64,000 nucleotides of DNA from Microbacterium murale (GTDB lineage Bacteria > Actinomycetota > Actinomycetes > Actinomycetales > Microbacteriaceae), in NCBI RefSeq assembly GCF_014635185.1, contig NZ_BMCM01000001.1, positions 62,001 to 126,000 of the forward strand. Reading direction: 5' to 3'. Each line of letters begins with the position of its first letter. Positions within the stretch are counted from its first letter, which is position 1. This document shows, piece by piece, positions 1 to 64,000 of this stretch. Below the pieces are notes generated by a model that ran no database searches, had not been told where the DNA came from, and was given only the letters and a program-made list of their open reading frames with translations. The translations under genes were made by a program, and so were the position numbers.

Positions 1-424
1 GCGGCAGTTCGATGCTCTCCGCATCTGCGAGTCCGGCGATCGTGAACAGGAATGGCGCGCCGGGCACCGGATCGGGGTCCAGTGGCAGACCCTCGAACTC
101 CGGCTCGAGGTCTTCGGATGGGCGATAGCTGCGCGCGCGATTGCGGGCCGCCTGCTGATCGAGCTCCTGCTGCAGCATCGGAAGATTGCGCGCGGTGTAC
201 TCGGCGACGGCGTGATCCACGATCGTCTTGATGCGAGTCGAGAGCCCGTGCTGCACGCCGTGCGGCACGTTCGCGCCGATGCCAGCGGCGGAGAGGATGG
301 GCGAGCCGAGACAACGCCGGCATGGGGCGATGCGTCCGCGATGCGTCGCAGGCTCCCAACGCGGCACCCAACGCAGCCAGGCCTCGACGGCCTGGTCGAC
401 CTGCGTCTCTAGCGACCGCTGCAC
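1..424 (-). CDS. Hypothetical protein, cut by the left window edge
   Basis: The 3' end lies outside the window; about 141 codons are visible. I do not recognise the family. The visible part opens with a predicted helix rich in Glu, Gln and Trp, followed by a C-R-R-C pair that could bind metal, then an acidic stretch rich in Pro and Glu. The GTG start at 424 is chosen because a TATTCT box (432-437) sits 7 nt upstream, the leaderless pattern used by many genes here. The reading frame stays open upstream, so a longer N-terminus overlapping the next gene is possible. It lies 44 bp downstream of a membrane-protein gene on the same strand. The coding call rests on an open frame with typical high-GC third positions; function is unknown. 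Confidence 0.55.
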   Translation of the reverse strand, partial: MQRSLETQVDQAVEAWLRWVPRWEPATHRGRIAPCRRCLGSPILSAAGIGANVPHGVQHGLSTRIKTIVDHAVAEYTARNLPMLQQELDQQAARNRARSYRPSEDLEPEFEGLPLDPDPVPGAPFLFTIAGLADAESIELP

Positions 425-468
425 GTTTTCCAGAATAGGGTCATCCGCACGATTATCGCGTCTGTCGA

Positions 469-939
469 TCAGTTCTCGTCGAGATCGTCGCGTTCCCACG
501 GCCACCGCGGGCGCTTCGCGCGTGTGCGCCGCAGCGCGACACCGGCCCAGCCGGCGATCGCCGCGGTCAGGAGGATCACGAGGCTCGCGCCGCCGGTGAT
601 CAGCTCACCCATCACCGCGAGCGCGTTCACGAAGTCGCCCGTCACGGCCACGGCGCCGATTCCTGCGGCGATGAGATGCGCGAATGCCGTGGCGATCGAG
701 ATCGCCCAGACGGAGCGGAACTTCGGGTGGGTGATCCGTACCGCGAGGTACAGGATGGCGGCGAACACGGCGACTGCGATGACCATTCCGACGATGCCAG
801 GAGCCTGCCCCGCCTCTGGGACCTCGATGATCTCGGCATCCGTCACGATGCTCAGCGCCCCGAGGCCGAAGACGGCGATCGCGAAGAAGCCGATCGTCGT
901 CATGGCCGTCGCCAGGACGGCCGAGACCCCCGCAGGCAC
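469..939 (-). CDS. Small four-helix membrane protein of unknown function
   Basis: About 156 residues with four predicted transmembrane helices (roughly residues 7-32, 46-68, 77-99 and 107-138) and a basic Arg/Lys/Trp-rich C-terminal tail ending in acidic residues. No enzymatic motif is visible. The start is uncertain. The frame is open further upstream, but that part overlaps the 3' end of the preceding gene (stop at 975-977) and looks like a shadow. GTG at 939 is the first plausible start after that stop, and ATG at 903 is an alternative. The gene follows a second polytopic membrane protein closely and is probably co-transcribed with it. I cannot name the family. Confidence 0.6.
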   Translation of the reverse strand: MPAGVSAVLATAMTTIGFFAIAVFGLGALSIVTDAEIIEVPEAGQAPGIVGMVIAVAVFAAILYLAVRITHPKFRSVWAISIATAFAHLIAAGIGAVAVTGDFVNALAVMGELITGGASLVILLTAAIAGWAGVALRRTRAKRPRWPWERDDLDEN

Positions 940-974
940 GGGGCCGCGGGGGTCGGGCGAAGAAGTCTCCGTGA

Positions 975-2057
975 TTACCTCGAAAGGGTGGGGCCGGCTT
1001 CGAGCGTGCGCTCGTACTCGCGCTGAGACTCGATGTTGAGCTCGGTCTTGCGAGCACCGCTGCGAGCGACCCACGCGCCGAACCAGATGGTGAGCTCGCG
1101 TCCGAACACGAATGCGGCGATCGCGAGAGGTGCGAGCAGCTGGTCACCGACGAGCTCGTTGCCCTCCGACGTCGAGATCAGCCAGAACGGCGCCTCGAAC
1201 AGCTGGCCGAGGATATGACCGGCGTACGCGAACAGGCCGACGATGATGCCGAAGACCACCCACAGTCCCCAGCGGCCGCGGTTGATGACTGCGCCGAGCA
1301 GGCAGAAGCCGATGAAGAACACGACGACCGGAACCCAGAAGCCCCATGTCATGAGCGGCGCGAGTGCTGCTTCGCCGATGTTCTCGCCGGTGACGTCGCC
1401 GGCGAGAGCGCCGAGACCGAGGGCGGTGGCGAGGTACAGGATCGCGAACACGAGCGTCGCGAGCAGCCCGATTCCGGCCGCGGCGGCGCGGTTGCCGCGG
1501 TCGCGGGGCGGTTCGGGTGCCTGCACGAAGATGGGCTGCTGCTGCTGCGTGACCGGCGCGACGACGACGGCCGGCTCCGACGGGACGACTCGCGTCTCGG
1601 AGTCGTCTGCCACCGGTGGCAGGTATGCGGTGTCGGCGATGGAGTCTTCCCGCCGAGCGTCCGTGTCGAAGGTCGATGCGCGGTCTGCCGCGAAGAGGCC
1701 TGTCGTTGCCGCCGATCCTGTGCCGCGGTCGTCGGCGTTCGAGCGGTCGTCAGCGCGCTGATCGAAGGAGTCGGACGGCTCGTTGAGCTCGGGAGTCGCG
1801 AACGTTCCCGGGTGAGATTTCTCGGCCTCTTCGAAGGCTGCGAGGTCGGGGTCGACGGCGTCCCGGTCTGCGGCTTCCCGGTCGACGGCGTTCTCGCCCG
1901 CGGCGTCGCGATCCACGGCGTCGTGCTCGGCCGAGTCGCGCTCACCAGGGACCTCGGCGCCAGCCGCAGCGGCGTCGGCAAGTCCCGCGTTCGCGCTGTC
2001 GACGACGTCGTTGACGTCTTTCGGCCGCTCGGGCTGGGGAACCTCGGGGTCACTCAT
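975..2057 (-). CDS. Membrane protein with long acidic N-terminal region
   Basis: 360 residues. Residues 1-190 are predicted disordered and very acidic (Asp, Glu, Ala, Pro) with imperfect A-V-D-R-x-A-A units around residues 44-70, then a Gln run and a Pro-rich stretch. Four predicted transmembrane helices follow (about 191-216, 232-262, 269-293 and 306-330), ending in a charged C-terminal tail. The architecture suggests a cytoplasmic acidic tether on a small membrane domain; the role is unknown. The ATG at 2057 has a GAGAGG ribosome site about 6 nt upstream. The downstream neighbour on the same strand is another small membrane protein. No signal peptide, lipobox or known catalytic motif was seen. 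Confidence 0.75.
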   Translation of the reverse strand: MSDPEVPQPERPKDVNDVVDSANAGLADAAAAGAEVPGERDSAEHDAVDRDAAGENAVDREAADRDAVDPDLAAFEEAEKSHPGTFATPELNEPSDSFDQRADDRSNADDRGTGSAATTGLFAADRASTFDTDARREDSIADTAYLPPVADDSETRVVPSEPAVVVAPVTQQQQPIFVQAPEPPRDRGNRAAAAGIGLLATLVFAILYLATALGLGALAGDVTGENIGEAALAPLMTWGFWVPVVVFFIGFCLLGAVINRGRWGLWVVFGIIVGLFAYAGHILGQLFEAPFWLISTSEGNELVGDQLLAPLAIAAFVFGRELTIWFGAWVARSGARKTELNIESQREYERTLEAGPTLSR

Positions 2058-2162
2058 GGGGGCGCCTCTCGTCGGATATGTGCAGTGAGAGGTTATCGCC
2101 GTGCGGGCCCCTGGCCGCGCAGGCGTGCCGACGTGTCGCGTGACCGGCGGTTCGGCGCCGGC

Positions 2163-2324
2163 TCAACCCTCGCCGGGCGAGACCGCGCGCAGGGTGTCGC
2201 CGACGTAGCCGACGAGCATCGGGCCCATGGGGAGCGCCAACCAGAGGAGCGCCGCGATGACGCCGGCGCAGAAGATTCCGGCGATCCAGCTCATCACCGG
2301 ATTGCGACCGCCCACTCGTGCCAT
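2163..2324 (-). CDS. 53-residue single-helix membrane protein
   Basis: A short open frame of 53 codons with a basic N-terminus, one strong transmembrane helix (about residues 11-41, rich in Ile, Ala, Leu and Trp, with one Cys) and a short soluble tail. The ATG at 2324 lies 6 nt downstream of a TAGCGT box (2331-2336 on this strand), the leaderless layout seen elsewhere in the window, which supports expression. The stop is a TGA at 2163-2165. The gene lies alone between two same-strand membrane-protein genes. The family is not recognised; the call rests on codon pattern, the clean hydrophobic helix and the promoter. Confidence 0.6.
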   Translation of the reverse strand: MARVGGRNPVMSWIAGIFCAGVIAALLWLALPMGPMLVGYVGDTLRAVSPGEG

Positions 2325-2432
2325 GACTACACGCTACGACCGGCGCGCGCGTCCGCTCAGATGACACGCGCGGAACCTCGTGCGGCGAGTCACCACTTGG
2401 ACGGGGCGACTCCGATCGGGCGGCAGGTGTCG

Positions 2433-3050
2433 CTATCGGCCGGGTCCGCGGCGTCGCAGCCTCCAGAGGAGCCACGCGCCGATGGCAGGGATGAGGATGA
2501 AAACGAACAGGATGCTGGAATGCCACCAACCGAGACCGCTCATCTGGCCGCCTGAAGTCCCTGCCGATGGCAGAAGCGATCCGATCCAGATCACGAGCGC
2601 GATCACCGCCGCCACGGCGAAGGGCAGCACGATCGCGACCACCTTCTCCCAGCGACGCCAGAGCGTGCTCGACGAGACCAGCACGGCACCGACGAACCAT
2701 CCGACCACCGGAACCACGAACCCGCCGAAGGCGAAGACGAGCGCCGATGTGATCGCGTAGCCGCGGGTATCGACGAGCGGCATTTTCGCGGTCGGCCGAG
2801 CGGAACGCTCCGGCGCGGCCGCGGCGATCAGCGGACCGGCGGGCACCTCGGCTCGCGCCTCACGTGCGATCGTGTCCGGATCACCGAGCTGGGCTATGCG
2901 TGCGGCCGTGGCCTCGGCATCCAGTCCGTCGAGCTCTTCCTCGATGCCGCCATGGATCTCGGTGGCGACGCCGTGCGGGAGGTCGGTCATCGCTGCATCG
3001 AGTCGCTCCAGAAAGTCGCGGCGCAGGCTTTCGGCGTGCGGTTCGGTCAT
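2433..3050 (-). CDS. HAAS/DUF1700-type membrane protein partner of PadR
   Basis: 205 residues. The N-terminal 60 residues form the helical HAAS-like domain (R-R-D-F-L-E-R-L-D ... I-E-E-E-L-D-G-L ... L-G-D-P-D-T-I-A), a module typically encoded next to PadR regulators. A linker is followed by about four transmembrane helices in the C-terminal half and an Arg-rich end. The ATG at 3050 overlaps the TGA of the upstream padR-like gene (ATGA, 4 bp), which implies translational coupling and decides the start. The likely role is a membrane effector or sensor controlled by the PadR partner; the signal is unknown. The family link is from recognisable motifs, the function is inferred. Confidence 0.8.
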   Translation of the reverse strand: MTEPHAESLRRDFLERLDAAMTDLPHGVATEIHGGIEEELDGLDAEATAARIAQLGDPDTIAREARAEVPAGPLIAAAAPERSARPTAKMPLVDTRGYAITSALVFAFGGFVVPVVGWFVGAVLVSSSTLWRRWEKVVAIVLPFAVAAVIALVIWIGSLLPSAGTSGGQMSGLGWWHSSILFVFILIPAIGAWLLWRLRRRGPGR

Positions 3051-3379
3051 GCTCTCTCCTCTCCCACGAAGCCCGTGACGACACGGGCGAATGGCGTCCA
3101 CTGTGCGCGGAAGCGCGCGAGCTGGGCGGTGCCGGCATCCGTGAGCCGGTAGTACTTGCGCACCGGGCCACTCTCGGACGGCCGGTCGAACGTGCTGACC
3201 CAGCCGTTGTCGCGCAGGCGGCCCAACAGCGGATACAGCGTGCCGATACTGGCGATCAGGCCCGCGTCGGACAGTTCTTCTGCCAGCTGCCAGCCGTACA
3301 TCGGCTCACGCGCGAGGAGTCCGAGCACGCAGTACTCGACCACCCCCTTGCGCATCTGCGCTCCGACATCCACTGTCAT
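3047..3379 (-). CDS. PadR-family transcriptional regulator
   Basis: 110 residues, the usual length of the short PadR subgroup. The winged helix is clear: hydrophobic core V-L-G-L-L near residue 18, recognition segment with S-I-G-T-L-Y-P-L-L-G-R-L (about 44-55), and wing residues K-Y-Y-R-L-T-D-A-G (about 74-82). It starts at ATG 3379 and is translationally coupled to the HAAS membrane protein. Two direct copies of CAAGGTAG in the upstream region (3386-3410) are likely operator sites for autoregulation. PadR proteins usually repress their own operon; the inducing signal here is unknown. Confidence 0.9.
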   Translation of the reverse strand: MTVDVGAQMRKGVVEYCVLGLLAREPMYGWQLAEELSDAGLIASIGTLYPLLGRLRDNGWVSTFDRPSESGPVRKYYRLTDAGTAQLARFRAQWTPFARVVTGFVGEERA

Positions 3380-3385
3380 GCATCA

Positions 3386-3410
3386 CAAGGTAGCATGCCT
3401 GGCAAGGTAG
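3386..3410. promoter_or_regulatory. Direct repeat, likely PadR operator
   Basis: Two identical 8-mers CAAGGTAG occur at 3386-3393 and 3403-3410, 17 bp apart, directly upstream of the padR-like start (3379). A spacing near 1.6 helical turns and the position over the expected promoter suggest an operator. The short intergenic region to the malG end (3448) holds nothing else recognisable. The operator assignment is inference. Confidence 0.45.
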
Positions 3411-3447
3411 AGCCGGCACGGCCACTTGACCGAGGCAGCGCGCCCGA

Positions 3448-4341
3448 TCAGCCCTTCGTCGCGCCCGCCGTGAGGCCCCCGACGATGTACTTCTGCAGGA
3501 AGAGGAACAGGATCATCACCGGGATCGCGGCCATCACGGCACCGGCCGAGAACGCCGACCAGTCCGCGTAACGCGGGTTGGAGACGAGCTTGGTGAGTCC
3601 GACGACGAGCGTCTGCTGCTCCGGGTCGATCAGGATGACGCTCGCCACGACGTACTCGTTGACCGTGCCGATGAACGACAGCAGGCCGACGACGGCGAGG
3701 ATCGGGGCGACCAGGCGCAGGATGATCGTGAAGAAGATGCGAGCATGACCGGCGCCGTCGATGCGGGCGGCCTCGTCGAGTTCCTTCGGGATGGTGTTGA
3801 AGAAGCCGTACATCAGGTACGTGTTCACGCCGAGCGCGCCGCCGAGGTAGACGAGGATCAGGCCGGTGTGCGTATTGAGGCCGATCGCCGGGAACCAGTC
3901 CCCCAGCGTCGTCATCAGCAGGAAGATCGCCACCACTGCCAGCAGCTGCGGGAACATCTGCACGACGACGATCGTGACCAGCCCGACGCGGCGCCCTGCG
4001 AAACGCATGCGCGAGAAGGCATATGCCGCGCACGCGCCGATGAACACGGTCGTGAAGCCGGTGACGAGCGCGATCACGAGAGTGTTCAGGAACCACAGCC
4101 CGTAGGGGTTCTGCGGGTCGGTGAGGATGCGCACGTAACTGTCTATGCCGATCGCGGAGAACAGCTGGTTGGAGCCGGTCAGCGTGCCGCGGGGGTTCAG
4201 CGAGGCCGAGAACACGTACAGCAGCGGGAAGATCGCGAAGAGGCTGGCGACGATGGCGACCAGGTGGCGCCAGCCGGTGTCGGCGAACCATGCGCCGAAC
4301 GAGCGGCGACGACGGGTGATCGGAGCAGGGGCGACGGTCAT
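3448..4341 (-). CDS. malG: Maltose-type ABC transporter permease MalG
   Basis: 297 residues with six predicted transmembrane helices, the normal MalG size. The cytoplasmic EAA loop is present at about residues 189-204 (D-E-A-A-R-I-D-G-A-G), which docks the transport ATPase. A large loop precedes the EAA region. It pairs with the MalF-type subunit encoded 1 bp upstream (stop 4343-4345, start 4341), and with the lipoprotein binding protein further upstream. Together they import maltose, maltodextrin or a related alpha-glucoside. No ATPase gene accompanies the operon, so a shared MsiK-like ATPase encoded elsewhere is expected. Substrate identity is inferred from family similarity. Confidence 0.88.
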   Translation of the reverse strand: MTVAPAPITRRRRSFGAWFADTGWRHLVAIVASLFAIFPLLYVFSASLNPRGTLTGSNQLFSAIGIDSYVRILTDPQNPYGLWFLNTLVIALVTGFTTVFIGACAAYAFSRMRFAGRRVGLVTIVVVQMFPQLLAVVAIFLLMTTLGDWFPAIGLNTHTGLILVYLGGALGVNTYLMYGFFNTIPKELDEAARIDGAGHARIFFTIILRLVAPILAVVGLLSFIGTVNEYVVASVILIDPEQQTLVVGLTKLVSNPRYADWSAFSAGAVMAAIPVMILFLFLQKYIVGGLTAGATKG

Positions 4342-4342
4342 C

Positions 4343-5956
4343 TCAGTTCAACTCCTCGAGAGCCTTGGTCTTGCGGAAGCTGATGATCGAGATCGCCGCA
4401 ACCACGACGAAGATCAGGATCGTGAATGCGGAGGCGAGTCCGTAGTCGCGGGTCTGTCCGGTGAACGCCACCTTGTAGACCATCGAGATCAGGATGTCGG
4501 TGTGTCCGACGGGGATCGACACATCGGTGAACCGCGGACCACCGCCGGTGAGCATGTAGATCAGGTTGAAGTTGTTGAAGTTGAACGCGAACGATGAGAT
4601 CAGCAGCGGCGCCACCGTGACGAGCAGCAGCGGCAGCTTGATCTGACGGAAGATCTGCCACGGGTTCGCGCCGTCCATGACGCCCGCTTCGTTCACCTCT
4701 TCCGGGATGCCCTGCAGCGCCCCCATGCACACGAGGAACATGTACGGGAACCCGAGCCACAGGTTCACGATCAGCACCGACACCTTCGCCAGCACAGGGT
4801 CGGTGAGCCACGGTATGGATGCTCCTCCGAAGACGACCTGGTTGAGGAAGCCGAAACTCTCGTTCATCATCCCCGCCCACACCAGCGCCGAGAGGAAGGC
4901 GGGGAACGCGTACGGAAGGATGAGCAGGATGCGGTAGCCGTTGCGGAAGCGCATCCTGGTGTTGTTGAACACGATGGCCAGCAGCAGACCGAGGAAGAAG
5001 GTCGTCGCGACCGAGATCAACGCGAACGCGAACGTCCAGAGCGTCACCGAGATGAGCGGTCCGCGGATCGAGCTGTCGGTGACGGCGCGCACGAAGTTGT
5101 CGAAGCCGACGGTGATCTGCCAGCCGGGCAGCAGCTGCTCGCCGTCCTCGGCCGTGAACGCGCCGGTGCCGTTGTCGCTGTAGACGGTGCCCGAGCGCGC
5201 GTCGGTCATCGTGCCAGCGGCTTCGTCGTACTCGAGCGTCGAGACGTAGAGGAAGCCGCTCTGACCGTCCGGGGTGCGGATCGCTCCGTCATTGGGGTCG
5301 TCGCTGAAGTCGACCGACAGTTTCTCGACCTCGCTCGAACGCGCGAGCACCTGGGCGAAGGTCAGCGACTCCCAGCCGTCGACCGAGACGGCGCGGTCGC
5401 CGTCCATCTCGGCGCCGTCGACCTCCTGCAGCGGCTGCTCGTTCGTGCCGACCGAGACGTCGCCGTCGGGATCGGTGACGAGAAGGCCGAGAGTGCCGAA
5501 CTGCTCGACCACGGTGACGGGGAAGGTCGGCGAGTCCTCGACGCGCTCCTGGGCGGATGCCATCAGGGCGGAGACCGCCTGATCCTTGCTGCCGTTGTGG
5601 CCGGTGCCGTAGTTGGTGAAGCCGATGTATCCGGTGTACAGGAGCGTGAAGACCTGAAAGAGGATCAGGAAGATGATCCCGGGTGTGAGGTACTTCGCCG
5701 CGACACGCTTGCGCGAGAAGTAGATGTAGTTGACCAGGACGGCGACTGCGACCACCAGGGCGAGGACGAGCCACTCCTGGTGGGTGAACAGCACGAACGC
5801 CGCGTACAGCGCGACCGCGTCGACCACCGCGAGCAGCAGGATCTTCAGCAGCATCCATCCGATCCGCTGTGAGGCGGACTCGGCGATGCTCGCCGCCTGG
5901 CGCTGCCGTTTCGTCGGCGGCGTCTGCGGCTCTGTGGTGGTGGTCGTATCCGTCAT
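4343..5956 (-). CDS. malF: Maltose-type ABC transporter permease MalF
   Basis: 537 residues, long for a sugar permease because it carries the extra MalF features: three N-terminal transmembrane helices (about 32-56, 61-80 and 92-112), then an extracytoplasmic domain of about 180 residues (112-295), then the core permease domain with the EAA loop at about 419-434 (E-E-V-N-E-A-G-V-M-D-G-A). The large loop corresponds to the P2 region that contacts the binding protein in maltose transporters, which separates MalF from generic sugar permeases. It starts at ATG 5956. A strong hairpin lies between it and the upstream malE (5975-6008), which probably lowers malF expression relative to malE. Confidence 0.9.
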   Translation of the reverse strand: MTDTTTTTEPQTPPTKRQRQAASIAESASQRIGWMLLKILLLAVVDAVALYAAFVLFTHQEWLVLALVVAVAVLVNYIYFSRKRVAAKYLTPGIIFLILFQVFTLLYTGYIGFTNYGTGHNGSKDQAVSALMASAQERVEDSPTFPVTVVEQFGTLGLLVTDPDGDVSVGTNEQPLQEVDGAEMDGDRAVSVDGWESLTFAQVLARSSEVEKLSVDFSDDPNDGAIRTPDGQSGFLYVSTLEYDEAAGTMTDARSGTVYSDNGTGAFTAEDGEQLLPGWQITVGFDNFVRAVTDSSIRGPLISVTLWTFAFALISVATTFFLGLLLAIVFNNTRMRFRNGYRILLILPYAFPAFLSALVWAGMMNESFGFLNQVVFGGASIPWLTDPVLAKVSVLIVNLWLGFPYMFLVCMGALQGIPEEVNEAGVMDGANPWQIFRQIKLPLLLVTVAPLLISSFAFNFNNFNLIYMLTGGGPRFTDVSIPVGHTDILISMVYKVAFTGQTRDYGLASAFTILIFVVVAAISIISFRKTKALEELN

Positions 5957-5974
5957 CTCTCGCCCATCGTCGTT

Positions 5975-6008
5975 CTGCCGGGGTGAGGCAGACGCCTCAC
6001 CCCGGCAG
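5975..6008 (-). terminator. Perfect 15-bp hairpin between malE and malF
   Basis: CTGCCGGGGTGAGGC and its exact reverse complement flank a 4-nt AGAC loop. The hairpin begins 12 nt after the malE stop (6020) and ends 19 nt before the malF start (5956). It lacks a U-tract. Such intercistronic hairpins protect the upstream message or partially terminate transcription, so that binding protein exceeds permease. The geometry is seen directly; the role is inferred. Confidence 0.75.
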
Positions 6009-6019
6009 AAGGAACAGTG

Positions 6020-7249
6020 TTACTTGGTCGCTGCCGTCACGTCATCGACGAGCTTCTGCCACGTCGTCGCAGGGTCCGCACCGTTGATGATCGCGGCCTC
6101 GGCAACACCCCAGAACTCCCACACGGAGCCCATCGCCGGGATGGCCGGCATCGGGACGGCGTCGGCGCCGACGGTCTTGAACCCGTCGATGATCGGATCG
6201 GCCGCCGCGGTGTCAGCCGCCGCAGTGAGTGCCGGAAGGATGTTGCCCGACTCGAACAGGGCGAGCTGGACGTCTTCGGTGCCGAGGTAGTTCACCAGGA
6301 AGTCGTTCGCCGCGACCTTGTTCTCCGACTCGCTGCTCACGAAGAAGCCCTTGACGCCGGCGAACGGCGAGGCCGCTTCACCGGTGGGGCTGGGGATCGG
6401 GTCGATCGCCACGTTGATGCCCGCGTCGACGGCAGCGCCGACGTTCCACGGACCGGTCAGCCAGAACGCGGCCTGGCCGTCGATGAACTGCTGCTTGGCG
6501 ATCTCACCGTCGATGTCGGTGTTCAGCGTGCCCGCTGCACCCTGCGCGCCGAGCCACGTGGCGAATGCGGTGCCGCCCTCGCTGCCGAGCTGCAGGTCGG
6601 TGGCGTCGTACGATCCGCTGTCGTCAGTGCCGAACACCGGTGCGCCGAACGCGGTCTGGAACGGATACAGGTGGTACGGGTTGCCCTCGACGCCCTGCTC
6701 GACGACGAACGGCTGGGTGAGGCCTGCGGCCTGTCCCTTTGCGATCATGTCGTCGAAGCCGGTCGCGGCCTCGGGGATCAGGTCGGCGTTGCGCAGCACG
6801 GCGATGTTCTCGACCGCGTAGGGAAGCATGTAAACGGTACCGTCGTAGGTCGCGGCCTGCAGCGCGACGGGCAGGTAGTCCTCGGCGCTGTCGCCGAGTT
6901 CGAGCGGTGCGACGACGCCGTTGGTCGAGAGCTCGCCCAACCAGTCGTGCGCGCCCATGGTGATGTCGGGGCCCTTGCCAGTGGGGACCTGCTGGATGAA
7001 GTCGTCCTTGATCGTGTCGACGTCCTTCGCGACGACGTCGACCTTGACGCCGGTCTTGTCCTCGTATGCCTCCGCCGCTCCCTTGAGCGCGTCGACGCGC
7101 TCTGCGTCGACCCAGACGACGAGCGAACCCGCGTCGCCTTCGGCGTCTGCGGACTCATCGGCGGCCCCAGTGGCGCAGCCTGCCAGCGTCAGTGTCGAAA
7201 CGACGGCGATCGCGCCGAACGCGGCGATGCCCCTCATGTTCACCTTCAT
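6020..7249 (-). CDS. malE: Maltose-type extracellular solute-binding lipoprotein
   Basis: 409 residues. The N-terminus is a lipoprotein signal (basic start, hydrophobic core, lipobox L-A-G-C with lipidated Cys25), followed by an acidic linker. The mature part has the MalE-like family 1 binding-protein fold, with the usual motifs P-Y-A-V-E-N-I-A near residue 140, W-L-T-G-P-W near 265 and K-G-F-F-V-S near 300. It is anchored on the outer face of the membrane and delivers sugar to MalFG. It is the first gene of malE-malF-malG. Upstream are a recognisable promoter and two LacI-type palindromes, so expression is probably sugar-induced. Exact ligand is inferred from the MalF partner. Confidence 0.9.
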   Translation of the reverse strand: MKVNMRGIAAFGAIAVVSTLTLAGCATGAADESADAEGDAGSLVVWVDAERVDALKGAAEAYEDKTGVKVDVVAKDVDTIKDDFIQQVPTGKGPDITMGAHDWLGELSTNGVVAPLELGDSAEDYLPVALQAATYDGTVYMLPYAVENIAVLRNADLIPEAATGFDDMIAKGQAAGLTQPFVVEQGVEGNPYHLYPFQTAFGAPVFGTDDSGSYDATDLQLGSEGGTAFATWLGAQGAAGTLNTDIDGEIAKQQFIDGQAAFWLTGPWNVGAAVDAGINVAIDPIPSPTGEAASPFAGVKGFFVSSESENKVAANDFLVNYLGTEDVQLALFESGNILPALTAAADTAAADPIIDGFKTVGADAVPMPAIPAMGSVWEFWGVAEAAIINGADPATTWQKLVDDVTAATK

Positions 7250-7329
7250 TGGTGTGTGCCTCTCTCAGTGCGTGATCGACCGGCACTGCCGGTGGATGCA
7301 CCGGTGCAGGCCGCTCGCGCCTGCAAACC

Positions 7330-7343
7330 TGCAAGCGCTTACA
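7330..7343. promoter_or_regulatory. LacI-family operator at the malE promoter
   Basis: TGCAAGCGCTTACA is a near-perfect palindrome with the central CG typical of LacI/CcpA-family operators. It lies immediately downstream of the -10 box, where bound repressor would block initiation. No lacI-type gene is in the window. Confidence 0.7.
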
Positions 7344-7372
7344 GTATGCATCGAATCGCCCCAAGGATGCAA
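7343..7372 (-). promoter_or_regulatory. malE promoter (-35 TTGCAT, -10 CATACT)
   Basis: On the minus strand, TTGCAT (7367-7372) and CATACT (7343-7348) are separated by 18 nt and point towards malE. The -10 box abuts the operator at 7330-7343. This is a pattern match, not mapped. Confidence 0.5.
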
Positions 7373-7427
7373 CGCCTGACAACGCTGATATCAAGCCGTG
7401 ATACTCGAGGGTCGACACCGAGCATCG

Positions 7428-7441
7428 TGGAAGCGCTTCCA
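7428..7441. promoter_or_regulatory. Second LacI-family operator, perfect palindrome
   Basis: TGGAAGCGCTTCCA is a perfect 14-bp palindrome 98 bp upstream of the first operator, centre to centre. The pair could support repression by DNA looping. It also lies 38 bp before the divergent yajQ start, so it might affect that gene. Confidence 0.7.
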
Positions 7442-7479
7442 AGATCGACGGTGAGATGCCGCATCGATAGACTGAGCAC

Positions 7480-7968
7480 ATGGCAGACTCATCGTTCGAC
7501 ATCGTCAGCAAGGTCGATCACCAGGAGGCGGAGAACGCCCTCAACCAGGCACGCAAAGAGATCGAGCAGCGCTACGACTTCAAGGGCACCGGCTCGTCGG
7601 TCGAATGGAGCGGCGAGTCGATCCTGATCAAGGCGAACACCGAGGAGCGGGCGAAGGCCGTGCTCGACGTGTTCCAGTCGAAGCTCATCAAACGCGGGAT
7701 CTCACTGAAGAGCCTCGAGTCCGGCGACCCGTTCGCGAGCGGCAAGGAATACCGCATCGTCTCCACTCTCAAGGACGGCATCTCGTCCGAGAACGCGAAG
7801 AAGATCAGCAAGATCATCCGCGACGAGGGCCCCAAGAGCGCGAAGAGCCAGATCCAGGGCGATGAACTGCGCGTGCAGTCCAAGAGCCGCGACGATCTGC
7901 AGGCGGTCATCGCACTGCTCAAGGGCTCCGACCTCGACGTCGATCTGCAGTACATCAACTTCCGCTAG
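7480..7968 (+). CDS. yajQ: YajQ-family cyclic-di-GMP-binding protein
   Basis: 162 residues, the standard YajQ length. The sequence begins with the conserved S-F-D-I-V-S-K-V-D segment and [10 protein letters not shown] motif, and carries [12 protein letters not shown] near residue 110 and the typical C-terminus Q-Y-I-N-F-R. Two ferredoxin-like domains are expected. In other bacteria the family binds nucleotides, including c-di-GMP, and affects transcription or phage gene expression; its role in actinobacteria is poorly known. The start at ATG 7480 lies 6 nt after TAGACT (7468-7473), a leaderless promoter. The 3' end overlaps the convergent hydrolase gene by 14 bp. Confidence 0.93.
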
Positions 7969-9013
7969 ATCGAGCCCACCCGGTGACCCATCGCTCCAGC
8001 CGCGCATAGGCATCATCCCGCGCCGTCTTGCGCGAGAGGAAGACGTCATGAAGTGCGCCGTGGATGCGCTCGATCGTCACCGACGAGCCGAGCCTGAGTG
8101 CTCGACGCGCGATGTCATCGACGACCAGCACCGAGTCGGCCGAGGTGAGTTCCTCCGACCAGCGAGACGGCACCGCTGAGCGTGCCGAGAGCAGCACGCA
8201 CACCGGGGACTCGATCGAAAGCCCGTCTGCGACGGAGCGGTGACCGCGCAGGATCGCGTGCAGCCAGCCGGCGTGCACCGGCATCGAGGGCACCGGCCGC
8301 CAGGCCGGGTTCGTCTCCAGCACATCATCCGGATCGGCGGCCTCAGCCTGTGCTCGGGCGTAGAAGCCCAGGTCGATCTGCGGCGCGACGTCGAGTGGCC
8401 GCAACCGCGCCTGCAGTTCGACCACCGGTGCGAGCGCGGCGCGCAGCGGAGCGAGTTGGAACTCGAGCCACGGCGAGTTCAAGATGACGGCTGATGCGGC
8501 ATCCGGATGCCGTGACGCCCACAGGCTCAGCACGAGTCCGCCCGTCGAGTGGCCCATGAGCACCAGACGACGCGGACCGCGCGAGCTGTCCGCATCCTGG
8601 GCGAGCGCCGCGAGCGCCGCGGCGATGTCCTCGTCGTAGGTCGCGAGGTCGGCGATGTATCCGGGCGTCTGGCCGTCGCGGAGGCTGCGCCCGTACTTGC
8701 GCAGATCGAGCGCGAAGAACCGCGCGCCGCGTGAGGTCCAGAAACGTGCCAGACGCTTCTGGAAGAAGTAGTCCGACCACCCGTGCACATACAGCACATC
8801 GACGCCGTCGAGCAGCGGCGCGACTTCGGTCGGTGCAGGCAGGCCGCGCAGACTCCGCACCACCTGCTCCCATCGCCCCACCCGATGCGGGACGTTCGGT
8901 TCCGGCAGCGCTCGCACGAGCGTGGCGACGATAGCGCCTTCTTCGTCGTCGCCGAGCGGGAGGGTGCGCTGCGCGAACTCGTCGCCCAGCACGTCCGGCA
9001 CCCATTCGGTCAT
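7955..9013 (-). CDS. Alpha/beta hydrolase, serine hydrolase
   Basis: 352 residues. The nucleophile elbow G-H-S-T-G-G places the catalytic serine at about residue 156. The oxyanion-hole strand V-L-Y-V-H-G-W is near 73-79, and a C-terminal H in I-H-G-A-L-H-D completes the triad. The D-L-R-K-Y-G-R-S motif after the second strand is typical of lysophospholipase/monoglyceride-lipase-like members. There is no signal peptide, so it acts in the cytosol; the substrate is unknown. ATG 9013 is chosen because it lies 7 nt downstream of TAGGGT (9021-9026); the upstream 12 in-frame codons lack a promoter or ribosome site. It is monocistronic. Confidence 0.87.
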
Positions 9014-9067
9014 GCAAGCCACCCTACTCAGTGGTGGTCGCGCCCCCACGGCGCCGACGCGCTTGCG

Positions 9068-10441
9068 CTACTCGCCGCGTGAGATCCGCACCATCTCGTC
9101 GCGCGGGACGACCTTCACACGCGCACGCTCGTGCGGCGCGCCGAGGGCGACCTCGTGCTGGTCCAGTCGGTGCCAGCCCTCAAGATCCGTCCACTTGACA
9201 CCCCGCGATTCGAGCAGTGCGGGAATCGCCGCCTCTGACGGATCTTCGGGCTGCCACCACGCGCCCTGATCATTGACGAGGTGCTGCACGGTCTCCATGG
9301 CATCGGACTTGGTGTGGCCGATGAGCCCCACCGGTCCGCGCTTGATCCAGCCGGTGGCGTACACGCCAGGCACCCGCTGATTGGAGTCCTTCGCGAGCAC
9401 CTGGCCCTCGTGGTTCGGGATGACGCCGTGGCGCTTGTCGAACGGCACGTCCTGGAGCGGGGAACCGAAATAGCCGACCGCACGATAGAGCTGGCCGATC
9501 GCGATCTCACGCAGTTCGCCGGTGCTGCGCAGCCCGCCGGAGCCGTCCGGCTCGGTGCGCTCGTAGACGATCGCCGCGACCTTGCCCTCGGCATCCGTCC
9601 TGATCTCGACAGGCTTGGCCCAGAAGTGCAGGTGCAGACGGCGAGATGCGCTGCCTCCGGCATTGTTGACGCTGTCGCGCGTGCGCCACTGCTGCAGCAC
9701 CCGGTCGATGACCTTGACCTGCTTGTTGCTGGCGATCGCCGCGAGCGATGCCTCGTCGTAGTCGAAGTCCTCGTCGTAGACGACCGTGTCGACGTCGCGC
9801 AATTCGCCGAGTTCGCGCAGCTCGAGGGGCGTGAACTTCACCTGGGCCGGTCCGCGGCGGCCGAACACGTGCACGTCGGTGACCTTCGAGGCCTCGAGCC
9901 CGGCGTGGACGTTGTCGGAGATCTCGGTCGGGAGCAGGTCCTCCGCATGCTTGGCGAGGATGCGGGCGACGTCGAGTGCGACGTTGCCGTTGCCGAGCAC
10001 GGCGACGGATTCGGCATCCAGCGTCCACTCGCGCGGCACGTCGGGGTGCCCGTCGAACCAGCTCACGAAGTCGGCGGCTCCGAACGACCCTTCGGCGTCG
10101 ATTCCTGGAATGTCGAGCTTCGTGTCGCGGATGGCGCCTGTGGCGAAGATCACCGCGTTGTAGTGCTTCTTGAGGTCGGCGAGCGTGATGTCCTCGCCGA
10201 AGCGCACGTTGCCGAAGATGCGGATGTCGCCACGATCGAGCACATCGCGGAGGGCATTGATGACGCCCTTGATGCGCGGGTGGTCGGGGGCGACGCCGTA
10301 GCGGACGAGACCGTAGGGCGCTGGCAGCTGCTCGAACAGATCGATCGACACGTCGAATGAACGCTCGGTCTTCAGCAGGATGTCGGCGGCGTAGATGCCT
10401 GCGGGGCCCGCCCCGACGATGGCCAGGCGGAGCTTGGTCAT
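9068..10441 (-). CDS. fprA: FprA-type ferredoxin-NADP(+) reductase
   Basis: 457 residues, matching the adrenodoxin-reductase-like FprA family of actinobacteria. An FAD-binding Rossmann motif V-G-A-G-P-A-G lies at residues 9-15, followed by the family motif P-Y-G-L-V-R-Y-G-V-A-P-D-H. The NADP domain has L-G-N-G-N-V-A-L-D-V-A-R-I-L near residue 155. The C-terminal G-W-I-K-R-G-P-V-G-L-I-G-T-like segment (here with H-T-K) is characteristic. It transfers electrons between NADPH and ferredoxin in the cytosol. It precedes the polyprenyl synthase gene on the opposite side of a 37-bp gap, all on one strand, and may share transcription with it. Confidence 0.93.
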   Translation of the reverse strand: MTKLRLAIVGAGPAGIYAADILLKTERSFDVSIDLFEQLPAPYGLVRYGVAPDHPRIKGVINALRDVLDRGDIRIFGNVRFGEDITLADLKKHYNAVIFATGAIRDTKLDIPGIDAEGSFGAADFVSWFDGHPDVPREWTLDAESVAVLGNGNVALDVARILAKHAEDLLPTEISDNVHAGLEASKVTDVHVFGRRGPAQVKFTPLELRELGELRDVDTVVYDEDFDYDEASLAAIASNKQVKVIDRVLQQWRTRDSVNNAGGSASRRLHLHFWAKPVEIRTDAEGKVAAIVYERTEPDGSGGLRSTGELREIAIGQLYRAVGYFGSPLQDVPFDKRHGVIPNHEGQVLAKDSNQRVPGVYATGWIKRGPVGLIGHTKSDAMETVQHLVNDQGAWWQPEDPSEAAIPALLESRGVKWTDLEGWHRLDQHEVALGAPHERARVKVVPRDEMVRISRGE

Positions 10442-10478
10442 GAGTGTCCTTTCGGATGCTGCGGCGATCGATTCACGA

Positions 10479-11540
10479 TCAGCTGCTGCGGTCAGCGAGT
10501 GATTCTGCGAAGCGGGTCAGCGCTTCGCGCACTGTGCCCTTGGGCAGCGGCGCCAATGCGTCGATGGCGTCGCGCGTCCACGTGCGCGCGAGCTCGAGCG
10601 TCTTCTGCGTCACGGCGTGGTCGCGGAGCTCGGCCAGCGGCTGGTCGAGGATCGCGGGGTCGGCGCCGTCGGCGATGAGGGCGACGCCCTCGTCGATCTG
10701 CGCCGCGAGGGCAGCGGATGCGGCATCCGTCTCGGCCTTGAGCAGCAGGTACGGCATGGTCGGCACTCCGGCGCGGAGGTCGGTGCCCGGTACCTTGCCG
10801 GTCTCCTCCGGCTTGGCGGAGAGGTCGATCACGTCATCCAGCAGCTGGAAGGCCACACCGACCTTCTCGCCGTACAGGCGCAGCGGCTCCTCGAACTCGC
10901 CAGGGGCATTCGAGAAGATCGCACCGCCCTGCGTCGCGGCGGCGATCAGCGAGCCAGTCTTGTCGGCGAGCACCTGGATGTAGAACTCGATCGGGTCATC
11001 GCCGGGCTGCGCGCCGACCGTCTCGTGCAGCTGCCCCATCACGAGACGCTCGAACGTGTCGGCCTGCAGCTTGATGGCGCGATCACCGTAGCGCGACATC
11101 AGCTGGCTCGCCCGCGAGAACAGGATGTCGCCGGTGAGGATCGCGACGCTGTTCCCCCAGACCGCATGCGCGGCGGGGACACCGCGTCGGCGGTCGGCGC
11201 CGTCCATGACGTCGTCGTGGTACAGCGAGCCGAGGTGCGTCATCTCCAGCGCCTTGGCGATGTCGATCACTGCGGGGATGTTGCCGTCGCCCAGTTGCGC
11301 GGTGAGCAGCGTGAGCACGGGACGGATGCGCTTGCCTCCCGCCTCGTAGAGGTAGCGGCTCGCCGCATCCGCGACGGAGTCGGCGACGCGCAGGTCTTCG
11401 GCAAGCCCGTTCTCGACGAGGTCGAGCCCCACCTCGATCTGATTGGCGACGCGCCGCGCGGCGCGGCCGATGAATACGCGGTCGCTGAAGCCGAGACGGC
11501 TCGCGAGGCGCGAACCCGGGGCGGCAGGGCTCGAAGTCAC
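10479..11540 (-). CDS. Polyprenyl diphosphate synthase for menaquinone side chain
   Basis: 353 residues. Both aspartate-rich motifs of trans-prenyltransferases are present: D-D-V-M-D at 109-113 and D-D-V-I-D at 235-239, with the G-G-K-R-I-R-P substrate motif at 68-74. The enzyme condenses isopentenyl diphosphate units to make the long isoprenoid tail. Its neighbours menG and menF suggest it supplies the menaquinone side chain, which MenA (35407-36375) then attaches. The start is GTG 11540, 6 nt downstream of TAGGGT (11547-11552), a leaderless promoter. Chain length cannot be read from the sequence. Confidence 0.92.
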   Translation of the reverse strand: MTSSPAAPGSRLASRLGFSDRVFIGRAARRVANQIEVGLDLVENGLAEDLRVADSVADAASRYLYEAGGKRIRPVLTLLTAQLGDGNIPAVIDIAKALEMTHLGSLYHDDVMDGADRRRGVPAAHAVWGNSVAILTGDILFSRASQLMSRYGDRAIKLQADTFERLVMGQLHETVGAQPGDDPIEFYIQVLADKTGSLIAAATQGGAIFSNAPGEFEEPLRLYGEKVGVAFQLLDDVIDLSAKPEETGKVPGTDLRAGVPTMPYLLLKAETDAASAALAAQIDEGVALIADGADPAILDQPLAELRDHAVTQKTLELARTWTRDAIDALAPLPKGTVREALTRFAESLADRSS

Positions 11541-11560
11541 GGTTCCACCCTACCTGGGGC

Positions 11561-12304
11561 TCACGCCTGCTTCGTCGCCGGCTCAGTCGACGCCGCCGGC
11601 TTTCTCGCACGGTGCAGCGCGACGATGCCGAACGAGAGGTTGCGGTACGCGACGTTCGTCCAACCGGCCTCTCGAATCCAGGCCGAGAGCTGCTTCTGAT
11701 CCGGCCAGTCCTTGATCGACTCGTTCAGGTAGTCGTACGCATCGGCATTCGTACCAGCCACTCGCGCGACCCTTGGCAGCACCTGCGCGTTGTAGAAGCG
11801 ATAGAGACTGCGGAACGCCTTGCCAGGAGGCGTCGAGAACTCGTTGATGACGAGGCGTCCGCCGGGCTTCGTGACGCGCAGCAGTTCGGCGAGCGCCTTC
11901 TTGGGCTGCTGCACGTTGCGCAGTCCGTACGACATCGTCACGGCGTCGAACTCGTCGTCGGCGAACGGCAGATTCATGGCGTCGGCCTCGACGAACGACA
12001 GGTTCGGCAGATGGCCGTGGCGACGCTTTCCCTCGGCCAGCATGCCGGGCGAGAAGTCGGCGGCGACGACGTCGGCTCCGCTCATGGCGAGGGATGCCGA
12101 TGAGGATGCCGTGCCGGCGGCGAGATCGAGGATCCGCTCGCCGCGCTTCGGGGCGACCGCGCGGGTCGTTGCCGCGCGCCAGAACGCGTCGTTGCCGAAC
12201 GTCATGACGGTGTTCGTGCGGTCGTAGCCTGCGGCGACCTGGTCGAACATGCCGCTGACGCGCTGGGGATCCTTGCCGAGGTCGGCGCGTTTGGACTGAG
12301 TCAC
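11561..12304 (-). CDS. menG: Demethylmenaquinone methyltransferase
   Basis: 247 residues. This is a class I SAM-dependent methyltransferase with motif I I-L-D-L-A-A-G-T-A at about 58-66 and the UbiE/MenG signature Y-D-R-T-N-T-V-M-T-F-G near residue 27 and M-S-Y-G-L-R-N-V near 125. It performs the last methylation of menaquinone. Ubiquinone genes are not expected in an actinobacterium, so MenG is preferred over UbiE. The ATG at 12304 overlaps the stop of the DUF402 gene by 4 bp (ATGA), implying coupled translation and a two-gene unit. Confidence 0.94.
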   Translation of the reverse strand: MTQSKRADLGKDPQRVSGMFDQVAAGYDRTNTVMTFGNDAFWRAATTRAVAPKRGERILDLAAGTASSSASLAMSGADVVAADFSPGMLAEGKRRHGHLPNLSFVEADAMNLPFADDEFDAVTMSYGLRNVQQPKKALAELLRVTKPGGRLVINEFSTPPGKAFRSLYRFYNAQVLPRVARVAGTNADAYDYLNESIKDWPDQKQLSAWIREAGWTNVAYRNLSFGIVALHRARKPAASTEPATKQA

Positions 12305-12885
12305 GCGTCCAGTCTAGGTCGGTCGAGGTGCAGCGCTTCCAGGCGGTCGAGCCATACGTCGGCGGTCGCGTCGTCGAATGGGGCGACCTGCGCGCGCACC
12401 TGCGCCTCGAGGTCGAGGGTGAGTTCTTCGAGGTGCGCCATGATGTCTGCCGGGTAGCCGTATCGGATGCTGTGCTCCGCCCACTCGTCCCGATCGTCGA
12501 CCCATGTGCCGCTCGGACCGTCGGCAGGATCCCGGTCGCGCTCGAGGCGGATGACATCGAGATCCATGTCGATGCCGGTGGCGAGCAGTGGATCGTCCGC
12601 CCAGTGGATGTCCCAGCCGAGGTCGATGTAGACGCGCATGCTGAAGGGGTGGTCTCGGTTCACCGTGAGAGCGAAGTCGCCCGATGCCGGGACGAGGGTG
12701 ACGTTCGAGGCTTCGGCGTGGAACTGCGCGCCGGGTCGGATGCTGTGCCATCCGATCGGCTGTCCGATCCAGTCACCCCACTCGTCGGTCCCCAGATACA
12801 CGCACTCGTGCCGCCAGTGCGTCGATCCGTCCCACTTGCGCCATTGGAAGATCATCTCGGCACCGGGTTCGGGTCGCGCGCTCAT
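12301..12885 (-). CDS. DUF402 family protein
   Basis: 194 residues with the DUF402 fold signature: W-K-(W)-D-G-S-T-H-W-R near the N-terminus, F-A-L-T-V-N-R near 70, a Y-I-D-L-G-W-D-I strand, and the acidic metal-site segment D-M-D-L-D-V near 105. DUF402 proteins are predicted metal-dependent phosphatases or ribonucleases of the FomD/Ntdp type; the substrate here is unknown. It starts at ATG 12885, 6 nt downstream of TAGAGT (12892-12897), a leaderless promoter. It is transcribed with menG, divergently from menF with only 42 bp between starts. Confidence 0.85.
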   Translation of the reverse strand: MSARPEPGAEMIFQWRKWDGSTHWRHECVYLGTDEWGDWIGQPIGWHSIRPGAQFHAEASNVTLVPASGDFALTVNRDHPFSMRVYIDLGWDIHWADDPLLATGIDMDLDVIRLERDRDPADGPSGTWVDDRDEWAEHSIRYGYPADIMAHLEELTLDLEAQVRAQVAPFDDATADVWLDRLEALHLDRPRLDA

Positions 12886-12891
12886 GCATTC

Positions 12892-12921
12892 ACTCTATGC
12901 ACCGGATCGGACAACTATTCT
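12892..12921. promoter_or_regulatory. Divergent leaderless promoters for DUF402-menG and menF
   Basis: TAGAGT on the minus strand (12892-12897) lies 6 nt before the DUF402 ATG, and TATTCT on the plus strand (12916-12921) lies 6 nt before the menF GTG. The two -10 boxes are only 18 bp apart, so the promoters overlap. Pattern match only. Confidence 0.6.
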
Positions 12922-12927
12922 GGGGAG

Positions 12928-14214
12928 GTGAGCAGAAGCCTGATCGTGCAGACCCGTGAGATCGATCCGGTGGAAGACCTTCTGGCGTACGCCCACCCCT
13001 CGACGCCCCTGGCCTGGCTTCGTCGCGGCGACGGCATCGTCGCCGTCGGCGATGCGATGCCGACCTTCATCCGTATCCCGGCAGGCACAGCATCCATGCG
13101 TTCAGCGATGATGGCCGATGCCTGGCGCGAGTTGGCTGACGCGGCGGAGATCGATGATCCGATGAAGCTCCCGGGTACCGGGCTGGTCGGCTTCGGCGCG
13201 CTCACGTTCGATGAGGACTCCGCCTCCGACAGCGTTCTCATCGTGCCGTCCGTCATCCTCGGCAAGCGCAAGGGCCGAGGATGGATCACGCGCATCGCGC
13301 CCGCGGGCGATGACCTCCCCCAGGACCGACCGGACGCCACGCTCGAGCGGCGCGCCTACGGGGCGCACTGGGCTGGCACCCTTGGCCCCGGACAGCAGAG
13401 CCCGAACGGCTATCAGGCATCGATCCGCGCCGCGCTCGGCCGCATCGGGGCAGGCGAGATCAGCAAGGTCGTGCTCGCGCGCGATCTCGCCGGCACTGTG
13501 CCCGGCGGCAGTGATCTTCGCCGGCTCGTGCGAGAACTCTCTTCGGGGTACCCCGACACATGGACTTTCGCCGTAGACGGTCTGATCGGCGCGAGCCCCG
13601 AGACGCTCGTGACCGTGCAGGACGGCACGGTGACCGCGCGCGTCCTGGCCGGGACGATCGGCCGTGGAGCGGATGCCGATGAGGACAACGTCGTCTCCGC
13701 ATCGCTGTCGTCCAGCGTGAAGGACATCGACGAGCACGAGTACGCCGTGCAGAGCGTGCTGATCTCGCTGCGCCCGCACACCAGGGCGCTGGCCTCGAGC
13801 GAGCAGCCGTTCCTGCTGAAGCTGCCCAACCTGTTCCATCTCGCCACCGATGTCGAGGGCGAGCTGTCCGACGGCGCGTCCGCGCTTGACCTGGTCGGCG
13901 CGCTGCATCCGACTGCCGCTGTCGCCGGCACCCCGACGAAGGCGGCGATCGCGGCGATCCGCGAGCTCGAGCCGTTCGACCGCGGTCGCTATGCGGGTCC
14001 GGTCGGCTGGGTAGATGGCAACGGCAACGGCGAGTGGGCGATCGCGCTGCGCTGCGCACAGTTCGAGGTCGGATCCCTGCGCGGCAGGGACGACGACGAG
14101 ACGCTCGGCGTCACCGCGTATGCGGGAGCGGGCATCGTCGCCGCGAGCAACCCGGAGACGGAGCTGCTCGAGACCAGGGTGAAGTTCCGGCCGTTGGTCG
14201 ACGCACTCGCCTGA
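12928..14214 (+). CDS. menF: Isochorismate synthase MenF
   Basis: 428 residues. The C-terminal two thirds form the chorismate-binding domain: K-V-V-L-A-R-D near residue 180, S-P-E-T-L-V near 225, R-V-L-A-G-T-I-G-R-G near 243, and L-H-P-T-A-A-V-A-G-T-P near 330 with G-R-Y-A-G-P-V-G-W near 355. It converts chorismate to isochorismate, the first committed step of menaquinone synthesis. The GTG at 12928 is chosen because TATTCT sits exactly 6 nt upstream. A GGAGGTGA sequence overlaps this codon and could instead serve a start at 12946. An entC-type siderophore role is possible but less likely given menD and menG nearby. Confidence 0.9.
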   Translation: MSRSLIVQTREIDPVEDLLAYAHPSTPLAWLRRGDGIVAVGDAMPTFIRIPAGTASMRSAMMADAWRELADAAEIDDPMKLPGTGLVGFGALTFDEDSASDSVLIVPSVILGKRKGRGWITRIAPAGDDLPQDRPDATLERRAYGAHWAGTLGPGQQSPNGYQASIRAALGRIGAGEISKVVLARDLAGTVPGGSDLRRLVRELSSGYPDTWTFAVDGLIGASPETLVTVQDGTVTARVLAGTIGRGADADEDNVVSASLSSSVKDIDEHEYAVQSVLISLRPHTRALASSEQPFLLKLPNLFHLATDVEGELSDGASALDLVGALHPTAAVAGTPTKAAIAAIRELEPFDRGRYAGPVGWVDGNGNGEWAIALRCAQFEVGSLRGRDDDETLGVTAYAGAGIVAASNPETELLETRVKFRPLVDALA

Positions 14215-14215
14215 G

Positions 14216-15070
14216 TCAGCTGGCCGCCAGGCGCTTCTTCTCCGCTTCGATGTCGAAGTCGGCCGCCGGCCACTGCGGGTCGATGTCCACCAGCGCGCCC
14301 AGTAGCAGCTCCTGCACGGCCAGTCGTGCGTACCACTTGCTGTTCGCCGGCACGACGTGCCACGGAGCAGCCTCGGTCGACGTGCGATCGAAGACGGTCT
14401 GATAGGCCGCCATGTAGTCGGGCCAGAGGAGGCGCTCGTCGACGTCGCCGGGGTTGTACTTCCAGTACTTGTCCGGGCGCTCGAGGCGCTCCATCAGTCG
14501 CTCCTTCTGCTCCTCCGGCGAGATGTGCAGCATCACCTTGACGATGCGGGTGCCGGATGCCGCGACCTGGGCCTCGAATTCGTTGATCGCACCGAAACGG
14601 CGTTCGATCTCGTCGGCGGAGGCGAGCTCGCGAACCTTTCCGATCAGCACGTCCTCATACTGCGATCGATCGAAGACCCCGATGAAACCAGGCTCCGGCA
14701 GACGCTGCTCGACGCGCCAGAGGAAGTCGTGCGACAGCTCTTCGTCGGTCGGCGCCTTGAACGCCGTGAGCGCGATGCCCTGCGGGTCGACGCCGCCGAC
14801 GACGTGCCGGACGATCCCGCCCTTGCCTGCGGAGTCCATCGCCTGCAGCACCAGCAGCACCGCATCGGTCGTGCCGCCCGAACGGCTCTCCGCGTACAGC
14901 CGTTCCTGCAGCTCTCCCAGCGACTCGATGCCGGCGGCAAGATCTGCCTTGCCGCTCTTCTTGTCGCCGCCATAGCCGGGATGGCTGTCAGGGTCGACAT
15001 CTGCCAGGCGGAACCCTTCGCCCACGCGCAGGATCTCGGATGCGTCGCCTGACCAGCCTCGTGTGCTCAT
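14216..15070 (-). CDS. ppk2: Polyphosphate kinase 2 family phosphotransferase
   Basis: 284 residues, single PPK2 domain. The Walker A segment Q-A-M-D-S-A-G-K-G-G is at about 76-85, the Walker B-like F-D-R-S-Q-Y-E-D at 133-140, and the lid/basic motif S-P-E-E-Q-K-E-R-L-M-E-R near 193. Such enzymes use polyphosphate to phosphorylate nucleoside mono- or diphosphates. Class cannot be fixed with certainty by eye, though the length and D-K-Y-W-K-Y-N-P motif are common among class III AMP/ADP enzymes. It converges with menF with 1 bp between stops. The ATG at 15070 leads a monocistronic gene. Confidence 0.9.
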   Translation of the reverse strand: MSTRGWSGDASEILRVGEGFRLADVDPDSHPGYGGDKKSGKADLAAGIESLGELQERLYAESRSGGTTDAVLLVLQAMDSAGKGGIVRHVVGGVDPQGIALTAFKAPTDEELSHDFLWRVEQRLPEPGFIGVFDRSQYEDVLIGKVRELASADEIERRFGAINEFEAQVAASGTRIVKVMLHISPEEQKERLMERLERPDKYWKYNPGDVDERLLWPDYMAAYQTVFDRTSTEAAPWHVVPANSKWYARLAVQELLLGALVDIDPQWPAADFDIEAEKKRLAAS

Positions 15071-15094
15071 GCGTACATCCTGCCCGGTTCGGGC

Positions 15095-16774
15095 TCAGCG
15101 CGGCAGCGGCACCTCGATGAGCTGTCGGCCGCCGACCGGCGTGGTGAGCGCCTGGTCGAGCGCAGCGCGCGTCGTGATCCGCTGATACGTCCAGCCGTAC
15201 GCGAGCGCGAGCTGCTCGAGTCGGGTCGTGTGCGGGGTGTAGAAGGCACGGTCGAGGTCTTCGCGCGGCGCGGATGACGCCACCTCCAGCGAATCGAAGA
15301 TCGTGCCGCCGCCGTCGTTGCCGACGACGACCTGGATGCGCGGTTCCTGCTCATCCGGGGGCAGCAGCAGTGCACCCACGTCGTGCAGGAATGCGAGGTC
15401 TCCGAGCAGCACCCTGGTGACGCCGGCAGCGCCTTCGGCCTGACTGGCGAGAGCGATGCCCATGGCGGTGGAGATCGTGCCGTCGATGCCGGCAAGGCCG
15501 CGGTTGGAGTGCACCGGCACCTTCTTGCCGCCGAGCACGGCGTCTGCGACCCGCACGAGCCTCGAGGATCCGAACATCAGGCGATCGTGCGGCCACGTCG
15601 CGCGCCACACGGCATCGACGAGCAGTTCACGATCGAGTGGACGCCGCACCGCCTCGAGTTCAGCGCGCACCGCATCTCGGCGTTCGGCGAAGTCGGTCGA
15701 CGCGAGCCCCTCCTGATCCGGCGCGGCCTCGCTGAGATCGACGACGGATGCCGCGGATGCCTCCATCCACGCCCCCATCCAGAAACGATCGGCCTCACCG
15801 GGGGCGACCGTGACCGATGCCACCGCCACCGTGCGGCCGTTGAGATTCAGCTCTTCGCCACCGGAGCGGACTGCGACGACCTGGACATCGTCGCGGCGCA
15901 GCAGCGCGGTCACCTCACGGCTGAGCGTCGGATGCCCGAGCACCACCGCGCGCTGGATCCGACCGCCGAGGATGTCGTCGCGAAGCATCTCGCGGTAGCC
16001 GTGCACGATGTAGCGGCCGTAGCGCGCTCCGCTCACGATCTCGGCGATCAGGGGCCATGTGCCGGCGTGGGCGATCTCCTCAGCCAGGGCACCGGCATCC
16101 GCGCCTGCGATCACGACCGTGCGCAGGCCGCGAGTCAGCAGGAAGGGCTCCCCCGGCTCCCCCTTCGGCGCCGATCCCTGGATCACCGGGGATTCCTCCC
16201 CATGCCCAGCGGACAACGGCTCGCGCGACGGGAGGTTCAGGTGCACCGGCCCTGCAACACCCGGCAGAGCCGAGGGCGCAGCATCCGCCCCCATCGCCGC
16301 AGCGACGGCCTTCTCGGCGAGGCCGTCCCACGAACCGTCTCCGGGAACCGGCGCATCGAGCGACAGACGGACGAACGGGTCGAACAGTCCGGGCTGGATC
16401 GTCGCCTGGTTCGCTCCGACGCCGCGCAGCTCCGGCGGGCGGTCGGCCGTGAGCAACAGCAGCGGGACGCCCGAGTGGAACGCCTCCATGGCCGCAGGCA
16501 GCAGATTCGCCGCCGCAGTGCCCGATGTGCAGATGACGGCCGCGGGAACTCGGGTCTCGCGCGAGAGGCCGAGCGCGGTGAAACCGGCGACTCGTTCGTC
16601 GATGCGCACGTGCACGCGCATGGCGCCCTGCCTCGCGAGGCGTGTGGCGGCGAGCGCAAGCGCCTGCGAGCGCGAACCAGGCGCGATCACGATGTCGCGG
16701 ATGCCGTGGGCGATGAGTTCAGCGAGGAGGGATGCCGCGGCATCCGACGCAGGCGACGCAGGCGACGCCGTCAC
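15095..16774 (-). CDS. menD: MenD, SEPHCHC synthase
   Basis: 559 residues, thiamine-diphosphate enzyme. The N-terminal Pyr domain has I-V-I-A-P-G-S-R-S-Q-A-L (30-41) and V-I-C-T-S-G-T-A-A-A-N-L-L-P-A near 83, the MenD signature. The C-terminal PP domain has G-D-L-A-F-L-H-D followed about 25 residues later by N-D-G-G-G, the ThDP/Mg binding motif. It condenses isochorismate with 2-oxoglutarate in menaquinone synthesis. The ATG at 16774 overlaps the stop of the PLDc-N gene by 4 bp. MenF and the other men genes are close but not co-transcribed. Confidence 0.94.
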   Translation of the reverse strand: MTASPASPASDAAASLLAELIAHGIRDIVIAPGSRSQALALAATRLARQGAMRVHVRIDERVAGFTALGLSRETRVPAAVICTSGTAAANLLPAAMEAFHSGVPLLLLTADRPPELRGVGANQATIQPGLFDPFVRLSLDAPVPGDGSWDGLAEKAVAAAMGADAAPSALPGVAGPVHLNLPSREPLSAGHGEESPVIQGSAPKGEPGEPFLLTRGLRTVVIAGADAGALAEEIAHAGTWPLIAEIVSGARYGRYIVHGYREMLRDDILGGRIQRAVVLGHPTLSREVTALLRRDDVQVVAVRSGGEELNLNGRTVAVASVTVAPGEADRFWMGAWMEASAASVVDLSEAAPDQEGLASTDFAERRDAVRAELEAVRRPLDRELLVDAVWRATWPHDRLMFGSSRLVRVADAVLGGKKVPVHSNRGLAGIDGTISTAMGIALASQAEGAAGVTRVLLGDLAFLHDVGALLLPPDEQEPRIQVVVGNDGGGTIFDSLEVASSAPREDLDRAFYTPHTTRLEQLALAYGWTYQRITTRAALDQALTTPVGGRQLIEVPLPR

Positions 16775-17118
16775 GATCGCGGCTCGGCCGCCGGAGGATC
16801 TGTCTCGTCGTCCAGGCGTGCGAGTTCTTCTTCGAGCCGACGGATGCGGTCGTCCTGTTCGGTCTTGCCGAGGCCGCGAAGGAACTCGGGATCGTCATCG
16901 GGCGCGGCTCGACGAATGCTCTCCTGATCGCGGCGGCGCCGACGCCCGAGCGCGAACCAGAGGATGCCGCCGAGCACGGGGATGAGGACCACGATCGCGA
17001 TCCACGCGCCCTTGGACGCGCCACGGTGCCGCGTCGCCGGCTGCACTGCGCAGTCGACGATGCTGAACACCCAGAAGACGAGGGCCAGGAAGCCCCCGAC
17101 GATCAGTAGTCTCGCCAC
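16771..17118 (-). CDS. PLDc N-terminal domain membrane protein
   Basis: 115 residues with two transmembrane helices (about 3-22 and 37-58) matching the small phospholipase-D-nuclease N-terminal domain: V-D-C-A-V-Q after the first helix and K-G-A-W-I-A-I-V-V-L-I-P-V-L-G-G-I-L-W-F in the second. An Arg-rich, then acidic, coiled tail follows. Its role is unknown; the same pairing with menD suggests a membrane-associated accessory. The start is GTG 17118, 6 nt downstream of TAGACT (17125-17130), a leaderless promoter for a two-gene unit with menD. Confidence 0.85.
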   Translation of the reverse strand: MARLLIVGGFLALVFWVFSIVDCAVQPATRHRGASKGAWIAIVVLIPVLGGILWFALGRRRRRDQESIRRAAPDDDPEFLRGLGKTEQDDRIRRLEEELARLDDETDPPAAEPRS

Positions 17119-17169
17119 ACCCCCAGTCTAGGCGGCTTATCCACACGTGGATCCCCGACTCCACCGCGC

Positions 17170-18645
17170 TCAGGTGCTCGCGAGTGCGGCGGGGGCGTCC
17201 GGCGAAGTCGTCGATGCGAGCAGCGCAGGCTCACCGGCATCCGCGTCTGGCGGCGTCGTCGTGGAGCGACCTGCCGGAAGGGAGAGCCCCACGATCGAGG
17301 CGGCGAACAGCACGGCAGCACCCACGAGCACCGCTGGCCTGGCAGCGTCGACGTACATGTCGGGACGCAACTCGCCTCCGGCGCTCACGAAGACGGCGGT
17401 CATGACGGCGGTGCCGAGCGCGATCCCGATCTCCCGGACGGTGGAGTTGACACCGGAGGCCTTCGCATGGTCCACGACGCCGAGCGTCGCGAGCAGCGCT
17501 GTGGCGGAGGGTGCGAACACGAGTCCCATGCCGACGCCCGCCATGATGAACGGCACGACCAGGCTCGCGTACGCGGTCGTCTCCGACATGATCAGCGCGA
17601 TCCACAGCAGGGCCGCACCTTGCAGGACGAGGCCGGCGACCATGAGGATGCGGGTGCCGACGCGCGGCGCGAAGATGCCCGCGAGAGGCGCGACGAACAT
17701 CGGCGCCAGTGTCCACGGCGTCGTCTGCACCGCCGCCTCGAGAGGCGAGGAGCCCTGCACGACCTGCATGTACTGGATCAGGATGAACACGGCGCCGAAG
17801 GTACCGAAGCTGAAGGCGAACCCCACGACGTTCGTGGCCGAGAACGAGCGGTCGGAGAACAACCGCAGCGGCATGATCGGTGCCGCGGAGCGGCGCTGCC
17901 ACAGCAGGAAGGCGGCGAGGAGCGCGGCACCTGCGATGAGCTCGACGACGACGCCGAGAGACGTCCATCCGTCATCGTTGCCGCGCACGATGGCGTGCAC
18001 GAGCGCGAGGACGCTTCCTGCAGCGAGCACGGCGCCGATGAGGTCGATGCGCGCCTTCGCCCCGAAGTCGTTGTTCAACGCGAACAGCGCGAGCGGAATG
18101 GCGATGATCGCGACGGGGATGTTGAGCCAGAAGATCCCCTGCCAGTTCCAGCCCTCGATCACGGCGCCTCCGACCAGCGGACCGACCGCCACGCCGAGCC
18201 CGGAGACTCCGCCCCAGATGCCGATGGCGAGCGGTCGCCGCTCGGGAGCGACGCCACCGGCGAGCAGTGCCAGGGAGAGCGGCAGGACGCCCGCACCCCC
18301 GAAGCCCTGGATCGCTCGTGCCGTGATGAGCTGGGTCGGATCCGAGCTGAGCGCCGCGGCGACCGAGCCGACGGAGAAGAGCGCGATTCCGATCAGGAAG
18401 ACGGTTCGCCGGCCGAAGCGATCGCCGAGGGCCGACGCGACGAGGATCGTGCTGGCGAACGCCAGCGTGTACGCGTTGACGAACCACTGCAGCTCTTCGA
18501 CACTCGCGCCCAGTTCGCTGTGCAGTACCGGCAGCGCGTTGGTCATCACGAGATTGTCCAGAGTGGCCATGAACATGGGAAGCGCTGCCGCAGCGATGAC
18601 CAGCCCGAAGGAGCGTCGGCGCGTTGGTGTCGATTGAAGAGTCAC
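17170..18645 (-). CDS. DHA2-type MFS drug exporter
   Basis: 491 residues and about 14 transmembrane helices, the EmrB/QacA drug:H+ antiporter family. Visible motifs are motif A L-G-D-R-F-G-R-R (about 74-81), motif C-like G-P-L-V-G-G near 155, and W-F-V-N-A-Y-T-L-A-F near 53. It expels hydrophobic or cationic compounds. GTG 18645 is chosen because it has an AAAGG site 8 nt upstream and avoids a hydrophilic extension overlapping the divergent regulator. Divergent tetR lies 73 bp away with two matching operators between them, so the exporter is probably induced by its substrate via TetR. Confidence 0.9.
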   Translation of the reverse strand: MTLQSTPTRRRSFGLVIAAAALPMFMATLDNLVMTNALPVLHSELGASVEELQWFVNAYTLAFASTILVASALGDRFGRRTVFLIGIALFSVGSVAAALSSDPTQLITARAIQGFGGAGVLPLSLALLAGGVAPERRPLAIGIWGGVSGLGVAVGPLVGGAVIEGWNWQGIFWLNIPVAIIAIPLALFALNNDFGAKARIDLIGAVLAAGSVLALVHAIVRGNDDGWTSLGVVVELIAGAALLAAFLLWQRRSAAPIMPLRLFSDRSFSATNVVGFAFSFGTFGAVFILIQYMQVVQGSSPLEAAVQTTPWTLAPMFVAPLAGIFAPRVGTRILMVAGLVLQGAALLWIALIMSETTAYASLVVPFIMAGVGMGLVFAPSATALLATLGVVDHAKASGVNSTVREIGIALGTAVMTAVFVSAGGELRPDMYVDAARPAVLVGAAVLFAASIVGLSLPAGRSTTTPPDADAGEPALLASTTSPDAPAALAST

Positions 18646-18668
18646 TGGAGTTGCCTTTTGGGGTGGTT

Positions 18669-18684
18669 GTAATTGAATGATTAC
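18669..18684. promoter_or_regulatory. TetR operator 1
   Basis: GTAATTGAATGATTAC has inverted arms GTAAT/ATTAC around a 6-bp centre. It matches the second site (18703-18718) at 13 of 16 positions and sits 24 bp upstream of the exporter start, so it likely represses the exporter. Confidence 0.65.
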
Positions 18685-18702
18685 TTGACTCGACACACTG
18701 TA

Positions 18703-18718
18703 GTAATCGACTGATAAC
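18703..18718. promoter_or_regulatory. TetR operator 2
   Basis: GTAATCGACTGATAAC has arms GTAATC/GATAAC with one mismatch and abuts the tetR start. Together with operator 1, 34 bp away, it would control both divergent genes. Confidence 0.65.
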
Positions 18719-19327
18719 ATGTCAAGAATGAGTTCTCCACGCCTGTCATCGGATGAGCGCCGCGAGCAGATCGTGCTCGCGGCCATCGCGGTATTCGGCG
18801 CCCGCGGCTACGTCGGCACGACCACGGACGAGGTCGCCAAGGCTGCCGGCGTCAGTCAGCCCTATGTCGTGCGCCTGTTCGGTTCGAAGGAGAATCTCTT
18901 CCTCGCCGCGATGGACGAGTCGCTCGAGCAGATGATGTCATCGTTCCGCGCCGCGCTCGTCGCGGACGACAGCGAGCTGTCGACGGAGAAGCGCATCGGG
19001 CAGGCTTACGTCGAGCTGCTGAACGTACGAGGGCTGCATCAGATGCTCGCGCACAGTTACCTGCTTGGCAGTCATCCCGTCATCGGCCCTGCCGCGCGTC
19101 GTGGCTTCACGACGGTCTGGCGGTTCTTCCGCGAGGACGCCGGGTTCGACGCGGAGAGCGCCAGGAACTTCCTGGCCGAGGGGATGCTGATCAGCACGAT
19201 GATCGGACTGCGCATCGTCGACGACTACGGCACGGATCCCGAGATCGACGAATTGTTCGTGGCCTGCTTCCCGACCGAGCTGTCGAGCGTGCTCGATCTG
19301 GTACCCCGCGGCGACGAGCCCTGGTAG
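18719..19327 (+). CDS. TetR-family regulator of the divergent exporter
   Basis: 202 residues. The N-terminal helix-turn-helix is typical: R-R-E-Q-I-V-L-A-A-I-A-V-F-G-A-R-G-Y near 14-31, T-T-D-E-V-A-K-A-A-G-V-S near 35-46, Y-V-V-R-L-F-G-S-K-E-N-L-F near 49-61. The C-terminal ligand domain is helical. It should repress the divergent MFS exporter and itself via the two 16-bp palindromes. ATG 18719 is the longest start; ATG 18728 is preceded by TAACAT at 7 nt and could be a leaderless start. Confidence 0.9.
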   Translation: MSRMSSPRLSSDERREQIVLAAIAVFGARGYVGTTTDEVAKAAGVSQPYVVRLFGSKENLFLAAMDESLEQMMSSFRAALVADDSELSTEKRIGQAYVELLNVRGLHQMLAHSYLLGSHPVIGPAARRGFTTVWRFFREDAGFDAESARNFLAEGMLISTMIGLRIVDDYGTDPEIDELFVACFPTELSSVLDLVPRGDEPW

Positions 19328-19394
19328 GTCGCGCGGCGCCTGGATGCGACGACAGCGGCGCCGGAGTGGTCGAGGTACTCCTGCATCGGCGGGT

Positions 19395-19898
19395 TCAAGC
19401 CGACAGCAGAGAGATCAGCTGCGCCTTGTTGAGTCGGGAGAATCCGGTGCGGCCCTCCGCGGCGGCGCGTGCGCGCAACTGCACGACGGTGAGCGTCGAC
19501 AGGTCGGATGCTGCGGGCGCGGTGGCCTCAGGAGCCGCGGTGCGCGTGGTGGCGGGTTTCGCAGCCTTCTCCGCCTTCTTGACCTTCTTGGCCGCCTCAG
19601 CCTGCACCTTCTTCGCGGCGTCAGCCTTCGCTGCGAGCTTGCTCTCGATCTTGTCTGCAGTCTTCTCGATGCGATCGATCGCGGCGACAGCCTTCTTCTC
19701 GACCTTTCGAGGGCTGCGCTCGATCTTCTTCTTCTTCGCCTTCGACACGTCCTTGGCGTCGTCAGCGAGGGCGCGGAGCTTCTTCGCATCCTTCTTCGGG
19801 AGCGTCTTGCTCAGGCGCTTCGCGTCTTTCGCGGCCTCGGCCGCAGCATCCAGCGCAGCATTCGCCGACTTCACGGCCTTCGTGGTCTTCGCCATCAT
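19395..19898 (-). CDS. Lysine/alanine-rich histone-like protein with Rho-N domain
   Basis: 167 residues. Residues 1-125 are almost wholly Lys, Ala, Asp and Glu with a predicted long helical region and K-K-x-x-K-A-A-K-K repeats resembling histone H1 tails. The last 35 residues (L-T-V-V-Q-L-R-A-R-A-A-A-E-G near the end) match the Rho termination factor N-terminal/SAP-like helix-extended-loop-helix. This suggests a nucleic-acid binding, chromosome-organising protein. The start is ATG 19898 or the ATG next to it. It stands alone between tetR and the arsenic locus. Function is inferred from composition and the C-terminal motif. Confidence 0.8.
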   Translation of the reverse strand: MMAKTTKAVKSANAALDAAAEAAKDAKRLSKTLPKKDAKKLRALADDAKDVSKAKKKKIERSPRKVEKKAVAAIDRIEKTADKIESKLAAKADAAKKVQAEAAKKVKKAEKAAKPATTRTAAPEATAPAASDLSTLTVVQLRARAAAEGRTGFSRLNKAQLISLLSA

Positions 19899-19915
19899 TC
19901 ACTCCCTCGGTCCGC

Positions 19916-19957
19916 ATGTGCGCCGCGGAATGACGGCGTACTGCATGCGGCGCACAT
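19916..19957 (-). terminator. Inverted repeat after the arsenic operon
   Basis: ATGTGCGCCGC and its exact complement GCGGCGCACAT form an 11-bp stem around a 20-nt loop. It begins 36 bp after the arsC stop (19994) in the direction of transcription. The long loop and missing U-tract make it a tentative terminator; it also lies just upstream of the histone-like gene start. Confidence 0.4.
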
Positions 19958-19993
19958 CGTACAGGGGCAATGCGAACGGTTCGGAAACTCCTG

Positions 19994-20395
19994 TCACACC
20001 AGTTCGCCGACGAGCGCTTCGATGCGTGCCCTGATCTCATCGCGGATCGGACGCACCGAATCGATGCCCTGACCTGCCGGGTCGTCGAGCGTCCAGTCCT
20101 CATAGCGCTTTCCGGGGAAGAACGGGCAGGCGTCTCCGCAGCCCATCGTGATCACGACGTCAGAGGCCTGCACCGCTTCGTTGGTGAGCACCTTGGGCTG
20201 TTCTGCCGTGATGTCGATGCCAATTTCGGCCATCGCGTCGACCGCGACGGGGTTGATCTGATCGGCGGGCATGGATCCGGCTGAGCGCACCTCGATGCGG
20301 TCGCCGGCGAAGTCGCGGAGGAATCCGGCTGCCATCTGAGAGCGGCCGGCGTTGTGGACGCAGACGAACAGGACGGAGGGCTTGGCGTCGGTCAT
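19994..20395 (-). CDS. arsC: Arsenate reductase ArsC
   Basis: 133 residues, the low-molecular-weight phosphatase-like arsenate reductase family. The P-loop C12-V-H-N-A-G-R18 and the second cysteine pair in M-G-C86-G-D-A-C90-P are present, so the catalytic relay is complete. It reduces arsenate to arsenite in the cytosol for export by Acr3; the thiol donor in an actinobacterium could be thioredoxin or mycothiol. The ATG at 20395 overlaps the upstream gene's stop by 4 bp, so it is the last gene of acr3, arsR-arsC and arsC. An upstream in-frame extension overlapping that gene is rejected as a shadow. Confidence 0.93.
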   Translation of the reverse strand: MTDAKPSVLFVCVHNAGRSQMAAGFLRDFAGDRIEVRSAGSMPADQINPVAVDAMAEIGIDITAEQPKVLTNEAVQASDVVITMGCGDACPFFPGKRYEDWTLDDPAGQGIDSVRPIRDEIRARIEALVGELV

Positions 20396-21387
20396 GGGGT
20401 CTCCTCGAGTAGTTCCTGGACAAGTGTCCGAACGCGCGCGGCGATGTCGTCTCGGATCGCCTCGACGCCCTCGCGCGAAGCGAGGGCCGGGTCCCCGACC
20501 GCCCAGTCGTCGTAGCGGATGCCGGGGATGATCGGGCATACATCGCCGCAGCCCATCGTGATGACGACATCCGCTGCTCTGACGGCGTCGTCCGTCAGGG
20601 GCTTCGGGAATCGCTCGGCAGCATCGTCGCCCTCGATCTCAGTGAGCAGTGAGCGCACGTGAGAGTGGATGGCGTCCGCGGGGCTGGACCCGGCCGAGCG
20701 GGCGATGATCCTGCCGCCGGCGAGCTGATTGACGAGCGCGGCGGCGAGCTGCGAGCGACCGGCGTTCGCCACGCAGACGAACAGCACCTGCGGAGGCGCC
20801 GTATCGCGGTCGCGGGTGAGGTCGCTCAGTCGCTGCCGCGCGAACCTCTCCGTCAGCGGGATCAGTGCCGAGGTGACCCGGGCGGTGCGGGCGAGGGCCG
20901 TGTACGACTCGCGGACGACGGTGAGGACCGCGGCCTCGTCGACCTGGAGGATCTCGGCGGACAGCTCGTCGGCGAGACGGGTCACACGGGCGTCGAAGTC
21001 AGGCCGGAGCGACTCCTCGGACGCGCCATCCGCCTCGGAGGCGGCGACCGTGGCGGGCGCGAATGAGTCCAGCAGCGTGGTGACGGCGCGGCGGCGGTTC
21101 GGGCTGATCCTGTACCAGACCCACGTGCCGCGGCGCTCGGACGTCAGCACGTCGACGTCCTTGAGGACTTTGAGGTGGTGCGACACCGTCGGCTGGGACA
21201 CCTCGGCGAGCTCTGCGAGGTCGCAGACGCACGATTCGCCGCGCGGGTCGGAGGCGATGGCCGAGAGCATGCGCAGACGCAGCGGGTCCGACAGCGCCTT
21301 CAAAGTCGCCGCGACCGAGGACGCGGCATCCGGACCGATCGCGTGCGTCGTGACCGGGCTGCAGGTATCGTCGGCGGTCACGTTCAT
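20392..21387 (-). CDS. ArsR-ArsC fusion: arsenic repressor joined to arsenate reductase
   Basis: 331 residues in three parts. Residues 22-110 are an ArsR winged helix with the arsenite-binding type sequence E-S-C53-V-C55-D-L and S-Q-P-T-V-S-H-H-L-K-V-L. Residues 130-192 are a helical segment (V-V-R-E-S-Y-T-A-L near 157). Residues 200-331 are a complete ArsC domain with C205-V-A-N-A-G-R211 and M-G-C280-G-D-V-C284. The protein should repress the operon, sense As(III) and reduce arsenate. ATG 21387 overlaps the acr3 stop by 4 bp; the C-terminus overlaps the separate arsC. There is no frameshift between domains. Confidence 0.88.
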   Translation of the reverse strand: MNVTADDTCSPVTTHAIGPDAASSVAATLKALSDPLRLRMLSAIASDPRGESCVCDLAELAEVSQPTVSHHLKVLKDVDVLTSERRGTWVWYRISPNRRRAVTTLLDSFAPATVAASEADGASEESLRPDFDARVTRLADELSAEILQVDEAAVLTVVRESYTALARTARVTSALIPLTERFARQRLSDLTRDRDTAPPQVLFVCVANAGRSQLAAALVNQLAGGRIIARSAGSSPADAIHSHVRSLLTEIEGDDAAERFPKPLTDDAVRAADVVITMGCGDVCPIIPGIRYDDWAVGDPALASREGVEAIRDDIAARVRTLVQELLEETP

Positions 21388-22499
21388 GACGGCATCCTCA
21401 CGTCGGTGTACGGAGCGGCGGTGTACGGATCGGTGTGGAACCAGCGCCTGGCCGCCCAGAGCGAAACGTACACGAGCCCCACGAGCACCGGCACCTCGAT
21501 CAGCGGGCCGACGACGCCTGCGAGCGCTTGCCCCGACGCTGCCCCGAACGTGCCGATGGCGACCGCGATGGCCAGCTCGAAGTTGTTGCCGGCAGCGGTG
21601 AAGGCCAACGTCGACGAGCGTGCGTAGCCGAGGCCGAGCGCTCTGCCCGTGAAGAGTCCGATGAACCACATCACGGCGAAGTACGCCAGCAACGGCACCG
21701 CGATGCGCACGACATCCAGAGGCCGGGAGGTGACCTGTTCGCCCTGCAGGGCGAACAGCAGCACGATGGTGAACAGCAGCCCGTACAGGGCCCACGGGCC
21801 GACTTTCGGAAGGAACTTCCCCTCGTACCAGTCACGGCCCTTGCGCCGCTCGCCGATGAAGCGGGATGCGAAACCGGCGAGCAACGGGATGCCGAGGAAG
21901 ATGAGCACGTTGAGCGCGATCGCTCCGACGGAGAAGTCCAGTCCCTGGGCGTCCAGCCCCAGCCATCCGGGCAGGACTGTGAGGTAGAACCACCCGAGCA
22001 GTGCGAACGCCACGACCTGGAACACCGAGTTGATCGCGACGAGCACGGCCGCCGCTTCGCGGTCTCCGCAGGCGAGGTCGTTCCAGATGACGACCATGGC
22101 GATGCAGCGGGCGAGCCCGACGATGATGAGTCCGGTTCGGTACTCCGGCAGGTCGGGCAGGAACATCCAGGCGAGCGCGAACATCAGCGCGGGGCCGATC
22201 ACCCAGTTCAGCGCGAGCGAGGAGATGAGCAGCCTCTTGTCGCCGGCGACGGCCGCGACCTTGTCGTAGCGGACCTTCGCCAGGACCGGGTACATCATCA
22301 CCAGCAGACCGAGCGCGATCGGGATCGAGATGCCGCCGACCTCGAGGCTCGCGAGCAGCGGGGATACGCCGGGAACGAATCGGCCGAGGACGATGCCGGC
22401 GACCATGGCGAGTCCGATCCACAGTGGCAGCCAGCGATCCAGAGTCGACAGGCGGCGCGTGGCGGCTGGCGCGGGAACCGTCGCTGTACTCATTCGCAT
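21384..22499 (-). CDS. acr3: Acr3-family arsenite exporter
   Basis: 371 residues with about ten transmembrane helices. Family marks include the first helix block L-P-L-W-I-G-L-A-M-V-A-G-I, M-M-Y-P-V-L-A-K-V-R-Y near residue 68, G-L-A-R-C-I-A-M-V with the essential cysteine near 130, and A-G-N-N-F-E-L-A-I-A near 305. It pumps arsenite (and possibly antimonite) out across the membrane. It is the first gene of the minus-strand operon acr3, arsR-arsC, arsC, with 4-bp overlaps throughout. Two ArsR-type inverted repeats lie just before its start. The start could be ATG 22499 or 22493. Confidence 0.95.
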   Translation of the reverse strand: MRMSTATVPAPAATRRLSTLDRWLPLWIGLAMVAGIVLGRFVPGVSPLLASLEVGGISIPIALGLLVMMYPVLAKVRYDKVAAVAGDKRLLISSLALNWVIGPALMFALAWMFLPDLPEYRTGLIIVGLARCIAMVVIWNDLACGDREAAAVLVAINSVFQVVAFALLGWFYLTVLPGWLGLDAQGLDFSVGAIALNVLIFLGIPLLAGFASRFIGERRKGRDWYEGKFLPKVGPWALYGLLFTIVLLFALQGEQVTSRPLDVVRIAVPLLAYFAVMWFIGLFTGRALGLGYARSSTLAFTAAGNNFELAIAVAIGTFGAASGQALAGVVGPLIEVPVLVGLVYVSLWAARRWFHTDPYTAAPYTDVRMPS

Positions 22500-22505
22500 T
22501 CTTGA

Positions 22506-22537
22506 TTCGACATGTGTCTATATTGACTCATGTCGAT
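22506..22537. promoter_or_regulatory. Two ArsR-type operators upstream of acr3
   Basis: TTCGACATGTGTCTAT (22506-22521) and ATTGACTCATGTCGAT (22522-22537) are adjacent imperfect inverted repeats with GAC/GTC arms, as in ArsR/SmtB boxes. They begin 7 bp upstream of the acr3 ATG, so bound repressor would block transcription of the operon. Confidence 0.6.
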
Positions 22538-22569
22538 ATAACTCGCAACCGTGGTCATCCGCGACGAGA

Positions 22570-23871
22570 TCAGCCGACAGCGACCGGCCGCAGCCCGATC
22601 TGAAGGACCGATGGCGCGGCGCAGCAGCTTCCCGAGCTGTCGTCGAAGCCGCCGGAACCACCGCAGACGCCCGTGTCGGGCAGCACGAGCTCATTGCGCG
22701 CGGCGGCCTCGTGGTCTCCGGCGAGGTGCGCGACGACACTGCGCACCTGCTCGTACCCGGTCATCGCAAGGAAGGTCGGTGCACGGCCGTAGGACTTCAC
22801 CCCGACGATGAAGAAGTTCTGCTCCGGCTGGGCGAGCTCCCTGGCCCCTGTCGCACCCACCGAACCGCAGGAGTGGATGTTCGGGTCGATCTGAGAGGCG
22901 ATTCCGGCGACGGCGTCGAGGGTCGGATCGAGGTCGATGCGCAGTTCCCGCAGCATCTCCGCGTCCGGACGGAAGCCCGTGAGCGCGAACATGTGCGCGA
23001 TACCCGAGACCTCGCGTCCGTCTTCGGCGACGACCGTCAGCATCCCGTCGTCTCGACGGAACTCGGCCACACGGAAGCCCGTCACGAGATCCACGAGTCC
23101 GGAATCGATCACACTGCGGGCGCGGGATCCGAGAGCGGCACGCTCCGGGAGTTCGTCACCGGCGCCGCCGCCGAAGACGTTCGCGGCGCTCCCGCGGCGC
23201 AGCATCCAGGTCACCTTCGTCCCGGGCGATCGGCGGGCCAGTTCGCTCAGCCGCAGGACCGTGTGGATCGCAGAATGCCCGGCCCCGACGACGGCGACGT
23301 GGGACCCGGCGAGCGCGGACACGTCATCCGGTATGCGGTACGAGATCGATTCCGACGCCTGATTCTCGCCGAGTGCCGGGAATCCGTCCGCGCCGGCAGG
23401 ATTCGACTGGCCCCACGTTCCGCTCGCGTCGATGACGGCGCTGGCGAGCACGCGCGACTCCATGCCGACGCCGTCGACGGTGTGCACCACGAACGGCTGG
23501 CTCCTGCGTCCGCCGTCGACGACCTTGTCGCGACCCCGGCGCGCGATGCCGGTGACCGTCGTCGCATACCTGACACGCTCCCCCAGCGCATCGGCGAGCG
23601 GTGCGAGGTAGTCGTTCACCCATTCCGCTCCGGTCGGGTATCCGGATGATGGTGCAACCCATCCGGTCGGCTCGAGAAGACGGCGGGCCGCTCCATCAGT
23701 CAGCTCCGGCCACGCCGAGAACAGGCGCACGTGGCCCCACTCGGACACCGCGCTCGCCGGGCCATCGCCACGTTCGACGACGACGACGTCGACGCCCCGC
23801 TCGACAAGGTGAGCCGCTGCGGCGAGACCCTGCGGGCCCGCTCCGATGACGACGACAGGATGCTCGGACAT
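22570..23871 (-). CDS. Flavin-dependent monooxygenase-like protein of the arsenic locus
   Basis: 433 residues. FAD-binding V-I-G-A-G-P-Q-G at about 6-13 and a second Rossmann motif V-V-G-A-G-H-S-A-I-H near 200 identify a two-dinucleotide flavoprotein of the monooxygenase/thioredoxin-reductase-like type often found in ars operons (ArsO-like). Odd feature: a C-terminal tail with C403-G-G-S-G-G and S-C416-C417, outside the catalytic fold, suited to binding As(III). Reaction unknown. ATG 23871 is preferred over GTG 23874 because GAGGAG then lies 5-6 nt away. It runs towards acr3 on the same strand, divergent from a second arsR. Confidence 0.8.
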   Translation of the reverse strand: MSEHPVVVIGAGPQGLAAAAHLVERGVDVVVVERGDGPASAVSEWGHVRLFSAWPELTDGAARRLLEPTGWVAPSSGYPTGAEWVNDYLAPLADALGERVRYATTVTGIARRGRDKVVDGGRRSQPFVVHTVDGVGMESRVLASAVIDASGTWGQSNPAGADGFPALGENQASESISYRIPDDVSALAGSHVAVVGAGHSAIHTVLRLSELARRSPGTKVTWMLRRGSAANVFGGGAGDELPERAALGSRARSVIDSGLVDLVTGFRVAEFRRDDGMLTVVAEDGREVSGIAHMFALTGFRPDAEMLRELRIDLDPTLDAVAGIASQIDPNIHSCGSVGATGARELAQPEQNFFIVGVKSYGRAPTFLAMTGYEQVRSVVAHLAGDHEAAARNELVLPDTGVCGGSGGFDDSSGSCCAAPSVLQIGLRPVAVG

Positions 23872-23885
23872 CACTTCTCCTCAGA

Positions 23886-23899
23886 TTGAGAAACTTCAA
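23886..23899. promoter_or_regulatory. Inverted repeat between the flavoprotein and second arsR
   Basis: TTGAGAAACTTCAA has perfect TTGA/TCAA arms and resembles ArsR boxes. It lies 15 bp upstream of the flavoprotein start and about 50 bp upstream of arsR, so it could control both. Confidence 0.5.
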
Positions 23900-23948
23900 T
23901 ATGACGACTGTCACGCACCTATCGAAGAATGTCAATACGTGTAAGACT

Positions 23949-24296
23949 ATGGTCGTGAGCCTGCCCACGACCATCGAGACGAGCACCTGCTGCGTGCCTC
24001 GCGTCACCTCCTCGCTCTCCGCTGAGGATGCGGAGCGGGTTTCACGTGTGTTCAAGGCGCTGGGCGATCCAACCCGAGTGAGACTGCTGTCGCTGATCGC
24101 GGCCGGGGACAGCGGCGAGGCATGCATCTGCGACCTCACGGATCCCGTCGGCCTCTCACAGGGCACCGTCTCCCATCACATGAAGCTCCTCACGGACGCC
24201 GGCCTGGTCACGCGGGAACAGCGTGGCAAGTGGGCGTACTTCGCACTCAACGACGGCGCGCTGGATGCGGCCGCCGACGCGCTCCGCCCGGCATGA
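23949..24296 (+). CDS. arsR: ArsR-family arsenic-responsive repressor
   Basis: About 115 residues. The winged helix contains A-L-G-D-P-T-R-V-R-L-L near residue 37 and S-Q-G-T-V-S-H-H-M-K-L-L near 71. The E-A-C59-I-C61-D-L motif matches the classical As(III) site, and an additional N-terminal C14-C15 pair could contribute a third thiol. It likely represses the divergent flavoprotein gene and itself. The start is uncertain: ATG 23949 is used here; GTG 23955 lies 7 nt after TAAGAC (23942-23947) and would fit leaderless transcription. It ends 36 bp before the convergent mannosidase gene. Confidence 0.88.
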   Translation: MVVSLPTTIETSTCCVPRVTSSLSAEDAERVSRVFKALGDPTRVRLLSLIAAGDSGEACICDLTDPVGLSQGTVSHHMKLLTDAGLVTREQRGKWAYFALNDGALDAAADALRPA

Positions 24297-24332
24297 CCCG
24301 GATGTGGACCGCGCCCCAACGGCCGCGCGGCC

Positions 24333-27300
24333 TCAGGCGCGGCTGAAGCGGATCGTGACGATCTGGAACGGGCGCAGTTCGAGCCGCACGCCATCGCCGT
24401 CGCCGTCGACAGCGACGCCGTCGACGGCGACTTCGCGTTCGAGCAGATCCGTCTGCCGAGCGTCCGCGAAAGCGAACCCGGTCGTGAGCGTCGCCTGCGC
24501 CCGAGTCCCCAGGGCTTCGTAGAGGCGCACCACGAGGTCGCCACTGCCGTCCTCGGCGAGCTTGACCGCCTCGACGACCACGCCAGGGCGGTCGACGATC
24601 ACGAGGGGCTCGATCGTGTCGACCGCGGTGTTCTCGAGACGACGAGCGGGGAGATTGATGTGGTAACCCTCGGCGACCGTCTCGGCGACATCCGCGCCGA
24701 TCACGAAGCCGACTCGCAGCTCGTGCAGGCCCTCGTCCTGCGCAGGGTCGGGGAACAGTGCCGAGCGGATGAGCGACAGCCGCGCGACCGTGATGGTGCC
24801 GCCTCGCTCATCGCGCTGTTCACGCGTGATGTCGTGACCGTACGTCGAGTCGTTGACGATCGCGGCACCGAAGTCCGGCTCCGAGACCCGGATCCACCGG
24901 TGGGCCACTGTCTCGAACCGCGCGGCGTCCCACGACGTGTTCGTGTGCGTCGCTCGCTCGATGTGTCCGAACTGGATCTCCGACGCGGCGCGATCGGTGT
25001 GCAGGTCGAGCGGAAAGGCGAACTTGAGCATCTTCTGCTTCTCGTGCCAGTCCAGCTCGAAGGCGAACGACAGCACGCGCGAGTTCTCGCGCAGACTGAT
25101 CCGCTCGGTCACGGTGGATGCTCCGAACCGGCGCACGACCACGAGGGAGGCCCCGTCGACCTCGACCGAGGCTGCCTCGGTCAGGTCGGTGACGGTGTTG
25201 CGATAGTGCACGTCCACATCCCAGGCATCCCACTGCGTGGGAGTGTCCCGGTGCAGCTGAAGAAGGCCCACGGGGCGGCCGGGCACCACGAGGTCCCGGC
25301 CCGAGGCGATGTCGACAGCCGAGACGACGAGGCCGCGATCGTCCACCGTCGCCCGGACGATGCCGTTGTCGAGCACCCATCCAGCGGCACCATCGCGGCG
25401 AGGCTCGACGTCTTTCGCACCGTCGCCCGCACCGGCGCCGAGCGCTGCGACACCATCCCTGACATGCGGAGATGCGTTCGCGACGAGTGTCCCCGCGCCT
25501 TCCCCGGCGAGCGCCCGCAGGCTGTCGCCGATGATCTCCTCGAGCTCGCGCGCCACGAAGGCGTAGTTGCGTGCGGCGTCCTGATAGACCCACGCGATCG
25601 AGGACCCGGGCAGGATGTCGTGGAACTGCTGCAGCAGGACGGTCTCCCAGACCCGCTGCAGCCGCTCAGCGGGATAGGCGATGCCGAGGCGCACGCTCGC
25701 GGTCGTGGCCCAGAGCTCCGCCTCGCGCAGCAGGTGCTCGCTGCGCCGGTTGCCCTGCTTGGTGGCGAGCTGGCTCGTGTACGTACCGCGGTGGAATTCG
25801 AGGTAGAGCTCACCCGACCAGACCTCGGGCTGGGGGTACTCGGCCTCGGCCGTCTCGAAGAACCTCCGAGGAGTGCTGTGCACGACGCGGGGCGACCCTT
25901 CGAGCGATTCGGTACGGGCAGCCGCCGCCGTCATCTCGCGCGTGGGTCCTCCGCCGCCGTCGCCGTATCCGTAGGGAAGGAGCGAGACCGTGGCGCGGCC
26001 CTTGTCGGCGAAGTTGCGCTCGGCGTGGGCGAGCTCATCCGCGGTCACGCGCGAGTTGTACGTGTCGACGGGCGGGAAGTGCGTGAACAGCCGCGTGCCG
26101 TCGATGCCCTCCCATTGGAACGTGTGGTGCGGAAACTTGTTCGTCTCGTTCCACGAGATCTTCTGCGTCAGGAACCAGCGGATGCCGGCCGCCTTGGCGA
26201 TCTGCGGCAACGCGCCCGAATACCCGAAGGAGTCCGGGAGCCATGCCTCCGGTGTGTCGATCCCGAACTCACGCAGGAAGAACGACTTACCCGCCACGAA
26301 CTGCCGCGCCATCGCTTCGGACCCCGGCATGTTGGTGTCGGATTCGACCCACATGCTCCCCACGGGGATGAAGCGCCCCTCGGTCACACGGGCGCGGATC
26401 CGTTCGAACAGGTCGGGGTAGTACTCCTTGATCCACGCGTACTGCTGGGCACTGGAGGCGACGAAGACGAAGTCGGGGTCTTCGTCCATGAGGGACAGGA
26501 CGTTCGAGAAGGTACGCGCCACCTTGCGGACCGTCTCGCGCACCGGCCACAACCACGCGGAGTCGATGTGCGCGTGGCCGACGGCGTGCAGCGTGTGGAC
26601 CGACGCGGACGCAGGCTTCGCCAGCACCGGGGCGAGGACCTCACGCCCGGCAGTGGCGGTCCCGGCGACGTCGTCGGGGTCGACGACATCGATCATCCGC
26701 TCCAGGGCGACGAGGATGTCGGCGCGCCGCGGGGATCCGTCGTCCAGCTGCTCGACAAGACCACGCAGCGCGCGCGTGTCGGCGAGCAGATCCGCGACCT
26801 CGAGGTCGCGCAGACGCACGTCGATGTGGCGCAGCGTGTAGATGGGGTCGGTGCCCACGGTCGCGAGATCTCCGACGGGAGTCGGATCGAACGTGAAGAG
26901 GCTTCCGACATCCGGATTGGAAGCCGCCTCGATGTAGACGTCGATGCCTCCCGCCTCGTCCACCGCTTCGGCGACCGCGTTGTTGAGCGGAGCGATCCCG
27001 CGGACGGGCCTGCCCGCGACATCCCACACCATCGCCTCGCACTGGAAGCCCGGCTGACCCTCGGTGAAGCCGAGATCGACGACGATCTCGGCTCGTGTGC
27101 GCGACGGCAGCGCGCCGTCAGCATCCCGCCATGATGCGGGCACGCCGCCCTTCAGGCGGAACCAGGTCGTCCCCCACGGGCGCCCCCACAGCTCGCCGGG
27201 GGCGATCGGCGAGTACTCGCCCGCTGCGGCCTCCGCGAACGGAACGGGCTCGCCGGCCGCGTCCCAGTGCGTGGCGGCGACCGGTGCGGACGCGCGGTGG

Positions 27301-27371
27301 ATCTGGGTCTGCAGTCGCTCGCGGACGAAGCGGTCGACGCGGAGGAGGGCAAGTCGGGAACGGTCGTGCAT
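24333..27371 (-). CDS. Alpha-mannosidase, glycoside hydrolase family 38
   Basis: 1012 residues, in the usual range for bacterial GH38 enzymes. The zinc-binding H266-A-H268-I-D270-S-A-W motif is clear, as is the nucleophile segment W-L-P-D380-S-F-G-Y-S, followed by H-F-P-P near 455. The N-terminal 250 residues form the beta/helical region of the family, the C-terminal half the beta-sandwich domains. No signal peptide is present, so it is cytosolic and acts on imported mannosides. ATG 27371 has a GGAG-type site upstream; a longer in-frame extension overlaps the permease gene and is rejected. It is the last gene of an importer operon. Confidence 0.92.
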   Translation of the reverse strand: MHDRSRLALLRVDRFVRERLQTQIHRASAPVAATHWDAAGEPVPFAEAAAGEYSPIAPGELWGRPWGTTWFRLKGGVPASWRDADGALPSRTRAEIVVDLGFTEGQPGFQCEAMVWDVAGRPVRGIAPLNNAVAEAVDEAGGIDVYIEAASNPDVGSLFTFDPTPVGDLATVGTDPIYTLRHIDVRLRDLEVADLLADTRALRGLVEQLDDGSPRRADILVALERMIDVVDPDDVAGTATAGREVLAPVLAKPASASVHTLHAVGHAHIDSAWLWPVRETVRKVARTFSNVLSLMDEDPDFVFVASSAQQYAWIKEYYPDLFERIRARVTEGRFIPVGSMWVESDTNMPGSEAMARQFVAGKSFFLREFGIDTPEAWLPDSFGYSGALPQIAKAAGIRWFLTQKISWNETNKFPHHTFQWEGIDGTRLFTHFPPVDTYNSRVTADELAHAERNFADKGRATVSLLPYGYGDGGGGPTREMTAAAARTESLEGSPRVVHSTPRRFFETAEAEYPQPEVWSGELYLEFHRGTYTSQLATKQGNRRSEHLLREAELWATTASVRLGIAYPAERLQRVWETVLLQQFHDILPGSSIAWVYQDAARNYAFVARELEEIIGDSLRALAGEGAGTLVANASPHVRDGVAALGAGAGDGAKDVEPRRDGAAGWVLDNGIVRATVDDRGLVVSAVDIASGRDLVVPGRPVGLLQLHRDTPTQWDAWDVDVHYRNTVTDLTEAASVEVDGASLVVVRRFGASTVTERISLRENSRVLSFAFELDWHEKQKMLKFAFPLDLHTDRAASEIQFGHIERATHTNTSWDAARFETVAHRWIRVSEPDFGAAIVNDSTYGHDITREQRDERGGTITVARLSLIRSALFPDPAQDEGLHELRVGFVIGADVAETVAEGYHINLPARRLENTAVDTIEPLVIVDRPGVVVEAVKLAEDGSGDLVVRLYEALGTRAQATLTTGFAFADARQTDLLEREVAVDGVAVDGDGDGVRLELRPFQIVTIRFSRA

Positions 27372-27403
27372 TGGAGGCTCTTTCAGGAGAGGAAGGGACT
27401 GGG

Positions 27404-28297
27404 TCAGCCCTTGACGGAACCGGCGAGCGCGAAGGACGAGCCGGAGAGTTTCTGGACGATGACGTACAGGACGACCATCGGCGCCGCATAGAGCACCGAG
27501 TACGCCGCGAGCTGGCCGTAGGCGATCGTGCCGTACTGGCCGAAGAAGTTGAAGATCGACACTGCGGCGGGAAAACGATCCGAGGTGAACAGGAGCACGA
27601 ACGGGACGAAGAAGTTCCCCCACGCGCCGGTGAAGACGAAGATGAACACCACGCCGATGCCCGGTCGCATGAGCGGCACCACGATGCGCGCCAGGGCCTG
27701 CATCGAACTCGCGCCGTCGACCCAGGCGGCCTCCTCGAGCGAGATCGGCACGGAGTCCATGAAGTTCTTCAGCATCCAGATCGCCATCGGCAGTGATGTC
27801 GCCGACATGAACACGATCACTCCCCACGTGGAGTTGAGGAGACCGAATGCCACGAAGAGCGAGTAGACCGGCACCATCATGGCCGTGATCGGCAGGCCTG
27901 TGCCGAAGAGGATCGCGTACATGAACGGCTTCTGGTACCGCGCCGCGTACCGCGAGAGCGGGTATGCCGCCAGCAGCGAGACGAGCACCGTGATGACCGC
28001 GGTGCCGAGGGAGATCAACACCGAGTTGAGCAGCGGCAGCCACGTGAGCTCCCAGGTCATGACGCCCGTGTAGTTGTCGAGCGTCCACGACTCCGGAATC
28101 CGCATAGAGACGGTGGCGTTCGCGTCGAACGACGCGAACACGACCCACAGGAGCGGCACGAGGAAGAGCACGCCGATGATGCTCAGGATGATGGATGCCG
28201 TCACCGTGTGAGCACGCTTGCGCGGGGCCGACACGCTCAGGGACTTCCGTCCTGGGGCGACGATCGTGCGCGTCTCGGTCATGGTCTGCGCGGCCAT
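27404..28297 (-). CDS. Carbohydrate ABC transporter permease, MalG-type
   Basis: 297 residues with six transmembrane helices and the EAA loop L-E-E-A-A-W-V-D-G-A-S near residue 195. It forms the inner-membrane channel with the permease encoded 1 bp upstream. The start is ATG 28297; the longer frame overlaps the upstream gene. The adjacent alpha-mannosidase suggests the substrate is a mannoside or mannose-containing oligosaccharide, for example from fungal or plant glycans. No ATPase is encoded in the operon. Confidence 0.88.
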   Translation of the reverse strand: MAAQTMTETRTIVAPGRKSLSVSAPRKRAHTVTASIILSIIGVLFLVPLLWVVFASFDANATVSMRIPESWTLDNYTGVMTWELTWLPLLNSVLISLGTAVITVLVSLLAAYPLSRYAARYQKPFMYAILFGTGLPITAMMVPVYSLFVAFGLLNSTWGVIVFMSATSLPMAIWMLKNFMDSVPISLEEAAWVDGASSMQALARIVVPLMRPGIGVVFIFVFTGAWGNFFVPFVLLFTSDRFPAAVSIFNFFGQYGTIAYGQLAAYSVLYAAPMVVLYVIVQKLSGSSFALAGSVKG

Positions 28298-28298
28298 T

Positions 28299-29204
28299 TC
28301 AGTCCACCTCCGGCTTGAGCACACGAATGTAGATGATGGAGAAGACAGCACCGATCAGGAGGGTCACGGTGGCGATCGCCGTGCCGTATCCGACCTGGGC
28401 GAACTTGAAAGCCTCCTGGTATGCGAGCACGGGCAGCGTCGCCGATGCCGAGCCGGGCCCGCCCCCTGTCATGACCCAGATGAGGGTGAAAACGCCGAGC
28501 GTCTGGAGTGTCGTCAGGAGGAGATTCGTCGAGATCGAGCGCCGGATCACTGGCAGGGTCACCTGGGTGAAGCGCTGCCAGGCGTTCGCTCCGTCGATGG
28601 TCGCCGCCTCGATGAGGTCTGGCGGCACCTCGGCGAGCGCCGCGTTGTACACCAGCATCGAGAAGGCCGTCCCTCGCCAGATGTTCGCGACGATGACCGC
28701 CAGCATCGGCAGATGGTAGAGCCATGCGGTCTGCTCCATGCCGAACCAGCCGAGCACCGAGTTGAGCGTGCCGTCTTTGGCGAAGAAGGCGTAGAGCGCG
28801 AAGGCCGCCACGATCTCGGGAAGCACCCAGGCAAGCACGACGATCCCGCTGACGAGGGACCGCACGGGCCCCGCCGAGCTGCGCATGAGCACGGCCAGCA
28901 GCATCCCGAGCACGTTCTGGCCGATGACCGCGGACGCCAGGACGAAGACGACCGTGAGCACGAGCGAGTTCCAGAATTCGGCGGAACCCAGCAGCTCGAC
29001 GTAGTTGTCGAGTCCGACGAACTGCGGGTTCGCGGCGCGCGGGCCGGTGAGGGCACGGTCGGTGAGCGATCCGTACAGCGAGTACACGATCGGACCGAGC
29101 ATGAAGGCTGCCAGCAGCAGCACCGCGGGAACGAGCGGCAGCAGGCGGAAGACTGCACGGCTCGGGCTGCTGCGCCCGAGCCGCGCGACGGCGGCGGTGG
29201 TCAC
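28299..29204 (-). CDS. Carbohydrate ABC transporter permease, MalF-type (short)
   Basis: 301 residues with six transmembrane helices and the EAA loop L-I-E-A-A-T-I-D-G-A-N near residue 197. Unlike the MalF at 4343-5956 it lacks the large extracytoplasmic loop. The N-terminus is Arg-rich and short. The start is GTG 29204. It pairs with the MalG-type permease and the binding protein encoded upstream (stop at 29212). Its role is in import of the oligosaccharide cleaved by the mannosidase. Confidence 0.88.
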   Translation of the reverse strand: MTTAAVARLGRSSPSRAVFRLLPLVPAVLLLAAFMLGPIVYSLYGSLTDRALTGPRAANPQFVGLDNYVELLGSAEFWNSLVLTVVFVLASAVIGQNVLGMLLAVLMRSSAGPVRSLVSGIVVLAWVLPEIVAAFALYAFFAKDGTLNSVLGWFGMEQTAWLYHLPMLAVIVANIWRGTAFSMLVYNAALAEVPPDLIEAATIDGANAWQRFTQVTLPVIRRSISTNLLLTTLQTLGVFTLIWVMTGGGPGSASATLPVLAYQEAFKFAQVGYGTAIATVTLLIGAVFSIIYIRVLKPEVD

Positions 29205-29211
29205 GAGGCGA

Positions 29212-30561
29212 TCAACCCGCCTGGGTGTTCTCTTCGCCGACGATTCCGATCAGCGCCTCGTCGTACGCACGCTGCGCGTCCTTCGTCGATGACTGTCCCG
29301 TGATGACGGACTCGGTCGCCACCGGGATGTTCGACGAGATCTGCGAGTAGTCGGGCGTCGCCGGCCGGAAGTGCGTGTATTCGACGAGCGACGAGAAGAA
29401 CTCGAATGAGGGGTTGTAGTCGAGATACTCCTGGCTGGCGGCCACGTCGGAGCGCACGGCGATCTGTCCTGCCTCCTGGTGATAGGTCAGCGCGTTCTCG
29501 GGTGTCATGGCCTGGGCGATGAAGTCGAAGGCTGCCTCCGGGTCGTCGGCATTCGCGCCTACTGCGAGCGTCCATCCACCCGACATCGACGTGAATCCAT
29601 CGCCGCCGCCGTCCTGGGTCGGCATGGCGGCGAGGCCCATGGTCTCCTCCCACTCCGGCCATGCGTTGTCGCCCGCGATCCAGCCGCTCGTAAGCCAGGA
29701 GCCGTCGATCGCGATCGCCAGCTCGCCCTGCGGAATGAGCTCGTTCTGGACCTTCGATCCCCATCCTGGGTCGAGCGCGTCCGCGGGATCAGGGGCGAGG
29801 CCCTCTTCGAAGGCGGTCTCGTAGAAGCCGAGCGCGTCGAGGAATCCGGCCGACTCCGTCACCCATTTGTTCGAGGAGGAATCCATGAGCTCGTCATCCG
29901 TGCCGTACATCAGCATCTCGAAGCCCTGCATCGACGTGGCCTCGCCGAGGGTCTTCGACGCATAGATGTTCAGCGGCGTGACGTCCGGGTTGCTCTCCTT
30001 GATCGCGCGTGCGGCTTCGAGGATGTCCTCCCACGACTCGGGCTTCCAGTCCGCAGGGAGACCGGCGGCCTCGAAGAGGTCCTTGTTGAAGTAGATGCCT
30101 CGCGTGTCGGTGCCGAGCGAGACCCCGTATGTATCGCCGTCATCGCCCACGCCGGCCTGCTTTGCGCCGTCGTCGTACAGATCCCAGCCATCCCAGTCGG
30201 CCAGGTACTCGTCGATCGGGAGGAGGTAGCCGGCGGCGGCGTCGGAGCGGATCTGGAAGGTGTCCTCGTAGATGACGTCCGGCGCGGTGTCTGCCGAGCC
30301 GTTCATGAGAGCGAGCTTGGTGAAGTACTGATCCTGCTCGGCCTCGATCGGCACGAGCTCCACCTTGCGGTCCGGATACTCCTTCTCGTACTCGGCCTTG
30401 ACCGTCTTCATGAGGTCATCCATAGCCGTGAAGGACGAGGTCTTCTGATAGGCGATGCGCAGAGCGTCGTCGCCGCTCGACGCGCCGCCCGAGCAGCCGC
30501 CCAGCGCGATGGTCAGGCCGCCGACGGCCAGGATGCTCAGTCCGGTCAGTGATTTCTTCAT
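29212..30561 (-). CDS. Extracellular sugar-binding lipoprotein
   Basis: 449 residues. Lipoprotein signal: M-K-K start, hydrophobic core and lipobox A-L-G-G-C with the lipid-modified Cys near residue 23, then Ser/Gly linker. The mature part is a family 1 extracellular solute-binding protein, with W-L-T-S-G-W, M-S-G-G-W-T-L-A-V and A-E-P-like C-terminal motifs. It captures oligosaccharides and presents them to the two permeases. ATG 30561 has a GGAGC site. The promoter region has a TTGACA box and an AT-rich inverted repeat likely recognised by the adjacent ROK repressor. Confidence 0.88.
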   Translation of the reverse strand: MKKSLTGLSILAVGGLTIALGGCSGGASSGDDALRIAYQKTSSFTAMDDLMKTVKAEYEKEYPDRKVELVPIEAEQDQYFTKLALMNGSADTAPDVIYEDTFQIRSDAAAGYLLPIDEYLADWDGWDLYDDGAKQAGVGDDGDTYGVSLGTDTRGIYFNKDLFEAAGLPADWKPESWEDILEAARAIKESNPDVTPLNIYASKTLGEATSMQGFEMLMYGTDDELMDSSSNKWVTESAGFLDALGFYETAFEEGLAPDPADALDPGWGSKVQNELIPQGELAIAIDGSWLTSGWIAGDNAWPEWEETMGLAAMPTQDGGGDGFTSMSGGWTLAVGANADDPEAAFDFIAQAMTPENALTYHQEAGQIAVRSDVAASQEYLDYNPSFEFFSSLVEYTHFRPATPDYSQISSNIPVATESVITGQSSTKDAQRAYDEALIGIVGEENTQAG

Positions 30562-30605
30562 CGGAGCTCCTTTGCTCACTCTTGGTGCGCAACATCGCGC
30601 CTGCA

Positions 30606-30635
30606 TTATTCAAACATATTTAGATATTCTGTCAA
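30606..30635 (-). promoter_or_regulatory. Promoter and AT-rich operator of the mannoside operon
   Basis: TTGACA (30630-30635) and GAATAA (30606-30611) on the minus strand are 18 nt apart and drive the binding-protein gene. The spacer holds an imperfect palindrome centred on AAACATATTT, and the whole stretch is unusually AT-rich for this genome, as in NagC/Mlc-type ROK operators. The regulator is encoded immediately upstream. Confidence 0.55.
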
Positions 30636-30661
30636 CCCTTTCCCGCTCGAGGAGGGCAGGG

Positions 30662-31879
30662 TCAGGACGCGCTGATCATCAGATCGGATGCGCGAGCCGT
30701 GAAGGCGCCGTCCAGCACCAGGCATGCCGCTCCCGCCGCGGCGAGATCCGTACCCAACCGCGCCTCAACGAGGCGAAGGGGGCGCGTCGTCGTGATCTGC
30801 GCGATCGCAGGCAGGAGGGCGCGCAGCGTCGGCTCCAGCACCTCGCTGAGCCGGCTCCAGACCGGGCCCCCGATCACGAACGTCCCGGCGTCGAGCATGT
30901 TGTTCGTCAGTACTATCGCCCGCGCCAACACTTCGGCTGCATGAGCGCACACCGCGAGAGAGCGGGCATCACCGTCCTGCGCACGTGTGCGCAGATCGTC
31001 GATGGCTGCGCGCCTCGCCCCCCATGGGATGTCGAGCGAGGCGGTCACCCCCGCTTCGAGGAGCAGCCGTTCGGGTGCGACGGTCACCCCGAGACAGCCG
31101 TGCTGCCCGCATTGACACAGGGGGCCGCTCGGATCGATGAGGAGATGCGCGATATCGCCGGCATTTCCCGTACGACCCCGGACGGCGTCGCCGTCGATGG
31201 CCACGCCGAGACCCACGCCGGCGCCGTAGTACAGGAGCGCGGCATCCCTGAGCGCGTGATCCGCATCCGCCCACAGCTCGCCGACCATGGCCGCGACGAC
31301 GTCCTTCTCCACCACGACCGGCAGACCTGTCGCCTCGCTCAGGAGATCGCGCACGCGAGTGTGGTGCCAGTTCGGGAGCAACGGCGGCGTGAGCAGCATC
31401 CCCGTCGCGTCGTCGATCGGGCCCGGCACTGCGATGCCGATGCCGAGAACGCGGTCAGGCGGCACGTCGGCGGATCTCAGGAGCGTATTCGTGCTCTCGG
31501 CGAGCGCAGCGATCAGATCCGGTGTCGAGTCGGTGTCCTCGGGTGGCGTCTCCATATGCGCGACGATGCTCCCCGAGAGATCGAGCACGACGAAAGTGTC
31601 TATCGATGGATCGAGATGGATGCCGACGGCGAATCGTGCGCTGCGGTTCAGTCGGAGCAGGGTCCGTGGCTTGCCTGGACCGGCGACGACGCGCTCACCC
31701 TCGACGATCAGATCTGCCTCGGTGAGTCTGCGGGCGACGTTGCTGAGCGTCTGCGCGGACAGACCGGTGAGTTCCGCGAGCTCGATCCGGCTCACGCCCG
31801 ACGGTGAGCGACGGATCATGTCGAGCACAAGGGTCTGGTTGTACGTCCCGACGGCGGGCATGTTGGATCCGCGTTTCAT
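30662..31879 (-). CDS. ROK-family transcriptional repressor
   Basis: 405 residues. An N-terminal winged helix (about 10-75; S-R-I-E-L-A-E-L-T-G-L-S) is followed by the ROK sugar-binding fold with V-V-E-K-D-V near residue 185 and the zinc motif C-Q-C-G-Q-H-G-C-L-G near 255. It likely represses the downstream importer/mannosidase operon and is released by a sugar. ATG 31879 is preceded by a GGGAGGA site; the longer frame overlaps the tRNA-like element and is rejected. It reads in the same direction as the operon, 100 bp upstream of it. Confidence 0.9.
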   Translation of the reverse strand: MKRGSNMPAVGTYNQTLVLDMIRRSPSGVSRIELAELTGLSAQTLSNVARRLTEADLIVEGERVVAGPGKPRTLLRLNRSARFAVGIHLDPSIDTFVVLDLSGSIVAHMETPPEDTDSTPDLIAALAESTNTLLRSADVPPDRVLGIGIAVPGPIDDATGMLLTPPLLPNWHHTRVRDLLSEATGLPVVVEKDVVAAMVGELWADADHALRDAALLYYGAGVGLGVAIDGDAVRGRTGNAGDIAHLLIDPSGPLCQCGQHGCLGVTVAPERLLLEAGVTASLDIPWGARRAAIDDLRTRAQDGDARSLAVCAHAAEVLARAIVLTNNMLDAGTFVIGGPVWSRLSEVLEPTLRALLPAIAQITTTRPLRLVEARLGTDLAAAGAACLVLDGAFTARASDLMISAS

Positions 31880-31955
31880 GCTTCCTCCCGGGCGCGCACT
31901 GTCGCTCCCGCAGACACTACCCGTCATGCAGGTGATTGCGGTTTCCAGAAGTAGA

Positions 31956-32027
31956 CGCGACGGCGGGAGTCGAACCCGCAACGCCCTCAGGTATGAACTG
32001 GAGCCCGGGACCACCCGGACCGCCGCG
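31956..32027 (-). tRNA. Atypical tRNA-like gene, anticodon CAT (Met)
   Basis: The minus strand folds as a cloverleaf of 72 nt: acceptor CGCGGCG/CGTCGCG (7 pairs, one G-T), D-arm CCGG/CCGG with a GG in the loop, an anticodon loop TTCATAC giving CAT, and a T-arm GCGGG/CCCGC with a canonical TTCGACT loop. Deviations: position 8 is G instead of T, the anticodon stem CTCCAG/CTGAG carries an extra or mispaired C, the discriminator is T, and CCA is not encoded. It may be a functional divergent elongator tRNA-Met or a decayed copy. Covariance-model scoring would decide. Confidence 0.5.
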
Positions 32028-32136
32028 ATGACATCGACGTTACCCGGCCGTGACTTTTCTGACCAGGGTCCAAAGCTGAGATAACCGTATGAGTCAGTGG
32101 ATGACGACGCATTTCAGCTGGGCCTTGCGCTGATGC

Positions 32137-33123
32137 TCAGCGGCGAGCGGCGGGGAGCGGGGCATCCAGCGCGCGAAGCGCTCGTTCCAGTACTTCGCGC
32201 AGCTCCGCGCGGTGCGGCTCGGGAAAATCAGTCGTGTACTCGACGCCGGCCGGGATCCACAGCATTCCATACAGCGCCTCACGCCAGTCCGATCCGCCGA
32301 TCGGCCACCGGGCATGCGTCTCGTCCTCCGCTGACGCACCCTGCGCCCACACGCCGAAATGCTGGTCCATCTCGCGGAGCGCGAGTTCCATCACAACGTC
32401 CGCCTCCACGTTCTGGGGAGACCACGACGAGGCGAGGAGGACGCGCTCCGCGACTTCCTCCTCGGAGATGGTGCGCGGCTCGAACAGCAAGCGGGTGTGC
32501 TCCACCGATTCGATCCGGTCGACACGGAAGGTCCTCCAGTCCTCCCGGTCGACGTCCCAGCACAACAGATACCAATTGCGCCCGGCCGACGAGAGGGCAT
32601 GCGGTTCCACTCGGCGAACGCTCTCCGTGCTGTGGCGATCGGTGTACCGCAGTCTCACCCGTTCGCGATCGCGTGACGCCAGGGCGAGCTCACCGAGTAC
32701 GACCGGCGACACCGTCGGCCCCTCCCCCATCCGCGCTGGATGAACCGATGCGGCGAGCGCGTTCACCCGGCTGCGCAGCGCCGAAGGCAGCACCTGCTCC
32801 AACTTCGCGAGAGCCGTCAGGGTGACCTCAGGGCCGCCGACCAGCTGCTGGGTCGCCGCCACTCGCAGCCCGATCGCCATCGTGACCGCCTCATCATCGG
32901 TGAGGAGCAACGGCGGCACTGCGCTCCCCGCCTCGAGCCGGTAGCCACCGGCCACGCCGGGCGTCGACTCCACGCGGTACCCGAGGTCTCGCAATCGGTC
33001 GACATCTCTGCGGACCGTGCGCTCGGTCACGCCGAGTCGCATCGCCAGTTCGGTACCAGGCCAGTGCCGATGCGTCTGCAGGAGATTGAGCAGGGCGAGG
33101 GCGCGGGTGGTCGTGTCGGACAT
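32137..33123 (-). CDS. WYL-domain transcriptional regulator
   Basis: 328 residues. An N-terminal HTH_11 domain (residues 1-60; L-G-V-T-E-R-T-V-R-R-D-V-D-R-L) and a C-terminal WYL region with W-Y-L-L-C-W-D near residue 182 and W-R-T-F-R-V-D-R near 195. Such proteins sense unidentified ligands, often nucleic acids or nucleotides. The gene is divergent from an ABC exporter, with a perfect palindrome midway between the two starts, so it probably controls the exporter and itself. ATG 33123 is the start. Confidence 0.9.
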   Translation of the reverse strand: MSDTTTRALALLNLLQTHRHWPGTELAMRLGVTERTVRRDVDRLRDLGYRVESTPGVAGGYRLEAGSAVPPLLLTDDEAVTMAIGLRVAATQQLVGGPEVTLTALAKLEQVLPSALRSRVNALAASVHPARMGEGPTVSPVVLGELALASRDRERVRLRYTDRHSTESVRRVEPHALSSAGRNWYLLCWDVDREDWRTFRVDRIESVEHTRLLFEPRTISEEEVAERVLLASSWSPQNVEADVVMELALREMDQHFGVWAQGASAEDETHARWPIGGSDWREALYGMLWIPAGVEYTTDFPEPHRAELREVLERALRALDAPLPAARR

Positions 33124-33145
33124 GTCCTTCAGATTGCCAGATCTT

Positions 33146-33164
33146 GCGGACAGGATCTGTCCGC
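33146..33164. promoter_or_regulatory. Perfect palindrome, likely WYL regulator operator
   Basis: GCGGACAG, a GAT centre, and CTGTCCGC form a perfect 19-bp interrupted palindrome. It sits 22 bp from both the WYL start (33123) and the ABC ATPase start (33186), a symmetric position for joint control. The exporter -10 TACTCT (33174-33179) follows directly. Confidence 0.7.
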
Positions 33165-33185
33165 ATCATTTTCTACTCTGCATCC

Positions 33186-34226
33186 ATGGCACACGAACCG
33201 ATCATCGAAACCGAAGGCCTCAGCAAGGTCTTCACCGTCAAGAGGGCGCAGGTCGCGGCGGTCAGCGACCTCACCTTCACCGCAGCCCGCGGCGAACTCG
33301 TCGCCTTCCTCGGGCCGAACGGAGCCGGAAAATCGACGAGTCTGCGGATGCTGACGACACTCATCCCGCCGACGTCGGGCACCGCACGCGTCGTCGGGCA
33401 CGACATCCGCCGTGACCCCGCCGCTGTGCGGGCGCGCATCGGCTATGTCGGTCAACTCACCAGCGGCAGCTTCGCCCAGCGCGTGCGCGATGAACTGCTC
33501 AGCCAGGGCAAGTTCTACGGCATGAGCAAGCGCGACAGCATCCGTCGCGCCGACGAGCTGATCGCGTCGCTGGATCTCGGCAGCTTCGCGAACCGCGCAG
33601 TGCAGCAACTCAGCGGAGGGCAGAAGCGCCGACTCGACGTCGCACTCGGTCTGATGCACGCCCCACCGCTGCTCTTCCTCGACGAGCCGTCGACCGGGCT
33701 CGACCCGCAGAGCCGGGCGAACCTCTGGGATCACATCCTCGAACTCCGCCGGCAGCACGGCACGACCGTCTTCCTCACCACGCACTATCTCGAAGAAGCC
33801 GACCGTTACGCCGAGCGGGTGATGGTCATGGACAAGGGCCGCATCATCGCAGACGACAACGCCGCCGCTCTCAAGGCGACACTTGCCGGCGATGTGCTCA
33901 CCTTCGGGTTCACCGACCCCGAGCAGGCTACGCGTGCACGAGGCATCCTCGGCGACCTCGCCCAGACGGAGATCAGTCAGCAGGACGCAGCGCTCTCGCT
34001 CACCGTGCCGAACGGCGATCGGCTGCTGCCGGCGGTCGTACGGGAACTGGATGCCGCCGGTATCTCGGTTCGCAGCGCGACGGGAGTGCCTCCGACGCTG
34101 GATGACGTCTTCCTCGCTCTCACCGGGCGCACGCTGCGCGAAGCCGGCGAGGGCGCAGGCGCCGACGACGCACCCGATGCAGACACCGCAGCATCCATCG
34201 CCTCTGAGAAGACAGGAGTCCTCTGA
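33186..34226 (+). CDS. Daunorubicin-type ABC exporter ATPase
   Basis: 346 residues. Walker A G-P-N-G-A-G-K-S-T (43-51), signature L-S-G-G-Q-K-R-R near 140 and Walker B L-L-F-L-D-E-P-S-T-G-L-D-P near 160, with the extended C-terminal DUF4162-like domain seen in DrrA-type subunits. It energises an ABC-2 exporter for drugs or lipids. ATG 33186 lies 6 nt after TACTCT, so the message is leaderless. The acidic Ala/Asp tail is unconserved. The stop overlaps the permease start by 1 bp. Confidence 0.92.
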   Translation: MAHEPIIETEGLSKVFTVKRAQVAAVSDLTFTAARGELVAFLGPNGAGKSTSLRMLTTLIPPTSGTARVVGHDIRRDPAAVRARIGYVGQLTSGSFAQRVRDELLSQGKFYGMSKRDSIRRADELIASLDLGSFANRAVQQLSGGQKRRLDVALGLMHAPPLLFLDEPSTGLDPQSRANLWDHILELRRQHGTTVFLTTHYLEEADRYAERVMVMDKGRIIADDNAAALKATLAGDVLTFGFTDPEQATRARGILGDLAQTEISQQDAALSLTVPNGDRLLPAVVRELDAAGISVRSATGVPPTLDDVFLALTGRTLREAGEGAGADDAPDADTAASIASEKTGVL

Positions 34227-35002
34227 TGACCACCGACACCCTCGTGCGCTCGAACCTCGCGCGCGACAGCTGGAACGTCCTGACCCGTGAACTGAAGCCG
34301 GTGGTCCGTGACCCCTTCTCGTTGATCTTCAGCCTGCTGCAGCCTCTGGTGTTCCTCGGGCTGTTCGCGCCGCTGCTCATCGGAGGCTCGGGTGAGCCCG
34401 CCGGGGAGACCCTGCGCTGGTTCGTCCCCGGCGTGCTCGTCATGCTCGTGCTCTTCGGCACCGGTGCGACCGGATCGAACCTGCAGTACGAGATCAGCAC
34501 TGGGTCCCACGAGCGCACCCTCGTCGCACCTCTTGCCCGGCCGTCTCTGCTGATCGGCCGCGCGCTGAAGGAGGTCGCGCCGATCGTGGTCCAGGCTCTG
34601 ATCATCGTCCTCATCGCCTGGCCGTTCGGGTTCGTGATCCACCCGCTCGGCCTTCTCGTCGGCCTGGCGCTGCTGGCGGTGTTCGGGGTGGGGCTCGGGG
34701 CCCTGTCCTACTCGTTGGCGCTCGCGTCGAAGAACCGGGAGTGGCTGTTCTGGGGCGTGCAGCAGACACTGATCTTCCCCCTTCTGATCCTCTCCGGGAT
34801 GCTGCTCCCCCTCGATGACGGGCCGGGCTGGATGCGGGCGGTCGCCGCCGTGAACCCGGTGAACTGGGTCGTGCAGGCCGAGCGCGCACTGCTCTCCGGC
34901 GACTTCGCGAGTGTCACGGTGGCGTGGGGATGGATCTCGGCGGTCGCGGTCGCGATCGTCGGACTCGTCGTCGGCGTGCGGGCGATGCGTCGCAGCAACT
35001 GA
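34226..35002 (+). CDS. ABC-2 type exporter permease
   Basis: 258 residues with six transmembrane helices and the ABC-2 motif F-V-P-G-V-L-V-M near residue 68 and G-A-T-G-S-N-L near 82. It partners the upstream ATPase; the pair resembles DrrAB-type drug exporters. Start ATG 34226 shares one base with the ATPase stop (TGATG), implying coupled translation. Substrate unknown; control by the divergent WYL regulator is likely. Confidence 0.9.
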   Translation: MTTDTLVRSNLARDSWNVLTRELKPVVRDPFSLIFSLLQPLVFLGLFAPLLIGGSGEPAGETLRWFVPGVLVMLVLFGTGATGSNLQYEISTGSHERTLVAPLARPSLLIGRALKEVAPIVVQALIIVLIAWPFGFVIHPLGLLVGLALLAVFGVGLGALSYSLALASKNREWLFWGVQQTLIFPLLILSGMLLPLDDGPGWMRAVAAVNPVNWVVQAERALLSGDFASVTVAWGWISAVAVAIVGLVVGVRAMRRSN

Positions 35003-35081
35003 GGATCGGAATTGGGATCAGGCTCTTTGCGGCGCCGGGGCACAGGTCTGGCGCCGCAAGGAGCGAGTTTAGACTGGAGGG

Positions 35082-35399
35082 ATGAAGTTGCCACCCCTCC
35101 TCGTCTACTCCGTGCTGCGGCTACTGGCGTTCCTCGTGCCGCTCGCGGTGATGTGGTTCTTCTTCCCGATCATGCGCGAGCTCTGGTGGCTGACGGCGAT
35201 CTTCGCCGCGCTGATCGGCATGAGCATCTCGATCCTGTTCCTGCGGGGACCCCTCTCGGGTGCATCATCCGAGATCTACGAACGCCGCGAGACCCGCACT
35301 GCGCCGGGTCGGCAGAACACGGCGGCACAGGATGCCGACGCCGAAGACACTGCGCTCGACTCGGTGGCAGACGAGGATCGTCCGCCGCGCGAGAACTGA
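35082..35399 (+). CDS. DUF4229 small membrane protein
   Basis: 105 residues. Two transmembrane helices (about 7-28 and 33-54) followed by a hydrophilic acidic tail match the DUF4229 family of actinobacteria, whose function is unknown. The start ATG 35082 lies 6 nt after TAGACT (35070-35075), leaderless, with a GGAGGG stretch in the same interval. It converges on menA, 7 bp apart. Confidence 0.88.
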   Translation: MKLPPLLVYSVLRLLAFLVPLAVMWFFFPIMRELWWLTAIFAALIGMSISILFLRGPLSGASSEIYERRETRTAPGRQNTAAQDADAEDTALDSVADEDRPPREN

Positions 35400-35406
35400 C
35401 TGCTGC

Positions 35407-36375
35407 TCAGCCGGCGAATGCCCAGTAGAGCGCACCGGCGTACGCGAGCGCGGTGAGCGACGTGAGGCCGAGGGCGACGACGAGCTCACGCGACTGGCGG
35501 TACGACCAGACGATGATGATCGCGGGGATGCCCGCGAGCAGTGCCATCAGCGAGAGCCACGCGATCGGATAGAGCAGAGCGATGAACGCCGCGATCAGGA
35601 ACGGCACGACCATGAAGAGCGTGTAGACGATCTTCGTCGCACGGCGTCCGATGAGCACGGTGAGGGTGCGCTTTCCGACCTGGCGATCCTGGTCGATGTC
35701 GCGCAGGTTGTTGGCGAGCAGCACGGCGCACGCGAAGAGTCCTGTCGCGACCGCGCCCAGCCACGCCTCCTGCGGCAGCTGGAATGCCTGCACCCAGGTG
35801 GTGCCGAGCGTCGCCACCAGTCCGAAGAACACGAACACGAACACCTCGCCGAGGCCGAAGTATCCGTAGGGCCGCTTGCCACCTGTGTAGAACCAGGCGG
35901 CGACGATGCACACGGCACCGACCGCCAGCATCCACCACTGACCGGTGCGGATGACGATGCCGAGCCCGACGAGGGCGGCGAGCGCGAAGAACGCCAGCCC
36001 GATGATCAGCACGGTGCGCGGACGCACGCGGCCGGACGCGGTGAGACGCGCTGGCCCGACGCGATGGTCGTCTGTGCCGCGGATGCCGTCGCTGTAGTCG
36101 TTCGTGAAATTCACGCCGATCTGGATGAGCACGGCCACCGCGAGGCACGCGAGGGCGATGACCCAGTGCAGCTCGCGATCGACGAGCTGTGCCGCACCAG
36201 TGCCGATGACGACGGGGGCGACGGCGAGCGGCAGGGTGCGCAGGCGTGCGGCGCCGATCCAATCGCGAGCCGTGATGGGCGGCGCTTCGACGATGGGCCG
36301 GCGGGCCGGGTTGCCGCTGGTGCGGACCGGCTTCCGCTTGGGTGCCGATGTCTTGCGCTTCGAGGATGCTGCCAC
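35407..36375 (-). CDS. menA: 1,4-dihydroxy-2-naphthoate polyprenyltransferase MenA
   Basis: 322 residues with about nine transmembrane helices. The Mg-diphosphate motif N-F-T-N-D-Y-S-D-G at about 89-97 and D-I-D-Q-D near 210 identify a UbiA-superfamily MenA. It joins the polyprenyl chain to dihydroxynaphthoate in the membrane, upstream of MenG in the pathway. The N-terminus is Lys/Arg-rich and cytosolic. The start GTG 36375 lies 7 nt after TAAGAT (36383-36388), leaderless. It lies 18 kb from menD, so the men genes are scattered. Confidence 0.94.
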   Translation of the reverse strand: MAASSKRKTSAPKRKPVRTSGNPARRPIVEAPPITARDWIGAARLRTLPLAVAPVVIGTGAAQLVDRELHWVIALACLAVAVLIQIGVNFTNDYSDGIRGTDDHRVGPARLTASGRVRPRTVLIIGLAFFALAALVGLGIVIRTGQWWMLAVGAVCIVAAWFYTGGKRPYGYFGLGEVFVFVFFGLVATLGTTWVQAFQLPQEAWLGAVATGLFACAVLLANNLRDIDQDRQVGKRTLTVLIGRRATKIVYTLFMVVPFLIAAFIALLYPIAWLSLMALLAGIPAIIIVWSYRQSRELVVALGLTSLTALAYAGALYWAFAG

Positions 36376-36414
36376 GCAGGGAATCTTAGTCGTCGAACCC
36401 GTGGCACCCCGCGC

Positions 36415-37059
36415 TCAGCGGCGTGTGAAGGTCAGGTGGATCACGCCGCTCTCGGCGACTTCAGCGCTCGAGTCGTAGTCGTTCTCGATGCCGCGCAGGC
36501 CATCCCAGATGCGGCCACCGCTCTCGAGGATGATCGGGACGACGGCGAGGTGGAGTCGGTCGATCAGGCCCGCCCGCAGGAACTGCTGCACCACGTCGAG
36601 TCCGCCACCGATGCGTATGTCCTTTCCACCCGCGACCTCGCGCGCACGCGCCAGCGCCTCCTGCGGCGTCGCCTCGAGGAAGTGGAAGGTCGTGCCGCCC
36701 GCCATCTCGAGCGAGCGCCGTGGCGTGTGCGTGAGCACGAACACCGGCACATGGAACGGCGGCTCATCTCCCCACCAGCCCTGCCAATCGGGGTCGTCAG
36801 GATGCGCGTGCAGGCCGAACATCGCGGCACCCATGATCTCGGCGCCCACCTCTTCGAAGTACGCACGGCCGTAGTCGTCGTCCATACCGGTCGTACCTTC
36901 GCCGCTCGTATCGCCCAACACGCGATTGCGGAAAGTGCGCGTCGCGGTGTACTCCGCGACGAGACGCGGCCAGTCCTCCCCCATCGGATTCTCGGGCGAC
37001 TGGTCCGATGGCGAGGCGATTCCATCGAGCGAGATGTTGAGATCGGCGCGTACGGCCAT
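36415..37059 (-). CDS. Dihydrofolate-reductase-fold protein (RibD-C family)
   Basis: 214 residues of the bacterial dihydrofolate reductase/RibD C-terminal superfamily: N-terminal strand with S-L-D-G-I-A-S, P-V-F-V-L-T-H-T near 115, and I-R-I-G-G-G-L-D-V-V-Q-Q near 150 (NADPH binding). Members are NADPH-dependent reductases of mostly unknown substrate; it is not expected to be the essential DHFR. ATG 37059 has an AAGGAG site, shared in style with the two genes upstream. It probably forms an operon with the DUF4287 and cupin genes. Confidence 0.85.
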   Translation of the reverse strand: MAVRADLNISLDGIASPSDQSPENPMGEDWPRLVAEYTATRTFRNRVLGDTSGEGTTGMDDDYGRAYFEEVGAEIMGAAMFGLHAHPDDPDWQGWWGDEPPFHVPVFVLTHTPRRSLEMAGGTTFHFLEATPQEALARAREVAGGKDIRIGGGLDVVQQFLRAGLIDRLHLAVVPIILESGGRIWDGLRGIENDYDSSAEVAESGVIHLTFTRR

Positions 37060-37083
37060 GTGCTTCTCCTTGAAGTGGGGGTG

Positions 37084-37374
37084 TCAGAGGTTCGGTTTGG
37101 TGTCTTTGCCGTCGAGCCACAGGGTGTCGACGGCATCCGCGTGGGTGCCGCCGGTGCCGACATGCTTGGAGCTGATCTGCGGCCCCTTCGTGATCACGTG
37201 CACGAGCGCCATGCCGTGCCCGCGCCCGAGGTCGTAATCGACCTTGAGCCACTCGAGGATCGGCGTCGCCTTGGTATGCGCGTCGAAGCCCTTCTCTCGT
37301 GCGAGGTCGACGAGCTGGCGCGGTGTGAGTCCCGTCTTGGTCTCGACGGCGTCGAGGTAGGCCTGAAAAGACAT
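37084..37374 (-). CDS. DUF4287 protein
   Basis: 96 residues. The N-terminal S-F-Q-A-Y-L-D-A-V-E-T-K-T-G-L-T and the later L-K-V-D-Y-D-L-G-R-G-H-G-M-A-L match the DUF4287 domain, function unknown. An AAGGAG site precedes ATG 37374. Part of a three-gene run of small stress- or metabolite-linked proteins (cupin, DUF4287, DHFR-like). Confidence 0.88.
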   Translation of the reverse strand: MSFQAYLDAVETKTGLTPRQLVDLAREKGFDAHTKATPILEWLKVDYDLGRGHGMALVHVITKGPQISSKHVGTGGTHADAVDTLWLDGKDTKPNL

Positions 37375-37395
37375 CTGCTTCTCCTTGGTGAGCGA

Positions 37396-37752
37396 TCAGT
37401 CGAGGAAGGTCTGGATGATGGTGGGTGAAGCGTGGATGCCGAGGATGCGGAGCATCCCCTCGCCGACGTTGGTGAAGCAGTGCGGCACGCGCGCAGGACC
37501 GGTGGCAGTGTCTCCTGCCCGAGCGACGAAGGTCTCATCGCCGACGGTGATACGTGCGGTGCCTTCCAGCACCACCCATGTCTCAGAGTAGGGATGCCAG
37601 TGCAGGCCTGGGCCCTCGCCGGGCTGATTCTCGACGTAGAAGTACGACACGTCTGCGCCGTGTTCGGCGCCGACGAACCGGCGCGAGCGGCCGGCGCCTA
37701 TGCGGATGGCGCCTGCGGCGACTACCCCTTCTGAGGTTGATGCGGTGTTCAT
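37396..37752 (-). CDS. Cupin-domain protein
   Basis: 118 residues with the double-stranded beta-helix cupin motifs: motif 1 G-L-H-W-H-P-Y-S-E-T-W-V-V-L-E-G (about 53-68) with H-x-H and E ligands, motif 2 P-A-R-V-P-H-C-F-T-N near 92-101. A metal-binding small-molecule binding or isomerase protein; the substrate is unknown. ATG 37752. First gene of the cupin, DUF4287, DHFR-like run, divergent from a regulator 45 bp away that may control it. Confidence 0.85.
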   Translation of the reverse strand: MNTASTSEGVVAAGAIRIGAGRSRRFVGAEHGADVSYFYVENQPGEGPGLHWHPYSETWVVLEGTARITVGDETFVARAGDTATGPARVPHCFTNVGEGMLRILGIHASPTIIQTFLD

Positions 37753-37797
37753 GCGTCCAGTCTCGACAGCACGGCGGCATCGTCCTAGAGTTTCGAT

Positions 37798-38832
37798 GTG
37801 GATCGAAACACGGTGGCCGATCGTCCGGCCGAGGGCGTCGAGCATCCTGAGCATCGAGTCGAGTTCGAGCTCAGTCCCGGCGACATCCAGTCCGTGCGCT
37901 TCGGCATCTCGCCGGGTCACGAGCTCGCCCATGCGGTGCGCGTGCTGCTGCGGCCCGAACAGCATCCGCTGCAGTGGGGCTGGTTGCGCGAAGTGCGGGG
38001 GCGACTCCCCCGCGACAGCTTCGAGCTGCTCGCGGCCGTCGTCGGCGAAGACGGCTATCTGCCGGACTTCCTCACGGCCGCACCGCGATGGGACATGACG
38101 CCCGGGTCCGAGCTCGAGGCGCTGCGATCGGCACCGCTCGAACCGATGCGGGTCGACTTCGGGAAGATGGTGCTGCGATCCACCGGATCGCGCCGGCGCG
38201 CGCTGCGCGAGATGCAGGACCGACCGGCACGTGCGCGAACGATGATCGCCGCCGCCTGGCAGGACGTGTGGGATGCCGCGATCGCACCGGTGTGGCCGCA
38301 GCTCGAACGCCTGCTGCGCGCCGACATCGCCGTGCGCTCGCGCACGATCGCCGCCTCGGGTATCTCGGGGATGGCCGACGACCTGCACCCGAATGTCAGC
38401 TGGGGTGCAGGAGCCGTGCGCGTGCGACTGCGCAAGCACAGCGAGCAGGTGGACTGCCGCGGAAGCGGACTCGTGCTCGTCCCCTCGGTGATGTCGTCGT
38501 GGGGATGCATGGTGCTCACCGAGCCGCCCGCCCAGCCGACGCTGTTCTACCCGGCACGCGGAGTGACGGCGGGCTGGACGCGCAGCGCGACGGAGACCGC
38601 AGACGCGCTCGGTGCGCTGCTCGGCTTCGCGCGCTCAGCGATCCTGCTCGCAGCGAGCGACGCCCGAACGACGTCGCAGCTCGCACAGGATGCCGGGATC
38701 GCCGTGTCGACGGCATCCCATCATCTGACGGTTCTGCGCGCCGCCGGTCTCATCGCGAGCGAGCGAGCCGGCGCGCGGATGCTGCATCTGCGCACTCCGC
38801 TCGGGGAGGCGATGGTCGGGGCGGCGCTCTGA
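37798..38832 (+). CDS. ArsR-type regulator with long N-terminal DUF5937-like region
   Basis: 344 residues. The DNA-binding winged helix is at the C-terminus (about 270-340; T-S-Q-L-A-Q-D-A-G-I-A-V-S-T-A-S-H-H-L), preceded by an N-terminal region of about 250 residues like that found in DUF5937/ArsR fusions. No thiol motif is present, so it is not an arsenic sensor. The start GTG 37798 lies 6 nt after TAGAGT (37786-37791), leaderless. It is divergent from the cupin operon. Ligand unknown. Confidence 0.8.
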   Translation: MDRNTVADRPAEGVEHPEHRVEFELSPGDIQSVRFGISPGHELAHAVRVLLRPEQHPLQWGWLREVRGRLPRDSFELLAAVVGEDGYLPDFLTAAPRWDMTPGSELEALRSAPLEPMRVDFGKMVLRSTGSRRRALREMQDRPARARTMIAAAWQDVWDAAIAPVWPQLERLLRADIAVRSRTIAASGISGMADDLHPNVSWGAGAVRVRLRKHSEQVDCRGSGLVLVPSVMSSWGCMVLTEPPAQPTLFYPARGVTAGWTRSATETADALGALLGFARSAILLAASDARTTSQLAQDAGIAVSTASHHLTVLRAAGLIASERAGARMLHLRTPLGEAMVGAAL

Positions 38833-38833
38833 A

Positions 38834-39289
38834 TCAGTCCGCGGGCTCGACCGCGATCGGGCGGTTCTCGTAGTACGTCTGCAGCACGACGGTGGTGTGG
38901 GTGCGCACGTTCGCCGCCAGGCGCACCTCATTCACCAGCTGCTCCAGCGCGCGCGGCGACGCCACCCGCACGAACAGCATGTAGCTCGCGTCGCCGGCGA
39001 TCGAGTGGCACGCTTCGATCTCCGTGAACGACTCGAGCAGCTCCGGAGCGTTGTCGGGCTGGCCTGGATCGAGCGGAGTGATCTCGATGAACGCCGACAA
39101 GGGCTTGCCGAGCGCCTCCGCATCGAGGATCGGGCGATATCCGCTGATCACGCCGCGCGACTCCAGCCTGCGCAGTCGCGTCTGCACGGCCGAAGTCGAC
39201 AGTCCGACAGCCTCCGAGAGCTGAGCCAGGGTCGCTCGGGCATCGCGCGAGATCTCCGTGATGATCTGACGGTCGACAACATCCTCCAT
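38834..39289 (-). CDS. Lrp/AsnC-family regulator
   Basis: 151 residues, standard size. The N-terminal HTH (V-D-R-Q-I-I-T-E-I-S-R-D-A-R; L-S-T-S-A-V-Q-T-R-L-R-R-L-E) and C-terminal RAM domain (I-A-G-D-A-S-Y-M-L-F-V-R-V near 98) are clear. It senses amino acids or related metabolites. ATG 39289 lies 6 nt after TATTAT (39296-39301), leaderless. The divergent DUF6421 gene starts 70 bp away; an inverted repeat between them may bind this regulator. Confidence 0.9.
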   Translation of the reverse strand: MEDVVDRQIITEISRDARATLAQLSEAVGLSTSAVQTRLRRLESRGVISGYRPILDAEALGKPLSAFIEITPLDPGQPDNAPELLESFTEIEACHSIAGDASYMLFVRVASPRALEQLVNEVRLAANVRTHTTVVLQTYYENRPIAVEPAD

Positions 39290-39292
39290 GGT

Positions 39293-39334
39293 GGAATAAT
39301 ATCGGCATACTCACTATTTCGCCGGATATTTTCC
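39293..39334. promoter_or_regulatory. Imperfect inverted repeat, possible Lrp site
   Basis: GGAATAATATC (39293-39303) and GATATTTTCC (39325-39334) are near-complementary arms flanking a 21-bp AT-rich centre, across the divergent promoter. Consistent with an Lrp-type site; weak by eye. Confidence 0.35.
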
Positions 39335-39359
39335 GCTGCGCCATCGATCGGAGGTCCCG

Positions 39360-40775
39360 ATGTCCACTCCTCTTCGCAACACTGCCATCATCGGCGAACC
39401 CGAGGTCGTCGAAGACGCCGCTCTCGCGGAGACGACGGACGCCTGGCTGACGTTGAAGGACGCCGCCATCGCACTGCGTGGCCTTCAGATCAAGGACGGG
39501 TCGGTCCCCTCCGCTGAGCACCACGCCGCAGCTCGAGAGCACGTCGCGGCGATCATCGCCGGCATCCGCGCGCTCGCGCCCGCCTTCCCGCACGATGCGG
39601 ACTACCTGGCAGCATCCGTCCTGGACTTCGAGCGCTGGGCCACCTCCGATTTCGGCGTGCCCGACTTCCTCGACTCGCTCGTGGCGTTCCAGCCGCAGCA
39701 GCAGCGTGTCGACGGCATCCGTCACCTCATCGTCTTCCCGATGTACACGCAGAATGGCTCGCCCGACCGGCTCGTCGAGGCGCTGATCGTCGAGGCGATC
39801 TGGCCGGAGTTCATCGCCGAGCTCGAGGCGGGCGACTACGGCAACAAGCTGTTCGTCTCGCTGCGTCTGATCGACTTCACGCCCGGATACGACACGAACT
39901 CGGCTGTGCTCTTCCCCGAGACCGTCGCGATGCGGGAGATCCCCACGTTCACGTGGGGCGCGATCTTCCAGGACCGCGAGGCCGCCCGCTACCGGCGCGT
40001 GGTGCGCGCCGCATCCGAGATCACCAAGCTCGACCTGCCGGCAGAGGCGGCGCGGATGCTGGACGGCCACGACCTCACCGAGAAGACGTTCGTGATGTGG
40101 GACATCATCCACGACCGCACGCACATGCGCGGCGATCTGCCGTTCGACCCGTTCATGATCAAGCAGCGGATGCCGTACTTCCTGTACTCGCTGGAGGAGC
40201 TGCGCTGCGACCTGACGGCGTTCCGCGAGAGCGTGGCGATCGAGAAGCGGCTGTCTGTTCGTGACGACCTGACCGCGACCGAGCAGCAGACCCTCGAACA
40301 CGCCGGCCTCGTGCAGTACGCGGTGATCTTCGACCGGATCTTCCGGTTCGCGATCACGGGCTCGCGGGTGCGGAACTACGACGGCCTCGGCGGTCAGCTG
40401 CTCTTCGCGTGGCTGCACCAACATGGTGTGCTGCACTGGACCGACACGCAACTGACGTTCGACTGGGCTGAGGTTCCGGATGCCGTGATCGCGCTCAGCG
40501 ACGCGGTGAACGAGCTGTACTGGCGTTCGATCGATCGCCCGAAGAAGGCGCATTGGCTGGCCGCGTACGAGTTGGTGCGCGGCGTGCTGACGCCGAACCC
40601 TGCATCCATCTGGGCGCGTGGGCTGTCTGATGAAGTGCTCGCGGGCCTTCCGAAGGGCTACACCGACATGGTGCTGGACGACGAGTTCCCGCTGTCGATG
40701 TTCTTCGAGGCGCTGGAGAAGAAGATGCGGCCGGTGATCGAGTCGACCGCGGGGATCCGCGCCACTGATGCGTAG
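39360..40775 (+). CDS. DUF6421 family protein
   Basis: 471 residues, soluble, mostly helical. I recognise it as the uncharacterised actinobacterial DUF6421 group. A conserved-looking core is M-W-D-I-I-H-D-R-T-H-M-R-G-D-L-P-F near residues 248-264 with paired His/Asp residues that could bind metal, followed by E-E-L-R-C-D-L-T-A-F-R-E near 279. A GGAGG site lies 5 nt before ATG 39360. The downstream SDR gene overlaps by 8 bp, so the two proteins probably work together. Function unknown. Confidence 0.8.
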   Translation: MSTPLRNTAIIGEPEVVEDAALAETTDAWLTLKDAAIALRGLQIKDGSVPSAEHHAAAREHVAAIIAGIRALAPAFPHDADYLAASVLDFERWATSDFGVPDFLDSLVAFQPQQQRVDGIRHLIVFPMYTQNGSPDRLVEALIVEAIWPEFIAELEAGDYGNKLFVSLRLIDFTPGYDTNSAVLFPETVAMREIPTFTWGAIFQDREAARYRRVVRAASEITKLDLPAEAARMLDGHDLTEKTFVMWDIIHDRTHMRGDLPFDPFMIKQRMPYFLYSLEELRCDLTAFRESVAIEKRLSVRDDLTATEQQTLEHAGLVQYAVIFDRIFRFAITGSRVRNYDGLGGQLLFAWLHQHGVLHWTDTQLTFDWAEVPDAVIALSDAVNELYWRSIDRPKKAHWLAAYELVRGVLTPNPASIWARGLSDEVLAGLPKGYTDMVLDDEFPLSMFFEALEKKMRPVIESTAGIRATDA

Positions 40776-41421
40776 CTTCGGCGTGCACGGTTCCGGACGT
40801 GTGGTCGTCGTCGCGGGCGCGACGAGCGCAGCCGGTCTAGCCGCCGCGAGGGCGCTGGTCTCGGCGGGCGCTCGCGTGATCGCAACGGGACGATCGGGAG
40901 ATCGCCTCGCTGCGGTGGCGGATGCCGGGGCCGAGGTCGTTGTGGCGGATGCGACGTCCCTCGCCGAAATGACCACCCTGGCCGCTCAGCTCGGTCAGGT
41001 CGACGGCGTACTGTCCCTGGTCGGCGGATGGCGCGGGGGCGGCGGCCTCGCCGGGCAGTCCGACGAGGACTTCGATGCGCTTCTGCCCGTACTGCAGGCC
41101 GTGCGTGCGACCAGCCGTGCCTTCGACCAGGCGCTGCAGGCGTCGGATGCCGGGCGCTTCGCGATCGTGTCGTCCACTGCGGTGGCGCGCCCGCTCGCAG
41201 GCGGGGCGAACTACGCAGCAGTCAAGGCCGCGAGTGAGGCGTGGGCACGTGCCGTGGCGCACGGATTCGCGAAGTCTGCGCGGGATGCCGGTGGGCCTCT
41301 GCGCACAGCATCCGTCATCTTCCGGGCGAAGACGCTCGATGCTGGATCGCTCGCGAATGCGGTCGTCGGCCTGTGGGATGCGGACGCTGCGGACCTCAAC
41401 GATCGGGTGATCGAGCTCTAG
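40768..41421 (+). CDS. SDR-family oxidoreductase coupled to DUF6421
   Basis: 217 residues, short-chain dehydrogenase/reductase fold. Cofactor motif around V-A-G-A-T-S-A-A-G-L (residues 13-22), L-S-L-V-G-G-W in place of the usual N-A-G strand near 82-88, and the Y-A-A-V-K-A-A catalytic Y-x-x-x-K near 148-154 with an upstream Ser. The N-A-G replacement is unusual. The start overlaps DUF6421 by 8 bp. The stop shares the CTAG with the stop of the convergent MFS gene. Confidence 0.85.
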   Translation: MRSFGVHGSGRVVVVAGATSAAGLAAARALVSAGARVIATGRSGDRLAAVADAGAEVVVADATSLAEMTTLAAQLGQVDGVLSLVGGWRGGGGLAGQSDEDFDALLPVLQAVRATSRAFDQALQASDAGRFAIVSSTAVARPLAGGANYAAVKAASEAWARAVAHGFAKSARDAGGPLRTASVIFRAKTLDAGSLANAVVGLWDADAADLNDRVIEL

Positions 41422-42857
41422 GAGCGCGGTAGCTCTGGCGGCATTCCGCGCACGAGCGGCGGCGCCTCGAACACGGATGTGTCGGAGGCGCCGGCATCCG
41501 ACGCTGCGTCGGCGTCCACGGCATCCGCCCCACCGACCGGCTGCGCAGGTGCCTGAGCGTAGAGCTCGGTGAGCTTGCGGTACGAACGGGTGAGGAACGC
41601 CAGCAGAGCCACGACGACCATGATCAGCCCGGCGAACAGGCAGATCAGTGCGATGCCGCGTGCCTCGCCGTCGCCCAGCAGCCATCCCCACTGCTGCTGC
41701 CCGGCGCGCGAATCCATGTACGGGATGATCGCGAACTCGGCGATCGGAGCGATGAGGAACGCCGTGATCGGGGCGGCTCCTGCTTCCATCGCGGCCGCGA
41801 CGCCGAACACCCGCCCCTGACGCTGGAAGGGGACGACCTTCTGGATGATGGTCTGCTCCGACGCCTCGATCAGGGGCACGAGCATCATGTAGAGCCAGAT
41901 TCCGATCGCGTAGAGCGGCCACCATTCGCGAAGCATGAAGACCGCGCCGAGCAGTCCCATCACGATCACGGCGAGCAGCATCGTGCGCATCGGCCGCTTG
42001 CCGAGGCCGAACTTCGCCACCAGCGCGCCACCGATGAGGAATCCGGTGGAGGTGACGCCTAGTACGATGCCCCACATCTCGACCGAGAACAGCGTCAGAC
42101 CGTATGGGTCCATCAGCGCCATGTACACGCCGCCGATGAGGTTGTTGAACGTCGAGAAGATGATGAGGGCGAACAGCCCCGGTGCGAGACGGATCGCCTT
42201 CACGCTGCCGCGGAAGTCGAGTGCGCTCGGGGAATCGGGATCGGGCTCCGGTGTCCCCTCGGGAATGCGCACGAAGAGCAGATGCACGAAGCTGACGCCC
42301 ATCGCGACGATCGCGATCACCAGGGTGCCGCCCATGCCGAGGAACCCGATCGAGAGGCCGGAGAACACGCTCGTGACCATGAACGCGATGCCCTGCACTG
42401 TGCCCACGAGGCCGTTCGCGTTCGCCCGCTTGTCTTCTTCGACCAGCAGCGTCACAGTCGTCGAGAGCGCGATGTTGCGCAGCTGCTCGATCACGCCGCC
42501 GAACAGGATCACGCCGGAGAACAGCCAGAACCAGGGACCGCCGAGATTCAGCAGGTCGCTCTCGGGGAAGAATAGGTACAGCACGCCGGCGACGCCGAAC
42601 GCGACGGCCGACACCACGCTCGACAGCAGCATGACCGAGTGCTTCCGGTGCCGGTCGACGATCGTGCCGAACACCATGGCGAAGAACGCGACGAACAGCA
42701 TGTAGGCGCCGCCGATGATGCCTGTGGCCAGCACCGACTGCGTCTCGATGTACACCCAGAACGTCAGGGCGAACCAGAGGAAGCTCGTCGTGACGTTGGC
42801 GATGAGGGTGTTGATGAGGACGTTCGCGAAGGCCGTCCCTGCGGCGGTGCGCTTCAT
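41418..42857 (-). CDS. MFS transporter, macrolide-efflux-like
   Basis: 479 residues and about 12 transmembrane helices, with motif A-like G-T-I-V-D-R-H-R-K near residue 63 and a hydrophilic C-terminal tail rich in Ala and Asp. Resembles the MFS_3/enterobactin- or macrolide-exporter type; direction and substrate are not known. ATG 42857 is chosen because TACGCT (42865-42870) lies 7 nt upstream; ATG 42887 gives 10 more residues. It is divergent from threonine aldolase, and convergent with the SDR gene by a 4-bp overlap. Confidence 0.85.
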   Translation of the reverse strand: MKRTAAGTAFANVLINTLIANVTTSFLWFALTFWVYIETQSVLATGIIGGAYMLFVAFFAMVFGTIVDRHRKHSVMLLSSVVSAVAFGVAGVLYLFFPESDLLNLGGPWFWLFSGVILFGGVIEQLRNIALSTTVTLLVEEDKRANANGLVGTVQGIAFMVTSVFSGLSIGFLGMGGTLVIAIVAMGVSFVHLLFVRIPEGTPEPDPDSPSALDFRGSVKAIRLAPGLFALIIFSTFNNLIGGVYMALMDPYGLTLFSVEMWGIVLGVTSTGFLIGGALVAKFGLGKRPMRTMLLAVIVMGLLGAVFMLREWWPLYAIGIWLYMMLVPLIEASEQTIIQKVVPFQRQGRVFGVAAAMEAGAAPITAFLIAPIAEFAIIPYMDSRAGQQQWGWLLGDGEARGIALICLFAGLIMVVVALLAFLTRSYRKLTELYAQAPAQPVGGADAVDADAASDAGASDTSVFEAPPLVRGMPPELPRS

Positions 42858-42905
42858 GGCGTAAAGCGTATTCTTCGCCACCGACATCCGACATAGGCTT
42901 ATCGG

Positions 42906-43973
42906 GTGACCACTCTGCATGACCCCGCGATCCGGGGATTCGCGTCGGACAACTACTCCGGCATCCACCCCGAGATCCTCGCGGCGATCGCCGCAGCGAA
43001 TGACGGCCACCAGATCGCCTACGGCGAAGACGCCTACAGCGAGCGACTGCAGGAGGTCTTCCGGGGCCACCTCGGCGACGACATCCAGGCGTTCCCGGTC
43101 TTCAACGGCACCGGCGCGAACGTCGTCGGCCTGCAGTCGATGCTTCCGCGCTGGGGCGCCGTGATCACGGCATCCACTGCTCACATCAACGTCGACGAGG
43201 GCGGAGCGCCAGAGCGGATCGGCGGGATGAAGCTGCTCACCGTGCCGACCGACGACGGCAAGCTGACCCCCGAACTCGTCGACCGAGAGGCCTGGGGCTG
43301 GGGCGACGAGCACAGGGCGCAGCCGCTGGTCGTGTCGATCACGCAGTCCACTGAGCTCGGTACACTCTATTCCGCATCCGAGATCCGGGCGCTCGCCGAT
43401 CACGCGCACGGTCACGGCATGCACCTGCACATGGACGGTGCACGCATCTCCAATGCCGCCGCAGCCCTCGATGCGCCCCTGCGTGCATTCACCCGCGACG
43501 CCGGTGTCGACGTGCTCAGCTTCGGCGGCACCAAGAACGGTGCGATGCTCGGCGAGGCGATCGTGGTGCTGAACCCCGAAGCATCCTCCGGTCTGATCTA
43601 CGGTCGCAAATACAACATGCAGCTGTCGTCGAAGATGCGCTTCGTCTCCGCGCAGCTCATCGCACTGCTCGAAGGCGACCTGTGGCTGCGCAACGCCAGG
43701 CACTCGAACGCGATGGCAGCCAGATTGCGGGCCGGCATCGAGGCGGGGCTGGATGCCGGGAGCATCCGGGGCGTCGAATTCACCCAGGAGACGCAGTCGA
43801 ACGGCGTCTTCGCGAAGCTTCCAGATGGCGTTGCCGACCAGCTGCGCGAGTCGTTCCGCTTCTACGACTGGGATGCCGCCCGCAACGAGGTGCGCTGGAT
43901 GTGCAGCTTCGACACGCAGGAGGCCGACGTGGACGCGTTCGTCGCGGAGCTCGGGCGCCTGACCACCGCGTGA
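42906..43973 (+). CDS. Low-specificity threonine aldolase (beta-eliminating lyase family)
   Basis: 355 residues, fold-type I PLP enzyme. S-D-N-Y-S-G-I-H-P near residue 14, H-M-D-G-A-R-I near 175 and S-F-G-G-T-K-N with PLP lysine K210 identify the family. It cleaves L-threonine or allo-threonine to glycine and acetaldehyde; related beta-hydroxy amino acids are possible. The start GTG 42906 lies 6 nt after TAGGCT (42894-42899), leaderless. It converges on the sugar-acid transporter gene. Confidence 0.9.
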   Translation: MTTLHDPAIRGFASDNYSGIHPEILAAIAAANDGHQIAYGEDAYSERLQEVFRGHLGDDIQAFPVFNGTGANVVGLQSMLPRWGAVITASTAHINVDEGGAPERIGGMKLLTVPTDDGKLTPELVDREAWGWGDEHRAQPLVVSITQSTELGTLYSASEIRALADHAHGHGMHLHMDGARISNAAAALDAPLRAFTRDAGVDVLSFGGTKNGAMLGEAIVVLNPEASSGLIYGRKYNMQLSSKMRFVSAQLIALLEGDLWLRNARHSNAMAARLRAGIEAGLDAGSIRGVEFTQETQSNGVFAKLPDGVADQLRESFRFYDWDAARNEVRWMCSFDTQEADVDAFVAELGRLTTA

Positions 43974-43997
43974 TCCGAGCCATGGAGATGCCGGGCG

Positions 43998-45374
43998 TCA
44001 GTGCCCGGGTGTCGGTGCCTTCGCATCGAGGAGGGCGTCCGCCTTCGCGCTGAAGAAGCGGGTCGCCCACATCATGGCGGCGGCGAGGAACGCGAACACT
44101 CCGAGTGACACCACTCCCCACGCACCGCTCTCGGTCGGTACCGCCTCGTTGAAGGCGGTGCGCATGATGGGTGCCACGAAGCCACCCAGGTTGCCGAGAG
44201 AGTTGATCAGTCCGATGCCGGCGGCCGCCGCTGCTCCGGTGAGGAACGAGGTCGGGAACGACCACGTGATCGGGCCGGCCGCGAGGAACGCGGAGACTGC
44301 GATCGTGATCGCGAGCAGGCCGATGAGTCCTTGACCGTTCGCTCCGGCCCAGGCCGACACGAGGATCGCGACGCCGGTGATGACGAAGAACCACGCACCC
44401 CACTCGCGGCGACGTTTGATGGTGTCCGCATGCTTGCCTGCGTAGTAGCAGGCGAACAGGCCCACCGCCCACGGGATTGCGGAGACGAGGCCGACCTGCC
44501 AGCCGACGTCCTGCCCGATGAGGCCGGAGACCTGCTGCGGCAGGTAGAAGGTGGTGCCGTACACCGCGATCTGGAGGCAGAAGTAGATGATGGTGAAGTA
44601 CCACACCTTCCAGTTCACCAACGCTGCGCCGATGCCCCGCGGCCCGTCGGTCTCCTTGACGCCGTCCTCGTGCTCCATGACGACCTTCAGCGCATGCTTC
44701 TCCTCATCGGTGAGGAACTTCGCCTTCTGCGGCGAATCCACCAGGAAGTAGAAGGCCGCGACACCGGCGACGACCGCGAGCATGCCCTCCACGAAGAACA
44801 TCACCTGCCATCCGGCCCACGGAGTGAGCTGCTCGCCGAAGCTGATCAGCCCGCCGGACAGGGGCGCACCGAGCATCTGCGAGAACGGCTGGGCGAGGTA
44901 GAACAGGGCGAACATCTGCACGCGCCGCTTGTTGGGGAACCACTGCGACAGGAACATGATCACGCCGGGGAAGAGCCCCGCCTCGGTCACACCGAGCAGG
45001 AAGCGCAGCACGATGAACATCGTCTCGCCGTTGACGAACGCGAACGCGGCCGCGACGATGCCCCATGTGATCGCGATGCGCGCGAGCCAGAATCTGGCGC
45101 CGAACTTGTTCAGCAGCAGGTTCGAGGGGATCTCGAAGAGCGCATAGCCGATGAAGAAGATGCCGGCGCCCAGGGCGTATGCCCCGGCGGAGAGGCCGCG
45201 GTCGGCCTCCATCGCAGCTTCGGCGAAGCCGACATTGGTGCGGTCGAGGAAGGCGACGAAGTACAGGATGATGAGCATCGGCATCAGGCGGAAGGTCGCC
45301 TTCTTGATGCCGCTGGCGAGATGAGGGCTCGCGAGCAGGGACGGCGCCGTGGCGCCGGAGACGGATTCGGACAC
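43998..45374 (-). CDS. MFS anion:cation symporter, sugar-acid type
   Basis: 458 residues with 12 transmembrane helices, matching the ACS family (galactonate/glucarate/tartrate-type symporters): Y-F-V-A-F-L-D-R-T-N-V-G-F-A near residue 38, E-I-P-S-N-L-L-L-N-K-F-G-A-R near 82, E-A-G-L-F-P-G-V-I near 135. It imports an organic or sugar acid with H+ or Na+. The start GTG 45374 has an AGGAGA site. It closes a minus-strand operon with a 33-residue membrane protein, an SDR, a 3-hydroxy dehydrogenase and a TIM-barrel enzyme. An acid substrate fits those enzymes. Confidence 0.9.
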   Translation of the reverse strand: MSESVSGATAPSLLASPHLASGIKKATFRLMPMLIILYFVAFLDRTNVGFAEAAMEADRGLSAGAYALGAGIFFIGYALFEIPSNLLLNKFGARFWLARIAITWGIVAAAFAFVNGETMFIVLRFLLGVTEAGLFPGVIMFLSQWFPNKRRVQMFALFYLAQPFSQMLGAPLSGGLISFGEQLTPWAGWQVMFFVEGMLAVVAGVAAFYFLVDSPQKAKFLTDEEKHALKVVMEHEDGVKETDGPRGIGAALVNWKVWYFTIIYFCLQIAVYGTTFYLPQQVSGLIGQDVGWQVGLVSAIPWAVGLFACYYAGKHADTIKRRREWGAWFFVITGVAILVSAWAGANGQGLIGLLAITIAVSAFLAAGPITWSFPTSFLTGAAAAAGIGLINSLGNLGGFVAPIMRTAFNEAVPTESGAWGVVSLGVFAFLAAAMMWATRFFSAKADALLDAKAPTPGH

Positions 45375-45415
45375 GAGGGAACTCTCCTTTGAGTGAGGTT
45401 TGCGTGGGAGGGGCG

Positions 45416-45517
45416 TCAGCTGCCCAGTGCGGGAATGATCATGAAGAGGCCGGCGGCCACGCAGATCACGCCGAGCACCAGGAAGGCGATGCGGCTCTTG
45501 GACCAGGAACGGGTCAT
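45416..45517 (-). CDS. 33-residue single-helix membrane protein in the sugar-acid operon
   Basis: A 33-codon frame (ATG 45517, TGA 45416-45418) with an AAAGGA ribosome site about 7 nt upstream. It has a basic amphipathic start (T-R-S-W-S-K-S-R) and one hydrophobic helix rich in Val, Leu, Ala and Gly ending in a short Pro/Gly tail. It lies between the SDR stop-side and the transporter gene, 11 bp after the SDR stop and 41 bp before the transporter start. The position suggests a small partner of the MFS transporter. No family recognised; the frame and ribosome site support expression. Confidence 0.65.
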   Translation of the reverse strand: MTRSWSKSRIAFLVLGVICVAAGLFMIIPALGS

Positions 45518-45528
45518 GGTGAGTCCTT

Positions 45529-46299
45529 TCAGTGCATGTAGAGGCCGCCGTCGACGTTCAGGGTCTGGCCCGTCACGAATCCGGCGTTCTCGCTGATCAG
45601 GAAGGCGACGGCTGCAGCAATGTCCGTCGGGGTACCGATGCGCGGGAGCACGCCGTCGGCCGCCATCGCGGTCTTGCGCTCCTCGGTGAGAGTGCCGCCC
45701 ATGATGTCGGTGTCGATCGGCCCTGGCGAGATGACGTTCGCGGTCACGCCGAGCGGACCGAGCTCGCGGGCGATCGATCGCATGAGGCCGATGACGCCTG
45801 CCTTCGAGGCCGAGTACGGCGTCTTCGAGAACGTGCCGCCGCCGCGCTGGGCGGAGACGGACGAGATGCCGACGATGCGACCCACGCCGTTCTCCGCAAG
45901 GGTGCGGGCGACGCGCTGAGTGATCCAGTGCACGCCGTCGAGGTTGATCGACTCGACGCGATGCCACTCCTCCGGTGTGACCTCGAGGTACGGAACCGGC
46001 GAGGACACACCGGCGAAGTTCACGACGGCGACGATCTGGGGCAGTTGCTCCTCGAGGGCGTCGACGGCCGCGACCGCCTGCTCGCGATCGGCGACGTTCG
46101 CGCCGACGCCGACGGCGCTCACGCCGTGAGCCTGTGCGACCTCGGCAGCCGTCTGCGCCGCGGCCTCCGCGTCGACGTCGATGATGCCGACGTTCCAGCC
46201 GAGTTCAGCAAGATGGAATGCCGTGGCACGGCCGATCCCGCGAGGGCTCGCGGCACCGGTCAGGATGACGGTTCGTTCGGTGGGGAATGTCGTGGACAT
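45529..46299 (-). CDS. SDR-family dehydrogenase of the sugar-acid operon
   Basis: 256 residues, classical SDR: cofactor motif T-G-A-A-S-P-R-G-I-G (15-24), N-F-A-G near 94, S-S near 145, Y-S-A-S-K near 160, and C-terminal G-Q-T-L-N-V-D-G-G. It oxidises or reduces a hydroxyl of a polyol, sugar or sugar acid with NAD(P). Within the operon it could form the acid from its aldehyde/polyol precursor or oxidise a different carbon. ATG 46299 has a GAGAGGAA site formed by a tandem duplication (46311-46350). Substrate not known. Confidence 0.9.
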   Translation of the reverse strand: MSTTFPTERTVILTGAASPRGIGRATAFHLAELGWNVGIIDVDAEAAAQTAAEVAQAHGVSAVGVGANVADREQAVAAVDALEEQLPQIVAVVNFAGVSSPVPYLEVTPEEWHRVESINLDGVHWITQRVARTLAENGVGRIVGISSVSAQRGGGTFSKTPYSASKAGVIGLMRSIARELGPLGVTANVISPGPIDTDIMGGTLTEERKTAMAADGVLPRIGTPTDIAAAVAFLISENAGFVTGQTLNVDGGLYMH

Positions 46300-46310
46300 C
46301 GCCGTTCCTC

Positions 46311-46350
46311 TCAGTTCGAGGGGTGGCTGGTCAGTTCGAGGGGTGGATGG
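46311..46350. repeat. 20-bp tandem duplication at a gene junction
   Basis: Two 20-bp units, 46311-46330 and 46331-46350, differ at one base. The downstream unit holds the last codons and stop of the 3-hydroxy dehydrogenase; the second copy forms the spacer and start of the SDR ribosome site. A recent local duplication is likely. Confidence 0.85.
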
Positions 46351-47299
46351 GTGCGGGGCCGAGCTCGTCCATGATCTTCTTGATCGCGACGTACGCCTTG
46401 TTGCGGTACGCGATGAGCTCGGGGGTGCGCTCGGCGGGGACATCGAGGAAACCGCCACCGGATTTCGTGCCGAGCTTTCCGACCGAGACGAGGTCGGAGA
46501 GCGCCTTCGGCGTGGCGAAACGCTCGGGGAATTCGGTCTGCAGCGAGGCGTAGCAGAACGAGTACACGTCGAGTCCTGCCATGTCCGCGATCGCGAACGG
46601 GCCGAACACCGGCAGGCGGAATCCGAAGGTCGTGCGCACGATCGTGTCGATGTCCTCGGCAGTGGCGACGCCTTCTTCCACGAGCTGGGTCGCCTCGTGG
46701 AACAGCGCGTACTGCAGGCGGTTGAGCACGAAGCCCGTCGCATCCTTGACGCGGGCGGTCTCCTTGCCGGTCGCCGCCACGATCGCCTCGACCACGGGCA
46801 GGATGCCTTCGTCGGTCGCCCCGTGCGGGATCAGCTCGACGCCCGGGATGAAGGGCGCAGGGTTGGAGAAGTGCACGCCGAGGAAGCGCTCGGGGTTCAC
46901 GACGGCTTCGGCGAGCTTGCCGATCAGGATGGTCGAGGTGTTGCTGCCGATGATCGCTCCCGGCGCTGCCGCCTCGGAGATGCGTCGCAGCGTGGCGTGC
47001 TTGATCTCGATCTTCTCCGGCACGGCCTCTTCGATGAAGGAGGCGCCGGTGACGGCATCCTCGATCGTCGCCGCCGTGACGCGCTCCGCGATGATCTCGG
47101 CTGCGCCCGCCGGGAACAGATCATCCGCGACGAACTGCTCGGCCTCTGCGATGAGGCGGTCGCGGTTCTGCTTCGCGATCTCGATGTCGACATCCGCGAT
47201 GCGCACATCAGCGCCGGACATCGCGAGGCACTGAGCGATGCCGCCGCCCATGTATCCGCTGCCGATCACGGCGTAGATGGGGCGTTCCTGAGTGGTCAT
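46331..47299 (-). CDS. 3-hydroxyacyl-CoA-dehydrogenase-fold enzyme, lambda-crystallin-like
   Basis: 322 residues. Rossmann motif G-S-G-Y-M-G-G-G (13-20), S119-N-T-S-T and the catalytic H143-F-S-N-P-A-P-F show the HADH superfamily. The P-G-V-E-L-I-P motif and the absence of a fatty-acid context favour the L-gulonate 3-dehydrogenase/lambda-crystallin branch, which oxidises the C3 hydroxyl of sugar acids to a beta-keto acid. That chemistry fits an acid transporter and a downstream decarboxylase. Ordinary 3-hydroxybutyryl-CoA dehydrogenase is the main alternative. ATG 47299. Confidence 0.88.
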   Translation of the reverse strand: MTTQERPIYAVIGSGYMGGGIAQCLAMSGADVRIADVDIEIAKQNRDRLIAEAEQFVADDLFPAGAAEIIAERVTAATIEDAVTGASFIEEAVPEKIEIKHATLRRISEAAAPGAIIGSNTSTILIGKLAEAVVNPERFLGVHFSNPAPFIPGVELIPHGATDEGILPVVEAIVAATGKETARVKDATGFVLNRLQYALFHEATQLVEEGVATAEDIDTIVRTTFGFRLPVFGPFAIADMAGLDVYSFCYASLQTEFPERFATPKALSDLVSVGKLGTKSGGGFLDVPAERTPELIAYRNKAYVAIKKIMDELGPAPIHPSN

Positions 47300-47347
47300 T
47301 GTCGTCTCCTGGTCGAATATCGGATGCGTCGAATTGCGGTTTGCAGA

Positions 47348-48295
47348 TCAGGCGTCTGCGGGCTCTGGCAGCAGCGTGCGCAGGTAATCGCGGTTGGTCG
47401 CGCAGACGCCGAGGCTGTCGCCGCCGTACTGCTCCATCAGGAACGGGCCGTTGAAGCCGAGTTCGATGGCCCGCGCGACCATGTCGCGGTAGTTGATCAG
47501 GCCGAGCTCCATGCTGGTGGGCACGGCGGTCTGCCAGCTGCCGTCGCCCGCCTCATCGCGGATGTAGTTCTTGACGTGCCAGTAGTTCGCGTACGGGAGC
47601 GTCTTCTCGTGCATCTCGCGCCAGTCCTCGATCGGACGGTGCAGACGAACGAGGTTGCCGATGTCGGGGTTGAGGCCGACGTTGTCCAAGCCGATCTCCT
47701 CGATCAGCCGTACGGCGCTGTCCGCGGTGCCGAGGTAGGTGTCCTCGTACATCTCCAGCGCCATCGGCAGTCCGACGGATGCTGCGTGCTCACCGAGTTC
47801 GCGCAGCCGCTTCACGGCGAGCGCCCGCGTCTCGGCATCGTCAGGATCGACGGAGCCCTGCGCGGTCCAGAACCACAGGGCTTCGCGCTGCGCCGGGGTG
47901 AAGGGCTGGTGGAGGCCCGTCGAGAACACCTGCATGCCCAGCTCGGCCGCGGCGTCGATGGCCTGGTGCGCATAAGCGAGGTTCTGCTCGCCCTTGCCTG
48001 GCTCGATGATGCTCTGGCGCTGCACGTGCACCGAGACGAGCTGCACCTGGTGTGATGCGGCGATCGCCTTGAGCTCGTCCCGCCGCTCGGGCGTGAGGTC
48101 GGACGGTCGGATGTGGCTGTCAGCGATCTCGATCGCGGTGAAGCCGAGTCGGGACACCCGGCGGAAGACGCCGTCCCATGTTTCGGCCGATGCGTCGTGC
48201 AGGCGGGTGCCATCGGCGGCGACGGGAGCGATCCCGTGCATGCAGGCGGCGATGGGCCAGTTCTCGCTGGTGAGAGGGTGCGGCGTTGCGGTCAT
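47348..48295 (-). CDS. Xylose-isomerase-like TIM-barrel enzyme
   Basis: 315 residues, the sugar-phosphate isomerase/epimerase fold. The divalent-metal ligands are visible as E181, D211, H240 and E288. Substrate-facing residues include H90 and H129. The family contains isomerases, epimerases and dehydratases, and also decarboxylases of beta-keto sugar acids. In this operon I infer decarboxylation of the 3-keto acid to a tetrulose, or alternatively epimerisation/isomerisation. It is the first gene of the operon; the TCCTATAGGA operator lies 50 bp upstream. ATG 48295 is chosen over an upstream extension that runs through the operator. Confidence 0.85.
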   Translation of the reverse strand: MTATPHPLTSENWPIAACMHGIAPVAADGTRLHDASAETWDGVFRRVSRLGFTAIEIADSHIRPSDLTPERRDELKAIAASHQVQLVSVHVQRQSIIEPGKGEQNLAYAHQAIDAAAELGMQVFSTGLHQPFTPAQREALWFWTAQGSVDPDDAETRALAVKRLRELGEHAASVGLPMALEMYEDTYLGTADSAVRLIEEIGLDNVGLNPDIGNLVRLHRPIEDWREMHEKTLPYANYWHVKNYIRDEAGDGSWQTAVPTSMELGLINYRDMVARAIELGFNGPFLMEQYGGDSLGVCATNRDYLRTLLPEPADA

Positions 48296-48345
48296 GACGA
48301 CTCCGTTGACGTGTTCATCCCGGGAAAGGGATCGAATCTTCATAG

Positions 48346-48373
48346 ATCCTATAGGAAATAGGAGAAGAGTCAA
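48346..48373 (-). promoter_or_regulatory. Promoter and GntR operator of the transporter/dehydrogenase operon
   Basis: TTGACT (48368-48373) and TAGGAT (48346-48351) on the minus strand are 16 nt apart. The operator ATCCTATAGGAAAT (48346-48359, palindromic core TCCTATAGGA) overlaps the -10 box. An identical 14-mer stands before the kinase operon at 52134-52147. Confidence 0.7.
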
Positions 48374-48401
48374 GGCCGCCTCATGGCCGGCGAAGAGGGC
48401 G

Positions 48402-49124
48402 TCAGCCGCGTTCGAGATCCAGCGAACGCGCGCGCACCTGCTCGATGTGACGTCGCATCAGACGCTCCGGAGCATCCGCATCGCCACTGGCGAAGGCGTC
48501 CGCGATCGCCTCGTGCTCGGCGATGGCTTCGCGTACATCGGTCACGCCGTGCAGCACGGATTGCCGCATCCGGTGCAGCTGCGCACCGAGAGAATCCGAC
48601 ATGTCGATCAGATAGCGATTGCCGCAGTGCCGCAGCACCACGCGGTGGAAGTCCGCGTCGGCGGCGAAGTACGCCGTGGTCGCCTCGAGATCCGTGCTTC
48701 CCGATCGCATCGCCGTGATCACCCGCTCGCCGATGCGGCGGTGCTCCTCCTCGGCTGCGCTGAGTTCAGCGAGCATCACGGGGGTCGCCGGGGTCGCGAG
48801 ACGGGCCGCGTGAGATTCCAGCATGATGCGTGCGTCGAACAGTTCGCGCAGCTGCTCGGCGCCGATCGGCGGTGCCACCCGGTAGCCCTTCAGCGCCTCA
48901 CGGGTCACGAGCCCGGTGCGCTCGAGCTGCACCATCGCCTCACGCACGGGGGTGGGCGAGACGGAGAGCTGTCGGGCGATGGTGTCGATCGAGAGTCGCG
49001 ACCCTGGAGCCGCCTCACCGCTGAGCAGGAGCTGCAGGATGCGGTCGTAGACGTGATCGCGCAGGCCTCGGCGTTCGATCGTCGAGTCCAGCCCGCGCAG
49101 GCCGCCATCAAGGTCTGTGACCAT
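48402..49124 (-). CDS. GntR/FCD-family regulator of the tetrulose pathway
   Basis: 240 residues. The N-terminal winged helix (R-D-H-V-Y-D-R-I near 22; L-S-V-S-P-T-P-V-R-E-A-M near 53) and the C-terminal FCD all-helical domain with metal-type ligands (D-x-x-F-H near 163, H-x-x-I near 203, H near 228) mark the FadR/FCD subfamily, which senses sugar acids. Encoded just after the triosephosphate-isomerase-like gene and before the operator of the other operon, it likely represses both through TCCTATAGGA. ATG 49124 has a GAGGGAG site. Confidence 0.92.
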   Translation of the reverse strand: MVTDLDGGLRGLDSTIERRGLRDHVYDRILQLLLSGEAAPGSRLSIDTIARQLSVSPTPVREAMVQLERTGLVTREALKGYRVAPPIGAEQLRELFDARIMLESHAARLATPATPVMLAELSAAEEEHRRIGERVITAMRSGSTDLEATTAYFAADADFHRVVLRHCGNRYLIDMSDSLGAQLHRMRQSVLHGVTDVREAIAEHEAIADAFASGDADAPERLMRRHIEQVRARSLDLERG

Positions 49125-49151
49125 GTCTTCTCTCCCTCGCGCGTCGGCGCG

Positions 49152-49892
49152 TCACGCCGACAGTGCGCCCACTTCATCGAGGATGTCACGAACAGCGGAA
49201 CTCTCGTGCACGAAGCGCCCGAGGAACAGCCCGTCGACGCTGTCCGCGATCTGCGTCAGCAGCCCTGGCCTCGCGCTTCCCCCGTAGATCACAGACGTCT
49301 GTCCTGGCACGTCCGTCAGGTGTCGGCGTAGTACGGCGCACACGCCGCGGATGTGATCCGGATGCGCCGGCTCTGGCGCACCGATCGCCCAGAGCGGTTC
49401 GTACGCGATGACGAGATCCCCCACGATGCCCGCCGCGGATGCCGCGCTGAGACCCGAGCGGATCTGACGGATGCAGACCTCCGCGGCGTCGGCCGGCTCG
49501 AGCCGCTCTTCCTCGCCGACGCACAGGATCGGGGTGATGCCGTTGCGCACGGCCGCATGGACTTTGGCCGCCACCACCTCATCCGTGTCGCCGAACATCC
49601 GGCGCCGTTCGGCGTGGCCCACTTCGACGAACCGGCATCCCAGCTCCGCCAGCACCGCGGCCGACACCTCGCCGGTGAACGCCCCGGCATCGTCGGTCGC
49701 GACATCCTGCGCGCCGACGGCGAGATCGCCGGCAGCATCCAGGCATGCCGGAATCGACGGGAACTGCGGGATGACGAGGGCGGTGACCGCTTCTCTCACC
49801 GGGTGCCCTGCGAGGATCGCCGCGACTTCCTCCACCCATGCCACCGTCCTGGCATGGGAGAAGTACATCTTCAGGCTCACTCCGACGATCAT
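49152..49892 (-). CDS. lerI: Triosephosphate-isomerase paralogue, likely L-erythrulose-1-phosphate isomerase
   Basis: 246 residues, TIM fold with catalytic K8, H93 and E165 (A-Y-E-P-L-W). The canonical N-x-K at the start is S-L-K, a change common in the tetrulose-phosphate paralogues rather than glycolytic TpiA. It should interconvert L-erythrulose 1-phosphate and D-erythrulose 4-phosphate. Next to the RpiB paralogue and the DhaK-like kinase, it matches the gene trio known for erythrulose catabolism in Mycobacterium smegmatis. ATG 49892 follows the RpiB gene by 14 bp. A glycolytic role cannot be fully excluded. Confidence 0.82.
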   Translation of the reverse strand: MIVGVSLKMYFSHARTVAWVEEVAAILAGHPVREAVTALVIPQFPSIPACLDAAGDLAVGAQDVATDDAGAFTGEVSAAVLAELGCRFVEVGHAERRRMFGDTDEVVAAKVHAAVRNGITPILCVGEEERLEPADAAEVCIRQIRSGLSAASAAGIVGDLVIAYEPLWAIGAPEPAHPDHIRGVCAVLRRHLTDVPGQTSVIYGGSARPGLLTQIADSVDGLFLGRFVHESSAVRDILDEVGALSA

Positions 49893-49906
49893 GCGGTGAT
49901 CGATCC

Positions 49907-50362
49907 TCAGGAGCCTTCGTAGGCGCAGATCTCCTGCACCTTCTCGGCGGAGGCGCTGGTCGGGTCGAAGGTGTAGGTCAGCCACTCTGATGCCAGGCGC
50001 CGCGCCAGCTCGATGCCGATGACCCGCTGGCCCATGCAGAGCACCTGCGCGTCGTTGGAGAGCACTGAGCGCTCGACGCTGAAGGAGTCGTGCGCGGTGA
50101 CCGCGCGGATGCCGCTGACCTTGTTCGCCGCGATCGCGACGCCGAGGCCGGTGCCGCAGATCAGGATCGCGCGATCGGCATCGCCGGCGGCGACCTTCTC
50201 GGCCGCGCTCGTCGCGATCCGCGGGTAGTTGGTGTGCCCGTCCGCGTCGACGCCGACATCCACGACGGACTCGACGAGCGGGTTGGCGACCAGATCAGCC
50301 TTGATGCGTTCCTTGTAGTCGTAGCCCGCGTCGTCCGAGCCGATAACCAGTCGAAGTGCCAT
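49907..50362 (-). CDS. derI: RpiB-family isomerase, likely D-erythrulose-4-phosphate isomerase
   Basis: 151 residues of the LacAB/RpiB family: S-D-D-A-G (9-13, D in place of the ribose-5-phosphate isomerase H), C69[12 protein letters not shown] near 69-81, and R near 97. The DDAG variant marks tetrose/tetrulose-phosphate relatives. Predicted reaction: D-erythrulose 4-phosphate to D-erythrose 4-phosphate, entering the pentose phosphate pathway. ATG 50362 is 1 bp from the kinase stop; ATG 50371 is an alternative. Family is seen, substrate inferred from the neighbours. Confidence 0.85.
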
Positions 50363-50363
50363 G

Positions 50364-52085
50364 TCAGTCATTCCCCTTCAGGGTGTCGAGAACCGTGCGT
50401 GCGATGAGTGCGAACGAGACCGCGCCGGGGTCGGGTGTGCCGATGCTCTTGTCGCCGTGCGCGCGGGCGCGGCCGAGCTTCGCCGTGAGGTCGGACGTGG
50501 CCTTGGCAGCCGCGTCGGCGGTGCCGGCGGCGTCGGTCCAGGCATCGACGAGCTCGGCGCCAGCGTCGACCAGCTCCGCGAGCCGATCGGCGAACGGGAC
50601 GATCGCGTCGATCATGGTCTTGTCGCCGACCGTGGCCTTGCCGAAGGACATCACGGCGTCCTTCATGGCGGTGATGCCGGCGGCGACGCGCGCGGTGTCG
50701 ACGTCGTCGTCATCGCCCAGCGTGGCGCCGAGTGCGACGAGCATCTCGCCCCAGATCGCCCCGGATGTGCCGCCGCCCTTGTCGGCCCAGGCGTCACCGG
50801 CCTGCTGCAGAGTCGTGCGGGCGCCCGCTCCGTCGGCCACGACTCCGGATGCTGCGGCAGAGGCCGCGCAGCTTCCACGCTGCATCCCGATCCCGTGATC
50901 GCCGTCACCGGCGATGCGGTCGATTCTCCCGAGCTCGTCCGCTTCGGCATCCAGCATCGCGGCCATCGCGCTCAGCGCGCGATCGATCACGGCCGCCGCC
51001 CGCTGGGAACTGTCGCTCGCCGGGCCGATGACGACCTCTTCCTCGACGACCTCGACCGCGTCGACGGCGATGCGCCCCTCGACCGCACCGCGCCGGAAGG
51101 CCGCCGTGTCGCACGATGCATGCCAGAGCGGCTCGAGCTCGTCGTCGAGCCACAGCAGCGTGAGCGAGACGCCCGCCATGTCGAAGCTCGTGCAGAACTC
51201 CCCCACCTCGGGCGAGACCACGACGAGGCCGGCCTCGGCGAGAAGCCGATCGACTTCTGCGTAGACGACGTACAGCTCCTCGTACTTGACGCTGCCGAGT
51301 CCGTTCAGGATCGGCACGACCCGCGCGCCTTCCTGGTCGATCCCGTCCGGGATCTCCGCCAGGAGCGAGGTCACGAACAGCTCGGCCAGACCCGCTGCCG
51401 TCGGCACGTCGATCTCGTCGATGCCCGGTTCGCCGTGGATGCCCAGGCCGACCGCCATCCGCCCCTCCGGCACGGTGAACAGCGGCTCGTCTGCCCCCGG
51501 CAGCGTGCAGCCGCCAAAGGCCACGCCGAGAGAGCGCGTGCGCGAGTTGGAGAGCGCGGCGAGCCGCTCGACGTCGTCGAGATCGAGGCCGGCCTCGGCC
51601 GCTGCCCCAGCGACCTTGAACACGACGAGGTCCCCGGCGATGCCGCGGCGCTTCTCATGCTCGCCCGCCGGAGCACTGGAGATGTCGTCGGTCACGACGA
51701 CGGTCCGGCAGTCGATACCCGAGGCACGCATGCGCTCCTGCGCCTGGGTGAAGTGCAGCACGTCGCCCGCGTAGTTGCCGTAGCTCAGCAGTACGCCTCG
51801 TCCTTCATGCGCCGCGGTGGCGACGGTGTGCACCTGGTGCGCGGAGGGCGAGGCGAACAGGTTGCCCATCGCCGCGCCGTGCGCGAGTCCTGGACCGACG
51901 AGTCCCGCGAACGCGGGATAGTGTCCGCTCCCGCCACCGATCACGACCGATACGGTCGGCTCAGCACCGCGGGTGGAACGCACGACGCCTCCGTTCACCG
52001 GGCGCACCCACCGGGCGGATGCCGCGGCGAAGCCGGCGGCAGACTCGGCGGCGAAGTCATCCGGATCGTTGAACAAGCGCGTCAT
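50364..52085 (-). CDS. lerK: DhaK-DhaL fusion kinase, likely L-erythrulose kinase
   Basis: 573 residues: DhaK domain (about 1-330) with [12 protein letters not shown] and the substrate-anchoring H217 in G-I-H-G-E-P-G, then DhaL domain (about 365-573) with [11 protein letters not shown] binding Mg-ATP. ATP-dependent dihydroxyacetone-type kinases phosphorylate ketotrioses or ketotetroses; beside RpiB and TIM paralogues a tetrulose is the best guess. ATG 52085 has a GAGGAG site; an upstream extension crosses the operator. It is the first gene of a four-gene unit ending in gntR. Confidence 0.88.
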
Positions 52086-52133
52086 TGCGGTCTCCTCTAG
52101 GCGAAAAGGGGCACACGTGCGACCCACTCATTA

Positions 52134-52147
52134 ATCCTATAGGAAAT
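52134..52147. promoter_or_regulatory. GntR operator of the kinase operon
   Basis: ATCCTATAGGAAAT is identical to the site at 48346-48359 and lies 49 bp upstream of the kinase start. Its core TCCTATAGGA is a perfect 10-bp palindrome. It marks the second member of the regulon. Confidence 0.72.
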
Positions 52148-52219
52148 TGGATCAAAGAGGACATCGAAGTCCGCACACCGCAATCCGTCGCCGTCTCGCG
52201 AAGGATGCAGCGGGTTGCC

Positions 52220-52819
52220 TCAGCGCAACAGGCCGAGGCTCGCGAGGGCCATCCGCACGAGGGTGCCGCGGCCGCCCTCCATCTCGGCGGCCACCGCGTC
52301 CGATGCCGCCTCCTCCGGAGAGAACCAGGTGATCTCGAGGGCGTCCTGACGGGGTTCGCACGTGCCGGTGACCGGAACCACGAAGGCGAGCGAGACCGCG
52401 TGCTGGCGGTCATCGTGATAGGCGCTGACACCGGGAAGCGGGAAGTACTCGGCCACAGTGAAGGGCAGCGGCTGCGGCGGCAGCAGCGGGAAGGCCATCG
52501 GGCCGAGGTCGTTCTCGATGTGCCGGAACAGGGCATCGCGCACGGTCTCGCCGTAGCGCACTCGTCCGGACACGATCGTGCGCGTCATCTCACCGATCGG
52601 TGTGGAGCGCAGCAGGATGCCGAGTTCGGCGACCTGTCCTGTGCCGTCAGTGCGCACCGGAATCGCCTCGACGTAGAGCATCGGCAGGCGACGTCTGGCC
52701 TCGGCGAGTTCGAACTCGCTCAGCCATGCCGGATTGTTCGCGTCTGCGGGCAGCTCGCTGAACCGGGAGAGGTCGTCGTCGCCCCCCTCGGGGTCAGGAT
52801 CAGGTGTGCGCACCGACAT
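52220..52819 (-). CDS. NUDIX hydrolase-like protein (DUF4916 type)
   Basis: 199 residues. An N-terminal acidic linker is followed by a NUDIX-type fold, with G-E-M-T-R-T-I-V-S-G-R-V near 76-87, but the canonical G-x5-E-x7-R-E-U-x-E-E box is not complete: E-T-V-R-D-A-L-F-R-H-I-E-N-D-L lies near 91-105. The N-P-A-W-L near the start is typical of DUF4916. Catalytic activity is therefore uncertain. ATG 52819 lies 6 nt after TAGAAA. Divergent from the esterase gene 78 bp away. Confidence 0.75.
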   Translation of the reverse strand: MSVRTPDPDPEGGDDDLSRFSELPADANNPAWLSEFELAEARRRLPMLYVEAIPVRTDGTGQVAELGILLRSTPIGEMTRTIVSGRVRYGETVRDALFRHIENDLGPMAFPLLPPQPLPFTVAEYFPLPGVSAYHDDRQHAVSLAFVVPVTGTCEPRQDALEITWFSPEEAASDAVAAEMEGGRGTLVRMALASLGLLR

Positions 52820-52896
52820 GCCTCATTTCTACCAGTGTCTGCGCCTGCGCAGTTCTGCGCCTGTGCATGTCGGTGCCGACTGGCAGGATGGATGGT

Positions 52897-53550
52897 GTGA
52901 GCGAGGAACTCAGAATCGACGCCGCTGCCACGCGCTGGGCACCCGAAGAGCGCGCCGGTCTGCCGTTGCTCGTGCTGCTGCACGGGTACGGTGCCGACGA
53001 GCACGACCTGTTCGGGCTCGCGCCGTTCCTTCCCGACGGCGTCGCCGTGGCCTCTGTCGCCGCTCCCCTGGCTCCGCCGTGGCCTATGCCGGGCCGGTCG
53101 TGGTACGCGATCGATGGTCTGGACGGGCGAGATCCGGATGCTGTCACCGTCGCCGCGCGCACTTTTCTGCGGTGGCTCGACGCCGCGGCAGGAGACGCGC
53201 CGGCTGTGGCGCTGCTCGGGTTCTCGCAGGGCGCCGCAGTCGCGCTGCAGGCGCTGCGCCTCGACCCCGACCGTTTCGGGGCCGTGGTCGCGCTCAGCGG
53301 CTACGCGTCACCCGGCGACCTGCCGGAAGACGAGGCGCTGCGCGAGGCACGGCCCCGCGTGTTCTGGGGCCGCGGCACCAACGATGATGTGATTCCGGCG
53401 GCGCTGGTCGCCCACACGGCGCAGTGGCTGCCAGATCATTCGGAGCTCACCGGGCGCGTCTACCCCGGGCTGACCCACAGCATCTCCGAGGACGAGCTTC
53501 TCGACGTGCGCGTCTTCCTGGAGAAGTGGCGAGACGCCTCAGCGGGCTGA
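52897..53550 (+). CDS. Phospholipase/carboxylesterase-type alpha/beta hydrolase
   Basis: 217 residues, the compact esterase family. L-L-H-G-Y-G-A-D-E (28-36) forms the oxyanion hole, G-F-S110-Q-G the nucleophile elbow, with D in N-D-D-V-I-P near 165 and H in G-L-T-H-S near 197. It acts on small acyl esters; substrate unknown. GTG 52897 is chosen because CAGGAT lies 7 nt upstream; ATG 52888 adds three residues. The 3' end overlaps the next gene's end by 12 bp. Confidence 0.88.
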   Translation: MSEELRIDAAATRWAPEERAGLPLLVLLHGYGADEHDLFGLAPFLPDGVAVASVAAPLAPPWPMPGRSWYAIDGLDGRDPDAVTVAARTFLRWLDAAAGDAPAVALLGFSQGAAVALQALRLDPDRFGAVVALSGYASPGDLPEDEALREARPRVFWGRGTNDDVIPAALVAHTAQWLPDHSELTGRVYPGLTHSISEDELLDVRVFLEKWRDASAG

Positions 53551-53826
53551 ATCGGCGTCGCCACCGGCATCCTCATCGTCTTCGCCTTCTTCGCCTGGCT
53601 CTGCTGCGACGTCGTCTTCTTCGTCCTCTGCCGGACGCTTGCGGCGCCCCACCGCCCCCAGCGCGATCGCGAACACCACCCCGATGGCGACTCCGAAGGT
53701 GATGCCGAGGCCCATGTCGTCGAGTGCGGATCCCAGGGCGACGCCGACGCCCATGCCGAGGGCGATGCCGACGCCCCAGCTCATCCGCTGCCGGGCCTCG
53801 TGTCCGCTCATTCGATCGTCAGGCAT
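53539..53826 (-). CDS. Small glycine-rich membrane protein
   Basis: 95 residues: basic start, two close transmembrane segments rich in Gly and Ala (about 15-31 and 38-59; repeated G-V-G-V-A-L-G and G-V-A-I-G-V-V motifs), then a strongly acidic tail (Asp/Glu/Ala). Resembles glycine-zipper-like small proteins of actinobacteria with no known function. ATG 53826. Convergent with the esterase. Confidence 0.7.
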   Translation of the reverse strand: MPDDRMSGHEARQRMSWGVGIALGMGVGVALGSALDDMGLGITFGVAIGVVFAIALGAVGRRKRPAEDEEDDVAAEPGEEGEDDEDAGGDADSAR

Positions 53827-53896
53827 AGCTCCACGTTAACCAGCGCCGATGCCCGCGGCATCCCCCGTGGGACGGATGCCGCAGCGCCTCAGCGCC

Positions 53897-55153
53897 TCAA
53901 CGCTTACCACCAGGGACGTCGACGTCGGCCCAGACGAGCCTGTGGTCGCTGGAGGGGAACGGGTAGACGCCGGTGAGGCGGGAGAGCGGGTCGTCGGATG
54001 CCGGCCAGAAGACTCCCGAGTCGAGAATTCGGATCTGGCGACTGGGCAGCACGTAGTCGACGCGAATGTTCCCGGGAGGCTCGGAGAAGTCGGCGGTGTC
54101 CTGTGCGGGGTCGCCCGCGTGCTCGAGGTTGACGCCGCCCTGCAACTCGGTCGCCTCGACTGCGCCGGGGCTGGTCGGCACGGATGCCGTGTTGACGCGA
54201 GGGCTCTCGAGGAGCTGGTGGATCGCACCCTCGGTGGAGTCGCCGTCGTTCGGGTCGGCGTTCTGGTCGCCGGCGATCACGAAGAGCTCATTGCGACCGA
54301 GCCCTCCGCTCTCGCCCTGATCGTCGACGATGTACGAGGCCGTCTTGCCGCCCGCGATGTAGTCGGCCCACAGGCGGATCTCGTCGTGGTTGCGTCGGCC
54401 ATTGCGATCCTCTGCACCGTCGAAGGTCGGCGGAGTCGGATGCGAGACCAGGAAGTGCACGGTCTTGTTCTTCGAGACCTCGATCGGCACGTCCCAGTGC
54501 GATTTGCTCGAGAGCGGGAACTGGGCGAGCTCCTCCGCGGAGTAGAAGTCGGCGGGCTCCGCCGTTGCGGGGTCGTCAGGGAGAAGCGCGCCCGGCATGT
54601 CCGCCCAGACGAGGTTCTGGAAGGTGCGGATGGCTTCCTGATCGATCGGATACTTCGAGTAGACCGCCATCCCGTACTGGCCGGGGAAGAGTCCGAAGCC
54701 CCAGGCGTCGTCACCACCGGAGACGGTGCCGTCGTTGTTCAGGTCGAACCCGCTGGGCACCCCCGTGTTGACCGGGGCGGAGTATCGGTAGGCGTATTCG
54801 ACTGGCTTCGCGTCGCCGTGCGGCACCGACAGATAGTTCTCCTGGAACAGTCGCAGCGCCTCGCCGCCGGCGTCATAGTCGAACTCGTTGATCAGCAGCA
54901 CGTCGGGGTGCGAGTGCTGGATGATCTCGGCGACGGCATCCGCCTGTGCGTTGCCGGGCGCCGAGAGATCGGCGACGAGCGCTCCTTCGGTGCCGCGATT
55001 GAGCGAGGCGTTGAACGTGGCGAAGCGCACGTCGGAACCACGCTGCGCGTGATCTGGCGGAGCGGCGATGGCCGGAGCCGCGGTCGTGGCGCCGACTCCG
55101 ACGACCAGGAGGGCTGCGAGAGCTGCGGCGCGGACGCGCTGATGCGTGATCAT
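53897..55153 (-). CDS. Secreted endonuclease/exonuclease/phosphatase-family protein
   Basis: 418 residues. Sec signal peptide (about 1-31, ending A-I-A-A), then the EEP fold: N48 in T-F-N, E90 in L-I-N-E, H in S-H-P-T, D and N in G-D-Q-N-A-D near 270, and S-D-H near 402. An EF-hand-like loop D137-L-N-N-D-G-T-V-S-G-G-D-D is inserted, suggesting Ca2+ binding. A secreted nuclease or phosphoesterase is likely; the substrate is unknown. ATG 55153 lies 7 nt after TAGCCT (55161-55166), which removes an Arg-rich upstream extension. Monocistronic. Confidence 0.88.
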   Translation of the reverse strand: MITHQRVRAAALAALLVVGVGATTAAPAIAAPPDHAQRGSDVRFATFNASLNRGTEGALVADLSAPGNAQADAVAEIIQHSHPDVLLINEFDYDAGGEALRLFQENYLSVPHGDAKPVEYAYRYSAPVNTGVPSGFDLNNDGTVSGGDDAWGFGLFPGQYGMAVYSKYPIDQEAIRTFQNLVWADMPGALLPDDPATAEPADFYSAEELAQFPLSSKSHWDVPIEVSKNKTVHFLVSHPTPPTFDGAEDRNGRRNHDEIRLWADYIAGGKTASYIVDDQGESGGLGRNELFVIAGDQNADPNDGDSTEGAIHQLLESPRVNTASVPTSPGAVEATELQGGVNLEHAGDPAQDTADFSEPPGNIRVDYVLPSRQIRILDSGVFWPASDDPLSRLTGVYPFPSSDHRLVWADVDVPGGKR

Positions 55154-55300
55154 GCGCGCCAGGCTAGCCCGGAACCGTGACGTTCTGAAGACCGATCGGT
55201 GAACGGATGACGGCCGCGACACGCCCGGAGGTTGCGCCCTTCGACACGCCCGGGTATCGTCGTGACGTCCTGTCCGCCGTGTTTGGAAGTTCATTGATCT

Positions 55301-55345
55301 GATCCGTCGCCTCCGCGCTCTTCTTTCAGCGCGCTGCCACGGATC
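55301..55345 (+). promoter_or_regulatory. Structured leader before the ABC-F gene
   Basis: In the 291-bp gap 55154-55444, outer arms GATCCGT (55301-55307) and ACGGATC (55339-55345) enclose an inner hairpin GCGCT (55315-55319) / AGCGC (55328-55332). An in-frame GTG-initiated 7-codon frame (55279-55302, VFGSSLI) ends inside the first arm. This resembles attenuator leaders of ABC-F resistance genes. The rest of the gap shows nothing else I can name. Confidence 0.45.
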
Positions 55346-55444
55346 CTTCCTACGGTTCATCTCCGCCTTTCGTCGTCGGCCGTCGATGGGCTCAGCGACC
55401 GGCGACCCGTGTCAGTGCATCCGCACATCCTCGGGAGACACCCC

Positions 55445-57055
55445 ATGTCATTGCAGAACACCCATGCATCGGTCATTCTTGACCGCCTCACCTTCACCTG
55501 GCCTGACGGCTCGAACGCCCTCGACGGCGTCACCGGCTCGTTCGGGACCGGCCGTACCGGCCTCGTCGGTCGCAACGGCTCAGGTAAATCGACGCTGCTG
55601 CGCCTCATCGCCAACGAGCTGACTCCTACGTCGGGTGCGATCCACACCACCGGTGACGTCGCCTACCTACCTCAGCGGTTGACGCTCGACGTCGATCGCC
55701 GCGTCGTCGAGCTGCTCGGGGTCGCACGGGCGCTGGACGCTGTCCGCGCGATCGCCGCGGGTGACGTCGACGCTGCGCACTTCGAGGCAGTTGGTGACGA
55801 CTGGGACATCGAGGCGCGCGCGGAGGTGTCTCTGGCCGAGGCCGGGCTCGATCCGTCGTTCCTGGATCGCACCGTCGGCGAGCTGTCCGGAGGCGAGGCG
55901 GTGCTCGTGGCGATCGCCGGCATCCGCCTCCGTCGCGCGCCGATCACGCTCCTCGACGAGCCGACCAACAATCTCGATCGCGACGCCAGGTCGCGCCTCG
56001 CCGATATGGTGCGCTCCTGGAAGGGCACGCTCGTCGTGGTCAGTCACGACGTGTCGCTGCTCGAGTTGATGGACGACACGGCCGAGTTGTATGCGCACGC
56101 GCTGAGCGTGTTCGGCGGTCCGTACTCGCAATGGCGGGCGTGGCTGGACGGCGAGCAGGATGCTGCGCGGCAGGCAGAGCGCGATGCCAAGCAGTCGCTC
56201 AAGAAGGAGAAACGACAGCGCATAGAGGCCGAGACCAAGCTGGCGGGCCGAGCGCGCATGGCGAACAAGGCGTTCGTCGAGAAGCGGGTGCCGAAGATCA
56301 TCGCGAACGGCCGGAAGATGGCGGCCCAGGTCTCGGCCGGGAGGCTGCGCACCGAGGTCGCCGAGAAGGAGAGCGAGGCGAGGGCCGTGCTCGACGAAGC
56401 AGGCCGGAGAGTGCGCGGAGACGCCTCGATGAAGATCGAGCTTCCGGATCCTGATGTGTCGAGCTCGCGCCGCATCGCCACGATCGGCGACGAGGAACGC
56501 TCCTGGATCATCCAGGGGCCGGAGCGCGTGGCGCTGATCGGCCGCAACGGCGTCGGCAAGACGACGCTGCTGGAGCGACTGGTGGCGGGCACCACGGATG
56601 GCACACCCACCGCGACCGGGCACACCGATCGCATCGGATACCTGCCGCAGCGCATCGACGGGCTCGACGAGTCGCGTTCCGTGCTGGACAACATCGCAGA
56701 GGCGGCTCCGACGATCCAGGAGAAGGAACTGCGCAACAGGCTCGCACGGTTCCTCATCCGCGGGGACACGACGGATCGCGCCGTAGGGACGCTGTCTGGC
56801 GGCGAGCGCTTCCGCGTGGCGCTCGCCAAGGTGCTGCTCGCAGATCCGGCACCGCACCTCGTGGTGCTGGACGAGCCGACGAACAACCTCGACCTTGACA
56901 CGGTCGACCAGCTCGTCGAGGCGCTGCGCGCCTACCGCGGCGCCGTGCTCGTCGTGAGCCACGATGATGCGTTCCTGGAACGGCTCGAGCTGGATCTGAC
57001 GCTGGAGATAGACGCGGAGGGAGCGTTCACCGAGGTGACGATCGGCGTGTCGTAG
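55445..57055 (+). CDS. ABC-F family ATPase
   Basis: 536 residues with two ATPase domains and no membrane segments: Walker A G-R-N-G-S-G-K-S-T (42-50) and G-R-N-G-V-G-K-T-T near 362-370, signatures L-S-G-G-E and Walker B L-L-D-E-P-T-N-N-L-D in both halves, joined by a long charged helical linker (about 225-330, K/R/E-rich). ABC-F proteins act on the ribosome; this type often gives resistance to macrolides, lincosamides or pleuromutilins. ATG 55445 has a GGGAGA site. The structured leader upstream suggests antibiotic-induced attenuation. Confidence 0.9.
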   Translation: MSLQNTHASVILDRLTFTWPDGSNALDGVTGSFGTGRTGLVGRNGSGKSTLLRLIANELTPTSGAIHTTGDVAYLPQRLTLDVDRRVVELLGVARALDAVRAIAAGDVDAAHFEAVGDDWDIEARAEVSLAEAGLDPSFLDRTVGELSGGEAVLVAIAGIRLRRAPITLLDEPTNNLDRDARSRLADMVRSWKGTLVVVSHDVSLLELMDDTAELYAHALSVFGGPYSQWRAWLDGEQDAARQAERDAKQSLKKEKRQRIEAETKLAGRARMANKAFVEKRVPKIIANGRKMAAQVSAGRLRTEVAEKESEARAVLDEAGRRVRGDASMKIELPDPDVSSSRRIATIGDEERSWIIQGPERVALIGRNGVGKTTLLERLVAGTTDGTPTATGHTDRIGYLPQRIDGLDESRSVLDNIAEAAPTIQEKELRNRLARFLIRGDTTDRAVGTLSGGERFRVALAKVLLADPAPHLVVLDEPTNNLDLDTVDQLVEALRAYRGAVLVVSHDDAFLERLELDLTLEIDAEGAFTEVTIGVS

Positions 57056-57093
57056 GGATGCTGTCTGGCGAGGTCGCTGTCTGGGCAGGAGTT

Positions 57094-57738
57094 TCAGCCC
57101 GGCAGGTGATCGATCCAGTCGTGTCCTGGAATCGTCCGGATGAGCGCATGGCGCAGCCACGCGCAACGCTCGTCGTCGAGGAAAGGCAACGTCGCTGCGA
57201 AGTCGGCGTCGTCCTTCGGGCGTTGTCCCTTCGCCTTGTACAGCAGTTGGATCTCGGGTTGCAGATACCGGATGCCGTCGCGCTCCCAAAGGGCGTCCGC
57301 GAGCGGCATCCGCAGCGCCGCGTCTCGCTTGTACACCCATTCGTGGGCTGTTCCCGGGCTCAGCAGAATGTCGTACTCCCACGGCTGCGCGGCTCCGACT
57401 CGCGTCCAGAGCTGCCCGCACCCGCTCGGCAGGATGTCGTCAGCGAGGGCGTCGGGCCGATCATCGGGACGCAGTGGGCGAAGTGCTCCCGAGAACGCGG
57501 ACCATGCGTCGAGTCGGCCCGCGAGGTGGCGGCGCAGCAGAGGCAGCTCTTCGCGGAGCACTGCGGGGTCGATGTCTTCGTGGTGACGCTGCACGCCGGT
57601 GAACGCCTCGAGCGCCCAGCCGCCGGCGATCCACCAGGTGCCGGGATAACCACGGAACAGCTGCGTCGCGTCAGCCGGGGTACGAGGACGCCACGCCCCG
57701 TAGAGCCTCTCGAACTCGGCATCCTCATCACTGCTCAT
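57094..57738 (-). CDS. Nucleotidyltransferase-fold protein, aminoglycoside/lincosamide type
   Basis: 214 residues. W-W-I-A-G-G-W-A-L-E-A-F-T-G near 35-48 and R-H-H-E-D-I-D near 50-57 match the small nucleotidyltransferases that adenylylate antibiotics (LinA/ANT(2'')-type); G-G and the D-x-D metal site are present. W-E-Y-D-I-L-L near 119 supplies the third acid. Next to the ABC-F gene it could be a resistance determinant, but related housekeeping or toxin-type proteins exist. ATG 57738. Convergent with the ABC-F gene, 38-bp gap. Confidence 0.72.
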   Translation of the reverse strand: MSSDEDAEFERLYGAWRPRTPADATQLFRGYPGTWWIAGGWALEAFTGVQRHHEDIDPAVLREELPLLRRHLAGRLDAWSAFSGALRPLRPDDRPDALADDILPSGCGQLWTRVGAAQPWEYDILLSPGTAHEWVYKRDAALRMPLADALWERDGIRYLQPEIQLLYKAKGQRPKDDADFAATLPFLDDERCAWLRHALIRTIPGHDWIDHLPG

Positions 57739-57783
57739 GATCGAACAGGCTATCGGTCGCCATGATCGGACAGGCCGCAGCGA

Positions 57784-59115
57784 TCAGAAAGGCGCCTCGG
57801 ACGGCATCCGGTCGGCGACGTCTTCGAAGGTGACATATGTGGCGACGCCCGGCGGGCGATCGACGTAGATTCTGCCGGTGGGACTGGTCCATTCCAGCAC
57901 TCCACCGCCGAGTTGTCGCACTTTCCATGGTGTCTCGTGCTTGGTCACGTGATGTCGTCGGCAGAAGTCGGCCAAGTTGGCGAGCGTGGTCGCGCCTCCG
58001 CGCGCATGGTCGATCGTGTGGTCTCCATCGCACAGCCTCGCCAGGAGTCTGCACCCTGGGAACCTGCAGCGCCGGTCTCTCGCCTTCAGATACCGGCGCA
58101 TCTCGGCCGACGGACGGTATCTGTCCACCCCGAGCACCATTCCTGACGCCGGATGTGTGAAGACCCGATCGAAACCCGGTGCATTACCGGTCAGGATCCG
58201 AGCCGTCGCGGGGTCGACCGGCCCGACTCCCTCGAGATGCGCAGGAGAGGCGATCTCGTCGGGGTCAGTAAGGCTCAGCGCCGGGACCGTGATATCGATG
58301 TGCGCGCGGATCTCCCCGAGCAGCCCGTCTTCGGTCTGATGGCCGGTGGGCGTTCCGGTAAGCACGAGATCGGCGAGCAGATCGAATCGCAGTTGATTCA
58401 ACGTACGCTCATCCGCGAAGTCATCTGCCGAGGCATCCGACGCAACGCCACCGGCCAGTTTTGCGGCCCGAGCGTTCTCCGCCTTCACCTTCAAACCCAT
58501 CTGCGTCGCTCTGTCGTGCATGCCGTTGACGATCGCGCTCGGTCCGAAGAGCGTGAGCTCGCTCATGCCGTCGTCGCGTCCTCTCACCCACGTCCCGCGC
58601 TTCTCGCGCGCCTCGCGGTGCCGCTCGGTGAACGACGTCGCTCGAAAGCGTTCCGCCGTCTGCGCGGCGAACGGACGCAGCCGGTTCGGGGATTCAGCCT
58701 CGGCACGCGCGACGACGATCGCTTCGTAGCCGGCCCTGTCCTCAGCATCCTCGATCTGATCCCCAGCATCCATGATGACGCGCACATGCGCCTGTGAGAT
58801 GCGACCGGCACCGTACGACGCCGCCGTCGCAGGGAAGCGCTCCGCGAGTCGTGCTGCCGTACCCATGTGCGATTCGATCGTCCGATCACTCAACCGCAGC
58901 GCCGCGCCGATCTCAGTCGCGATCGCGCGCTGTGACATCTCCCGCGATTCGACCGAGTCGAACGGCTCATCATCGGCGATGCGCGAGGCAGTCGCCAACA
59001 GCGCGGACTTCGTCGCCATCAACTGATTGATCGTCTGATCCACCGACGAGAGCGTGGTGACGACATCTTCGAGCAGCGCGTTCAGCGCCGGAGAAGTCAT
59101 CGTCGAAATGTTCAT
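57784..59115 (-). CDS. DUF222/HNH endonuclease-like protein
   Basis: 443 residues. DUF222 helical domain (about 30-250), then a C-terminal HNH motif: C-R-F-P-G-C, C-D-G-D-H-T-I-D-H-A-R-G-G-A-T, N-L-A-D-F-C-R-R-H-H near residues 350-395. This multicopy actinobacterial family (REP13E12-like) is thought to derive from mobile elements; nuclease activity is plausible. ATG 59115 or ATG 59100 may start it; a GTTCA/TGAAC inverted repeat precedes it. The gap to 59269 holds only this and the next gene's promoter. Confidence 0.88.
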   Translation of the reverse strand: MNISTMTSPALNALLEDVVTTLSSVDQTINQLMATKSALLATASRIADDEPFDSVESREMSQRAIATEIGAALRLSDRTIESHMGTAARLAERFPATAASYGAGRISQAHVRVIMDAGDQIEDAEDRAGYEAIVVARAEAESPNRLRPFAAQTAERFRATSFTERHREAREKRGTWVRGRDDGMSELTLFGPSAIVNGMHDRATQMGLKVKAENARAAKLAGGVASDASADDFADERTLNQLRFDLLADLVLTGTPTGHQTEDGLLGEIRAHIDITVPALSLTDPDEIASPAHLEGVGPVDPATARILTGNAPGFDRVFTHPASGMVLGVDRYRPSAEMRRYLKARDRRCRFPGCRLLARLCDGDHTIDHARGGATTLANLADFCRRHHVTKHETPWKVRQLGGGVLEWTSPTGRIYVDRPPGVATYVTFEDVADRMPSEAPF

Positions 59116-59268
59116 ATCTTCATTGAACTACTACCCTCAGACATTCACTCATATGTCTTCCGACGCCAGCTCTTCTCCCGCTGCCCCGTCGAGAACTGAG
59201 CTGCGAACACGCGACTCGCCGCAGACGCCCGGGACGTAAGCGCGCGCGTCACCCGCCAGTATGGGTCT

Positions 59269-59643
59269 GTGCGGATCATCGGCGGTGTTTCCCTGGTCAT
59301 CGCAGCGACGCTTCTTGGCCTGTTCGGCGTTCTCATGCTCGGGGTGTCCGGGCTCAGTTGGGCGGGCCCTGGGTTCACCATCATCCAGTACTCCGATTCG
59401 GATGACACCGAGCGGTCCATCGGTATAGGGATGGGCATCATCGCCCTCGTGGCGTGGTTCCTGCTGCTGTTGTCCGCTTCGCTTGTGGGGCTGCGTGGCG
59501 GACGTCCTACGCGCGCGCGACGCGTCGCGGTCTGGATTGTCGTAGGGATGAGCGCCGTCCTCGTGCTGGGGCTGACGATCGTGGTGCTGTCCACGCCGCC
59601 GCCCCCGAGCGAGTATCCGCTGCCGGAGTGGAACCGCGCGTGA
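59269..59643 (+). CDS. Three-helix membrane protein of unknown function
   Basis: 124 residues with three transmembrane helices (about 3-26, 51-73 and 84-107) and a Pro-rich short C-terminus. No motif beyond the helices. The start GTG 59269 lies 6 nt after CAGTAT (59257-59262), a leaderless promoter with a weaker -10. It precedes the helicase gene by 103 bp on the same strand. Function unknown. Confidence 0.7.
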   Translation: MRIIGGVSLVIAATLLGLFGVLMLGVSGLSWAGPGFTIIQYSDSDDTERSIGIGMGIIALVAWFLLLLSASLVGLRGGRPTRARRVAVWIVVGMSAVLVLGLTIVVLSTPPPPSEYPLPEWNRA

Positions 59644-59746
59644 CCGGGCTCCACAGCCCGCCCGGTGCCCGACCTCACGTTTAAGACCGCACCCACCAAA
59701 GCTGGGAGACAGCCCCGATGTCCGATCCACCGGCGATGATGGAGTG

Positions 59747-62700
59747 ATGAGCGATGTGCTCGAACGCTTCACCCCTGCCACACAGGACTGGTTCCGGGGT
59801 GCGTTCAGCGCGCCCACGCCGGCACAGGCGGGCGCATGGGATGCGATCTCTGCCGGCAGGCATGCGCTCGTCGTCGCCCCGACCGGCTCGGGCAAGACCC
59901 TCTCGGCCTTCCTCTGGGCGATCGACCGCGTCTTCCGCGAGAGAACGGATGCCGGCGATGCCGCCCCCGCGAAGGGCACAGCGCGCACGCGCATCCTCTA
60001 CATCTCACCCCTGAAGGCGCTGGGCGTCGACGTCGAGCGCAACCTCCGCTCCCCGCTGGTCGGCATCGGGCAGTCCGCCCGCCGGCTGGGGATGGCAGCC
60101 CCGTCGGTGAGCGTCGGCGTCCGCTCCGGCGACACCACCTCCAGCGACCGCCGCAAGCTCGTGTCTGACCCGCCCGACATCCTCATCACCACCCCCGAGT
60201 CGCTCTACCTGATGCTCACCAGCCGCGCCGGCGAAACGCTGCGCGACGTGCACACCGTGATCATCGACGAGGTGCACGCGGTCGCTGCGACCAAACGCGG
60301 CGCACACCTCGCGGTGAGCCTCGAGCGCTTGGATGCCCTCCGGCGCACCGGCGGTACGGAAAAGCCCGCACAGCGCATCGGCCTCTCCGCCACCGTGCGC
60401 CCCATCGACGAGGTCGCACGCTTTCTCGGCGGATCAGAGCTCGTCGAGATCGTCGCCCCGAAAGCATCCAAGACATTCGACCTCTCGGTCGTCGTGCCGA
60501 TGGACGACATGACCAACCCGCCTCCCCCACCCGGCGCACCGCCAGCGAGCGACGACCCCGCCGAGTACACCGAGGTCACCGGATCGGTCTGGCCGCACGT
60601 CGAAGAGGCGATCGTCGACCGCATCCTCGAGAACAAGTCCACGATCGTCTTCTCCAACTCCCGACGTCTCGCCGAGCGCCTCACCGGCCGACTCAACGAG
60701 ATCTACGCCGAGCGCATCGGTGTACCCGTCCCGGAACCGGCGGGGCCGCCTGCCGCGATGATGGCGCAGGCCGGATCCACCGCGGGCGCAGAAGCCGTGC
60801 TCGCCAAGGCGCACCACGGCTCGGTCTCGAAGGAGCAGCGGGCACTCGTCGAGGAAGAGCTGAAATCCGGCATCCTGCGCTGCGTCGTCGCGACGAGCAG
60901 CCTCGAACTCGGCATCGACATGGGCGCGGTCGACCTCGTCATCCAGGTCGAGGCTCCGCCGTCCGCGGCATCCGGTCTGCAACGCGTCGGTCGCGCCGGT
61001 CACCAGGTCGGCGAGATCAGCCGCGCCGCGCTCTTCCCCAAGCACCGCGGCGACGTGCTCCACACCGCGATCGTCACCGAGCGGATGCTGGCGGGCAAGA
61101 TCGAGGCGATCGCCGTGCCGCGCAATCCACTCGACATCCTCGCGCAGCAGACCGTCGCCGCATGCGCGCTGGCACCGATCAGCGTCGAGGAATGGTTCGA
61201 GACCGTGCGGCGCAGCGCGCCGTTCCAGTCGCTCCCCCGGTCCGCCTACGAGGCGACGCTCGACCTGCTCGCGGGCCGGTTCCCGTCGGACGAGTTCGCC
61301 GAGCTCCGTCCGCGCCTCATCTGGGATCGAGATGCCGGCACGCTCACCGGACGCCCTGGCGCACAGCGGATCGCCGTCACCAGCGGTGGCACAATCCCCG
61401 ACCGCGGACTGTTCGGCGTCTTCGTCGCCGGTGAAGGCGCCGGCCGACGCGTCGGCGAGCTCGACGAGGAGATGGTCTACGAGTCACGAGTGGGCGACGT
61501 GTTCACGCTCGGCACGACGAGCTGGCGGATCGCGGAGATCACCCACGACCGCGTCAATGTGCTGCCCGCGTACGGGCAGCCGGGCAAGGTGCCGTTCTGG
61601 CACGGCGACGGCATCGGCCGTCCCTTCGAGCTGGGCGAGGCGCTGGGGAAGTTCTCCCGCGAGGTGTCGGCCGCCACCCCGGAGAAGGCGGCGCAGCGCC
61701 TGATCGAGGCGGGCCTCGACGAGCAGGCGCGCACCAATCTGATGGCGCATCTCAGCGAGCAGCGCGAAGCCACCGGCACCCTCCCGACCGACCGCACGCT
61801 GACGGTCGAGCGCGGCCGCGACGAGGTCGGCGACTGGCGCGTCATCCTGCATTCCCCATACGGCATGAAAGTGCACGCGCCGTGGGCGCTCGCGATCAAT
61901 GCGCGGATCAGAGAGCGCCTCGGCGTCGAGGGTTCGGCGGTCGCGAGCGACGACGGGATCATCGTCCGGGTTCCGGATGCCGACGCCGAGCCGCCCGGCG
62001 CCGAACTGTTCGTCTTCGACCCCGACGAACTCGAGCACGTGGTCACCGAGGAGGTCGGCGGCTCCGCCCTGTTCGCCTCGAGGTTCCGCGAGTGCGCCGC
62101 ACGTGCCCTCCTGATGCCGCGCATGAACCCGAACAAGCGCACCCCGCTGTGGCAGCAGCGCCAGCGTTCAGCGCAACTGCTCGAGGTCGCACGGCGCCAC
62201 CCCACGTTCCCGGTGATCCTCGAGACTCTGCGCGAGGTGCTGCAGGACGTCTACGATCTGCCATCGCTGAGGCGGCTCACGAACGCCATCGCCGAGCGCA
62301 AGGTGCGCCTCGTCGAGACGGAGCCGGCGCAACCGTCGCCGTACGCCCGAGACCTGCTGTTCGGCTACGTCGGCGCATTCATGTACGAGGGCGACTCTCC
62401 GCTCGCCGAGCGTCGCGCCGCCGCACTGTCGGTCGATCCGGCTCTGCTCGGCGAGCTCCTCGGCACGGTCGAACTGCGCGAGCTGCTCGACCCCGACGTG
62501 CTGGCCCAGTGGGAGCAGGAGGCGCAGCGCCTCGACCCCGAGCGCCGCGTACGGGGCCTGGAAGGCGTCGCCGATCTGCTGCGGATGCTCGGACCCCTTG
62601 ATGCCGCTGAGGTCGCCGCCCGACTGGATGGCGAGAGCGGTACCGCGCAGGAACATCTCGACGCCCTGATCACCACCCGCAGGGCGATCCCCGTCACGAT

Positions 62701-64000
62701 CGCCGGCATCCCTCGCGTCGCCGCCATAGAAGACGCGGGTCGCCTTCGCGACGCGCTGGGCGTCGCGCTGCCCACCGGCATTCCGGTCGCGTTCCTCGAG
62801 CCGTTCGCCGACCCCCTCGGCGATCTGGTCGCCCGTTTCGCGCGCACACACGGCCCTTTCACGACGGATGCCGTGTCGCTCCGCTTCGGCCTCGGCTCTG
62901 CCGTCGCCCGTCACACGCTGCAGCGGCTGGAGAACGCCGGCCGCCTCACCAGCGGATACTTCCTGCCGGAGGCGGCAGGAAGCGGATCCGAGATCGAATG
63001 GTGCGACGCCGAGGTGCTGCGCCGGCTACGGATGCGCTCGCTCGCCGCCATCCGCGGCAGCGTCGAGCCGGTCTCCCCCGAGGCGTACGCCCGGTTCCTG
63101 CCCGAATGGCAGCACCTCGGGCGCCCGCTCGAGGGACTCGACGGCGTCGTGTCGGTGATCGAACAGTTCGCCGGCGTACCGATCCCGGCGAGCGCATGGG
63201 AATCGCTCATCCTGCCCTCCAGGGTCCGCGGCTACACGCCTGCGCTGCTGGATGAGCTCACGGCCAGCGGCGAAGTCATCTGGTCCGGACACGGCACGCT
63301 TCCCGGCCGCGACGGATGGGTGTCGCTGCATCCTGCCGACCTCGCGCCCTTCACGCTGCCCGAGCCCGAGGACGAGCTCGCACCCGACTCCCTCGAATCG
63401 CAGCTGGTGAGCGCGCTGAGCGCCGGTGGCGCCTACTTCGCCGCACAGCTGCGTGAGATGACCGGAGCCGAGAACGAGCAGTCGGTGCTCGAGGCACTGT
63501 GGAACCTCACCTGGTCGAGCAGAGTCACCAACGACACGTTCGCTCCCATCCGGTCGCTGCTCGCCGGCGGCTCGCAGGCGCACCGGGTGACCCGCCGTGC
63601 GCCTCGCACGCGCACGTACCGCGGCATGTCTCTGGCGCGCACCCCCGCCAGGCCGGCAGCGGTCGGCGGGCGCTGGTCGCTGCTACCCGCGGCGGAGACG
63701 GATGCTGCGCGTCGCGCCACCGTGAACGCCGGTCTGCTGCTCGACCGCTACGGCGTCGTGACCCGCGGCGCCGTGCAGGCCGAGGGGACCCCCGGCGGGT
63801 TCGCCCAGGCATACCGGGTGCTGGCCGGGTTCGAAGAGGCCGGGCACTGCCGACGCGGGTACGTCATCGAGAAGCTCGGGGCCGCGCAGTTCGCGGCATC
63901 CGCCACCGTCGATCGCCTGCGCACCTTCGTAGCCGTCGCCGATCCGCCGCCGCGCAAGGCCGTCACGCTCGCCGCGACCGACCCTGCGAACCCTTACGGT
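59747..64000 (+). CDS. lhr: Lhr-family long helicase, cut by the right window edge
   Basis: At least 1418 codons; the 3' end lies outside the window. Helicase core: Walker A A-P-T-G-S-G-K-T (44-51), DEVH box near residue 172, S-A-T near 212 and motif VI Q-R-V-G-R-A-G-H near 410. Then the Lhr winged-helix/beta-barrel core domain and a long C-terminal extension (about residues 850-1418+), typical of actinobacterial Lhr, an ATP-dependent 3'-5' DNA translocase and DNA:RNA helicase in repair. ATG 59747 lies 6 nt after GATGAT and overlaps a GGAGTG element. Monocistronic as far as seen. Confidence 0.93.
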   Translation, partial: MSDVLERFTPATQDWFRGAFSAPTPAQAGAWDAISAGRHALVVAPTGSGKTLSAFLWAIDRVFRERTDAGDAAPAKGTARTRILYISPLKALGVDVERNLRSPLVGIGQSARRLGMAAPSVSVGVRSGDTTSSDRRKLVSDPPDILITTPESLYLMLTSRAGETLRDVHTVIIDEVHAVAATKRGAHLAVSLERLDALRRTGGTEKPAQRIGLSATVRPIDEVARFLGGSELVEIVAPKASKTFDLSVVVPMDDMTNPPPPPGAPPASDDPAEYTEVTGSVWPHVEEAIVDRILENKSTIVFSNSRRLAERLTGRLNEIYAERIGVPVPEPAGPPAAMMAQAGSTAGAEAVLAKAHHGSVSKEQRALVEEELKSGILRCVVATSSLELGIDMGAVDLVIQVEAPPSAASGLQRVGRAGHQVGEISRAALFPKHRGDVLHTAIVTERMLAGKIEAIAVPRNPLDILAQQTVAACALAPISVEEWFETVRRSAPFQSLPRSAYEATLDLLAGRFPSDEFAELRPRLIWDRDAGTLTGRPGAQRIAVTSGGTIPDRGLFGVFVAGEGAGRRVGELDEEMVYESRVGDVFTLGTTSWRIAEITHDRVNVLPAYGQPGKVPFWHGDGIGRPFELGEALGKFSREVSAATPEKAAQRLIEAGLDEQARTNLMAHLSEQREATGTLPTDRTLTVERGRDEVGDWRVILHSPYGMKVHAPWALAINARIRERLGVEGSAVASDDGIIVRVPDADAEPPGAELFVFDPDELEHVVTEEVGGSALFASRFRECAARALLMPRMNPNKRTPLWQQRQRSAQLLEVARRHPTFPVILETLREVLQDVYDLPSLRRLTNAIAERKVRLVETEPAQPSPYARDLLFGYVGAFMYEGDSPLAERRAAALSVDPALLGELLGTVELRELLDPDVLAQWEQEAQRLDPERRVRGLEGVADLLRMLGPLDAAEVAARLDGESGTAQEHLDALITTRRAIPVTIAGIPRVAAIEDAGRLRDALGVALPTGIPVAFLEPFADPLGDLVARFARTHGPFTTDAVSLRFGLGSAVARHTLQRLENAGRLTSGYFLPEAAGSGSEIEWCDAEVLRRLRMRSLAAIRGSVEPVSPEAYARFLPEWQHLGRPLEGLDGVVSVIEQFAGVPIPASAWESLILPSRVRGYTPALLDELTASGEVIWSGHGTLPGRDGWVSLHPADLAPFTLPEPEDELAPDSLESQLVSALSAGGAYFAAQLREMTGAENEQSVLEALWNLTWSSRVTNDTFAPIRSLLAGGSQAHRVTRRAPRTRTYRGMSLARTPARPAAVGGRWSLLPAAETDAARRATVNAGLLLDRYGVVTRGAVQAEGTPGGFAQAYRVLAGFEEAGHCRRGYVIEKLGAAQFAASATVDRLRTFVAVADPPPRKAVTLAATDPANPYG

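Follow-up and report, generated by a model that had tools for sequence, protein, structure and literature searches.

Organisation of the locus

The window, a stretch of 64,000 nucleotides from Microbacterium murale, carries nine genes in two minus-strand operons between positions 43998 and 52085. All of the open reading frames are present (their start codons were chosen by eye), and Pfam and NCBIfam concur with the families that an earlier, sequence-only reading had assigned to two adjacent operons on the same strand. Operon B leads into operon A, with 106 nt between the regulator gene of the former and the TIM-barrel gene of the latter. The features are as follows.

52135..52144, no strand: candidate operator TCCTATAGGA before operon B
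50364..52085, minus strand: fused DhaK-DhaL kinase (DhaKL; Pfam Dak1 and Dak2), candidate tetrulose kinase of the LerK type
49907..50371, minus strand: RpiB paralogue (PF02502), overlapping DhaKL by 8 nt, candidate D-erythrulose 4-phosphate isomerase of the DerI type
49152..49892, minus strand: triosephosphate isomerase (TPI) paralogue (PF00121), 14 nt after the RpiB-like gene, candidate L-erythrulose 1-phosphate isomerase of the LerI type
48402..49124, minus strand: GntR/FCD regulator (PF00392 and PF07729), 27 nt after the TPI-like gene, presumed binder of the shared palindrome
48347..48356, no strand: candidate operator TCCTATAGGA before operon A
48346..48373, minus strand: sigma-70-like promoter TTGACT-16-TAGGAT, its second hexamer overlapping the operator core
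47348..48295, minus strand: PF01261 TIM-barrel metalloenzyme (TIMB), candidate 3-oxo-sugar-acid decarboxylase
46331..47299, minus strand: NAD dehydrogenase of 3HCDH fold (PF02737 and PF00725), 48 nt after TIMB, candidate 3-hydroxy-sugar-acid dehydrogenase
45529..46299, minus strand: SDR dehydrogenase (PF13561), 31 nt after the 3HCDH gene
45416..45517, minus strand: 33-aa single-span membrane microprotein, 11 nt after the SDR gene
43998..45374, minus strand: MFS symporter of sugar-acid type (PF07690), 41 nt after the microprotein gene

Conservation and probable joint control

At E 1e-40, TIMB is matched in 77 of 297 genomes from the order; among plasmids, tblastn matches it in 95 records, most of them Sinorhizobium. 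The ORF caller overlooked genes, and locus counts were taken from tblastn instead. Around the best 80 of 530 relatives, a set that is the closest by construction, we counted neighbours within 10 kb either side of TIMB (E 1e-10, identity threshold 34-55% by gene, weaker matches dropped, some contigs incomplete). The 3HCDH-type hydroxy-acid dehydrogenase (HAD) was found at 65 loci, the SDR at 64 and the MFS at 54; for operon B the counts were 68 (DhaKL), 55 (RpiB), 62 (TPI) and 73 (GntR). The genes of the two operons do co-occur at these loci, contrary to the possibility, raised in the sequence-only reading, that they never do so elsewhere. A wider set of 124 loci adds 40 that are on average more distant and four from plasmids; in it, at least three genomes appear as two entries each (L043/L151, L038/L090, L040/L112), and its matches were taken by tblastn at E 1e-20 and 45% coverage, weaker ones being dropped.

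The palindrome TCCTATAGGA precedes both operons. Extended by one A/T on each side to WTCCTATAGGAW, it occurs at exactly two sites in the 3.9 Mb genome, before both operons; across 24 genomes (one counted twice) there are two sites in 17, one in 5 and none in 2, and of 20 genomes that lack a TIMB match, 19 have no site. In the 80-locus set the exact core stands within the 250 nt before TIMB in 62 of 80 cases and before DhaKL in 43 of 67, and in the same interval upstream of the other genes it was never found (HAD 0/65, GntR 0/73, RpiB 0/54, TPI 0/62, SDR 0/64, MFS 0/54). It is rarer at the 40 more distant loci (13/40 for TIMB, 7/33 for DhaKL). The common operator before both operons is kept across genera, and in one genome (G251), where the operons are split over two contigs, each contig carries a site. 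The promoter motif was found once against 0.8 expected in shuffles and, because of that expectation, is no evidence on its own. The palindrome strongly supports the earlier suggestion of a single GntR regulator, and we predict that both operons form one GntR/FCD regulon.

The kinase and isomerase paralogues

The genome carries a second kinase, RpiB and TPI trio in a tetritol-type cluster that also encodes an ABC transporter and a Zn alcohol dehydrogenase, and has three copies each of TPI and RpiB in all. Those of the window are closer to the tetritol-type copies (kinase 59%, RpiB 71%, TPI 49% identity) than to the housekeeping ones (RpiB 28%, TPI 37%). In a quick tree that included 28 TIMB-associated TPIs from 30 hand-picked loci, the window TPI and 34 further rows are separated by a branch of support 99 from E. 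coli TpiA and the genome's housekeeping TPI; the window TPI belongs to a group of 26 rows that also includes the tetritol and Erwinia/Pantoea copies. On the DerI model NF051858, whose name ends in Rhiz, the window RpiB scores 140 bits (cut-off 240), a Rhizobium copy (T136) 256 and the housekeeping copy 69; on TIGR02133, ribose-5-phosphate isomerase, the window RpiB scores 203 bits, above the cut-off of 168. NCBIfam calls it a ribose-5-phosphate isomerase and does not accept it as DerI, a point against the scheme proposed below. NF000722 was dropped as a LerI marker because the housekeeping TPI outscores that of the window (217 versus 173 bits). These identities and the TPI tree uphold the earlier assignment of the trio to the LerK/LerI/DerI type as opposed to housekeeping enzymes, and activity on erythrulose is predicted.

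Among 14 relatives, picked partly for lacking a TPI near TIMB, eight have a single, housekeeping-like TPI that is 36-41% identical to that of the window (G167, G133, G245, G137, G263, G284, G031 and G047).

The TIM barrel, dehydrogenases and transporter

E181, D211, H240 and E288 are invariant in an alignment of TIMB with 15 homologues, as the E-D-H-E signature read earlier had it, and we suggest from the fold that they hold the metal. TIMB matches, over its full length, PDB 5TNV, a xylose isomerase-like TIM barrel of M. smegmatis whose structure title gives no function. The fold search returned no other close relative among the matches listed, and a search for the word 5TNV found no paper in the library covered. 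A quick tree, which took in 7 of the 10 other PF01261 matches of the genome and in which long branches meet, places Hyi, OtnI and one paralogue from the same genome in one clade (97) and the 16 TIMB rows in another (99). Assignment of TIMB as hydroxypyruvate isomerase or as OtnI (2-oxo-tetronate isomerase) was rejected since it falls outside the Hyi/OtnI clade. The sequence-only reading had itself asked whether TIMB would cluster with hydroxypyruvate isomerase or an epimerase, and in this tree of long branches it groups with none of E. coli Hyi, OtnI or UlaE. Membership of OiaC (3-oxo-isoapionate decarboxylase) was rejected as well: a BLASTP comparison of TIMB with the TIM barrel of an Erwinia apionate-type cluster, which we take from its context to be OiaC, gave no significant match (E 0.17), and the two fall in separate clades. 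The tree supports TIMB as a putative family of its own.

The nearest solved relative of the 3HCDH dehydrogenase is 5-formyl-3-hydroxy-2-methylpyridine-4-carboxylate 5-dehydrogenase (4om8, E 3.5e-45), and the lambda-crystallin homologue 3f3s comes further down (E 2.4e-29); the earlier label “lambda-crystallin-like” was thus right as to superfamily but loose. S122, H143, E155 and N193, presumably the catalytic residues, are at least 97% conserved over 90 rows. In the SDR, N119, S147, Y162 and K166 are conserved to the same degree (at least 97%, 80 rows); this enzyme may serve a second stereoisomer or act as an aldose 1-dehydrogenase. At least one of three hydroxy-acid dehydrogenase families occurs at 118 of the 124 loci and none at 6: HAD at 93, PdxA-like at 20 and LtnD-like at 31 (some of the latter about 9 kb from TIMB), with HAD and PdxA together at one. 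The three exchange in the same place of the module, and their distribution supports the hydroxy-acid oxidation proposed earlier. E. coli LtnD is annotated as a putative L-threonate dehydrogenase; since L-threonate is oxidised at C2, LtnD is at odds with oxidation at C3. One ApnO-like piece, at the edge of locus L128, led nowhere.

The best NCBIfam model for the MFS protein is TIGR00893, D-galactonate transporter (271 bits, under the cut-off of 395). A hydrophobic small ORF lies in the gap between the SDR and MFS genes in 43 of 62 cases, and a profile of the microprotein has 10 strong matches in 80 genomes (our own included), all just upstream of this MFS.

Proposed pathway

Gene content, conservation, the joint operator, the paralogy of the trio and the exchange of dehydrogenases are computed observations. 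We think it probable that the nine-gene regulon degrades an imported sugar acid by decarboxylation to a tetrulose, which is then handled by steps of the LerK/LerI/DerI type; we infer what the substrate is, each reaction and its place in the sequence, and whether the regulator acts by repression. The acid would be taken up by the MFS symporter with its 33-aa microprotein, and its C3 hydroxyl oxidised by the 3HCDH enzyme, the SDR or both to a beta-keto acid, from which TIMB, by means of a divalent metal at E181/D211/H240/E288, would release CO2 and a tetrulose, probably L-erythrulose. Phosphorylation of the tetrulose by the DhaK-DhaL kinase would be followed by conversion of L-erythrulose 1-phosphate to D-erythrulose 4-phosphate (TPI-like) and on to erythrose 4-phosphate (RpiB-like), which would enter the pentose phosphate pathway. 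The GntR/FCD regulator, bound at TCCTATAGGA over the promoters, would repress both operons until released by an intermediate. In the single-TPI genomes the L-erythrulose route as drawn cannot run, and an L-erythrulose product is not universal across the TIMB family.

Decarboxylation could instead be spontaneous or an activity of the dehydrogenase itself, in which case TIMB would do something else. TIMB might then be an epimerase or isomerase of the tetrulose or keto acid, interconverting the erythrulose enantiomers or shifting a carbonyl, with CO2 lost spontaneously or on the dehydrogenase. We consider this unlikely: TIMB lies outside the Hyi/OtnI and UlaE groups (in a tree with long branches), it is retained in genomes without LerI, where an epimerase feeding LerI has no point, and in apionate-type clusters the TIM barrel sits between TPI and ApnO-like genes, the position of OiaC, which is a decarboxylase.

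The preferred scheme follows the logic of the D-apionate to L-erythrulose route reportedly described by Carter et al. in 2018 (ApnO, OiaC, LerK, LerI and DerI), in which an acid is oxidised, the 3-oxo acid decarboxylated to L-erythrulose, and a kinase and two isomerases complete the conversion. The locus might even be a disguised D-apionate or isoapionate pathway, with 3-oxo-isoapionate as the keto acid and TIMB taking the part of OiaC although the two sequences are dissimilar. The kinase, TPI and MFS resemble those of Erwinia and Pantoea clusters that carry them together, as does the window, along with ApnO-like and TIM-barrel genes (identities to Erwinia: kinase 60%, TPI 49%, RpiB 45%, MFS 39%), and clusters of OiaX, kinase, TPI and DerI exist in Rhizobium. 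However, an OiaC-like protein has no match in the 124 loci and an ApnO-like one only that at L128 (E 1e-20, 45% coverage). The window has a 3HCDH enzyme where the apionate-type cluster has an ApnO-like dehydrogenase, and a GntR/FCD protein in place of the sugar-binding regulator of Erwinia. As C3 of apionate is a tertiary alcohol, it calls for an oxidoisomerase, and a plain enzyme of the 3HCDH or PdxA kind would not do; we regard a disguised apionate pathway as distinctly unlikely. PMC11747546 names D-apionate oxidoisomerase and 3-oxoisoapionate kinase/decarboxylase. Because TIMB lacks significant similarity, the earlier analogy to D-apionate catabolism is limited to logic, kinase and TPI; otherwise the sequence-only interpretation is supported as to co-occurrence, joint control, the trio, the oxidation step and TIMB as a separate family.

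The tetritol route through LerK, LerI and DerI comes from M. smegmatis. It shares kinase, TPI and RpiB paralogues with the window; its entry is a tetritol, that of the window a sugar acid proposed to lose CO2. PMC10733421 gives the chemistry of LerI and DerI in tetritol catabolism (EltD, LerK, LerI, DerI).

A four-carbon tetronate is a poorer candidate substrate, and we hold it very unlikely. Its 3-oxidation and decarboxylation would yield dihydroxyacetone for an ordinary dihydroxyacetone kinase and triosephosphate isomerase. LtnD-like genes and DUF1537-type kinase genes, which recall the four-carbon acid sugar pathways (LtnD, OtnK, OtnI, OtnC), occur at a minority of TIMB loci (31/124 and 19/124); four alphaproteobacterial plasmid loci combine TIMB and kinase with a PdxA-like protein and a tripartite tricarboxylate transporter, with no TPI or RpiB match in the stretch, and the eight single-TPI genomes point the same way. 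Yet the window operons, unlike those pathways, have neither an LtnD-like nor a DUF1537-type kinase gene, and TIMB, unlike their TIM barrel, is outside the Hyi/OtnI clade. Pfam and NCBIfam scans of eight window proteins showed neither a class II aldolase (OtnC type) nor a second PF01261 TIM barrel, which counts against a tetronate, as does the proximity of the window TPI and RpiB to tetritol-type copies. The RpiB paralogue, near TIMB in 55 of 80 loci, would be left without a job. A plain dihydroxyacetone kinase/TPI route was rejected because it leaves RpiB unexplained.

Substrate and significance

For the decarboxylative route to a tetrulose, the substrate is probably an aldonate with a secondary hydroxyl at C3. 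L-Arabinonate, whose C4 configuration matches L-erythrulose, would be our best single guess, a thin lead. On one strand of locus L083 (TIMB 83% identical to that of the window), genes for FGGY kinase, class II aldolase, AraA, TIMB, dehydrogenase, GH51 and ALO-type oxidase follow one another; L055, in a genome (G167) without a LerI-type TPI, also has GH51, with an ALO-type oxidase on the other strand. In raw counts over the 124 loci such arabinose-type neighbours are few (AraA, kinase and aldolase 1 each, GH51 3, ALO 2), which, like the missing LerI-type TPI of G167, speaks against L-arabinose. The signals are mixed: GH39 (6 loci), GH3 (5), the GntP permease (5) and Amidohydro_2 proteins, possible lactonases (L048 and L133), indicate no single sugar.

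A bolder proposal, which we put forward tentatively and with some doubt, is a widespread undescribed pentonate route. One or another of three dissimilar dehydrogenases would oxidise C3, new decarboxylases of the 5TNV family would then yield erythrulose, and cassettes for uptake and oxidation (3HCDH-SDR-microprotein-MFS, PdxA-TTT, SDR-LtnD) would be exchanged while core and operator stay the same; the acid of the window would be L-arabinonate, and the symporter would need its dedicated 33-aa microprotein. Our literature search, which covered few subscription journals, found among the matches listed no paper that by its title or the start of its abstract describes the pathway.

If correct, the proposed pathway would assign a function to the TIM-barrel family whose solved structure bears none in its title, and would provide sugar acids with an additional, oxidative-decarboxylative way into the pentose phosphate pathway. 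It makes testable predictions as to the operator, the class of inducer and the transporter microprotein. With TIMB matches in 77 of 297 genomes and 95 plasmid records, the answer would therefore annotate many genomes at once.

Organisation and joint control of the module

All nine genes claimed by the sequence-only reading are present on the minus strand between 43998 and 52085, with clear protein family assignments (Pfam, NCBIfam), and they form two operons spaced 106 nt apart.

Operon B, minus strand: DhaKL kinase, RpiB paralogue, TPI paralogue, GntR regulator (successive gaps −8, 14 and 27 nt)
Operon A, minus strand: TIM-barrel metalloenzyme (TIMB), 3HCDH-fold dehydrogenase, SDR, 33-residue protein, MFS transporter (successive gaps 48, 31, 11 and 41 nt)
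45416-45517, in operon A: 33-residue membrane microprotein, conserved

The E-D-H-E motif reported for TIMB (E181, D211, H240 and E288) is unchanged across 16 aligned rows. The dehydrogenase had been called lambda-crystallin-like; it does belong to the 3HCDH family, but its nearest solved structure is 4om8, a pyridine-carboxylate dehydrogenase, and not lambda-crystallin. Among named genomes, the copies closest to the window module belong to Microbacterium. By eye, the translation of the plus strand at 42906-43973 gives a beta-eliminating lyase or threonine aldolase-like gene, convergent with the MFS gene and separated from it by 24 nt.

The proposal that one regulator governs both operons is strongly supported by the same palindrome standing before each. 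The genome, 3,897,570 bases long, has two places that match TTTCCTATAGGA with up to one mismatch, and these are the two operon fronts. A search of 24 genomes (G249 and G308 being the same genome) for WTCCTATAGGAW, each place of which matches on both strands, located two places in 17, one in five (G025, G041, G042, G100 and G310) and none in two (G299 and G302). Among the closest loci (the best 80 of 530 TIMB relatives), the exact core TCCTATAGGA lies within 250 nt upstream of TIMB in 62/80 and of DhaKL in 43/67, and at none of the dehydrogenase (0/65), GntR (0/73), RpiB (0/54), TPI (0/62), SDR (0/64) or MFS (0/54) genes; at 40 on average more distant loci, the counts are 13/40 for TIMB, 7/33 for DhaKL and 2/25 for GntR. 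Random 250-nt windows from the same loci, true sites included, hold the core in 86 of 7440 cases. In genome G251, the operons are split over contigs C12 and C24 and the site is found on both, on C24 upstream of DhaKL-RpiB-TPI-GntR. Among 20 genomes in which TIMB finds no counterpart at E 1e-40, 19 lack the site, and the lone site in G111 has no match to eight window proteins within 1.5 kb. Before TIMB there is also a sigma-70-like promoter match, by itself no stronger than expected by chance, and its second hexamer overlaps the site, which would fit repression. We conclude that the module is a real, conserved and jointly controlled catabolic unit.

The proposed pathway

The mechanism proposed for the module is probable: an imported sugar acid would be oxidised at C3 and decarboxylated by TIMB, and the tetrulose, probably L-erythrulose, converted to erythrose 4-phosphate. 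At 124 TIMB loci (80 closest, 40 on average more distant and 4 plasmid, at least three genomes being counted twice), a 3HCDH gene is found anywhere in the stretch in 93, a PdxA-like gene in 20 and an LtnD-like gene in 31; 118 have at least one of the three and 6 have none. 3HCDH and PdxA occur together at one locus, where 15 would be expected if they were independent, and two Agrococcus relatives with the same core have HAD-SDR-MFS (HAD being the 3HCDH dehydrogenase; L115) versus PdxA and a tripartite tricarboxylate transporter (L151). All three families oxidise hydroxy acids, so the acid is probably oxidised before the TIMB step. LtnD itself probably acts at C2, which weakens the argument for C3 at LtnD-type loci. 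The plasmid loci L156-L159 (Rhizobiaceae and Paracoccus) carry TIMB, a DhaK kinase, a PdxA-like gene and a tripartite tricarboxylate transporter, with no TPI or RpiB matches nearby.

The genome holds three matches each to TPI, RpiB and Dak2. Contig 6 carries a further trio of kinase, RpiB and TPI (L180, G000:C6:250001-270000, at 7580-16368), which adjoins genes for a zinc alcohol dehydrogenase, a DUF2291 protein and a ribose-type ABC transporter, the layout of a tetritol-type cluster. The window kinase, RpiB and TPI are 59, 71 and 49% identical to this trio, and the window RpiB and TPI 28 and 37% identical to the housekeeping copies. In the TPI tree, the housekeeping TPI and E. coli TpiA are set apart from the remaining 35 rows by a branch of support 99. 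The window copy belongs to a group of 26 rows, together with 22 copies associated with TIMB, the tetritol copy and those of Erwinia and Pantoea, and six further TIMB-associated copies group with those of Shinella and the Rhizobium OiaX cluster. The LerI and DerI reactions, for which the window TPI and RpiB are candidates, are described in PMC10733421. Just one TPI is present in 8 of 14 genomes tested, making a D-erythrulose product, or another exit, likely there.

Comparable clusters, annotated by generic names only, lie on Erwinia and Pantoea plasmids.

L160, 8013-14430: Erwinia cluster
L187, 3230-9673: Pantoea cluster

They encode RpiB, an MFS transporter, DhaK, a TPI-like protein, a TIM barrel and a phosphogluconate dehydrogenase C-terminal domain protein, which we take to be the ApnO/OiaC route from D-apionate to L-erythrulose; they probably serve apionate catabolism. 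In the Rhizobium cluster, OiaX passes NF042437 (782 bits, cut-off 700), a TPI is present, DerI exceeds its model's cut-off (256 versus 240) and the kinase falls under that of OiaK (466 versus 700). R. etli has the same layout.

Substrate and microprotein

L-arabinonate, whose C4 configuration is that of C3 of L-erythrulose, is the best lead for the substrate. In Microbacterium sorbitolivorans (L083, 4906-15779), TIMB (83% to the window TIMB) and the dehydrogenase lie inside a same-strand run of L-arabinose genes with an FGGY kinase, a class II aldolase, AraA, a GH51 arabinofuranosidase and an ALO-type oxidase. Genes of the last two kinds are also near TIMB at L055. The lead is thin, since AraA, GH51 and ALO occur at 1, 3 and 2 of the 124 loci. 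No WTCCTATAGGAW site was found in the M. sorbitolivorans genome. GH39 recurs at 6/124 TIMB loci, adjoined by ABC transporter genes where scanned; at L066, L070, L071, L072, L139 and L147, the module lies near a GH39 glycosidase gene together with aldo/keto reductase and ABC sugar transporter genes.

The microprotein looks like a companion of the MFS transporter. A hydrophobic ORF of 24-60 residues (over 60% A, V, L, I, F, M, G, C or W) fills the SDR-MFS gap at 43 of 62 loci; the 19 without one are 16 Curtobacterium, Microbacteriaceae bacterium PS02333 and two others. W5, R9, L13 and G16 are unchanged in 20/20 rows. Its profile matched 18 of 80 family genomes: ten matches at E ≤1e-8, our own genome included, all stand directly upstream of a module-type MFS (66-100% identical to the window MFS; the SDR match is missing at one), and the eight weak ones (E 1e-4 or worse) have no window proteins adjoining.

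A tetrulose route starting from a sugar acid is known in kind; as far as literature searches can tell, the decarboxylase candidate, the dehydrogenase exchange and the microprotein are new.
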